Shown here piece by piece: positions 1-29,012 of a stretch of 29,012 nt of DNA (the stretch's first letter is position 1; every line of letters starts with the position of its first letter). Origin of the DNA: a virus; the IMG/VR virus record IMGVR_UViG_3300037488_001979, positions 1-29,012 of that record, one strand, 5' to 3'. The notes beneath the pieces were generated by a model. The model worked only from the letters and a program-made list of their open reading frames with translations. It made no database searches and was not told the origin of the DNA. The position numbers and the translations under genes are program-made.

Positions 1-39
1 TACGACACCCGGCCGCACGACGTGCGGGTAGACGTGTAG
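1..39 (+). CDS. C-terminal end of an upstream gene (partial)
   Basis: The first 39 bases form an open frame that ends in TAG at 37-39 and encodes the last 12 residues YDTRPHDVRVDV. The next gene starts 18 bases later behind its own AAAGGAG ribosome binding site, so this is probably the 3' end of the preceding gene of the same operon. Nothing can be said about function from 12 residues. By position it could be a late (tail or lysis) gene. Confidence 0.4.
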   Translation, partial: YDTRPHDVRVDV

Positions 40-57
40 TTTGTGAAAGGAGTCGTC

Positions 58-285
58 ATGCTCAAGACAGTCCTGATCACGATTCTCAAACCAGCCCTGT
101 ACGCAGCGATCCCCATCGTCTGCGGGCTGCTGGTCGCCATGATCAACCACACCATCACGACGTTTCATCCGAGCGGCGAGATCCAACTGCAGCTCTGGCA
201 GCTCGCTGTGATTCCATTGTTGGCCGGGCTCGCGAAACTCATCGCGCGGCTCGCGACCTGGAAGCCGGAGAAGGTCGGCAAGTGA
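58..285 (+). CDS. Small two-helix membrane protein, holin-like
   Basis: The product is 75 aa. I chose ATG 58 because GAAAGGAG lies at an ideal distance; an in-frame GTG at 43 lies upstream of that site. Residues about 4-28 (VLITILKPALYAAIPIVCGL and on) and about 47-66 (LWQLAVIPLLAGLAKLIARL) form two hydrophobic helices, followed by a short basic tail (KPEKVGK). Size, two helices and a charged C-terminus match class II holins, and the stop overlaps the next membrane-protein gene. Holins permeabilise the inner membrane to release or activate endolysin. No endolysin is visible here, so the role is inferred from topology and position; a generic small phage membrane protein is the alternative. Confidence 0.5.
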   Translation: MLKTVLITILKPALYAAIPIVCGLLVAMINHTITTFHPSGEIQLQLWQLAVIPLLAGLAKLIARLATWKPEKVGK

Positions 286-560
286 CCACCTGGGCGCCCA
301 AGCTCGGCCCGTGGTGGACCCAGGGCCGCTGGATCCACGGCTTCGTCGGCTTCGTTGTCCCGGTCGCGGCGCATGCGGTCTGGGGTTATCCCGGGCTCGG
401 CTGGGCGTCGGTCGTGGTGCTCGTGGGCGCCGTCGCGTGGGAGCTGGCCACCCCGCGGCTGGCCCGGTGGCGTCGGTGGGGTTGGCCGTTCGGCGACGTG
501 GTCGATCTCGCGGCGTTCGTGACCGGCTGGCTGGTGGCCGTGGTAGTATGCGTGCGGTAG
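282..560 (+). CDS. Small multi-spanning membrane protein (VanZ-like pattern)
   Basis: The product is 92 aa. It starts at GTG 282, overlapping the previous stop by four bases (GTGA), so translation is probably coupled. The protein is Trp-rich with about three hydrophobic stretches (residues ~19-33, ~38-55, ~71-91). A His near helix 1 (HGFVGFVVP), a Glu at the end of helix 2 (AVAWELATP) and a GD motif before helix 3 (FGDVVDLAAFVTGW) recall the sparse polar pattern of VanZ-like membrane proteins. I do not claim orthology. Together with the preceding holin-like gene it may form a membrane-acting lysis pair, but a superinfection-immunity membrane protein is equally possible. Confidence 0.5.
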   Translation: MTTWAPKLGPWWTQGRWIHGFVGFVVPVAAHAVWGYPGLGWASVVVLVGAVAWELATPRLARWRRWGWPFGDVVDLAAFVTGWLVAVVVCVR

Positions 561-563
561 CGT

Positions 564-647
564 GCGTCCGGCAGAGTAGCTGAGATCGCGAGAGCCAGTC
601 ACCAGCTTTTGGGCGCTGGGGAAAGACGGGCCGCTCTCGCCGGACGC
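564..647 (+). ncRNA. Candidate structured RNA (3'UTR or small RNA)
   Basis: Three helices can be drawn between the membrane-protein gene and the terminator hairpin. GCGTCCGGC 564-572 pairs with GCCGGACGC 639-647. GCGAGAGC 588-595 pairs with GCTCTCGC 633-640, competing for two bases of the outer arm. CCAGC 602-606 pairs with GCTGG 615-619 around an 8-nt loop. The outer seven pairs look like a tRNA acceptor stem, but there is no TTC T-loop and the inner loop is 8 nt. The strand of any RNA is unknown; plus is assumed because a terminator-like hairpin follows. Confidence 0.4.
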
Positions 648-651
648 AGTT

Positions 652-681
652 CGGCCCCGGGGCGGCGAGCCTCCGGGGCCG
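652..681. terminator. GC-rich hairpin, likely (bidirectional) terminator
   Basis: CGGCCCCGG at 652-660 is followed after 12 bases by CCGGGGCCG at 673-681, a perfect 9-bp stem. It sits exactly between the end of the plus-strand membrane genes and the end of the minus-strand RHH gene, where a bidirectional terminator would be expected. No T-tract follows on either side, so Rho assistance or a purely structural pause is possible. Confidence 0.55.
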
Positions 682-691
682 GGATGTGTGA

Positions 692-1090
692 TCAATGCTT
701 CGCCGCCGACGCCAAGCAGATGCGCTCTGTCACGAGTGGGGATATCGGGATGGGTGTACCGACTGGGATAGCCTCAGGCCAGATATCGACCAGGATCAGG
801 GTGACCGGGGCCGACATCGGCATCCACGCGCCCCCATTGACTCGGTAGGTGGTGCCGTCCAGGGACACCTCTATGGTGTCGAGCCGCCCCGACGCCTGAT
901 CCGCCAGTATCATGTCCCTCGCGCGTACGACATCCATTTCCGTCGTCATCGTCCTACCCTCCAGCGCACGCTCGCACGTGCGGACAATCCAACCACTCCG
1001 GCTGCGGTGATCTGCCGCGGCCGCCCTGTCGATCCGGGCCAAGAGATCCGCCGGCATGGTGCGGATCTCGATGCGCTTGGTCTTCGGCAT
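692..1090 (-). CDS. Ribbon-helix-helix (Arc/CopG-type) protein with C-terminal extension
   Basis: The product is 132 aa. ATG at 1090 overlaps the stop of the upstream minus-strand gene (TGATG); a GTG one codon earlier is an alternative. Residues ~4-45 (KRIEIRTMPADLLARIDRAA, then a helix reaching SGWIVRTCERALEG) follow the RHH pattern: a short beta strand for DNA contact, helix 1, a turn, and helix 2. The remaining ~85 residues contain a short beta-rich segment (DTIEVSLDGTTYRVNGGAW) of unknown role, perhaps ligand binding or oligomerisation. RHH proteins are dimeric repressors that usually bind tandem repeats in their own promoters. A direct repeat lies in the candidate promoter at 1296-1325, so autoregulation is a reasonable inference. 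Confidence 0.6.
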   Translation of the reverse strand: MPKTKRIEIRTMPADLLARIDRAAAADHRSRSGWIVRTCERALEGRTMTTEMDVVRARDMILADQASGRLDTIEVSLDGTTYRVNGGAWMPMSAPVTLILVDIWPEAIPVGTPIPISPLVTERICLASAAKH

Positions 1091-1251
1091 CACCGGGACA
1101 GATGCAGGGCGATACGCCCGCGCTCGGCCTCATCCATCGCGGCGAGGTCGCGATCGGGGACGCGCCGGGCGCGCCGGATCCAGGCCTGGCGATAGACGGA
1201 CCAGTAGGTGACGGTGCCGTCGCGGTGGCAGGTAATGTGCGGGTTTGTCAT
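1090..1251 (-). CDS. Small basic protein of 53 aa, unknown
   Basis: This short minus-strand gene starts at ATG 1249-1251, preceded (5'->3') by AAGGGGGATCCG, a good ribosome binding site, and ends at TGA 1090-1092 overlapping the RHH start. The product begins MTNPHITCHRDGTVTYWSVY and is rich in Arg, Trp and Tyr, with one Cys-x-His pair and a predicted C-terminal helix (DRDLAAMDEAERGRIALHL). No known family was recognised. Translational coupling to the RHH gene, and being first in the operon, suggest a partner or co-regulated product. It does not read like a classical toxin, but a toxin-antitoxin-like arrangement with the RHH protein cannot be excluded. Confidence 0.6.
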   Translation of the reverse strand: MTNPHITCHRDGTVTYWSVYRQAWIRRARRVPDRDLAAMDEAERGRIALHLSR

Positions 1252-1537
1252 CGGATCCCCCTTGCTCGCCGGCGGACCATCCCGCCGACGAGAGAATAGT
1301 ACGGCAGATGTACGGCAGATGTCCAGCGTATTCTTTCATCGGGCGAAAAATAGTCTGCAATCCGTTGCGCGACAACGCTCTGCCCGCAAGTGTGTCGGCT
1401 GGTCTGGGGGATGCGAGCCCGGACGGTGGGCGCGACGGTACCGCCCCATGGCGCAGCGGGCGCCGCCACGTGCGTTGCGCGGGGCGCCCCGTGCCTGGGT
1501 CATCCCGGGGCGGGATCGAGCCGCTACGGGGCTTGGG
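1252..1537. other. Non-coding interval between the 53-aa gene and the lipoprotein gene
   Basis: This ~290-bp stretch holds the candidate promoter/operator at 1296-1325, a GC palindrome CGGGGCGCCCCG at 1480-1491, and a short hairpin ATCCCG-GGG-CGGGAT at 1502-1516. The hairpin lies about 20 bp downstream of the lipoprotein stop and could be a weak terminator for it. Frames are open on both strands here but are Arg/Pro-rich composition artefacts with no ribosome binding sites. I see no further gene. Confidence 0.4.
1296..1325 (-). promoter_or_regulatory. Candidate promoter with direct-repeat operator for the minus-strand operon
   Basis: Read on the minus strand, TGGACA (plus 1320-1325) is separated by 18 bp from TACTAT (plus 1296-1301), a fair sigma70-like pair about 45 bp upstream of the ATG at 1251. 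The spacer and -10 overlap two exact tandem copies of an 11-mer (plus ACGGCAGATGT at 1301-1311 and 1312-1322). An 11-bp direct repeat, about one helical turn, between -35 and -10 is a classic layout for a dimeric repressor bound side by side, and the operon encodes an RHH protein. Inference from sequence only. Confidence 0.4.
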
Positions 1538-1909
1538 TCACGGCCCAGCCGCTGCAGCCGCGCCGGCGGCGACCAGTCCACCAAACGCCAGGCTGATCCA
1601 TGGCACCTTGGCTCGCGTCTTGACATCCTGGTCGGCCTCACTGAGGTTGGCCAAACCAACCACGCCAGCCGTTGCCAGAGCCACCCCGGCGATCACGACT
1701 CCGGTCCGGGTCGCGCGGGACTGGCGACGGAGCTCGGCCAGCTCTCGGTGTAGCGCGAGGTCTGCGCCCGTGGGAGCTGGGCCAACCGACGGAAGCACTG
1801 CCGAGGTACGTGGCGGCGGCGCGCCAAACTCACGGCGGGTCGGGCCGACCGAGGCGCAGCCGGACGCCAGGATTGCCGCGCAAACGCTGGCGAAAACGAG
1901 GCGACGCAT
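1538..1909 (-). CDS. Phage-encoded lipoprotein
   Basis: The product is 123 aa. ATG at 1909 was chosen because GAAGGAGG lies 7 bases upstream and because translation then opens with a textbook lipoprotein signal, MRRLVFASVCAAILASGCAS, with lipobox LASGC and Cys at residue 18. Longer in-frame starts would destroy the signal. The mature part has a Pro-rich stretch, a helical region (LALHRELAELRRQ), a second hydrophobic segment (TGVVIAGVALATAGVVGLA) and a small Gly/Ala-rich hydrophobic end. It should be lipidated and exported. Known phage lipoproteins include outer-membrane spanins and superinfection-exclusion proteins. The second hydrophobic segment is atypical for an o-spanin. The lone minus-strand position between two RHH genes favours an independently expressed moron (inference). 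Confidence 0.65.
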   Translation of the reverse strand: MRRLVFASVCAAILASGCASVGPTRREFGAPPPRTSAVLPSVGPAPTGADLALHRELAELRRQSRATRTGVVIAGVALATAGVVGLANLSEADQDVKTRAKVPWISLAFGGLVAAGAAAAAGP

Positions 1910-2100
1910 GGTCAGTCCTCCTTCGATGGCGTTCTCCCTTCTGAAAGGCAACACAATTCCCGACATGGGCCCTCCGTTGTCGCAACTGCTCATGCTTCCC
2001 CCACGCCGAACCCAGCAAGACCATCGTCCTACCAACAATCGGTACCAGTCAACAAAAATACATGTTGACAGGACTAGTGCTGTCCGATACCATTCAGTAC
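1910..2100. other. Divergent intergenic region (lipoprotein / RHH gene)
   Basis: This 191-bp region separates divergent genes. Its right part holds the plus-strand promoter (2065-2093), the 16-bp operator-like palindrome and a perfect inverted repeat GTCAACA 2048-2054 / TGTTGAC 2063-2069. That repeat places TTGACA on the plus strand back to back with TTGACT (plus 2047-2052) on the minus strand, so two -35 elements may diverge from one centre. No good minus-strand -10 is visible at the right distance, so the lipoprotein promoter remains unassigned. The base composition is visibly more AT-rich than the surrounding genes. Confidence 0.45.
2065..2093 (+). promoter_or_regulatory. Strong sigma70-like promoter with embedded operator palindrome
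   Basis: TTGACA (2065-2070) is a perfect -35, followed by 17 bp and TACCAT (2088-2093) as -10. Overlapping it, ACAGGACTAGTGCTGT (2068-2083) is a palindrome with one mismatched pair (ACAG-N-ACTAGT-N-CTGT). Transcription should begin near 2099-2101, which is the ATG of the downstream RHH gene. Occupation of the palindrome would block RNA polymerase, so repression by one of the two RHH proteins is likely (inference). Confidence 0.6.
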
Positions 2101-2463
2101 ATGGAACAAGTACTCATCGGTTTCCGCGGGCCGCGGGCCGTTCGCAAGGCTCTTCGCCGCGCCGCAATGGAAGCGAACCAGACGCTCGGGGAGTTTGTCC
2201 TCGGGCGTTTCGACGACGTGTTGCGGACCGCCGAACCCAGCAGTTCAGTTGGTCCGCGTTCCCGCCCTCCCCGGCCCCGAGGTGAGAAGCCCCGGCCCGG
2301 CGGAGGGCGGTCCGCATCTCCCCCGCAAGGGAGCATCCCCGCCGCGGAATGCCCGCGCGCCGCGGCGGTCCCCCTGTGTGACGAGCCTTCCGCGCCTCCC
2401 GTGGACGGCTCACTCCGACCCGGCCGGCGAGTTGCTGCGCCGGCCGGGTCTCCAATCCCCTGA
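2101..2463 (+). CDS. Small RHH-like DNA-binding protein, probably leaderless
   Basis: From ATG 2101 the product is 120 aa. Residues ~1-42 (EQVLIGFRGPRAVRKALRRA, then ANQTLGEFVLGRFDDVL) fit the RHH fold: beta strand, helix, the N-Q-T-L-G-E-F turn typical of Arc/CopG-like proteins, and a second helix. The last ~75 residues are Pro/Arg/Gly-rich low complexity and run through a strong hairpin (2417-2450), so the tail may be little conserved. No Shine-Dalgarno site is possible, because the promoter -10 ends 8 bases before the ATG. The first gene behind the strongest promoter in the window is probably the early regulator. A real but shorter protein with an unnoticed sequencing error in the tail is possible. 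Confidence 0.5.
   Translation: MEQVLIGFRGPRAVRKALRRAAMEANQTLGEFVLGRFDDVLRTAEPSSSVGPRSRPPRPRGEKPRPGGGRSASPPQGSIPAAECPRAAAVPLCDEPSAPPVDGSLRPGRRVAAPAGSPIP
2417..2450 (+). terminator. Perfect 13-bp hairpin, terminator or attenuator
   Basis: GACCCGGCCGGCG (2417-2429) and CGCCGGCCGGGTC (2438-2450) form a perfect 13-bp stem with an 8-nt loop. It overlaps the 3' end of the RHH reading frame and lies upstream of the early operon, with no T-tract. If it stops transcription, it would attenuate everything downstream, as expected at an early-operon antitermination or attenuation point (inference). Confidence 0.5.
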
Positions 2464-2469
2464 GCCTCG

Positions 2470-2493
2470 CCGGTCGTGAGCAACCACGGCCGG
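2470..2493 (+). promoter_or_regulatory. Second hairpin abutting the Shine-Dalgarno site of the next gene
   Basis: CCGGTCGTG (2470-2478) pairs with CACGGCCGG (2485-2493), 9 bp with one T-G wobble, around the loop AGCAAC. The AGGAGGG ribosome binding site starts at the very next base (2494). Stacked behind the hairpin at 2417-2450, it could influence ribosome access or form part of an attenuator. Confidence 0.4.
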
Positions 2494-2503
2494 AGGAGGG
2501 ACC

Positions 2504-2920
2504 ATGCCAGAACCATCCCCGCGCGCACGTGAGCTGCGCATCTCGGAGCCGGGCGTCCGGCGGCTCCAGACCGCCATCGAGTCGATCTGTGGCGCTGAGT
2601 CGCTGATCCGGCGCGGAGTCAACGCGGACTCCAGCCGGGCTGTCCACACCGGGCTCGACGTGATCCGCCGGGCGCTCCCGGCGATCGCCGATGTCCTGCT
2701 GTTCGCGCGGCCGGCGGACATCCGGCCCGAGCTGAGCGTGGCCTACCTGCACCAGGCGTCCGACGACCTGGTCGCGGTGGAGCAGACCGCCAGGATCCGG
2801 GGGCTGGACGACATCGCGGCCCGGATCCATCGGGTCGAGACGATGCTCGATGCGGTCGCCAACATCCTCCCCGCGCACGAGGCGGCCGTCGCCGAGGCGA
2901 ACGCGGGGGTGAGGCCGTGA
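2504..2920 (+). CDS. Helical hypothetical protein
   Basis: The product is 138 aa, with ATG behind CGGAGGAGGGACC. The sequence is almost entirely amphipathic helix (VRRLQTAIESICGAESLIRR, VHTGLDVIRRALPAIADVLL, IAARIHRVETMLDAVANILP), with no membrane segment, cysteine motif or recognised catalytic signature. It is first in the early operon after the attenuator-like hairpins, and its stop overlaps the next start (GTGA). Early-operon proteins of this kind often act against host functions or regulate transcription, but the sequence gives no direct evidence. I do not recognise a family. Confidence 0.7.
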   Translation: MPEPSPRARELRISEPGVRRLQTAIESICGAESLIRRGVNADSSRAVHTGLDVIRRALPAIADVLLFARPADIRPELSVAYLHQASDDLVAVEQTARIRGLDDIAARIHRVETMLDAVANILPAHEAAVAEANAGVRP

Positions 2921-3279
2921 GCGGCCTGGAGCAGCCCCAGGGCGACGATCCGCGGGGGGGCGTCGTCGGGTCGGATGAGCGGCGGGACGCTAGGCGCCTG
3001 TGCCTCGTCTGCGACGAGTGGCGACCGTGCCGCGAGGACCACTACGAGGACGACTACTGCCGCGAGGACTGGGCGGAACAGTACCCGGGCGTTCCGTGGG
3101 GCGAGGACCCGCGGCCAGAAACGGACGAACCGGCGCCGGACTACAGCGAGGAAGAGACGGTGGTGGGAGTCGTAGCTGCGGCGTGTGCGAGAGCGGCACG
3201 ACTCGATCGAGAGGCCAAGGACCGGGCGGACTACTTCGAGGATCGGGAGCGGGATGACGCGGGTCTCCCGCGCGAGTGA
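2917..3279 (+). CDS. Acidic protein with a Cys cluster (possible zinc-binding)
   Basis: The product is 120 aa from GTG 2917 (GTGA overlap with the upstream stop). Residues ~28-48 (LCLVCDEWRPCREDHYEDDYC) hold a CxxC pair plus two more cysteines and a His, set in a strongly acidic region rich in Asp and Glu. This is compatible with a small zinc-binding site. The C-terminal third (VVGVVAAACARAARLDREAK) is helical. There is no membrane segment or known enzyme motif. The acidity suggests a DNA-mimic or protein-interaction role, which is speculation. Downstream are 95 non-coding bases with only a weak 5-bp hairpin before the recombinase gene. Confidence 0.65.
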   Translation: MSGLEQPQGDDPRGGVVGSDERRDARRLCLVCDEWRPCREDHYEDDYCREDWAEQYPGVPWGEDPRPETDEPAPDYSEEETVVGVVAAACARAARLDREAKDRADYFEDRERDDAGLPRE

Positions 3280-3374
3280 CGTTGTGGCGCCCGGCACGGC
3301 TGACCCCCTGCCGAGACCCGCCGAACGTCCGCGTCGTGGTGCTGGGGTGGCGCGGAGACTGAAAGGGGAAAACG

Positions 3375-4490
3375 ATGGGACTCCTGAGAGAAGCGACCGA
3401 CGATGCCGCGCTGGCAAAAGTCGGCATCATGGGATTGCAGGGCAGCGGGAAGACCTTCACTTCCACGCTCATTGCGATCGGGCTGCACAAGCACATCGGA
3501 TCGAAGAAACCAGTAGCGTTCCTTTCAACCGAGCCGGGCGTTGACTACGTCAAGCACAAGTTCACCGCGGCTGGAGTCAAGCTGCTGGTGGCCAAGACCA
3601 AGAGCTTCGTCGATGCACTGACGTTCATGGACGAAGCCGAGCGAGCTTCCGACATCTTCATCATCGACAGCGCCACGCATTTGTGGGTGGAACTGTGCGC
3701 GTCGCATCTTCGCAAGATCAACTCCAACCGAAGGCAGCCGATCACCAAGTTGGAGTTTCAGCATTGGGCCGAAGTCAAGTCGGTATGGTCGCGGTTCACC
3801 GATCGGTTTCTCGATGTGAAGTGCCACGCCATCGTCTGCGGGCGCCTCGGGTACGTCTACGAATTCCAGAAGGAAGACGAAGACAGCAAGAAGGAGCTCG
3901 TCAAGGTCGCTACGAAGATGAAGGCCGAGGGCGAGTTCGGTTACGAGCCGTCGCTCCTCATCGAAATGGACAAGATCCAGACCGGGCCGAACCTCGGTCC
4001 TTCCAAGAAGGCCGGCACGGCCGAGCGTCTCGTGCGCGTGCGGGCGTTCGTCCACAAGGACCGATTCGACACCATTGATGGGATGATGTTTGAGGACCCC
4101 ACGTTTGAAAACTTCCTCCCTCACTTTTCTATGCTCCACATCGGCGGCGCGCACGTCGTAGAGGATCCCGGAAAGTCATCCGAGGGACTATTCAGCGCCG
4201 AAGGCAATGGGGAGTGGACCCGAGAGAAGCGAGCGCGCGAACGGTGGTGTGAGGAGATAGCAGGGCTTTTCACCATGTACAAGCCGGGGCAGACAGCCTC
4301 GGAGAAGGCCGAGAAGGCCAAGCTCTTGCAGGAAGTCTTCGGGACTACGGCATGGACAGCGATTCAGAACACGAGAAGCGACGCCATCCGTGCCGGATAC
4401 TACGCGCTGAAGGCCAAGGTTGCGCCAGACGGACCCGATCCGGTTGAGGCGGTTGAGGCCGGCGAGACCACAACAGAAGGAGCCGAGTGA
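3375..4490 (+). CDS. Sak4-like RecA-fold ATPase (AAA_24)
   Basis: The product is 371 aa, with ATG behind GAAAGGGG. It has Walker A at residues 20-27 (GLQGSGKT) and Walker B at about 94-98 (IFIID). The N-terminal ~230 residues follow the phage AAA_24/Sak4 pattern: P-loop, STEPG after strand 2, IIDSATHLW. The C-terminal ~140 residues (KAEGEFGYEPSLLIEMDKIQ onward) are a lineage-specific extension with lysine-rich helices. Sak4 proteins are RecA-like phage recombinases that promote single-strand annealing and depend on an SSB. The next gene, overlapping by one base, encodes an SSB-like protein, a strong contextual match. A role in phage DNA recombination or replication repair in the cytoplasm is likely. 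Confidence 0.75.
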   Translation: MGLLREATDDAALAKVGIMGLQGSGKTFTSTLIAIGLHKHIGSKKPVAFLSTEPGVDYVKHKFTAAGVKLLVAKTKSFVDALTFMDEAERASDIFIIDSATHLWVELCASHLRKINSNRRQPITKLEFQHWAEVKSVWSRFTDRFLDVKCHAIVCGRLGYVYEFQKEDEDSKKELVKVATKMKAEGEFGYEPSLLIEMDKIQTGPNLGPSKKAGTAERLVRVRAFVHKDRFDTIDGMMFEDPTFENFLPHFSMLHIGGAHVVEDPGKSSEGLFSAEGNGEWTREKRARERWCEEIAGLFTMYKPGQTASEKAEKAKLLQEVFGTTAWTAIQNTRSDAIRAGYYALKAKVAPDGPDPVEAVEAGETTTEGAE

Positions 4491-4900
4491 TGTACGATGA
4501 TGGAGACCTGAACTATAACCCGAGCGACGCGGACCCGTGCTTCCCCGCTATCGACGTTCGGGCGTCGCTCCAGTCGTTCAAGATCATAGACCGTGAGGGC
4601 GGGAAAATGTACGTCCTCACGTTCAGCGCGACCGACGGACGGGTTACGCGCGAGGTAAGCGAGTGCATCATCATGCCGAAGTTTCTTTGGAAGATCAAAC
4701 GCTACGCCTACGCGATCGGAGCGGGCGAGGCGTTTGAAGCGGGGACGTTCAAGCTTCGCGACCAGTTCGGGAAGCCCGTGACCCTGTCGCTAATCGTTGA
4801 CGAGGGCAAGGGAACGCCACGGAACTTCATCGCGGAATACAAGCCGGCCGTGCCGGCAGAGCAGCCGATGGTAGACCCAGGCGGCGATCTGCCGTTCTAG
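4490..4900 (+). CDS. SSB-like single-strand DNA-binding protein, Sak4 partner
   Basis: The product is 136 aa. ATG 4490 overlaps the preceding stop as TGATG, with AAGGAG upstream; the GTG one codon earlier is less likely. The protein is beta-rich in its centre (ASLQSFKIIDREGGKMYVLT, FLWKIKRYAYA) and ends in an acidic stretch closing with GGDLPF. That resembles the SSB C-terminal tip (DDDIPF) that recruits partner proteins. The family is close to DUF669-type phage proteins that accompany Sak4 or Erf recombinases. It probably coats ssDNA and loads the upstream ATPase. The fold is inferred from pattern, not from a structural match. Confidence 0.65.
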   Translation: MYDDGDLNYNPSDADPCFPAIDVRASLQSFKIIDREGGKMYVLTFSATDGRVTREVSECIIMPKFLWKIKRYAYAIGAGEAFEAGTFKLRDQFGKPVTLSLIVDEGKGTPRNFIAEYKPAVPAEQPMVDPGGDLPF

Positions 4901-4910
4901 ACCACGTGTG

Positions 4911-4967
4911 CCTGGGGCTCGCATAACCGGGAAACGCCCGGAGGGTATGGCATTTGCGAGCCCCGGG
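4911..4967 (+). promoter_or_regulatory. Nested stem-loop element A in an intergenic region
   Basis: GGGGCTCGCA (4914-4923) pairs with TGCGAGCCCC (4955-4964), and the stem extends outward to about 13 bp with one wobble (CCT / GGG). Inside the loop CCGGG (4927-4931) pairs with CCCGG (4937-4941) around AAACG. The whole element fills most of the 92-bp gap between the SSB-like gene and the next ribosome binding site. It could terminate or attenuate, or be a structured 5'UTR or protein-binding RNA. Confidence 0.45.
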
Positions 4968-4992
4968 CTTCTACAAACAGGAGGGACACGAG

Positions 4993-5451
4993 ATGGAGTT
5001 TACGTGGGTTACTAAGAGGTCCAGGGCAGGCCACGTCAGGGCTGCGAATGAGGCCGGGACGATGTCTGTCTACACGACCAAGAAGGGCGGCGGGAAGGAT
5101 GTTCGTCTGAGCATTAGCATACGACGAGACATCGTCACGACCGCCGGGATGTCCAGCCATGACTTCGTTCAGTTCGGCTACAACAGCGACCGCCTAGCAA
5201 TCAAGATCAGCACTGACGGCAAGGGTGCGAGGCTGTCCCCGAAGGTGTCGGGAAAGCACAACGGAAGCAGGCTCCGCTGTACGTTCTGTGTGACCAGTGA
5301 GTTCCCGGAGTGTTTCAGGGCTAGGGCGTTGGCCGTTCCGATTCTGGACGTTCAGACAGGACCAGGAATCATCATGTTCTCAGCGAGGTCGGCCGATGCG
5401 TGGGCGAACAGTGGTCGGCAACTTGAACTCATTCAGGGGGTGTCCAAATGA
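4993..5451 (+). CDS. Conserved-looking hypothetical protein, beta-rich
   Basis: The product is 152 aa. I chose ATG 4993 for the AGGAGGG site 9 bases upstream; an in-frame ATG at 4954 lies inside the stem-loop element. The middle (VRLSISIRRDIVTTAGMSSH, FVQFGYNSDRLAIKISTDGK) reads as a string of short beta strands with an AbrB-like cadence (basic strand, small hydrophobic turn, D-x-V-x-F), but the match is too weak to assign. It has two Cys and no membrane segment. It sits in the DNA-metabolism operon and overlaps the next start (ATGA). The function is unknown; a DNA-binding or nucleoprotein role is a guess. Confidence 0.65.
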   Translation: MEFTWVTKRSRAGHVRAANEAGTMSVYTTKKGGGKDVRLSISIRRDIVTTAGMSSHDFVQFGYNSDRLAIKISTDGKGARLSPKVSGKHNGSRLRCTFCVTSEFPECFRARALAVPILDVQTGPGIIMFSARSADAWANSGRQLELIQGVSK

Positions 5452-5762
5452 CCGAAGGAACGCGGAAGCGGATGACGCTTCTGGAGCAGGCAACAGTCAC
5501 GCAGTGGATGACCGACAACGCCGAGTGCATCCCTGCGTACAACGCGGATGATCTCGCGTTCGCTGTGGCTCAGGCGACTGACATCAAGCTCACCCCGAGC
5601 GCGGCCGTGCGCCACCGCAAGGGCTGCGGCCTGGCCCCGGAGAAGCCGCCGAAGAAGGAGCGGCGCCCGCGGGTTGGTGTGGACTCGCGGCTCGTGGCGA
5701 TCGAGGAGCGGCTCGGGGCGATCGAAGAATTGCTGCTCGCCAAGAAGCAGTTGCGGAAGTGA
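5448..5762 (+). CDS. Small basic protein with C-terminal coiled coil
   Basis: The product is 104 aa; ATG overlaps the previous stop (ATGA). The N-terminal ~55 residues (LLEQATVTQWMTDNAECIPA, DDLAFAVAQATDI, then SAAVRHRKGCG) look like a small helical, possibly winged-helix-type DNA-binding unit. A basic linker follows (KPPKKERRPRVG), then a leucine-heptad coiled coil (SRLVAIEERLGAIEELLLAK). Basic linker plus dimerisation helix suggests a dimeric nucleic-acid-binding protein, by inference only. No named family was recognised. Confidence 0.65.
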   Translation: MTEGTRKRMTLLEQATVTQWMTDNAECIPAYNADDLAFAVAQATDIKLTPSAAVRHRKGCGLAPEKPPKKERRPRVGVDSRLVAIEERLGAIEELLLAKKQLRK

Positions 5763-5765
5763 GAG

Positions 5766-5838
5766 ATGCCGGGTCCAGCGTTCGCGAAACTCGCGGCCGC
5801 TGACTCATTCATCCAAGCGGAATCCTGCGCTGGACCCG
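5766..5838 (+). promoter_or_regulatory. Nested stem-loop element B in an intergenic region
   Basis: GCCGGGTCCAGCG (5766-5778) pairs perfectly over 13 bp with CGCTGGACCCGGC (5826-5838). Inside lie CGCG-AAACT-CGCG (5781-5793) and a weaker CCGC/GCGG pair, giving a possible three-way junction. It starts three bases after one stop codon and ends about 25 bases before the next ATG, in the same position and with the same nested design (an AAAC loop) as element A at 4911-4967. Confidence 0.5.
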
Positions 5839-5863
5839 GCTGTGTAAATCGAGAGGAGGGGGC

Positions 5864-6256
5864 ATGTGCGAGTGTCTGCGACATAGCGACGGGACGATCA
5901 CTCTCTGCGAAGTCTGCACGGATGCGTGGGACGAGGCGCAGTCTGATATGCAGCGGATACACGATGAGGTCGAACGCCAGAGAGACCGGGCCGGGATGCA
6001 CTACGAAGCCAACTGCCGACTTGGCGCGGAGAACGCCCGCCTGGCCGCGCGCAACCGTCTGCTGGAGGCGGTGCGGAAGGTCGCCATCTGGTGGCAGGAG
6101 GCCATGCGTCGCGGCGAGCCCACGGCTTCGCACTACGTCGCTCTTGACATGGCCCTCGCCGCCTGCGCCGCCCCGGTGTGCGAGACGTGTGTTAGTCCCG
6201 ACCTAGCGGGCATAGACGGAGCCGGGTGCCGCACCGCGCCGAAGGAGGAGCCGTGA
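5864..6256 (+). CDS. Cys-rich coiled-coil hypothetical protein
   Basis: The product is 130 aa, with ATG behind GAGGAGGGGGC. The N-terminus MCECLRHSDGTITLCEVC contains four cysteines (C-x-C and C-x2-C) likely to bind zinc. A long helical, coiled-coil-like region follows (about residues 22-85, with AENARLAARNRLLEAVRKVA). The C-terminus has three more cysteines (VCETCVSP, GAGC). Such zinc-knuckle plus coiled-coil proteins are frequent, poorly understood cargo of early phage operons. The stop overlaps the next start as GTGA. Function is not assignable. Confidence 0.65.
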   Translation: MCECLRHSDGTITLCEVCTDAWDEAQSDMQRIHDEVERQRDRAGMHYEANCRLGAENARLAARNRLLEAVRKVAIWWQEAMRRGEPTASHYVALDMALAACAAPVCETCVSPDLAGIDGAGCRTAPKEEP

Positions 6257-7026
6257 GTAACCGAGACGCATTGGACCGGATAGCGAACGCGGAAGAGACG
6301 ATGGTCACGCTGTACTCGGAGTGGTGCCGTCGGCAGTTCGATATTATGGACAAAGCCGTCTGCGCGCCGAGTAGGCCCCCGATGCGCGATGACTGGCCGT
6401 GGTTCTATTTCGTAGACAATTCGGACGGAGAGGCGGTTCCTTGCCGCGTGTGCAAGATCTGCGGTGCGATGCACGACTACGACTGCAAACGGCAGCTCGA
6501 ATCGTTCTGGTCCAACACGGGGACGCAATCCTGCCCCGCCTGCGCACCGAGCAAGGGGGAGGAGTTCGACTCCAACAAGCGCACCAGCATCTACGCCCGT
6601 GAGCAAGTGGACGCGATGATGGCCTACAAGCGCGTTCAGCTTTCCGAGGCCACTGCCGCGAACACCGACCTTCGCCGCCAGCTTGCGGAGGCGAAGGACG
6701 CCCGAATCGTCGCCCAGCGGGAGGCGGCGGATCTGCTGACGCGTCTGGCCGGAAACCAGGCGCGCACAGACAATGCCGTGCGTGAGGCGGCGGACAAGCA
6801 CGAGCGGATGCGCGTGCTCCAGGCCGAGCTCGCCGAGGCCAAGGTCGCCCGCATCACCCCGGTCTGGACCGACGGGCCGCCGGATCGGGTGGGGCCGTGG
6901 CTGCGAGAGCACGACGGTGGCTGCTATGCAATCAACGTCGTTGAGCGAGACCTGACACCGCCGCGCATCTGGGACCCGTCCCGCTGGCTCTACCTCGGCG
7001 ACTACGTCGAGGGAGCCAAGCCATGA
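6253..7026 (+). CDS. Zinc-finger and coiled-coil hypothetical protein
   Basis: The product is 257 aa. It starts at GTG 6253, overlapping the preceding stop, with AAGGAGGAGCC upstream. Residues ~65-97 carry two CxxC pairs (CRVCKICG and SCPAC) with a His and Cys between them (MHDYDC), a likely zinc ribbon or treble clef. A long helical stretch (about 110-200, QLAEAKDARIVAQREAADLL and similar heptads) should form a coiled coil. The last ~55 residues are Trp/Tyr/Pro-rich (WTDGPPDRVGPWLREHDGGC, WDPSRWLYLGDYV) and read like a small globular C-terminal domain. This resembles its neighbour at 5864-6256 in design. A nucleic-acid-interacting scaffold is possible, but this is unproven. Confidence 0.7.
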   Translation: MSNRDALDRIANAEETMVTLYSEWCRRQFDIMDKAVCAPSRPPMRDDWPWFYFVDNSDGEAVPCRVCKICGAMHDYDCKRQLESFWSNTGTQSCPACAPSKGEEFDSNKRTSIYAREQVDAMMAYKRVQLSEATAANTDLRRQLAEAKDARIVAQREAADLLTRLAGNQARTDNAVREAADKHERMRVLQAELAEAKVARITPVWTDGPPDRVGPWLREHDGGCYAINVVERDLTPPRIWDPSRWLYLGDYVEGAKP

Positions 7027-7262
7027 ACACGGTCGCAACCGGACTGCTCCTGTGCGGTCTGATAAACCTGTGTGCAATGGCGGCAAACTTGATCTGGGCC
7101 ACGCACAACTGGAAGTGCATGGCTAGGAATGTCGTCGACGCAAAAACAAACGAACGGCACGCCAACGAGAACGTCGAGCAATCGCGGGCGAATGCGGAGT
7201 TGGCCAAACCACGAAAGCCGACACGGGCTGCCAAGTACGTCCGGGAAGGAGGCAAGTCATGA
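7023..7262 (+). CDS. Single-pass small membrane protein
   Basis: The product is 79 aa; ATG overlaps the previous stop (ATGA). Residues 5-27 (ATGLLLCGLINLCAMAANLI) form one transmembrane helix. The C-terminal ~50 residues are charged, polar and helical (NERHANENVEQSRANAELAK) with a basic end, so a short N-out or signal-anchored topology with a cytoplasmic tail is likely. It is embedded in the early operon and coupled to the next gene. Roles such as inner-membrane host takeover or replication anchoring are possible; no family is recognised. Confidence 0.65.
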   Translation: MNTVATGLLLCGLINLCAMAANLIWATHNWKCMARNVVDAKTNERHANENVEQSRANAELAKPRKPTRAAKYVREGGKS

Positions 7263-7444
7263 TCGAAGCCATCCTCCGCTTGCTGGCCGACTACCGAGCC
7301 GGCAGCCGCAAGGCCAAGCGCAGAGAACTCCGCGCGATCTCATCGGAGCTGGCTTGGCTCGAAGCCGAATACGAACGTCTGGCGCAACGCCGCGACGAGC
7401 TGGTCAACGAGCTGCGGCCGGCGCTGCGGGTGGTGTCGAGGTGA
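7259..7444 (+). CDS. Small helical protein of 61 aa
   Basis: ATG overlaps the previous stop (ATGA), with GGAGGCAAGTC upstream. The product is a basic N-terminal helix (MIEAILRLLADYRAGSRKAK) followed by a heptad-like coiled coil (LAWLEAEYERLAQRRDELVN). It probably dimerises. It could partner with the membrane protein just upstream or the zinc-finger protein just downstream, since all three are translationally coupled. Function is unknown. Confidence 0.6.
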   Translation: MIEAILRLLADYRAGSRKAKRRELRAISSELAWLEAEYERLAQRRDELVNELRPALRVVSR

Positions 7445-7641
7445 CCCTCTGCCCATGCGGACAGCCGCTCCGCGAGAACTACCGAGGCCGCAAGCGCCGG
7501 CCGAAGTACTGCTCGCGCAGGTGCCAGGCCGAGGGCATGAAGAAGCTCTCCGGGTGGTACCGAAGTCATCGGCCGTTCGTGCGGTCGATCGTCTGCGGGT
7601 CGAAGCGGGATATTGGTGGGCTGGTAGTAATAGCGGATTAG
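7441..7641 (+). CDS. Small zinc-finger protein of 66 aa
   Basis: It starts at GTG 7441, overlapping the previous stop as GTGA. The N-terminal half holds CPCGQPL and, after a basic loop (RGRKRRPKYC), CSRRCQ. This is a C-x-C ... C-x3-C arrangement typical of FCS/MYM- or HNH-associated treble-clef zinc fingers seen in phage proteins. The C-terminal half (HRPFVRSIVCGSKRDIGGLV) carries no clear motif. The very basic character suggests nucleic-acid binding. It ends the run of five coupled genes from 5864. Confidence 0.6.
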   Translation: MTLCPCGQPLRENYRGRKRRPKYCSRRCQAEGMKKLSGWYRSHRPFVRSIVCGSKRDIGGLVVIAD

Positions 7642-7665
7642 CCACGTAAACAAAGGGGAATCGGT

Positions 7666-7734
7666 GTGCAGTTATACAGACGTGGGGAGCCGGTGACATT
7701 ACCCGCATGGGTCAGACGCGGGAGATGCGCATGA
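7666..7734 (+). CDS. Possible 22-aa leader peptide coupled to the VRR-NUC gene
   Basis: A GTG at 7666 follows AAAGGGGA at a workable distance. It opens a 22-codon frame (MQLYRRGEPVTLPAWVRRGR and two more residues) whose TGA at 7732-7734 overlaps the ATG of the nuclease at 7731 (ATGA). The 4-nt overlap is the rule in this operon, which favours a translated leader that couples to the nuclease. The short length leaves real doubt. Confidence 0.4.
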   Translation: MQLYRRGEPVTLPAWVRRGRCA

Positions 7735-8144
7735 CCCGCCCCGACTCCCGCGCCCTCCGCGCCACGCACCTTCTCTATGGCGCGACAGACGACCAGGTTG
7801 ACAGGCTGCACCCGGTGCGGGCGGCGAGACCGAGGCGGACGGGGCCGACGCCGGAGGGGGTCGTGCTGCACGAGTGTCTCGCCTACCTGAAGCACCGCAC
7901 GCGGTGGTGCCATCGCCTGAACTCCGGCGTGGTGCAGGAGCCGCGCTATCATCGGTACGGATTCCTGGGGCAGCCGGACATCATGGGACAGCTACACGAT
8001 GGGCGGATTCTGTTTGTGGAGTGCAAGTCGGCAACGGGACGGATGACCCCAGACCAGCAACGGTTTTTCGAGTCTGTGCAAAGTGACCATGTTGTGGCGA
8101 TCCTCGCGCGGTCGGTCGCGGACCTTGCGGTGCTTGACTCGTGA
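7731..8144 (+). CDS. VRR-NUC domain nuclease
   Basis: The product is 137 aa. I prefer ATG 7731, which has GGGAG 6 bases upstream and the 22-aa frame ending on it. In-frame ATGs at 7707 and 7725 are alternatives. The sequence matches the VRR-NUC fold (a PD-(D/E)XK nuclease also seen in Fan1 and phage resolvase-like proteins): E48 in VVLHECLAYL, then GQPDIMG with D83, LFVECKSATG with E97-x-K99, and TPDQQRF with Gln109. All catalytic positions are present. Such phage nucleases process branched DNA or act in replication and recombination, in keeping with the Sak4/SSB and helicase genes nearby. Confidence 0.8.
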   Translation: MTRPDSRALRATHLLYGATDDQVDRLHPVRAARPRRTGPTPEGVVLHECLAYLKHRTRWCHRLNSGVVQEPRYHRYGFLGQPDIMGQLHDGRILFVECKSATGRMTPDQQRFFESVQSDHVVAILARSVADLAVLDS

Positions 8145-8199
8145 CCGATCCGGTGATATGGTCGCATCCCTCTGGCGGCATCTCCCCGATGTTGTCGGA

Positions 8200-8229
8200 C
8201 GGAAAGGCCGGGCGGGGTCTCACCGCCTC
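8200..8229 (+). terminator. GC-rich hairpin upstream of the CoiA-like gene
   Basis: GCCGGGCG near 8209 pairs with CGCCCGGC near 8229-8236. Adding G-T wobbles gives about 12 bp around the loop CTCACC (approximate coordinates). It lies in the 121-bp gap after the nuclease and may end or attenuate transcription there. No T-tract follows. Confidence 0.35.
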
Positions 8230-8242
8230 GCCCGGCTGTATG

Positions 8243-8260
8243 CTCCTTGGTGAGAAGGAG
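8243..8260 (+). promoter_or_regulatory. Hairpin that sequesters a Shine-Dalgarno site
   Basis: CTCCTT (8243-8248) is exactly complementary to AAGGAG (8255-8260), the ribosome binding site for ATG 8266, with loop GGTGAG. A 6-bp hairpin would hide the site until melted, for example by a translating ribosome, a protein or temperature. This gene is one of the few in the operon not coupled by a stop/start overlap. Confidence 0.5.
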
Positions 8261-8265
8261 AACTT

Positions 8266-8925
8266 ATGTTGTGGGCGATCAGAAATGGTGAGCGTGTGAA
8301 AGCCGCTCCGGGGCTCAAGTCATCGTGCCCTAGTTGTCAATCAGAACTCGTGGCGAAGTGCGGCGACATCGTCGTCTGGCACTGGTCACACCGGGCAGAC
8401 GAGTGCGACCCGTGGTACGAACCGGAATCAGACTGGCACCTGCAAAAGAAACTGGCGTTTCCTCCCGAGTGGCAGGAAGTCGTTGTCGGCAATCACCGCG
8501 CTGACGTGAAGACTCCGACAATAGTAATTGAGCTTCAGGCGTCGTCCCTCGCGCCGGAAGAGATCACAGAGCGGGAGTCATTCTACGGGCGGATGGTGTG
8601 GGTTCTTCGTGGAAGCGACTTCTGGGACAGCCTGAACTTCCGGCAACGGGATGGCTTCGTTTCGTTCAGGTGGAAGTGGCCCAGGAAGTCTTGGTGGTTC
8701 GCGACGAAGCCCGTTTACATTTGCCCCAACGGATCGACATGGGATGGCCGCGCCCAAGAGAACGATTGGGACCAGAGTATGATCCGCGACCTTGGCCGAT
8801 CAATGTTCCTCATCAAGAAACTCCACCACGAGACACCATGCGGCGGCTGGGGTCAGTGGGTCACGGAACTGGATTTCTTCCGCAGTGTGGGCTTCACGAC
8901 ATCACCCCTTGAGCCTACACTATGA
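8266..8925 (+). CDS. CoiA-like nuclease (competence protein CoiA family)
   Basis: The product is 219 aa, with AAGGAG upstream. It has the CoiA-family layout: a short N-terminal beta unit, a CCHH-type zinc finger (C21-x2-C24 ... H39-W-S-H42), then a PD-(D/E)XK-like core with ESDWHLQKKL, NHRADV (D80) and VIELQASSL (E89-x-Q91). E-x-Q in place of E-x-K is usual in CoiA. The C-terminal ~90 residues are Trp-rich (VSFRWKWPRKSWWF). CoiA proteins are best known from natural transformation, where CoiA acts in recombination. In phages, homologues sit among replication genes and probably process DNA. The start is behind a Shine-Dalgarno hairpin, and the stop overlaps the helicase start (ATGA). Confidence 0.75.
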   Translation: MLWAIRNGERVKAAPGLKSSCPSCQSELVAKCGDIVVWHWSHRADECDPWYEPESDWHLQKKLAFPPEWQEVVVGNHRADVKTPTIVIELQASSLAPEEITERESFYGRMVWVLRGSDFWDSLNFRQRDGFVSFRWKWPRKSWWFATKPVYICPNGSTWDGRAQENDWDQSMIRDLGRSMFLIKKLHHETPCGGWGQWVTELDFFRSVGFTTSPLEPTL

Positions 8926-10433
8926 ACTCCGCCGACGCCCAGAAACGCATCCTCTCCGCGTGTCTCCGGTCGCCGTCGCTGTTCATCCCTATCGTCCATG
9001 CGCAACTCAACGGCGGCGCGTGCCTTGATGCCACGACCCGCAAGGTGCTCGCTGCGATCCGCCCAGACGACCACGACCAGGCGTCCTTCGATGTATCGCT
9101 CCGGCTGGAGGCGGACCCGGCCTGGCCCGACATGGTCCCGAACTGGACCACGCCGGCCCGGTGGCTTCCCGACCTGGAGCTGGCCGGCTACCAGGAGAAC
9201 GAGGGGACTATCCGGTCCCTCATCGACCAGCTCAAGCGGGATCACCGCCGCACCGAGGCCCGGGCCCGGCTGCTCCGTGCGTCCCAGCAGCTCGACGAGA
9301 TGCCCGACAACCTCCGGGGCATCCTCGGGGAAGTCGAGACCGCGGCGCACAAGGCGATCGCCGAAGACAATCCAGGACTCGGCGAGCGGTTCCTGGCCGG
9401 CGCCCGCACCCTTGAGCAGATGCGAGCCAATCCGGCGCCGATCCCCGAGTCGCTGCTGGGTGACGGTCTGCTCCGACCCGGGCAGCTCTGCCTGATCCAT
9501 GGAGCGGACGGCTCCCGGAAGTCATGGGCGGCTCTTCACCTGGCCGTGGCGATGGCCACGGGGACGGACTGGTTCGGCATCCCAAGCCGCCCCGGTGGCG
9601 TTAGGGTGGGGCTGGTGAGCCTTGAAGACGATGAGCCGGTGCTGTTGTCCCGGCTGAACCGGATCGTGGCCCTTACAGGAGCGGACGAGATCCTGGTCGA
9701 CACCCGGCTCGTTATCGTGACGGCGCCACACTTCATCGACCCTCTCAACATAGCGGACCCGGCCGGCGAGGCCGCCTTGGCGTCGCTGGTGGAGGAGTTC
9801 CGGCTCGAGGTGCTAATTATTGACCACCTCACCCGGCTCCACATACTCCCCGACGAGCGCGACCTTCGCCCCGTGAGCGAGCCGCTGGTACACCTGGCCC
9901 GGTCCGCCGGCATCGCCATTCCCCTGCTCCACCATGACCGGAAGGCCCAGGGGGGCGGCCGGCCCGGTGGAGCCGACCAAGGAGCGGCCCGCGGAGACTC
10001 CCGGCTTACGGCGGACGCCCGTCTCATTGTAGGGATGAAGGAGGTCGGCAAGCGGATCCGGCTGGCCATCGAGAAATGCACCACCAGCCGGAAGCCAGCG
10101 CCGATCTGGCTTGAGCATGACGAGGGAGGGGCGCTGGTCCTGACCGACGCACCCGCCAACGCCCAGGAGACGGCCGCGGCCAACCGGACAGCCATGCTCA
10201 CCATGATCCAAGACTCCGGGTCGGTCGGCGCCCGGCTCAAGGACATTGGGGAGAAGCTCGGGCTGTCCACAAAGTCCGTGCAAAGGTACGCCGGGAAGCT
10301 CATCAAGGACGGGGAAATCACCCGGGAAGGGAAAACCGACTTGACACGGTACTTCTCAGCGGCGACGAAACTCGCGACACATAATGGTCTGTCCGGGACA
10401 TGTCGCGAGTTGGCGCAAGATGATATGTTCTAA
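8922..10433 (+). CDS. RepA/DnaB-like replicative helicase (AAA_25 type)
   Basis: The product is 503 aa; ATG overlaps the CoiA-like stop. An N-terminal helical domain (AQKRILSACLRSPSLFIPIV) resembles the DnaB N-domain. The RecA-type ATPase follows, with P-loop at 194-201 (GADGSRKS), the strand with the activating Glu (VSLEDDE, ~232-238), Walker B (VLIIDH, D301) and a His-containing sensor region (PLLHHDRKAQ). The AAA_25/RepA relatives are hexameric 5'-3' helicases. Residues ~425-475 form a winged helix (LKDIGEKLGLSTKSVQRYAG). The P-loop has Arg where Gly normally precedes Lys. The gene's 3' end and downstream region carry the repeats proposed as origin, which supports a replication-initiation and unwinding role. 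Confidence 0.75.
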   Translation: MNSADAQKRILSACLRSPSLFIPIVHAQLNGGACLDATTRKVLAAIRPDDHDQASFDVSLRLEADPAWPDMVPNWTTPARWLPDLELAGYQENEGTIRSLIDQLKRDHRRTEARARLLRASQQLDEMPDNLRGILGEVETAAHKAIAEDNPGLGERFLAGARTLEQMRANPAPIPESLLGDGLLRPGQLCLIHGADGSRKSWAALHLAVAMATGTDWFGIPSRPGGVRVGLVSLEDDEPVLLSRLNRIVALTGADEILVDTRLVIVTAPHFIDPLNIADPAGEAALASLVEEFRLEVLIIDHLTRLHILPDERDLRPVSEPLVHLARSAGIAIPLLHHDRKAQGGGRPGGADQGAARGDSRLTADARLIVGMKEVGKRIRLAIEKCTTSRKPAPIWLEHDEGGALVLTDAPANAQETAAANRTAMLTMIQDSGSVGARLKDIGEKLGLSTKSVQRYAGKLIKDGEITREGKTDLTRYFSAATKLATHNGLSGTCRELAQDDMF

Positions 10434-10546
10434 GATGTTAGGAATCGAGATCCAAAATGGACTTGCGACACACCCATCCATAGGGTCAGAACTTGCGACA
10501 CACCAAGTATTCCCCCGTAGGGGGAACTTGGGACATGTCGCGAGTT
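10368..10546. other. Candidate replication origin (iteron-like repeats, AT-rich stretch, hairpin)
   Basis: Five copies of the 11-mer AACTCGCGACA (C/T at position 5, first base variable) occur: forward at 10369-10379, 10460-10470 and 10490-10500, and reverse at 10401-10411 and 10536-10546. Copies 1/2 and 4/5 form inverted pairs; copies 3 and 4 are exactly 30 bp apart. Between copies 2 and 3 a ~45-bp stretch is about two-thirds A+T. Between copies 4 and 5 lies a hairpin. Position at the end of the helicase gene fits a phage or plasmid iteron origin; a multi-site operator is the alternative. Confidence 0.5.
10504..10530. repeat. Hairpin inside the candidate origin
   Basis: TTCCCCC (10510-10516) and GGGGGAA (10520-10526) flank a GTA loop. 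The stem continues as CAAG (10504-10507) with CTTG (10527-10530) across a TA bulge. It is centred between two inverted copies of the 11-mer. It could be a single-strand initiation structure or a terminator for the early operon. Confidence 0.5.
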
Positions 10547-10584
10547 TTGGACATCCCGAGTAGACACCACCACCGGGAGGCCCC

Positions 10585-10887
10585 ATGCCCACACTGCCCA
10601 GCCTGCTCCGCTCCCTACCCGACGCCGCCCTCATGGCCGAGCTCATCCGACGCTGGCCCGGCCGGCGCCTGAGGATCCCCAAGCGGGCCCACATCCCCGA
10701 GGTCGAGATCCTCGCGGCGGTCATCCACGAGATGGACTCCCACGGCTGGACGCAATGGCGCGCCTGTTGCCGGGTAGCCCCTACCCTGGATTTGCACCGG
10801 GGCACAATCTGGCGGATTGTCCAGGGGCGGCGCAAGCAAGCCCGCTGTCGCGCTTCTGGGGTCGATCCCGAGTACGGGCACGGGTAG
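10585..10887 (+). CDS. Small HTH-type DNA-binding protein
   Basis: The product is 100 aa, with ATG behind CGGGAGGCCCC. The first ~35 residues (LLRSLPDAALMAELIRRWPG, then RRLRIPKRAH) echo the Mor/C-type phrase '...rlyIPk'. Residues ~50-82 (GWTQWRACCRVAP, then LDLHRGTIWRIVQGRRK) read as a helix-turn-helix with a basic recognition helix. It is the only gene between the candidate origin and the late genes. It may bind the 11-mer repeats, act as the late-gene activator, or both; this is inference. The next 133 bases have no gene but contain an inverted repeat TCTAGC (10959-10964) / GCTAGA (10980-10985) and no clear sigma70 promoter. Confidence 0.5.
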   Translation: MPTLPSLLRSLPDAALMAELIRRWPGRRLRIPKRAHIPEVEILAAVIHEMDSHGWTQWRACCRVAPTLDLHRGTIWRIVQGRRKQARCRASGVDPEYGHG

Positions 10888-11020
10888 GCCCGATATCGTC
10901 GCTCCTGGGGGCTCTGTGCGATTCCTGGGACCGGGAGCTTTGGAGGTCGACGCGCGATTCTAGCGTTCTGGGCCATGATGCTAGACGACAAGTCGCGGGA
11001 GCGGGGCGTACGGTGCGCGC
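10888..11020. other. Intergenic region before the late genes
   Basis: This 133-bp stretch carries TCTAGC 10959-10964 / GCTAGA 10980-10985 (15-bp spacer), a possible operator or activator site. It is the largest gap before the ParB-like and packaging genes, so a late promoter or a packaging site (cos or pac) could lie here, but I see no convincing sigma70 -35/-10 pair. The ParB-like gene downstream lacks a strong ribosome binding site. Confidence 0.3.
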
Positions 11021-11626
11021 ATGCCGAAGCCTGCCGCGCTACCCAGGGACGCTACCTGGCGATCCCGGATTGTCGAATCCGCGGACGTTGACCCCGCGAC
11101 CCTAGTCGCCAACCCCCACAACTGGCGCACGCACCCACCAAACCAACGCGCCGCGATCAACGGCGTCTTAAGCGACGTGGGCTGGGTCGCGCGCATCCTC
11201 GTCAACCGCACGACCGGCCGGATGATCGATGGGCATCTCCGCGTTGAGGAGGCGATCCGGGTCAAGGCCGCGACCGTGCCCGTGGACTTCGTCGAGCTGG
11301 ACGAACGCGAGGAAGCGATCGTGCTCGCGACGCTGGACCCGATCGGGGCGATGGCGCAGACGGAGCGGACGAAGCTGGACGAGGTGATTCGCGCGGCGCA
11401 GACGACGGACGCGGACGTGCAGAGGTGCATTGCGGAGTTGGCGGAGCGGGAGAAGCTCTACCTAGGCGCGGGGGCGAACGAACCCGAGGACCGCGCGCCA
11501 GCACCAGCCATCAAGGCAGCGCTCGCAATTCCCCCGCGGGTATGGCTGACCATGCGCGATGACCTGGTACGGGCGATCGAGGAAGCCGCAGCCGGTTTCG
11601 GCGTGAGTGTCAAATGGGCCTCGTGA
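11021..11626 (+). CDS. ParB-like nuclease-domain protein
   Basis: The product is 201 aa. The N-terminal ~110 residues match the phage ParB/Srx-like domain: VDPATLVANPHNWRTHPPNQ, GVLSDVGWVARILVN and GRMIDGHLRVEEAI. These contain the conserved N-P-x-N-W-R-x-H-P, the G-W turn and the D-G-H-x-R motif that binds nucleotide in ParB-family folds. The C-terminal ~60 residues are helical and may be a dimerisation or linker region. In phages this domain is often upstream of terminase or fused to methyltransferases, and its role is unresolved (DNA nicking, CTP-dependent clamp, packaging). There is no fused methyltransferase here; instead the next gene, overlapping by 13 bases, encodes a radical SAM enzyme. 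Confidence 0.75.
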   Translation: MPKPAALPRDATWRSRIVESADVDPATLVANPHNWRTHPPNQRAAINGVLSDVGWVARILVNRTTGRMIDGHLRVEEAIRVKAATVPVDFVELDEREEAIVLATLDPIGAMAQTERTKLDEVIRAAQTTDADVQRCIAELAEREKLYLGAGANEPEDRAPAPAIKAALAIPPRVWLTMRDDLVRAIEEAAAGFGVSVKWAS

Positions 11627-12921
11627 TCGGCAAGCTCGGCTTCGGGAAGGATGAGTTCTTCTACGGGCTCGACCTGTGCCTGCACAAGGCCGGACGCACC
11701 GCCTATGTCATCGACGAACGCACGGCTCAGGCCTGTGATGTGATCTTGATCACGCTCTTCTGGTGGCGGGATATCTACCTGCTTGAGTCGTTTCTGCGCA
11801 AGGCGGGCATTCGCAAGGGCGGCGGTGGGCCGGTCCTAATTGCCGGCGGCATGCAAGCAACGATGTGCCCGGCTGTGATCGGCAAGATGGTTGATGTGGT
11901 CTTCATCGGCGACGCGGATGATGAGCTGGGGAGCATGCTGGACCAGGCTGAACGCGGCGAGCAACCCGAGTCCGCGCACCTATACCGAGACGGAGATGCC
12001 GTGGTACCGGCGCCGAAAGAGTGTGCTCCTTCGGCCTTCGCCCTGCACAAGGGCGGCAAGCGCGATGTGGTGCGCATCGAGATTGCCCGTGGGTGCAAGT
12101 TCGCCTGCGGGTTCTGTGCACTCACAGGCCTGAAGAGCTATCGCGAGGTTGCCTTCGCAGACATTGAACCGCTCCTTGCGATCTCCAGCCCGGCGCCCGT
12201 GTCGCTCTTCGCCCCTGAGCGAACGAAGCACTCAGAGTGGCCGGAGATCTCTGGCTACCTTGAATCGCACAACCGACGCGACCTTGGCCAGGACGTACGG
12301 CTTGAGCAACTCCAGGAAATCAAGACCAGCTCGGTCACGTTCGGTCTTGAGGGCATCTCCCTGCGTCTGCGCAAGTCGATCGGCAAGGGCTGGAAGGAAG
12401 AGTTCGTTCTCGATCGCCTGCGCAACTTTGTCGAGACGCGCAACGGTGTGGCGATGGTGTCGGTCTACTTCATCGCGGACCTACCCGGCGAAGATGAAGG
12501 CGACTGGGCCGAACTTCGGCAGCTCTTCGAGAAGATCGAAGCAGCCGAGTGGAGCCGCAGGCTTACGCTCAAGCCGGTGCTGAATCCGTTCAGCCCGAAG
12601 CCGTTCACGCCACTTGCCAACGCGGAGATTCACCCGTTCAGACCGTACGGAGAACGCTGGCGCACCATTCTGCGCAAGGGCGGATCCGGGCAGTGGGGTT
12701 TTCGCTGCGTTGAAACGATGGTCTGGGGGCCATTCGAGAGGATTCTTGACGTCATCGCGACCCGTGGCGGGGCGGATGCCTACGAGGTTGTTCGTCGGCT
12801 GCCGCCGAGGCTGCTCAGCGGAAAGCCTCCCGTTGCCGACAACGAGCGTACTGCGCGGCAGATCTTGGACCTCGCGGCTTCATTCGGCCTGACTGAGGAG
12901 CTTCTCGGGGTGGCGGCATGA
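11614..12921 (+). CDS. Radical SAM enzyme with N-terminal Rossmann-like domain
   Basis: From ATG 11614 the product is 435 aa. GTG 11623, overlapping the ParB-like stop as GTGA, is a credible alternative start. Residues ~1-110 resemble the B12-binding-type Rossmann domain of B12-radical SAM enzymes (VLIAGGMQATMCPAVIGKMV, VFIGDADDEL), but I see no D-x-H-x-x-G cobalamin motif. The radical SAM core holds the [4Fe-4S] motif C161-x3-C165-x2-C168 (IARGCKFACGFCALTGLKSY). Downstream family landmarks are FGLEGISLRLRKSIGKG (~243-259) and YFIADLPGEDEGDW (~285-298). It should cleave SAM to a 5'-deoxyadenosyl radical. The substrate is unknown. It sits between ParB-like and TerS genes with overlaps at both ends. 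Confidence 0.85.
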   Translation: MGLVIGKLGFGKDEFFYGLDLCLHKAGRTAYVIDERTAQACDVILITLFWWRDIYLLESFLRKAGIRKGGGGPVLIAGGMQATMCPAVIGKMVDVVFIGDADDELGSMLDQAERGEQPESAHLYRDGDAVVPAPKECAPSAFALHKGGKRDVVRIEIARGCKFACGFCALTGLKSYREVAFADIEPLLAISSPAPVSLFAPERTKHSEWPEISGYLESHNRRDLGQDVRLEQLQEIKTSSVTFGLEGISLRLRKSIGKGWKEEFVLDRLRNFVETRNGVAMVSVYFIADLPGEDEGDWAELRQLFEKIEAAEWSRRLTLKPVLNPFSPKPFTPLANAEIHPFRPYGERWRTILRKGGSGQWGFRCVETMVWGPFERILDVIATRGGADAYEVVRRLPPRLLSGKPPVADNERTARQILDLAASFGLTEELLGVAA

Positions 12922-13373
12922 CCCCCGCCCGCCCCGACATCGAAGCCCGCCGCCGCATGGTCGCCAGCATGATGGTGCAGGGGTTTCACCTCGACGCGAT
13001 TACGAAGGGGATCTCGACGCAGTTCACAAACCCCAAGACGCAGCAGCCGTACAAGCGCGACGCCGTCGCCCGGGACATGCGGGAGCTCAAGGCTCAATGG
13101 TGCGCCGAGGCCAAGGCCGACATCGCCGAGCTTCGCGGTCGACAGCTCGCCGAGTTGGCAGAGCTGAAGCGCAAGGCGTGGACGAAGGACGACCTCTCCG
13201 AAGTCCGCATGCTCATGGACCGCGAGGCAAAGCTCCTTGGCCTGGACGCGCCGGTCCGCATCGACGTTCTCGGGCTGGCTCGCTCGCTGGCTGAAGCCGC
13301 AGCCCGCATGGCCGGGATGACCGATGAAGAGATCGCAGCGGTTGGCAACCGCGCGGCGGAGTTGGCAGCGTGA
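12918..13373 (+). CDS. Terminase small subunit (probable)
   Basis: The product is 151 aa; ATG overlaps the radical SAM stop (ATGA). Residues ~8-55 form an N-terminal helical DNA-binding unit (RRRMVASMMVQGFHLDAITK ... KRDAVARDMRELK). A central coiled-coil follows, then the phrase common in small terminase proteins, EVRMLMDREAKLLGLDAPVR. The helical C-terminus (VLGLARSLAEAAARMAGMTD) may form the TerL-docking part. TerS oligomers recognise the packaging start site and hand DNA to TerL. The call rests mainly on position directly before TerL and on this motif. Confidence 0.65.
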   Translation: MTPARPDIEARRRMVASMMVQGFHLDAITKGISTQFTNPKTQQPYKRDAVARDMRELKAQWCAEAKADIAELRGRQLAELAELKRKAWTKDDLSEVRMLMDREAKLLGLDAPVRIDVLGLARSLAEAAARMAGMTDEEIAAVGNRAAELAA

Positions 13374-14848
13374 GCCCCGTCTTCGTCGAAGAGAAGGCCG
13401 GGATCAAGCTCGCAATGAGCAAAGCCCAGCAGGCGATGACCGAGGCTTTCAACGCGCGTCGGCTGTCGAGTGGAGTCAACCTTCTGCGCCCACCGATCGA
13501 AACAGACGACCAGCTCCGGGCCTACATGGCCCAGCGCTTCGGTGTGCGCATCCCCGACGTGCAAGTCTGCCCGAATCACTCGACCCCTTGGCGCGCGTTC
13601 GCCGATGCGTTCTTCGCCCGGAGCCCCATCGCCGTCTGGAAGGCTTCGCGCGGTCTCGGTGGCAAGTCGCACCTACTCGCTGGGCTCGGCCTGGCCGAGG
13701 CGACTGCGATTGCCGCAGACGTCAAGATCCTCGGTGGCTCCGGCGAACAGGCGAAGCGAGTTCACGAGTCGATGCAGAGCTTCTGGTCTCACCCCCTGGC
13801 CCCTCGATATCTGCTGACCGCGGACCCCACGCAGCGCGGCACGAGGCTGACGAACGGCGCGCGCATCGAGGCGCTGCTGGCGTCGCAGGCGTCCGTGCGC
13901 GGCCCGCACCCGCAGCGGTTCAGGGCGGACGAAGTGGACGAGATGGATTGGGACATCCTCGAGGCCGCGCGGGGCATGCCCCAGGATGGCCGCGGGATCC
14001 TTTCACAGACGGTCCTTAGCAGCACCCACCAGTACGAAGACGGGACGATGACCAGGATCCTCGACGAAGCCGAGACCGCGGGTTGGCCCGTGTATGAGTG
14101 GTGCTACAAGGAGTCGATGGCCGGCTCTGACGGCTGGCTCACCGAGGCGACCAAGGAGCGCAAGCGCGAGACGATGAGCTCCGACGCCTGGAGCGTCGAG
14201 GTGGAGTTGCAGCGCCCGAACGCCGAGGCGAAGGCGATCTCGGGCGCGGCCGTGGACAAGATGTTCCGCCGCGACCTCGGCGTCTTCAAGGGCGACAACG
14301 GCGAGTATATCGAGATCGAGGGCCCGCAGCCGAACGCGGACTACGCGCACGGGGCGGACTGGGGACGGCGAACGGACTGGTGCATCATCTGGACCTTCCG
14401 CACGGATGTCTTTCCCGCGCGTCTCGTGGCCTTTGAGCGCCGGGGCCGCACCGATTGGCCTGAGCTGACTGCGCTACTCGACGACCGCCAGCGTCGCTTC
14501 GGCGGCCAAGCGCGGCACGACGGCACCGGGCTGGGCGACGTGATCGACCAGTTCCTGCAGGTGCGCGCTGAGGGTATCTGGCTTGCTGGCAAGGTGCGGC
14601 AAGAGCTCTTCTCTGGCTACGTGCTCGGCATCGAAGCGGGGAAGTTTGAGGCTCCGATGATCGAGTGGGCCTACAAGGAGCACAAGCGCTGCACGCACGC
14701 GGACCTTTACGGAGCGGGACATCCGCCTGACACGGTCGTGGGTGGCGCGCTCGCTGCGTCGCTCTTCGCCGTACAGGTGCCGAGGTTCACCGAATCATCT
14801 GTGGCGTTCCCCTCTCGTGACAACGTCGAGGCAGCCCCATGGGACTGA
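13370..14848 (+). CDS. terL: Terminase large subunit
   Basis: The product is 492 aa from GTG 13370 (GTGA overlap with TerS). ATPase: Walker A-like KASRGLGGKS (residues 91-100), Walker B with D187-E188 in RFRADEVDEMD, and coupling motif SSTH (217-220). Nuclease (RNase H-like): D330 in HGADWGRRTDW, D384 in RHDGTG and D454 in HPPDTVVGG. All expected acidic residues are present and the length is normal. It packages phage DNA into the prohead, cutting concatemers. The 3' end overlaps the portal gene by 10 bases, as in a tightly coupled packaging operon. The subfamily (cos or headful) cannot be decided by eye. Confidence 0.9.
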   Translation: MSPVFVEEKAGIKLAMSKAQQAMTEAFNARRLSSGVNLLRPPIETDDQLRAYMAQRFGVRIPDVQVCPNHSTPWRAFADAFFARSPIAVWKASRGLGGKSHLLAGLGLAEATAIAADVKILGGSGEQAKRVHESMQSFWSHPLAPRYLLTADPTQRGTRLTNGARIEALLASQASVRGPHPQRFRADEVDEMDWDILEAARGMPQDGRGILSQTVLSSTHQYEDGTMTRILDEAETAGWPVYEWCYKESMAGSDGWLTEATKERKRETMSSDAWSVEVELQRPNAEAKAISGAAVDKMFRRDLGVFKGDNGEYIEIEGPQPNADYAHGADWGRRTDWCIIWTFRTDVFPARLVAFERRGRTDWPELTALLDDRQRRFGGQARHDGTGLGDVIDQFLQVRAEGIWLAGKVRQELFSGYVLGIEAGKFEAPMIEWAYKEHKRCTHADLYGAGHPPDTVVGGALAASLFAVQVPRFTESSVAFPSRDNVEAAPWD

Positions 14849-16287
14849 TCACCCGCACAAGAGACGCCGTGCAGGCGTGGCGGCACGGGCGGGTCATCGA
14901 GATGCAAGTCCCTGCCGGGCAGGACACGCTCGTCATGGGCCTACCCGCCGAGAGGTGGGATCCCTACTCGTGGAACACGACGATGGGACTCCGTACGATT
15001 GACGACCTCGTGCAGACCAAGGGCATCGGCATCTACCGCGAAATGATGCACAAGGATCCGCACGTTTCTTCGTGCGTCTACCTTCCGATTATGGCGCGAC
15101 TGTCCAGCGGTTGGGACTTTGTTCCCGCCAGTGACGAGCCGGAAGATGCGCGCGTGGCCGAGTTCGTGCGGTTCGCTCTGGACAAGATGGTGTCGCGCCT
15201 GTTGACCGATGCGATGGAGGCGTTGCCGATCGGGTTCTCCTGCATCGAGCGCATCTGGGGTGAGCCGTACACGACGGGCGAGTGGTCTGGGTTCCAAGGC
15301 TACCGCGCGTTCCGCCCGCTTCCGCAAGAGACGGTGACGTACAAGCGCGACGAACACGGCGACATGGAGCCGGATGGTGTGTGGCAGGCGAAGTCGGATC
15401 ACCCGGGCAGCATGGTTACTCCCGGTCTGGATCCAGCGTTCTTCACGAAGATGCCGGCGGACCGATTCATTCGCTGGTACTGGCGCAGTGAGTACGGGAA
15501 TCCGCTGGGGCTGTCGATTCTGCGCCCGGCCTACGCGCCATACTTCTTCAAGCAGTTGGTTGTCAAGCAGTGGGCTCGGTACATGTCGAAGCATGGGCTT
15601 TCCGGGGTTCGCGTAAGGGTACCGGCGAACGCAACAAAAAAACAGATGGATGACGCGGTCGAGTACGCGCGGCGCTACCAGACCGACCTTGTAATGGCAT
15701 ACCGCGACGGAACGGACATCGTCATCGATTCGCCGAATACGGCCGCGACGATGAACTACGAGGCCGGGATCACGAGCGCGAACAAGGAGATTGCGCACGC
15801 TTGTTTGCAGCCGTCGACGTTGCTGGATGTCACGGATCAAGGATCGTATGCGCTGGCCAAGGAGCAAAGCGGGACGTTCACTTGGTTCCTCGACAACGTC
15901 GGTGGGCTGCTCTCCGAAGAGGTCATGCAGCAGCAGGTGATCCGTCCGCTCGTGACGGCCAACTTCGGCCCGCAGTACGAGTGCCCGTGGTTCACGTTCC
16001 GGGGCTTCTCGCAGCCGGACCGGGAGTCCATTGCGCGCATGATTGACCTGCTTGTGCGCGCTGGTATGGACGTTCCGAAAAGTTGGATCCGTGAAACGCT
16101 GGGTGTGCCGGAGGTGTCGGACGAACAGGACCGTCTCAACCCTCCGGCGGTTGCTGCGCCGATGCCTCCGGCGACCGTTGCGATGTCGGGCGACGCGGAC
16201 CTCGATGCGCTGTTGCAGGAGTTCACGGCGGCACGGTGGACGGGCGACCGGGACCGTGGGTGCGCGGCGCTGCGGGGGATCCGATGA
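14839..16287 (+). CDS. Portal protein (DUF935, Mu gp29-like)
   Basis: The product is 482 aa; ATG overlaps the TerL end. Characteristic DUF935 features are IYREMMHKDPHVSSCVYL early, the WYWRSEYGNPLGLSILRPAY segment and the GTFTWFLDN/LLSEEVMQQQVIRPLV region before a Pro-rich C-terminus. Portal dodecamers form the DNA entry channel, bind TerL and nucleate head assembly. The type is that of Mu-like phages, which matches the following F-like and I-like genes. The stop overlaps the next start (ATGA). Confidence 0.85.
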   Translation: MGLITRTRDAVQAWRHGRVIEMQVPAGQDTLVMGLPAERWDPYSWNTTMGLRTIDDLVQTKGIGIYREMMHKDPHVSSCVYLPIMARLSSGWDFVPASDEPEDARVAEFVRFALDKMVSRLLTDAMEALPIGFSCIERIWGEPYTTGEWSGFQGYRAFRPLPQETVTYKRDEHGDMEPDGVWQAKSDHPGSMVTPGLDPAFFTKMPADRFIRWYWRSEYGNPLGLSILRPAYAPYFFKQLVVKQWARYMSKHGLSGVRVRVPANATKKQMDDAVEYARRYQTDLVMAYRDGTDIVIDSPNTAATMNYEAGITSANKEIAHACLQPSTLLDVTDQGSYALAKEQSGTFTWFLDNVGGLLSEEVMQQQVIRPLVTANFGPQYECPWFTFRGFSQPDRESIARMIDLLVRAGMDVPKSWIRETLGVPEVSDEQDRLNPPAVAAPMPPATVAMSGDADLDALLQEFTAARWTGDRDRGCAALRGIR

Positions 16288-17321
16288 CCCGGGCCCAGGC
16301 GATTGCTCGCCGGACCCTCTGCCTGGACTTGGTCCCGGCCGATGCCTATTGGCGCGAGCCAACAGTTTCCGAGGCGAGGCTCGACTTCGCTGCGGCAGAA
16401 GAAGCTGATGGGCGTGCGCTCCACGGCTCTCGGCTTCGCCTCGGGATTCTGCTTGGCGCCCAGCGCAACGCGGTGATCCTCAGGACGCGGAGCCCGCGGT
16501 TCTCCCCGGCACTGGCCCGGTTCACCCCTGCGTTTCTCGGCCGGCAGATCGCCCGCGAGTTCGTGCGCATCCATGCCCGGGGATACTCGGACGGGATGCG
16601 TGAGGCTGGGGCGACTGATGGGCCGGGGCAACGCGGCACGGATCGGCTCGTGTCAGAGGCTAAGGCGGCCGGCTATGCGTTCACGGACCGCGCCCTTGCC
16701 TCGGTCCGTCGCTCCATTCAGGACGCATTCACGATTACGGGCCAGCGAGTCAAGCCGCAGGAGCAGCTCGAAGCCGAGATCCGCACGGCCTACGCCAAGG
16801 TCATCGAGCCCGCGCCCGAGACGCAGCCCATCGAGATACGTTTCGCTACTCCGCTGGGCATCGCGTACAAGGCGTGGGAGATCCGAAACTCTCCGATCTC
16901 GGCGTACCTCGACGTACTGTTCGAGGCGTTCGCGGGCGACGGGCTGCCCCAGCTCACGACCTCGACGCTGTCGCGCGTGGTGAGCACGGAGCGCAATCGG
17001 CTCCTGAACGCAGGGGTGTACGAGACCGCGCTGCTCGATGAGGAGGTCGAGTACCTCCAGTACTCCGCGCTCATGGGTGCGTGCCCGAAGTGTAAGACAC
17101 TCGACAAGACCGTACGCCCGAAGAACGACTACTCATTCTGGGGGTTCTACACTCCGCCGATCCATCCGAGCTGCCGATGCTCCGCGGTGCCGGTGAAGGG
17201 CCAGGAGCAGCAGCCTACCGAGCGAGAGGTCGTTGACAAGCTGCTCGATTCGATCGGCCAGGGGATGCCACCAGGGTTCGGGGGTTATGACCCTCGGTAT
17301 GAGATTGGAGCGACACGATGA
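16284..17321 (+). CDS. Mu F-like minor head protein (head morphogenesis)
   Basis: The product is 345 aa. I chose ATG 16284 for the ATGA overlap with the portal stop; a longer in-frame start at 16236 lies inside the portal gene. The N-terminal half is helical (ARFTPAFLGRQIAREFVRIH). The C-terminal half has the Phage_Mu_F/SPP1 gp7 signature: VVSTERNRLLNAGVYE, two CxxC-type cysteines (ACPKCKTLD) and the terminal YTPPIHPSCRC. These proteins are minor virion components that bind portal and DNA and are needed for correct head assembly. The tail of about 40 residues after CRC is lineage-specific. The stop overlaps the protease start. Confidence 0.85.
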   Translation: MTRAQAIARRTLCLDLVPADAYWREPTVSEARLDFAAAEEADGRALHGSRLRLGILLGAQRNAVILRTRSPRFSPALARFTPAFLGRQIAREFVRIHARGYSDGMREAGATDGPGQRGTDRLVSEAKAAGYAFTDRALASVRRSIQDAFTITGQRVKPQEQLEAEIRTAYAKVIEPAPETQPIEIRFATPLGIAYKAWEIRNSPISAYLDVLFEAFAGDGLPQLTTSTLSRVVSTERNRLLNAGVYETALLDEEVEYLQYSALMGACPKCKTLDKTVRPKNDYSFWGFYTPPIHPSCRCSAVPVKGQEQQPTEREVVDKLLDSIGQGMPPGFGGYDPRYEIGATR

Positions 17322-18679
17322 GCGAGCACGTTGCGATCCTAGAGAATCGGGACGGGTTCGATCCGCAGACGCTACGCACGCAGGACGCGGGCCCGGGCGT
17401 GCAGGTCGTCACCGGCTGCCGCCATGGGTCGCGCACGAGCGAGGGGGTCGAGTACCGATTCTCCTCTGAGACGTTCGATGCGGCGGCGGCTGCAGCCTGG
17501 TGCGCAAGCAAGGGCGTACTCGTCCGCTCCTTCGCCGCGGCCTCATCCGATGCGCTCACCCTCGAAGCCGACGGCACCTACACGCTCCGCGGCATCGAGT
17601 GTGCCGAGGAAGGCACCTGGTACGCGGACGTGGGTGGCAAGGTGGAGCTGACCGCCGCGATGCTGGACAAGGCGACCGATGAGACCAACGCGGCGATTGG
17701 GCTGCTCAAGCCCGCGCTCACCCTGGGCCACCTGTCGGGTGGCAAGCAATGGGTGGCCGTGCCGGATGGTGGGCAGCCGCGGCTCGGGTTCGCCTCGAAG
17801 TTCTACAGGCGCGGCAAGAAGGTCCTCTGTGATCTCCAGCGAGTTCCGGCCGCGATCGTCAAGGCCATCCGCCTCGGCATGTGGGGCCGGATCTCCCCGG
17901 ATCTCATGCTTGGCTGGCCGGACCCCACGACGCAGGAGCGGCGGCCAATCGTGTTCACCGCGCTGGCGTTGCTCGGTGCGACTCCGCCAGCGATCAGCAC
18001 CTTACAGGACCTATCGGATTGGATCGACGGACAGACCGTAGCGAAGGCGGCGACGGCCGAGATGGCGCTGTCTCTGGCCCTGAGCGACGTGGTGTCCGTC
18101 GTCAGTTGTGAAGCGCCCGCGGCTGTGAGTGCAGCGGTCGGGCAAGACGAGGGCAAGAACAACATCAAGAACGTAGGAACCGAAGGAGGTTCACAGATGG
18201 ATGAGGAGCAGATCACCGCTCTCGTCAAGAAGCTCATCGCGGAAGCGCTGGGCGCGGCGAATGCGAGTGAGGCCGACATGGCTGCCAAGAAAGAGATGGC
18301 GGCCATGCGAACGAAGCTCTATGACGCGCGGCTCAAGCAGGCCGCCAAAGACGGGAAGATCAAGCCGGGCGAGATCGCGACGATGGCGCCGGTCCTGATC
18401 GAGATGAGCATCGGGGCCGCGGATGCGTACCTCGAAGCGATCGACGCTCGCGACGGGGCGATCCAGCCGACGAATGCGCTTGGGAATCCGGTGGCGCAGG
18501 TGGATCCCACGGCCGGGCTGACGGGCGAGGCGAAGCTGATCGCTCTGGCCAACGGTCTGTGCAAGGCCGAGGGGATCCCGTTCCGCGATGCGTGGATTCG
18601 CATCGGCAACGAGCACAAAGACGAGTACGCGGCCTACCGGCTCAGCGCGTTCCCGTCCATCCAAGCGAAGGAGGCCTGA
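17318..18679 (+). CDS. Mu I-like head maturation protease fused in frame to scaffold
   Basis: The product is 453 aa; ATG overlaps the previous stop (ATGA). Residues ~85-260 resemble Mu gpI-type proteases: KPALTLGHLS (candidate catalytic H138), then GMWGRISPDLMLGW (candidate nucleophile S193) and the PIVFTALALLGATPPAISTL strand. From residue 294 a helical scaffold-like domain follows (EQITALVKKLIAEALGAANA ...). Such proteases clear scaffold and trim capsid protein during maturation. Just before codon 294 there is a strong AAGGAGG and ATG, so the gene probably makes two products, protease-scaffold and scaffold alone. Confidence 0.7.
   Translation: MSEHVAILENRDGFDPQTLRTQDAGPGVQVVTGCRHGSRTSEGVEYRFSSETFDAAAAAAWCASKGVLVRSFAAASSDALTLEADGTYTLRGIECAEEGTWYADVGGKVELTAAMLDKATDETNAAIGLLKPALTLGHLSGGKQWVAVPDGGQPRLGFASKFYRRGKKVLCDLQRVPAAIVKAIRLGMWGRISPDLMLGWPDPTTQERRPIVFTALALLGATPPAISTLQDLSDWIDGQTVAKAATAEMALSLALSDVVSVVSCEAPAAVSAAVGQDEGKNNIKNVGTEGGSQMDEEQITALVKKLIAEALGAANASEADMAAKKEMAAMRTKLYDARLKQAAKDGKIKPGEIATMAPVLIEMSIGAADAYLEAIDARDGAIQPTNALGNPVAQVDPTAGLTGEAKLIALANGLCKAEGIPFRDAWIRIGNEHKDEYAAYRLSAFPSIQAKEA
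18197..18679 (+). CDS. Nested in-frame scaffold protein
   Basis: An internal start, ATG 18197, lies 7 bases behind AAGGAGG (18183-18189) in the same frame as the protease. It would give a 160-aa C-terminal product starting MDEEQITALVKKLIAEALGA, with long helices and an Ala-rich middle as in phage scaffolds. Lambda (Nu3 in C) and Mu (Z in I) use the same nested arrangement. Few internal Met codons in this window carry so complete a ribosome binding site, so the start is probably real. Confidence 0.65.
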   Translation: MDEEQITALVKKLIAEALGAANASEADMAAKKEMAAMRTKLYDARLKQAAKDGKIKPGEIATMAPVLIEMSIGAADAYLEAIDARDGAIQPTNALGNPVAQVDPTAGLTGEAKLIALANGLCKAEGIPFRDAWIRIGNEHKDEYAAYRLSAFPSIQAKEA

Positions 18680-18681
18680 TC

Positions 18682-19059
18682 ATGGCAGTAGATCACGGCG
18701 GGATTGATGTCCCGATGACCACCACGGCTGCGGTCACGCAGTACTACTTCGTGAAGGGCTCCGGGAGCACTGGCAAGACCGTTGCCGTTACGGCGCTCGC
18801 AACGGACGTTGTGCTTGGGATTGCGCAGGAGGCCGCAACGGCGTCCGGCGATACGATCGCCGTACGGATTACCGGCACGAGCAAGCTCAAGCTCGGCGGG
18901 ACTGTGAACTGCGGCGAGGGAGTGATCTCTCACACGAACGGGACCGGGATCACGGCGGCCTATGCCTCCGACGAGAAGCCCGGCGCCATCGCGCTCGAAT
19001 ACGGCGTGGCTGGTGACATCATCGAGGTTGTTCTGCGGCCCGTGACGCAGTGTAACTAG
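18682..19059 (+). CDS. Capsid decoration/stabilisation protein (DUF2190-like)
   Basis: The product is 125 aa, with ATG behind AAGGAGGCCTGATC. The sequence is an all-beta string with repeated T/V/A-rich strands and Gly turns (VTALATDVVLGIAQEAATAS, GDTIAVRITGTSKLKLGG, AIALEYGVAGDIIEVVLRPV). This matches small phage decoration or cement proteins that trimerise on the capsid surface. It sits directly before the major capsid protein, as usual for such proteins. A chaperone or minor head role is less likely. Confidence 0.65.
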   Translation: MAVDHGGIDVPMTTTAAVTQYYFVKGSGSTGKTVAVTALATDVVLGIAQEAATASGDTIAVRITGTSKLKLGGTVNCGEGVISHTNGTGITAAYASDEKPGAIALEYGVAGDIIEVVLRPVTQCN

Positions 19060-19071
19060 GAGGGTCTGAAC

Positions 19072-20028
19072 ATGCCTCTTCCTTCACTGGCAAGCGTTCA
19101 CCGCGCCGGGGCTACTGATGCGGTGGCCCAGAACTACCGCAACAATGTCTATGTCGGGGACATGGTGTTCCCGATCGTTCCGGTCAAGCATGAGTCGGAC
19201 TACTACAAGGAGTGGGATCAGGACGATCTCATGCGGTCTAGCGCATCCAAGGTGCGACCTGGCACCCGGCTACCTCGCATGGGCATGGCCCTGAGTGACA
19301 CGCTCTACACGGCTGAAGAGTACGGCATCGCGGTGCCGATCCCGCGGCGGATCGCGGAGAACGCCGACGACGGCGTAGCTCTCGACGTCGAGGCGACCGA
19401 GACCGCCATGGATCAAGTGCTCTTGGCCCGTGAGGCGGCAATTATGGCCATTGTAACCGCGTCGAGCTGGTCCGGTGCGACCACGGTCGCTGCTGGCGAC
19501 AACTGGGACACCGGTGGCGGCGATCCTATCGGCAACGTGGACACGCAGGTCAAGGGCGTGAAGTCCAAGGTCGGGGCCGACTCCATCTGCGGGCTCACGT
19601 CGTGGGAGACCAGGCTCGCCCTGATTCGGCACCCCGCGATTCGCGAGTACTTCGGGATGACCGCGCCCGCGGCGGGGCTTCCGAACGTCTACGGGCCAGG
19701 TGGGCAGATCACCGATGATCAGCTCGCGGGCGTGCTTGGGCTCAAGAAGCTCTACATCTGCTCGGCCAACTACTGCTCGACCAAGGAAGGTGCAAGCACG
19801 CAGACGTTCTTGCCCGTGCTTGGGGACTACTTCTTCGTGTTCTACCGGCCCGATGCTCCGTCGCGGACCAGGCCGTCGGCTGGCTACACGTTCCGGTACA
19901 AGGCGCCCTGGACCAAGACGTACTTCGAGGACGCCGAGGACCAGGACGTGTACGAAGCTCGCGAGACCTACGTGCCGAAGGCGACGTGCCTGCCTGCCGG
20001 GGCGCTCATCTCCGGGACGTTGGCGTAA
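19072..20028 (+). CDS. Major capsid protein
   Basis: The product is 318 aa, with a strong AGGAGGG. The pattern is an HK97-fold capsid protein: an N-terminal arm (NNVYVGDMVFPIVPVKHESD), an E-loop-like segment (RMGMALSDTLYTAEEYGIAV), a spine helix (EATETAMDQVLLAREAAIMA), P-domain strands (SICGLTSWETRLALIRHPAI) and C-terminal segment (YKAPWTKTYFEDAEDQDVYE). No long N-terminal delta domain is evident, in line with a separate scaffold. It should be the most abundant structural protein; a stable hairpin follows the gene. Confidence 0.85.
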   Translation: MPLPSLASVHRAGATDAVAQNYRNNVYVGDMVFPIVPVKHESDYYKEWDQDDLMRSSASKVRPGTRLPRMGMALSDTLYTAEEYGIAVPIPRRIAENADDGVALDVEATETAMDQVLLAREAAIMAIVTASSWSGATTVAAGDNWDTGGGDPIGNVDTQVKGVKSKVGADSICGLTSWETRLALIRHPAIREYFGMTAPAAGLPNVYGPGGQITDDQLAGVLGLKKLYICSANYCSTKEGASTQTFLPVLGDYFFVFYRPDAPSRTRPSAGYTFRYKAPWTKTYFEDAEDQDVYEARETYVPKATCLPAGALISGTLA

Positions 20029-20034
20029 TCAACA

Positions 20035-20072
20035 GCAACGGGCGGGGGGCTCCAGCTCCCCGCCGCGGTTGC
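20035..20072 (+). terminator. Stable stem-loop after the capsid gene
   Basis: GGCGGGG (20041-20047) pairs with CCCCGCC (20058-20064), and an outer stem GCAAC (20035-20039) pairs with GTTGC (20068-20072). It lies 7 bases after the capsid stop with no T-tract. It would reduce transcription of the downstream, less needed neck genes and protect the 3' end of the capsid message. Confidence 0.5.
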
Positions 20073-20083
20073 ACGAGGTGGAG

Positions 20084-20311
20084 ATGGTAACGATTGAAGT
20101 GATGGTAGCTATCAACTGGACACGCGGAAAGAGAGACGTGGTGCCACTGTTTGTCGGGCAGGTGATCGACGTGCCCGATTCGGTTGCAGACAGCATGCTC
20201 GCGTCTGGCCAGGCCAAGCGCGTGCAATCTCTCTCAGCGTCGGCTCCACCACCGGGTGTTCCCGAGCCGACGACCGACAAGCCGAAGTTTCACAAAGCAG
20301 GAGGTAAGTAA
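20084..20311 (+). CDS. Small hypothetical head-neck protein
   Basis: The product is 75 aa from ATG 20084, with GAGGTGGAG just upstream; ATG 20102 is a possible internal start. The core (VMVAINWTRGKRDVVPLFVG, QVIDVPDSVADSMLASGQAK) is a small beta-alpha unit resembling short head-completion proteins found after capsid genes, with a disordered Pro-rich tail. It ends two bases before the next ATG behind AGGAGG, so it is in the same operon. Function unknown. Confidence 0.55.
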   Translation: MVTIEVMVAINWTRGKRDVVPLFVGQVIDVPDSVADSMLASGQAKRVQSLSASAPPPGVPEPTTDKPKFHKAGGK

Positions 20312-20312
20312 G

Positions 20313-21059
20313 ATGCGGCGGATAGTGTGGGCTCTCTTCGCGCTGACCTTGCTGGTCGCGACGGTTGGCGAGTGTGTAGCTGGCGGCGAGTCGCTGACAC
20401 GATTCCGCCGCGATGGGGACTTTCTTGAGAAGGGCAGATTCCAGGCCATTCTGTGGGTCAATCCTCTGGCACCTGACACGAATGCGGTGGTTTCCGGTGT
20501 GATGTTGGACTCGTGTTCAACCGGAACGCATACGTTCACGGCGGCTCAGATTGCTGCGCTTCACGGTTCCGGCACCACGTTCCAGCGCGGATCGGCAGGC
20601 ATGGCACGGACAGTGTCGTGCAATATCGCCGCGTGGGATTATGCGAGTACGGCTAATGACATCGCCGCTGGCACGGTGAAGGTCAACGGCTACAACCTGC
20701 TCGGGGAGTCTATTTCCGAGACCTTCACCATTACGGCAAATACGGAAAACTCACAGCAAGGGTCTGTGGCGTTTGCGTCGCTTACCAACTTTCAGTACAC
20801 AGCCCAGGATGACGACTCGGTTGGAGTCTCCATCGGAATCGGTACGAAGCTGGGTTTGTGGAATACGCTGGCTTCAGACTATATGGTTGTGGCCACGAAC
20901 GGAACATCGGAAGACGCCTCGGCCGCGATCACGCCAGACGTTGACGAGATCGAAAAGAACGTCATCGACTACAACTCGGATCCGAACGGTACGACTGATC
21001 ACTCGGTGATCTACTGGGTGTCTCCGTGGGCCGCGACGACAGCCACGGATCGGTACTAG
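20313..21059 (+). CDS. Virion-type beta protein with Sec signal peptide
   Basis: The product is 248 aa, with AGGAGGTAAGTAAG before ATG. It opens with a signal sequence (MRRIVWALFALTLLVATVGE, then CVAGGES), with a Cys near the end that does not form a good lipobox. The rest is beta-rich with a repeated phage structural style: GTVKVNGYNLLGESISETFT, GSVAFASLTNFQYTAQDDDS and SVGVSIGIGTKLGLWNTLAS. Related beta proteins occur as phage head or tail decoration. A signal peptide on a virion-region protein is odd: it should direct the protein to the periplasm. It may be displayed after export, or the peptide may serve as an assembly arm. Confidence 0.6.
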   Translation: MRRIVWALFALTLLVATVGECVAGGESLTRFRRDGDFLEKGRFQAILWVNPLAPDTNAVVSGVMLDSCSTGTHTFTAAQIAALHGSGTTFQRGSAGMARTVSCNIAAWDYASTANDIAAGTVKVNGYNLLGESISETFTITANTENSQQGSVAFASLTNFQYTAQDDDSVGVSIGIGTKLGLWNTLASDYMVVATNGTSEDASAAITPDVDEIEKNVIDYNSDPNGTTDHSVIYWVSPWAATTATDRY

Positions 21060-21061
21060 CC

Positions 21062-21523
21062 ATGCGCCGGTTGATCGTGGTGGCCGCGCTGCTCCTTGCC
21101 GTGGGGACAGTGCTGGCTGCATACGAAGAGAAGAGCGGACAGGACGCCGAGGGATCGGCATGGACGAAGCTGGCGAACAAATCTGTTGCGGCGCCATTCC
21201 AGTACTGGTGCCGGACGGTCTCTCCCGCTGGATATGCCGACAGCGAGTCGGCAAATGTCCGCAGGTACAAAGTACACCATCGGATGGTGGTGATACCAAA
21301 TCAGCTCGTGCCGATTGCGCGTGTTGATTTGATTCACACTAATACCGGAACGGATACCTTGGCGTTCAAGATCTACAATGGGACGATACCAGATTCGATG
21401 GTATGGATTTCCTCAAGCGTCGGTCTAGTGTCGTTTCCAATCATCGGCGACTCGATTGCGTTCAAGCCATACAAGACCTCCGCGGCTGCTGACTGGTTCA
21501 TCATCACGTACTTCGAGAGGTAG
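21062..21523 (+). CDS. Second signal-peptide protein in the neck region
   Basis: The product is 153 aa; ATG is 2 bases after the previous stop. It begins MRRLIVVAALLLAVGTVLAA, a clean Sec signal with an A-x-A-like cleavage near residue 20. The mature part (YWCRTVSPAGYADSESANVR, RVDLIHTNTGTDTLAFKIYN, GLVSFPIIGDSIAFKPYKTS) is a short beta-sandwich-like domain. It and the gene just upstream share the MRR(I/L) start and signal, so they probably act together outside the cytoplasm or on the virion surface. No homologue is recognised. Confidence 0.6.
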   Translation: MRRLIVVAALLLAVGTVLAAYEEKSGQDAEGSAWTKLANKSVAAPFQYWCRTVSPAGYADSESANVRRYKVHHRMVVIPNQLVPIARVDLIHTNTGTDTLAFKIYNGTIPDSMVWISSSVGLVSFPIIGDSIAFKPYKTSAAADWFIITYFER

Positions 21524-21526
21524 CGG

Positions 21527-21958
21527 ATGAGCTACGGCACGGCAGCCAACGTCCGGTCGGTCTCCTACCTGATCACGACAGCGCTGATCGCGGACGCCGA
21601 TGTCCTGTCCGTCGGCGACACCTTTGCGCAGCCGGAGGTCGATGCGGCGCTGACCGGGCTCGGGGCTCCGTTCACGACGGTTCCGAGCATCGTTGTGATG
21701 GTCTGGTCGTTGCTGGCCGCGGCTCACATTTACCGGGATCGGCTGTCCCATCGGGACGATGCCGAGGGCGCGGCCGGCGGACTGAGGAAGCAAGCCGCGG
21801 ACATCCTTGAGCAATTGCGCAAAGGGACTCTGTCCATGAGCGGGATCACATCGGTTCCGTTGCTGGTGATCTCGGACCCGACTCTCGACATGCCGGAGAC
21901 GGCGGTCATCGTAGGGGATCCGCTGGACTGGCTGATGCCGACGGAGACGAGGGAGTGA
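21527..21958 (+). CDS. Head-tail connector protein
   Basis: The product is 143 aa; ATG is 3 bases after the previous stop. It has a helical core (RSVSYLITTALIADADVL, AALTGLGAPFTTVPSIVVMV, AGGLRKQAADILEQLRKGTL) and a short C-terminal beta tail, in line with adaptor or connector proteins that dock below the portal. Its place between the capsid group and the gp10/G-like gene supports this. Precise family (gp36-like, DUF1320-type) is not certain. Confidence 0.55.
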   Translation: MSYGTAANVRSVSYLITTALIADADVLSVGDTFAQPEVDAALTGLGAPFTTVPSIVVMVWSLLAAAHIYRDRLSHRDDAEGAAGGLRKQAADILEQLRKGTLSMSGITSVPLLVISDPTLDMPETAVIVGDPLDWLMPTETRE

Positions 21959-22674
21959 TGCTCGGCGTCCAGTTTCACAAGACAGGCAACCTCTCGGCCG
22001 TTCGCGCGGCGATCAAGCGGGCGGATCCCGAGGTCATCTATCGGGAGGTATTCGGCCCGTTCATGCAATGGGTCCTGCGCGAGCGCATTCCAAAGATGTA
22101 CAGCGAGAGGGGCCGCGTCGCGATGTATGGGCAGCCGGCCTGGCTGGCGTTGTCCAAGTGGACGATTGCCAGCAAGGGGCAGGGGTCCTTCATCGGCGGC
22201 GCCGGCAAGGGCGGCACGGTAACGGCGCCGATGCAGACGGCCCAGATGGACATGGCTCGGTCTTACCGGACCGGCGTCAAGAAGACCGGCCCCGCGTCGT
22301 TCCGCTTCGAGATGACGAACGCGGCGCGGTCGCGGTCGAAGTGGTCGCCCGGGTTCGACTACCCTTCCGCGTTGCATGCTGGCTGGGGGCCCTACACGGT
22401 GCGACCGCGGCCGGACGGGCCCGGGTTCTTGGCGTGGCGGATGAAGGCGCAGACGATCGGGGCGGGCACGGGGCGAGCAACGGTGGGCCGGTTCGGCTTG
22501 CGCAAGAAAGCGTCCGTTGACAACGGCTGGGTCCGAGCCCAAGAGACGCATCCCAGCGGCGCTCCCGCGCGACCCCACATCAAATGGTTCCGCCTGGACA
22601 TCATCGCTCTCGGCGAGCGGGTCACGAAGTTCGTCTTCAGAGGCATCAGGACCCCGCCGAGTGTGCAGCCGTGA
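21958..22674 (+). CDS. Mu G-like virion morphogenesis / tail completion protein
   Basis: The product is 238 aa. ATG 21958 overlaps the previous stop (TGATG) with GAGGGAG upstream; the GTG one codon earlier is an alternative. Family landmarks are EVIYREVFGPFMQWVLRERI, PAWLALSKWTIASKG, the repeated basic/aromatic stretch (SKWSPGFDYPSALHAGWGPY) and a C-terminal segment with APARPHIKWF. These resemble the phage virion morphogenesis family (Mu gpG) or gp10-like tail-completion proteins that join head and tail. Confidence 0.65.
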   Translation: MLGVQFHKTGNLSAVRAAIKRADPEVIYREVFGPFMQWVLRERIPKMYSERGRVAMYGQPAWLALSKWTIASKGQGSFIGGAGKGGTVTAPMQTAQMDMARSYRTGVKKTGPASFRFEMTNAARSRSKWSPGFDYPSALHAGWGPYTVRPRPDGPGFLAWRMKAQTIGAGTGRATVGRFGLRKKASVDNGWVRAQETHPSGAPARPHIKWFRLDIIALGERVTKFVFRGIRTPPSVQP

Positions 22675-23492
22675 GGGCCTTGTTCGAGGATGCCCCGAAC
22701 AATACCGGGGCGGCTGCGTTCACCGGCGTCGTTGTGAGTGAGGTGGGATTCTCGGCGAACTATCCGAATAGCCGGCGTGATCTGTGGATCAAGTTTTCCC
22801 GGTACTCGGCGACGAAGATCCAGTGCCAAGTGTTTAGGACACGCAACGACACCGGAACAGCAATCGCGTCTGTGGTTGGGTACGTTGACATCGGCGCCAA
22901 CAGGCAGACACTCACGCTAACGCGCAACGGTACGCAGACTCCGATTCTGACCGGGCTCGCGATTACCGGTGTGTTCTCCGCAGAGATTGTAGGCACGAAT
23001 GTCTACTGGTGGGGATACACAGCCGCTCCCGACCTGGTCATGTGCGACAACATCGTCACCCTGCTCAAGGCCCGCATCGGCGCCAACGCGGCGCTGTACG
23101 GCATTGCAACCGACAACATCTACACCGGTGACGAGACTGAGGCCGAGGCGATGCCGCTCATCGCGGTTGTCGCGCAGCCGGTAGAAATAGACCTGAGCGT
23201 GAACGCGGGAAGCACGATGGTCATGACGTGCCCCATCGAAGTGCATGTGGCTATCAGCACGCTCACGGATCCGGCATCGGCGTGGCGCACCTGTCGAGAG
23301 TACATGGCGTCTGTGGAGTCGATCCTCCATGATGAGAACAAGCGCAGCTACAAAGAGTGCATGATGCTGTACCGCCAGAGCTCGCAAGGTCCAGGGCCTG
23401 CCAACGGAAAGCCCACCGTCATGGTTGGGATCGTGCGGGTTGCTGCTGTCTTCCCGTTCGTGTGGCGCGATGACGTTTACCCAAGGAGCTGA
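22671..23492 (+). CDS. Neck/tail-terminator protein, paralogue 1
   Basis: The product is 273 aa from GTG 22671 (GTGA overlap). It opens MRALFEDAP, then a beta-rich N-terminal half (RRDLWIKFSRYSATKIQCQV, GYVDIGANRQTLTLTRNGTQ) and a C-terminal half (LLKARIGANAALYGIATDNI, AWRTCREYMASVESILHDEN) resembling tail-terminator-like folds. The next gene shares order and phrases with it, so this is one of two tandem paralogues. It likely forms part of the neck or tail end. No specific family is assigned. Confidence 0.6.
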   Translation: MRALFEDAPNNTGAAAFTGVVVSEVGFSANYPNSRRDLWIKFSRYSATKIQCQVFRTRNDTGTAIASVVGYVDIGANRQTLTLTRNGTQTPILTGLAITGVFSAEIVGTNVYWWGYTAAPDLVMCDNIVTLLKARIGANAALYGIATDNIYTGDETEAEAMPLIAVVAQPVEIDLSVNAGSTMVMTCPIEVHVAISTLTDPASAWRTCREYMASVESILHDENKRSYKECMMLYRQSSQGPGPANGKPTVMVGIVRVAAVFPFVWRDDVYPRS

Positions 23493-23494
23493 TC

Positions 23495-24292
23495 ATGCGC
23501 ATTCTGTTTGAGGATACTGGGTTTCTACCGGCCGACCCGACGATTACTTGCATCTATGTTCGGCACGACCCGCCGAGCACGGTTGCGGTGGCGAGGGATC
23601 TGTGGTTCCGCTTCGCTCCTCACGACGGAGCGCCTGGATTTTTCGACCTGCATGTGTTCGGAACGCGCGCCGAGGCCGTCGCGAATCCCATCGTTACAAC
23701 GGGCCGGCTGGCCTACGCGGAAAACGTCTACGGCGGCCCGGGAGATCCGCATTCGCAGATCCTTTTGGATGATCCAGCCACGACACCGGACTTCTCCGGG
23801 CTCGTGCTGGCTTTGTCCAACCTGCAGGTGCCCGACGTGTGGGGCGGGTGCGTCTGGGGATACGTTGCTCCGGCGGCAACCCACATCATTGACGGGGTGA
23901 CCGCGGAGCTGCAGGCGCGGACGGGTGACGACCAGGCCCTCGACGGCGTTGCCGCGGTGGCGCACGAGCCTGTGGCCAGCGTGGGGCCGATGCCGTCTGT
24001 CGGGGTCCACGTCGAGTCATTCGAGCAGGTGCTCGCGACGGAGGTGAGCTCTCCGGTGCAACGCTGGCGCGGCCGTTTCGGTGTGGCCGTGCGTGTGGAG
24101 GTCCCGCAGCTTGGGGCCTGGTGGCGCACGTGCCTGCAGTACGTGACCGCTGTGCGGTCGATCCTTGCCGACGAATGCTCAAGGTCGATGCGCGGGGTGG
24201 TCGCGGTCTGGTATGCGGGTGGCGAACAGCTTCGGGACGGTGTTGGGGTCTTGCGGTTTTATGTAGATGTCGTTGGGCAGTACGAGCTCTAG
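23495..24292 (+). CDS. Neck/tail-terminator protein, paralogue 2
   Basis: The product is 265 aa, with AAGGAGCTGATC before ATG. It parallels the preceding gene: MRILFEDTG start, ARDLWFRFAPHDGAPGFFDL, GYVAPAATHIIDGVTAELQA, and WWRTCLQYVTAVRSILADEC matching AWRTCREYMASVESILHDEN. Sequence between these anchors differs strongly, so the duplication is old or one copy evolved fast. The two may form a hetero-ring at the tail end, or serve different rings. Function is inferred from position between the G-like and tail tube genes. Confidence 0.6.
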   Translation: MRILFEDTGFLPADPTITCIYVRHDPPSTVAVARDLWFRFAPHDGAPGFFDLHVFGTRAEAVANPIVTTGRLAYAENVYGGPGDPHSQILLDDPATTPDFSGLVLALSNLQVPDVWGGCVWGYVAPAATHIIDGVTAELQARTGDDQALDGVAAVAHEPVASVGPMPSVGVHVESFEQVLATEVSSPVQRWRGRFGVAVRVEVPQLGAWWRTCLQYVTAVRSILADECSRSMRGVVAVWYAGGEQLRDGVGVLRFYVDVVGQYEL

Positions 24293-24303
24293 GAGGTAGT
24301 GAG

Positions 24304-25314
24304 ATGTCAACGCAGGCTACTCTGGTCGCGGGCTGGCAGCGGAGCAACCTGCAATGCTACCTGACCAACGCGATTGCAACGGGTCCCACGAGTACGGCTA
24401 CGTTCGCGTTGAAAAACGTTGGCAACGGGCCGTGGCCGAAGAAGGGGAAGCAACTGAAGAAGCTGGACCTGCAATCCAGCGGCGGAACCAGGCCGAGTCC
24501 GATCCTGTCTGATTTCCAACTGTCGTCTGTGGAACGGCCGGCGTTCCCGCTCTCGCTTCCATTCCAGCCGAAGGCCCTGGCCATGGCCATTGTGTCTTGC
24601 CTTCAGAACAAGACCGGGACGCCTGATCCCGTGTCGATTCCTTGGACGGACCCGCAGGCGAAGTACTTCTTGTCCGGGGAGACGATCTTCAACCCCGGCG
24701 CGGCGTCTGGCATCAACGCGGGCCGGACGTTCACCGGGGCCGTCGTGAAGACGGTCAAGATATCCGTTCCCCCGTCCGGCGCAACGGGAGGCGAGCCGAC
24801 GCTTGACGTTGACTGCCTCGCCTACTCGTCGGGCCAACTCAACGCGCTTACCGGCGCCGGGACTCTCGATACCACGGCGCCGTGTCAGTCAACGGACTTC
24901 TCTTACACGATCGGGGGCGCCGCGGCCGGCCACTGCGGGCTTGACCTGACGATCGATAACGGGCTTGAGGTCGATCCTCAAGTCTCGGCAACCCCGGCTG
25001 GGATGGAGCTCGGCAAGCTGTCGATCAGCGGGACGATCAAGGTCCCGTTCTCTCTCACGAGCGGCGACGAATCGAACACGATTCAGGACGCCTACGAAGC
25101 GGGCACGCCTTCGGCCTTGATCCTCACGATTGCGAACAGCGGAGCGACCGCCATGGTCATTACCATCCCCGCGCTCTGGGATGAGCCAGGCGACCCGGAG
25201 ATTCAGGGCAACATCGCAATCATTCCATGCTCATTCCAATACTACTGGGTGGATGCGACCCACCCGGCTTTCAACATCTCCGGCGGCGCCGCGATGCTGT
25301 CGGCCTGGACCTAG
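24304..25314 (+). CDS. Major tail tube protein
   Basis: The product is 336 aa, with AGGAGGTAGTGAG before ATG. Long beta-rich sequence includes the tail-tube type phrase SGTIKVPFSLTSGDESNTIQ after LSI, DLTIDNGLEVDPQVSATPAG, and LILTIANSGATAMVITIPAL. It is directly followed by the chaperone pair and the tape measure, the standard order in siphophages. Subunits stack into the tail tube around the tape measure. No sheath gene is visible between it and the chaperone, which argues against a myovirus. Confidence 0.75.
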   Translation: MSTQATLVAGWQRSNLQCYLTNAIATGPTSTATFALKNVGNGPWPKKGKQLKKLDLQSSGGTRPSPILSDFQLSSVERPAFPLSLPFQPKALAMAIVSCLQNKTGTPDPVSIPWTDPQAKYFLSGETIFNPGAASGINAGRTFTGAVVKTVKISVPPSGATGGEPTLDVDCLAYSSGQLNALTGAGTLDTTAPCQSTDFSYTIGGAAAGHCGLDLTIDNGLEVDPQVSATPAGMELGKLSISGTIKVPFSLTSGDESNTIQDAYEAGTPSALILTIANSGATAMVITIPALWDEPGDPEIQGNIAIIPCSFQYYWVDATHPAFNISGGAAMLSAWT

Positions 25315-25332
25315 GATTTCAAGGAGGGGACA

Positions 25333-25701
25333 ATGTTCAACGCAGACGCGGAATGCTGGCACGATCTGCCGGGTCCGTTTCCCAAGACGCGGATTTGGTT
25401 CCGCGCGTATACGCAAGAGGACCAATCCGCGAACGGCGCCAACAGCGCGAGGATTCGCAAGGCCGAGCTTCAGGTTGGTCGAGAGTCTGATGATCCTTCC
25501 GTGGACCGGAAGGTCTCCGCAGCTAACCGCGCCGCCGTGGCGACGAAGATTCTCCGGGTTGAGAACCTGCGCGCTCCTGACGACTCGGTGACGGATAAAG
25601 CCGAGATCGAAGAGCTCCTTCGTACGCTGCCGCTGTCGCAGTACGTGCGTCTGACGGACGACATGGCCGAGGGTCTGGGCTGCTTCGAGGGAAAAGCCTG
25701 A
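25333..25701 (+). CDS. Tail assembly chaperone, G-type (zero-frame product)
   Basis: The product is 122 aa, with AAGGAGGGGAC before ATG. It is a small charged helical protein (SAANRAAVATKILRVENLRA, DKAEIEELLRTLPLSQYV). It lies between tail tube and tape measure, where lambda G sits. Just before its stop at 25699-25701 the slippery heptamer G-GGA-AAA (25689-25695) precedes a stem-loop, and the -1 frame continues for 154 codons. It should make a short chaperone and, by frameshifting, a G-T fusion, both non-virion factors that load the tape measure. Confidence 0.75.
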   Translation: MFNADAECWHDLPGPFPKTRIWFRAYTQEDQSANGANSARIRKAELQVGRESDDPSVDRKVSAANRAAVATKILRVENLRAPDDSVTDKAEIEELLRTLPLSQYVRLTDDMAEGLGCFEGKA

Positions 25702-25721
25702 GGCTCGCGGTCCGGGCGAGC
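25689..25721 (+). promoter_or_regulatory. Programmed -1 frameshift site with stimulatory stem-loop
   Basis: GGGAAAA at 25689-25695 is in register as G-GGA-AAA, a canonical X-XXY-YYZ site (lambda G uses GGGAAAG). After a 7-nt spacer, GCTCGC (25703-25708) pairs with GCGAGC (25716-25721) around a 7-nt loop. The zero-frame TGA at 25699 lies inside the spacer. Spacing of 5-9 nt is typical for stimulatory structures. Confidence 0.75.
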
Positions 25722-26159
25722 GCTCTGATTGCACAGATCGAAACGGAGGGATCCGGTGTCAACACCTACGACTGCCGATACTGCCGCAGCATGGGCTGGC
25801 ACCTGTCGGACCGGGCGTGTCTCTTCGACCTCGATGCCGTCATGGTCACGGCCGACGGTGGCGACTTTGTCCCGGTCGATCGCGAGACGGCGGTTGCGCT
25901 GTGCTTTGATCGGCCGGGAGGAAACATCCTGTCTTCCTTTCAGCGCTACACCGATCCCAAGTGCCGGGAGCTCTGCTTCGTGCCCTGCATTCGCCGAGAG
26001 GCGCAGGAACTCTTGGCTTCGGAGATCGATGCTACAGAGTACGGCTGGGCGAAGCCGGCAACGCGGTGGCTCGTGGAAGCGTTTCGGTGCGTGCGGTCCG
26101 AAAGGGCCGCGGCGCAGAATGACCGACACCGGGCGATGAAGGCGAAGCATGCAAGGTAG
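25695..26159 (+). CDS. Tail chaperone T-domain, made by -1 frameshift
   Basis: After slippage at 25689-25695 the -1 frame runs from 25695 to TAG 26157-26159, adding 154 residues to 121 for a 275-aa fusion. It reads SLRLAVRASALIAQIETEGS, then NTYDCRYCRSMGWHLSDRAC with a CxxC, and ends in a basic helix (FRCVRSERAAAQNDRHRAMK). The first plausible independent start, ATG 25791, lies after the Cys pair and has no ribosome binding site, so frameshifting is the better explanation. The T part is expected to bind the tape measure. Confidence 0.7.
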   Translation, partial: SLRLAVRASALIAQIETEGSGVNTYDCRYCRSMGWHLSDRACLFDLDAVMVTADGGDFVPVDRETAVALCFDRPGGNILSSFQRYTDPKCRELCFVPCIRREAQELLASEIDATEYGWAKPATRWLVEAFRCVRSERAAAQNDRHRAMKAKHAR

Positions 26160-27789
26160 CAACGGCATCGTCGGGACTTTCGACTACGCCGTCAACGGGG
26201 CTGAGAAGCTCTCGGAGATGGACGCGAGGCTTGCCTCGCTTGAGAAGCACCTTAGTACGGGCCTGCCGCAGGCGGCTAGAAGGGCGTCGGCTGCGCATGA
26301 CCAAGTTGCACACTCCCAGCGCATCGGTGGCGAGCAGGCGGCTAAGTATCTCACGACGGCAGGCCTATTGAGCGGTGGGCTCCAGAAGCTTGGTGTACAG
26401 AATGAAATGGTCGGCCGGTCGTTCAGCGTATTTGGTGATCTGCTTTACGGGGTGGCCGGCCCGGCCGGAGCAATTATGGTGGCGGCTGGCGCGGTTGTGG
26501 CCCTGACTGCCCGCTTGGTGGAAGAGTCGAAAGCTCAAGAGAACGCCGCCATCGCTACGGACAAAGCAACCGACGCGCTGATTCGGCAAAAGAATCAAAG
26601 GCTTGATGTTGGCAGCGGAGGCCTGTCCTACATGTCATCGTCAATCCTGCTTGAACGACGAGACAGGCTATCCGAAAAGCTCGCGGCGGATGTCGCCACC
26701 GCTGAGGCTATGCTCCCAAGGCTCAAGTTTTACAGAGATTATGCGGAAGATTACAGGCAGCTCGGCAACAAGCCCGGAATCTTTGCATCGATTGTTGGGG
26801 ATCCGCAACACATTGCCGCCGACATGACGAAGAAATTCGATGAACTGATAGAGTCTATTGAGGCCACCGCGAAGGCCAAACGAAACCTGGATCTCGAATT
26901 CCAGCAGGGTCCGCCTATCGAACTAATGCGGACAGACTTCTCGAAAGAGGAGGCGGCTAGGGCTGCTGCGCCTAGGACGGCCGTCGACACGCAGGTTCCG
27001 TTTTCGGGCGTACCGTTGACCGCATTCAACGAGAACATCCAGCAAGCACCCGGAAAGATGGGAGGCACGAGTGTCTCCGATCTGGTGGGAATCAAGAACC
27101 CGTTTACACAGCACACTCAGGCAGTCCACGATAACACCGTTGCCTACCACAACTGGGCCGAGGAGTCCAGCTTTGCAATAGGGAAGGTCTTGGACAAGCA
27201 CGGCATGCTATCGGCCGGCATTATGTCGTTGCAGACCACAACGTCGAAGGTCATTGAAACGGCACTGATGCGGGAGAACTGGCACAGACTGAAGGGAGTC
27301 GAGGTTGCCAAGTACGCGGCAGGGATGACGGCATCGGCCCTGATTGGCGGCATCCGGGACTACGCCGCGGCGAAGGTTGGCCAGAACATTGCGCAGGCTG
27401 TGGAATGGCTCTCGAATCCGATGACGGCGGCGCTGGCTCCTGGTGCTTTCGCTTCGGCGGCCAAGTGGTCACTTGTTGCTGGGGTGTCCGGCGGCGTGTC
27501 GGCAGCCCTTGCGTCCGGTGCCAGCAAGGGATTTGATAAGTCGCTTGGAAACCCAGAGCCTGCGCAGGTCAGTGTTGTTGGTGGATCGTCGGACGTGTCG
27601 AGTTCGTCCAACCCCGGCGTCCGTATCGCCAACAGCGGGGCCAGCGTCGGCACGATCAACTACAACTTCATCGTGACCTACCAGGGTGCGACGGTCTACG
27701 GCGACGGCGGCACGCGCGACTGGTTCCAGCGCGAGCTCGTGCCGCTGATCAACGAGGGGATCTCGGCCGGATCCATATCGAGGAACTGA
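26149..27789 (+). CDS. Tape measure protein
   Basis: The product is 546 aa; ATG 26149 overlaps the chaperone end by 11 bases. It is long, helical and Ala/Gly-rich, with hydrophobic stretches (VFGDLLYGVAGPAGAIMVAA, GVEVAKYAAGMTASALIGGI, APGAFASAAKWSLVAGVSGG) that may cross or pore a membrane during DNA entry. N-terminal coiled coil is followed by a mid-region with KAKRNLDLEFQ and a C-terminal beta tail (TINYNFIVTYQGATVYGDGG). The usual rule of about 0.15 nm per residue suggests a tail near 80 nm. It is short for a siphophage. Confidence 0.75.
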   Translation: MQGSNGIVGTFDYAVNGAEKLSEMDARLASLEKHLSTGLPQAARRASAAHDQVAHSQRIGGEQAAKYLTTAGLLSGGLQKLGVQNEMVGRSFSVFGDLLYGVAGPAGAIMVAAGAVVALTARLVEESKAQENAAIATDKATDALIRQKNQRLDVGSGGLSYMSSSILLERRDRLSEKLAADVATAEAMLPRLKFYRDYAEDYRQLGNKPGIFASIVGDPQHIAADMTKKFDELIESIEATAKAKRNLDLEFQQGPPIELMRTDFSKEEAARAAAPRTAVDTQVPFSGVPLTAFNENIQQAPGKMGGTSVSDLVGIKNPFTQHTQAVHDNTVAYHNWAEESSFAIGKVLDKHGMLSAGIMSLQTTTSKVIETALMRENWHRLKGVEVAKYAAGMTASALIGGIRDYAAAKVGQNIAQAVEWLSNPMTAALAPGAFASAAKWSLVAGVSGGVSAALASGASKGFDKSLGNPEPAQVSVVGGSSDVSSSSNPGVRIANSGASVGTINYNFIVTYQGATVYGDGGTRDWFQRELVPLINEGISAGSISRN

Positions 27790-27791
27790 CA

Positions 27792-28760
27792 ATGGCATTC
27801 ACGAAGCCATACTTCTCCCTTGCGCTCCCGGTGCAGAACTGCGGCTTTCAACTGCCAGGAGACAGCAACGGACTCGCGGCCGGCTGGGTCCTGTGGAGTA
27901 GCACGGCCGGTATCACCCCGGAGTTCTACGGCTCATTTGCTGGGTCCAGGGTCGGACGCCCTCGGGGCCAGTACATTCGCACAACGGTAGCGTCTGCCCC
28001 GTCAGATATGTCTATTGCCAGCTCTCCATCGGATCCGTACCACATGACGGGCGGCAATGCGACGAAGGTTCTTGCCGTGCTGGACTACACGGACGCCAGC
28101 GCGGGGAACACGGTGCGGCTCGGGATCATGTGGTTCAGCATCGCCGGCACCTACCTCTCGCTGGATTGGCTGGTCTCCAAGACCGGGGCCAACGACGGCA
28201 TAATCTCTGCTGAGGTATTGCACGTTGCTCCAGCGAATGCCGCATTTGCCCGGCTCATCATCAATCAGGTTCACAGCTCGATCGGCGTAGAGGACACGAT
28301 CGTCTACTTCGCTGGCGTCGGTTGCTGGAACGCCAACGTGGCTGCATCGTTTCAGCCGACGCGGTTCCCCGTGCATCCTGGTACCACGGGCCGCACGGCT
28401 CAGCTTGACCGCGGGCTCGTGCGCAGCGAGAACGGGAGGACGCGAGTGATCGACCGCACGAGGTCCGCGCGCCCGAACGTCGTGACACTCGCGTTCACGA
28501 CGATGCCCCAGTCGGACGCCGTCCTCTTTCAGAAGCTGGATCAACTCAACTGCGGCCGCAACTGGGATGTGAACGTAGCGTCGACTGCCAACCCCGCGGG
28601 CGGGAGCTGGCCGATCCTGTTGTTGCCCGGGAACACGGGCCTGGTCAACGCTATGGTCTGCGACATGACGAGCGGGTGTAACCTTGAGCCCGATGCCGAG
28701 TGGGGTAGGCAAGATCCTCCGTACTGGCAGGGGTCCTTTGAGTTCACGGAGCGGTCATGA
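27792..28760 (+). CDS. Distal tail/minor tail protein with beta-sandwich (carbohydrate-module-like) pattern
   Basis: The product is 322 aa; ATG is 2 bases after the tape measure stop. The N-terminal ~200 residues are beta-rich with aromatic residues (GWVLWSSTAGITPEFYGSFA, VLDYTDASAGNTVRLGIMWF, ARLIINQVHSSIGVEDTIVY) resembling a carbohydrate-binding-type jelly roll. The C-terminal ~120 residues (NVVTLAFTTMPQSDAVLFQK and WGRQDPPYWQGSFEFTERS) read like a tail-module domain. Position right after the tape measure is that of a distal tail or minor tail protein, perhaps a receptor contact. Family not named. Confidence 0.6.
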   Translation: MAFTKPYFSLALPVQNCGFQLPGDSNGLAAGWVLWSSTAGITPEFYGSFAGSRVGRPRGQYIRTTVASAPSDMSIASSPSDPYHMTGGNATKVLAVLDYTDASAGNTVRLGIMWFSIAGTYLSLDWLVSKTGANDGIISAEVLHVAPANAAFARLIINQVHSSIGVEDTIVYFAGVGCWNANVAASFQPTRFPVHPGTTGRTAQLDRGLVRSENGRTRVIDRTRSARPNVVTLAFTTMPQSDAVLFQKLDQLNCGRNWDVNVASTANPAGGSWPILLLPGNTGLVNAMVCDMTSGCNLEPDAEWGRQDPPYWQGSFEFTERS

Positions 28761-29012
28761 GCGCTTCGGATCTTGCCTGCTTCTCCGCGGACCAGTCGAA
28801 CCGCATTCTTGTGGAGTTCAGAGACAACGGGGGAACGTGGGTCGACTTCAATTCGCTCGCGCCTGATGGCATCCCGGACTACGCCGCCGGGCTCATGGTG
28901 CGTCCTGTGGTCACGGTCGCGGCCGATCAGTCGGACGGTGTGTACTCGGCGAACATCGGCACGATCATCATGGACAACTCGCCGTGGAACGGGGGCAAGG
29001 CCGGCTTCTGGG
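28757..29012 (+). CDS. Tail protein, partial at window end
   Basis: ATG 28757 overlaps the previous stop (ATGA) and the frame is still open at the last base, giving 85 residues. It begins MSASDLACFSADQSNRILVE and continues beta-rich (AAGLMVRPVVTVAADQSDGV, NIGTIIMDNSPWNGG). This fits a next minor tail or baseplate-hub protein of a siphophage, by position. The true length and function cannot be judged. Confidence 0.55.
   Translation, partial: MSASDLACFSADQSNRILVEFRDNGGTWVDFNSLAPDGIPDYAAGLMVRPVVTVAADQSDGVYSANIGTIIMDNSPWNGGKAGFW

Follow-up and report, generated by a model that had tools for sequence, protein, structure and literature searches.

A cluster of 11-bp half-sites at the 3′ end of a phage helicase gene is a candidate replication origin that the helicase's own winged helix may read

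At the 3′ end of a gene for a RepA/DnaB-like helicase (P0001), a viral contig carries six copies of an 11-bp half-site, AACTYGSGACA, arranged as three direct half-sites and two dyads beside an AT-rich stretch (Table 1). The contig (IMG/VR record IMGVR_UViG_3300037488_001979) is a 29-kb incomplete orphan without end repeats; we analyzed it over its full length of 29,012 nucleotides, and refer to this whole stretch as the window. The repeat cluster is real and non-random. We tentatively read it as an iteron-like origin of replication recognized by the winged helix-turn-helix (wHTH) domain of the helicase itself, an explanation that falls short of probable and is nonetheless the best of those weighed below.

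Table 1. Features in and around the half-site cluster (positions in the window)
Feature	Position	Strand	Remarks
RepA/DnaB-like helicase P0001, 503 aa	8922..10433	+	AAA_25/RecA-fold core, residues 175–341; wHTH, residues 414–480 (nt 10161–10361); tail, residues 484–503
Extra C-terminal tail codons, residues 484–503, overlapping half-sites 1 and 2	10371..10430	+	Missing from relatives; pLDDT <50
Half-site 1, AACTCGCGACA	10369..10379	+	Word scan
Dyad A, degenerate left half (7/11) and exact half-site 2 on the minus strand (10401–10411)	10390..10411		17 bp same as 10530–10546
AT-rich stretch, candidate unwinding element	10417..10476		60% AT; tied most AT-rich 60-mer of the record
Half-site 3, GACTTGCGACA	10460..10470	+	14-mer ACTTGCGACACACC also in half-site 4
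Half-site 4, AACTTGCGACA	10490..10500	+	30 bp from half-site 3
Hairpin CCAAGTATTCCCCCGTAGGGGGAACTTGG, overlapping half-site 5	10503..10531	+	Possible terminator or single-strand initiation structure; folding energies
Dyad B, 22-bp near-perfect palindrome AACTTGGGACATGTCGCGAGTT, half-sites 5 and 6	10525..10546		
Small predicted DNA-binding protein P0002, 100 aa	10585..10887	+	Rival reader of the sites; weak PHROG 836 match

A scan of the whole 29,012-base record for AACTYGSGACA placed the six copies at 10369–10546. The initial annotation had described five near-identical copies in direct and inverted orientation, all of which are present, including the pair of half-sites that it set 30 bp apart (10460 and 10490). 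The exact word AACTCGCGACA occurs once on the plus strand and twice on the minus strand (10401–10411 and 10536–10546), and half-sites 3 and 4 are the variants GACTTGCGACA and AACTTGCGACA. The sixth copy, which had been overlooked (AACTTGGGACA, 10525–10535, plus strand), pairs with the copy at 10536–10546 to form the palindrome of dyad B. Copy 2 is likewise the right half of a dyad, an imperfect one, and the 17 identical bp that this dyad has in common with 10530–10546 read GGGACATGTCGCGAGTT. The half-sites are separated by irregular distances (30, 35, and 91 bp) and mixed in orientation, with a unit of 11 bp; they do not form regular direct repeats of about 17–22 bp.

When up to one mismatch to the reference ACTTGCGACA is allowed, six copies fall within 176 bp, the six 11-bp half-sites together spanning about 178 bp. 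Among 300 second-order Markov sequences of the same length, scored for any 10-mer with one mismatch and hence independently of the word we had chosen, the densest cluster held five copies (2/300) and none held six (0/300). Elsewhere in the 29,012 bases, ACTYGCGACA has five scattered matches at one mismatch or fewer, AACTYGCGACA does not occur, and there is no second cluster; the expectation that the 11-mer would be enriched solely here was borne out for this 29-kb record, the scope to which its uniqueness applies. With two mismatches allowed, the record contains 15 matches against 11 expected, which is chance level, and it is therefore the clustering that carries the significance. Judged by their sequence, these are clustered, repeated candidate protein-binding sites that are unique in the 29-kb record.

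The AT-rich stretch previously noted between the copies lies between copies 2 and 3, and it ties with a stretch near 2043 as the most AT-rich 60-mer in a record that is GC-rich throughout (58–70% GC per kb). Its place adjacent to the sites makes it a candidate unwinding element. The hairpin noted between the copies was also recovered, with a folding energy of −10.8 kcal/mol as DNA (z = −3.0) and −18.6 kcal/mol as RNA (z = −2.0); it lacks a T tract and was not called as a terminator. A GC-skew inflection, proposed earlier as a check on the origin, was not found at the cluster when the record was scanned.

The gene in which the cluster begins encodes a predicted helicase, as initially annotated. 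The core of P0001 matches Pfam AAA_25 (2.2e-22), the protein matches PHROG helicase and primase-helicase families, and Foldseek returned RSF1010 RepA as the best solved-structure (PDB) match to the core (4e-11). It has a RecA-fold ATPase core with Walker A and helicase motifs, including the invariant residues K200, D301, and H337-H338, and is putatively hexameric. In an AlphaFold2 model built from an alignment of eleven sequences, the core and the winged helix are predicted at a pLDDT of about 80, and the tail below 50. The codons of the wHTH stop at 10361 and the first half-site begins at 10369, with 7 bp between them, such that the sites start where the folded protein ends. Half-sites 1 and 2 fall within the open reading frame, in the 20-residue tail that is predicted to be disordered; distant helicase relatives end just past the wing, without this tail. 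Given that the tail is missing from relatives and predicted to be disordered, it looks like a reading frame that runs into a cis region rather than constrained protein, and it appears to be dispensable. The earlier observation that two copies lie inside the coding region thus stands, whereas the dual constraint on the gene end that was drawn from it is weak.

The relatives compared do not show conservation of the cluster. We found no close relatives of P0001 in viral contigs, in genome contigs (both by single-sequence scans), or in plasmids. About 950 bacterial genomes yielded two matches, of which one reached 1e-10 or better and the other was weaker; the locus L231 offered nothing of use, and the portal protein, used as bait, gave no matches. 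The helicase relatives at hand are only about 20–27% identical, and many of those on viral contigs have a terminal wHTH. The RepA-like helicases of Gordonia and Microbacterium phages share a homologous core with P0001 (23–30% identity over 33–42% of the protein), but they differ in their N-terminal half, lack the tail, and have no comparable repeat cluster behind the gene. Neither the half-site motif nor a comparable repeat cluster occurs at the helicase 3′ ends of 36 loci and 13 further loci. The helicase with the recognition helix most like that of P0001 by BLOSUM62, including its QR (L012), is likewise without half-sites. An origin position conserved behind the helicase gene is therefore not what these relatives display, and lack of conservation in related phages, which the initial annotation had named as counting against an origin, is in part what we observed; at about 20–27% identity, turnover of sites is to be expected. 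In viral contigs, the exact 17-mer and the inverted-pair pattern had zero matches, and the direct-pair pattern led to one site inside a long structural-looking gene (L007) and one behind a wHTH-ended frame (L008). Several relatives (L037, L041, L044, L046, and L297) have an AT-elevated non-coding gap of about 90–150 bp behind the helicase stop. Words including ATGCGCGA and AGCGATTA are common to the gaps of some of them, and repeats exceed those of shuffles in two of eight gaps; these gaps are possibly origins of their own.

The half-site word recurs behind a different class of genes. Two copies of AACTYGCGACA within 12 bp were found in 102 stretches of 84,980 bacterial and archaeal species genomes, against an estimated 6 or so by chance. 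Many of these stretches start 0–30 bp past the stop codon of a frame with a terminal winged helix: of the 76 adjoining frames, 37 have one of two wHTH signatures at their C-terminal end, 32 of which also contain a Fic motif. To avoid selection on the motif, we also fetched Fic relatives by protein similarity, from 198 genomes. Most of the genes so obtained that have such a wHTH carry short tandem repeats right after the stop. The repeats often exceed those of shuffles and are missing from control segments, and Fic proteins with other ends are mostly without them. Both among loci fetched by protein (L233–L249) and among loci found by motif (L048–L127), there are Fic genes whose tandem repeats begin 0–20 nt past their own stop. 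Among the papers listed by literature searches, none was relevant to the half-site word, and the library searched yielded none on repeats behind Fic genes. On sequence grounds, the arrangement behind Fic genes seems to be a general cis layout, and it may be a more general result than the phage cluster. One further locus (L049, 3578–3735 and 4099–4160), on a contig filed under a cyanobacterium and looking like a contaminant, has nine half-sites, mostly at 20–22 bp spacing, before a gene whose start, on our reading of its sequence, resembles that of a plasmid Rep protein; the word recurs there downstream of an AlbA/RecG-like protein with the C-terminal sequence RRTLQRDL.

Comparison of Fic genes suggests a readable correspondence between recognition helix and repeat word, within a small sample from one phylum. 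Helices RRTLQRDL or RRSLQRDL accompany the repeat TTGCGACA or CTGTGACA; RRTATRDL accompanies AGGACAT, DEGALKEI accompanies GTTGGCGATTA, and RQAALKEV accompanies GGTTGTCGTTTT. The recognition helix of P0001, STKSVQRYAGKL, has the QR of the RRTLQRDL class. Taken together with the link between word and helix in Fic proteins, this points indirectly to the wHTH of P0001 as the most likely reader of the AACTYGSGACA half-sites, favored over P0002. The phage cluster and the Fic repeats have the core ACTYGCGACA in common, and both sit at the 3′ end of the gene for a wHTH protein. They differ in that the Fic sites are tandem at 11–13 bp and as a rule outside the gene, whereas the phage sites are spaced and partly inverted; moreover, Fic is an AMP-transferase-type family rather than a replication protein, and the wHTH of P0001 scores 19.8 bits against helicase wHTHs versus 5.9 against those of Fic proteins.

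We propose that the helicase, in several copies, would use its wHTH domains to bind both the direct half-sites and the dyads, and that the ring would gather or assemble beside the AT-rich stretch, which would open. The helicase would then enter, with no separate loader, and host primase would follow; binding at the dyads might, in addition, control initiation or the transcription that runs into the late genes. The origin proposed in the initial annotation draws support from a single, non-random, AT-rich-centered cluster at the 3′ end of a helicase gene, and is opposed by the relatives that lack the cluster, the unchanged GC skew, the greater closeness of the P0001 wHTH to helicases than to Fic proteins, and a location at an early/late boundary, where an operator would be expected.

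This location gives rise to a possibility that we rate nearly as likely as the origin: that the cluster is an operator or promoter timing the changeover from early transcription (replication) to late transcription (packaging and head), bound by P0002, an unseen repressor, or the helicase acting as a regulator, with the hairpin ending the early transcript. Upstream lie recombination, resolvase-like, and CoiA-like genes, the replication genes occupying 3375–10433; downstream, P0002 begins 38 bp from the cluster and is followed by ParB-like, radical-SAM, terminase, portal, protease, and capsid genes, which places the cluster between replication and virion genes. Palindromic dyads are typical of operators, the hairpin folds better than expected, and P0002 has a weak match to the PHROG 836 family "late transcriptional activator" (5.3e-4). 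However, the structure model of P0002 is of low confidence, its helix-turn-helix is weakly supported, and no relatives of it were found in phages. Neither a sigma-70-type promoter nor a plus-strand intrinsic terminator was called at the site, a search whose scope is hosts with promoters of that type, and an AT-rich 60-mer with six half-sites over 178 bp, two of them within the upstream gene, exceeds what a simple operator needs. Operator and origin can also hold together. Two genes of this neighborhood merit mention in their own right. The radical-SAM protein between the replication and packaging genes (11614–12921) has weak matches to B12-binding radical-SAM families and is unusual phage cargo. 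An AAA_24/Sak4-like recombination gene (3375–4490) is 40% identical to a gene of Cronobacter phage phiES15 and occurs in at least 120 viral stretches; among the 80 loci kept, none has any of 32 other window frames tested (E 1e-4), and the gene thus appears to travel alone.

Two further explanations are improbable. A packaging site (cos or pac) read by a small terminase would make dyad B the cleavage region and the half-sites the binding elements, after the manner of lambda cosB and cosN; in lambda, the binding elements of cosB are repeated and adjoin a nicking site with partial symmetry. The small predicted DNA-binding protein directly after the cluster and the terminase and portal genes 2.8–4.3 kb downstream agree with such a site. 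Yet the gene adjoining it encodes a helicase, ParB-like, radical-SAM, and other genes separate it from the terminase, the record continues past the cluster, and P0002 had no small-terminase match in family and profile searches; we rate packaging as less likely than origin or operator. It is just as doubtful that the repeats are left over from a mobile element, or arose by chance and do nothing for the phage. Their absence from helicase relatives and from other viral contigs is what such a history would leave, but the clustering exceeds that of the simulated sequences and the sites fall together with both the most AT-rich stretch and the point where the folded protein stops. Transposon ends were considered since the dyads resemble terminal repeats; no element was found, and blastn of the region gave just short, weak matches.

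An origin recognized by the helicase would, if right, be a variant of known origin types, and we regard the specific mechanism as plausible. As in the iteron replicons R6K, F, P1, pSC101, and IncQ RSF1010, repeated half-sites lie by an AT-rich stretch near a replication gene. Those replicons, however, usually have regular direct repeats and a separate initiator with two winged-helix domains, whereas the copies here are irregular and partly inverted and the adjoining protein is the helicase itself. RSF1010 encodes both the hexameric helicase RepA, whose structure best matches the P0001 core, and a separate protein, RepC, that binds the iterons; unlike RepA, P0001 has a C-terminal wHTH of its own and a longer N-terminal part. 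Origins behind rep are known from ColE2 and R1/IncFII. The use of one word in direct half-sites and dyads also recalls iteron plasmids, whose Rep proteins bind iterons as monomers and also bind DNA as dimers (PMC4980987). Lambda has its cis sites at the initiator's own gene, with ori inside O, and for mycobacteriophages whose initiators are RepA-like, the origin is thought to be in or beside repA (PMC7157519). Lambda O, ColE2 Rep, and R1 RepA are initiators unrelated to P0001 and have no helicase domain.

A bolder extension, which we think unlikely on balance, is that P0001 belongs to a type of self-targeting replicative helicase whose terminal winged helix reads sites at and just past its own gene end, one protein acting as origin-binder, helicase, and loader. 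In replication, it would be the counterpart of a wider rule by which wHTH-ended proteins have sites directly behind their own stop and the repeat tracks the recognition helix. If the origin reading is true, this otherwise anonymous phage lineage gains a concrete candidate origin, and the phage could do without a dedicated initiator or loader, its helicase gene and origin forming one portable module.

Follow-up and report, generated by a model that had tools for sequence, protein, structure and literature searches.

A radical SAM gene overlaps its neighbors at the terminase locus

The window analyzed here (29,012 bases) spans one complete entry of the IMG/VR virus collection, an incomplete contig classed there without a completeness value. 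At its packaging locus, an intact open reading frame (ORF) of 435 amino acids, which encodes a radical SAM (rSAM) enzyme, lies between a ParB-like gene and the putative gene for the small terminase subunit (TerS). The genes in this part of the window are as follows.

10585 to 10887, + strand: small gene 5' of the ParB-like gene, weakly like phage late transcriptional activators (phrog_836, E value 5e-4)
11021 to 11626, + strand: ParB-like gene
11614 to 12921, + strand: rSAM enzyme of the B12-binding rSAM class (motifs, profiles, AlphaFold2 model, Foldseek)
12918 to 13373, + strand: putative small terminase subunit, TerS (76% identity to its equivalent in L004, the nearest relative; precedes TerL; phrog_645)
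13370 to 14848, + strand: large terminase subunit, TerL (phrog_9, E value 1.1e-5, a weaker assignment; 80% identity to L004)
14839 to 16287, + strand: portal protein, Mu type (Portal_Mu, 3.8e-52)
16236 to 17321, + strand: MuF-type head protein (Phage_Mu_F, 3e-6; phrog_115)
17318 to 18679, + strand: head maturation protease (phrog_976, 1.2e-11)

As stated in the original prediction, which was made from the letters of the window, the rSAM ORF overlaps both of its neighbors. It shares 13 bases with the ParB-like ORF and 4 bases (ATGA) with that of TerS. The TerS call itself is weaker (phrog_645, annotated 'Rnase E', 8.5e-12) and is supported by the genes that follow, which after TerL run in the order Mu-type portal, MuF, protease, and major head protein. 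The small gene upstream of the ParB-like gene is conserved in L004 at 57%; in Stenotrophomonas phages, Mor-like activators are found upstream of ParB. Farther upstream in the window, positions 8266 to 8925 match the CoiA N-terminal domain (3.3e-7), directly upstream of a helicase-like gene.

Motifs, profile matches, and predicted fold of the rSAM protein

Two parts of the rSAM protein are of particular relevance.

11614 to 12003, + strand: N-terminal Rossmann-like (B12-domain-like) region with a conserved FWW loop (TIGR04013/TIGR04014 and MgmA alignments, AlphaFold2 model)
12094 to 12117, + strand: CxxxCxxC motif (C161, C165, C168) of the [4Fe-4S] cluster (family conservation)

The gene had been read as encoding a full rSAM enzyme with a Rossmann-like N-terminal domain, and both parts of this description were borne out. 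The ORF carries the motifs C161-x3-C165-x2-C168 (CKFACGFC), GLEGISLRLRK, and LPGE, and it matches Pfam Radical_SAM at 3.9e-7, slightly over the curated cutoff. The CxxxCxxC motif is kept in all 21 rSAM family sequences that span the motif region, and a YRE motif is present in every one of these except that of L038. Comparison of the rSAM genes of two relatives, L113 and L116, gave a dN of 0.11 and a dS of 1.7, and the resulting dN/dS of ∼0.06 indicates that the gene is under purifying selection between them. Since the family keeps the rSAM motif and this ratio is low, a chance ORF can be excluded.

The profile searches that had been proposed as a check returned three NCBIfam matches for the window protein, to TIGR04013 (3e-16; 59.2 bits versus a cutoff of 251), TIGR03960 (1.8e-13; 49.9 bits versus 462), and TIGR04014, the MgmA family (1.1e-9; 37.6 bits versus 360). 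All three scores lie far below the curated cutoffs, and membership in the TIGR03960 and MgmA families was therefore rejected; the three profiles were matched by 10 of 11 rSAM family members. TIGR03960, a bacterial B12-binding rSAM family, aligns with the window protein over the barrel and the C-terminal region, including the RPFRE/KPYRE motif, but its genes are chromosomal and lie next to ribosomal-protein and RNase G-type genes, whereas the window protein is phage-borne.

AlphaFold2, with the family alignment as input, produced a model of the rSAM protein with a pLDDT of 82.5 and a pTM of 0.81. When this model was compared with the PDB by Foldseek, MgmA (9ccb) was the top match (E value 2.2e-14), followed by MiaB-type proteins, RimO, and OxsB, which is a cobalamin enzyme, and a search of PDB sequences with the rSAM family profile likewise placed MgmA first (1.4e-13). 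A Rossmann domain ahead of the rSAM barrel is present in the model and in its matches to MgmA, MiaB, and OxsB. MgmA, a cobalamin rSAM glutamine C-methyltransferase belonging to TIGR04014, thus has the same arrangement of Rossmann domain and barrel, but it is archaeal, acts on a protein, and shares 17% identity with the window protein in the structural alignment. In the profile alignment, the conserved FWW/YWP loop of the family (the W50 region in the window protein) lay opposite the SLQSTIH loop of MgmA, which we take to be the carrier of Gln49. In MgmA, Gln49 is the residue nearest to the lower face of cobalamin, and in other characterized B12 rSAM enzymes this position is hydrophobic (PMC11796369). 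Given the fold and the place of the FWW/YWP loop in this alignment, use of cobalamin by the window enzyme is plausible. MiaB and RimO are similar in overall fold, but membership among these methylthiotransferases was rejected, since none of the three N-domain cysteines of the methylthiotransferase type (auxiliary cluster) is conserved in the rSAM family alignment and the window protein has no Pfam match to a TRAM domain.

The ParB-like protein consists of a core, a linker, and a tail

The upstream ORF had been assigned as ParB-like, and this was confirmed by its match to phrog_620 (1.3e-10), by a PDB profile search in which the ParB family profile matched Spo0J/ParB/Noc CTPases (2.8e-12), and by an AlphaFold2 model that matches ParB folds in Foldseek. 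The GxxR box of the ParB/Srx core is present, with G71 and R74 invariant in the ParB family alignment. The protein divides into three parts.

11021 to 11332, + strand: ParB-like core, residues 1 to 104, the exchangeable part (89% identity to L004; ParB/Spo0J/Noc fold)
11333 to 11500, + strand: helical extension and low-confidence linker, residues 105 to 160 (LDPIGAMA segment; pLDDT)
11501 to 11626, + strand: C-terminal tail, residues 161 to 201, predicted rSAM docking segment (tail-A profile)

The LDPIGAMA segment of the extension is common to the window and the Suso/QH16 ParB. In the model of the window protein, linker residues 151 to 158 have a pLDDT of <50, and the tail beyond them is ordered, mostly with a pLDDT of 83 to 96.

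The ParB-rSAM pair recurs beside unrelated packaging genes

Our scans covered 2.9 million viral contigs; all of the loci found are metagenomic, and many of the contigs are fragments. Single-sequence scans yielded no close relatives of the window rSAM, and family alignments were needed. Scanning with the ParB alignment returned 80 loci, with an rSAM gene directly behind ParB in three of them (L068, L023, and L038), and scans of viral contigs with the rSAM alignment alone brought in the remaining rSAM loci. After near-identical contigs were merged, the same rSAM family was present in 21 further distinct phage loci, or 22 including the window. Since the contig of L116 starts inside the rSAM gene, 21 loci (window included) were testable, and a ParB-like gene lies directly upstream of the rSAM gene in 19 of these, the ParB of L120 being counted by its 43% identity to that of L125. 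In L108 and L121, ParB is encoded on the same contig at distances of 3.7 and 1.4 kb, and every rSAM locus whose upstream side is present has a ParB-like gene on its contig. The rSAM of L038 is divergent and was found via ParB only, and it was not used as proof; between it and the terminase genes of L038 lies a second small ParB-like ORF (7837 to 8253). Directly upstream of the pair in L114 is an IS605 OrfB/TnpB-type gene (4136 to 5308).

Large terminase genes were detected by Pfam near at least 15 rSAM loci, a count that leaves out L092, L110, L114, L120, L121, and L125, and they belong to GpA (lambda type), TerL_ATPase/nuclease (HK97/P27 type), and Terminase_6 (T4 type). Three unrelated TerL families thus stand beside the pair, which has been kept while the packaging genes differ. 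This survey of the ParB-rSAM-TerS order, which had been proposed with the original prediction, placed the gene at the same position in about 20 phages whose packaging genes are unrelated. On the evidence of gene order, we conclude that phages with no other relationship to each other have kept the ParB-rSAM pair, adjacent or on one contig, at their terminase locus.

The phage genome collection searched contained no cultured phage with the pair, and a scan of 84,980 genomes with the alignment of one rSAM clade (clade B, see below), based on exact short peptides only, gave no match. Since such peptide-pattern scans miss divergent members, the locus counts are lower bounds and the absence from genomes is weak. 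The INPHARED matches MT835938 and MT836103 were not counted, being bacterial contigs on which a TIGR03960-type gene adjoins genes for ribosomal proteins; nor was a match in Microcystis phage MaAM05 that lies among bacterial genes (trpS, mqnC, and ispG). The phage-collection records MT835938.1, MT836103.1, and MW495066.1 contain bacterial housekeeping genes and look bacterial in the stretches read.

The slot between ParB and terminase mostly holds DNA-modifying enzymes

In the 79 loci that were found by ParB alone, the slot is mostly occupied by DNA-modifying enzymes. By motif, ParB-DNA methyltransferase fusions account for 43 of these 79 loci. Among the loci with standalone ParB, where a partner was assigned for part of the set, ParB is followed by TET-associated glycosyltransferases (L019, L029, L037, and L055), Mom proteins (L028 and L082), a C5 DNA methylase (L048; L059 and L072 have similar genes), P-loop-GNAT proteins belonging to phrog_11143 (L024 and L088, with similar proteins in L064 and L065), a TGT-like protein together with QueC (L083), or, in three loci, an rSAM enzyme. 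L045 contains QueC/QueE-like genes of the 7-deazaguanine type, with a QueE-like rSAM nearby.

The P-loop-GNAT proteins are fusions of a P-loop/ABC-like ATPase with GNAT, encoded in the ParB-TerS slot (L024, 6558 to 7643; L064, 4415 to 5632; L065, 5437 to 6555; L088, 6528 to 7661), and they are candidate DNA-modifying enzymes; the ParB proteins of these four loci have a common tail of their own. A zinc-ribbon-like tail (CPxCGxEF) was seen in the standalone ParB proteins encoded beside Mom or C5-methylase-like genes in L028, L048, L059, L072, and L077, and in ParB proteins generally the tail may be specific to the partner enzyme.

The ParB tail is inherited with the enzyme while the core is exchanged

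In the rSAM tree, clades A and B form one group each, whereas the same labels require 6 and 4 changes, respectively, on the ParB-core tree. On the latter, AU tests rejected rSAM clade A as one clade with a p value of 5e-114 and clade B with a p value of 9e-12, and in the reverse AU test the rSAM tree rejected the ParB-core grouping (1e-70). Long branches make exact placements in these trees unsure; the conflict between core and rSAM is nonetheless large. It can also be seen in individual loci. The ParB cores of L023 and L068 are alike (148 bits), but their tails share nothing and their rSAM proteins fall into different clades, and L113 combines an L095-type ParB core with the tail and enzyme of clade A.

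The clade-A tail has the consensus KDPNILVRLSFHPGxWLGKREEIxxxLEKMKKTYxCxIKVEE (∼42 residues). In clade-A rSAM loci, a profile of this tail matched every one of the 28 ParB ORFs, versus 0 of 95 others (best E value, 59); many of the ORFs are duplicates from loci already represented. In leave-one-out searches, E values were 4e-11 to 4e-24, with the window tail as the weakest at 0.017, which is still ahead of everything outside clade-A loci. Tail A is also carried by the ParB of L108, which was left out when the tail model was built and is encoded 3.7 kb away from the rSAM gene; several genes (700 to 4240) separate this ParB (22 to 681) from the rSAM gene, one of them with a GCLHGCPYCY motif. The divergent ParB of L120, which was missed by the ParB profile, has no tail A. 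The loci of rSAM clade B have a different ParB tail. Taken as a comparison of sequences and trees, these results show that the ParB core was repeatedly exchanged and that the C-terminal tail and the rSAM enzyme were inherited together.

The nearest relative of the window lacks this part of the locus. L004 resembles the window in TerL (80%), TerS (76%), and ParB residues 1 to 104 (89% identity); the ParB similarity stops at residue 104, the L004 protein ends after 112 residues, and TerS comes directly next, with the alignment restarting 2 bases ahead of its start codon.

11333 to 12915, + strand: 1583-base segment (ParB extension, tail, and rSAM) without a counterpart in L004, which has 21 unrelated bases instead

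Since more distant ParB proteins conserve the segment that L004 is missing, a joint loss of tail and enzyme in L004 is the simpler reading. According to the original prediction, absence of the gene from most related phages would point to chance cargo; its absence from L004 shows instead that the cassette can be exchanged, and does not mean that chance put it there.

Relation to known systems

The locus type itself is already known as ParB-TLS, described by Iyer et al. (2013, NAR 41:7635), as reported in PMC6536676, with the suggestion that ParB directs DNA modification during packaging. The window shares with it the succession of a ParB-like gene, an intervening gene, and terminase; it differs in that the intervening gene encodes a B12-class rSAM enzyme and in the partner-matched ParB tail, which is seemingly new. 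The original statement that no described phage system with this exact layout was known thus needs correction for the type of layout but holds for its content, in that no description of rSAM in a ParB-TLS locus was found in the literature outside the 2013 listing, which could already include rSAM. A 2025 survey of ParB folds reports phage ParB fusions with DNA methyltransferases, and radical SAM appears nowhere in its text (PMC12704722). These fusions (phrog_498) have the same ParB core family, the same slot, and a SAM-dependent partner, but they perform classical polar methyl transfer within one polypeptide, whereas the window encodes a separate radical enzyme.

Proposed function and alternative explanations

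The ParB-like and rSAM genes probably make up a ParB-TLS-type cassette in which two proteins act together to modify DNA, as their conserved position and shared inheritance suggest. In such a cassette, the ParB core would load onto phage DNA, probably in a nucleotide-gated manner like other ParB folds, and the ParB tail would dock the rSAM enzyme, which would carry out radical chemistry with its [4Fe-4S] cluster, SAM, and probably cobalamin. The simplest such reaction would be to methylate an unreactive carbon in a base or sugar, its substrate would be the DNA about to be packaged, and phage DNA modified in this way would be protected against host nucleases. More tentatively, the family may modify DNA in a new way, at the level of carbon atoms, through cobalamin rSAM chemistry steered by ParB, with the interchangeable tails acting as enzyme-choosing sockets. 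If this were the case, phage DNA would hold at least one base or sugar modification that is not yet known and arises through radical chemistry, and phages would have a new means of evading restriction and other defenses that sense DNA. The co-inherited tail predicts a modular adapter, and the long-standing question of what ParB-like proteins do in phages without ParA becomes testable.

The original prediction had named phage DNA and a virion or host protein as possible targets of modification just before packaging. DNA is much the likelier of these, since the conserved slot elsewhere holds DNA-modifying enzymes and the packaging genes are unrelated. The main rival is nevertheless modification of a protein, be it ParB itself, terminase, or a virion protein, because the enzymes closest in structure have protein substrates: the best-studied structural relatives act on protein (MgmA and RimO) or tRNA (MiaB), not DNA, and the neighbors of the gene serve head formation and packaging. 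We consider it unlikely. The TerL family differs between phages while the pair stays, so that no shared virion target is visible, ParB cores are exchanged too, and the tail of ParB is the only constant protein partner of an enzyme whose slot is otherwise filled with DNA-acting enzymes. Some phage hypermodification pathways, of the phage M6 type, combine rSAM steps with several partner enzymes, and together with the QueE-like rSAM of L045 they would fit an enzyme that makes or alters a free nucleotide or cofactor for hypermodification rather than acting on the DNA polymer. That reading is quite unlikely for the present family: no recurring third gene was noticed, the scanned ORFs of the incomplete window contig include no pathway genes, and the constancy of a ParB-like partner favors DNA as the substrate.

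Compared with these, a MiaB-type enzyme that modifies tRNA or rRNA as host-takeover cargo is very improbable; the similarity in fold speaks for it, but the lack of a TRAM match and of conserved N-domain cysteines does not, and a fixed position between ParB and terminase would be unexpected for cargo. Least probable of all is that the gene is chance or passing cargo, functionally unlinked to ParB, in a recombination hotspot next to terminase. The variability of the terminase region and the lack of an rSAM in L004 speak for it, but the near-universal pairing with ParB, the joint inheritance of tail and enzyme, and the purifying selection seen between relatives strongly disfavor it, and random cargo was rejected.
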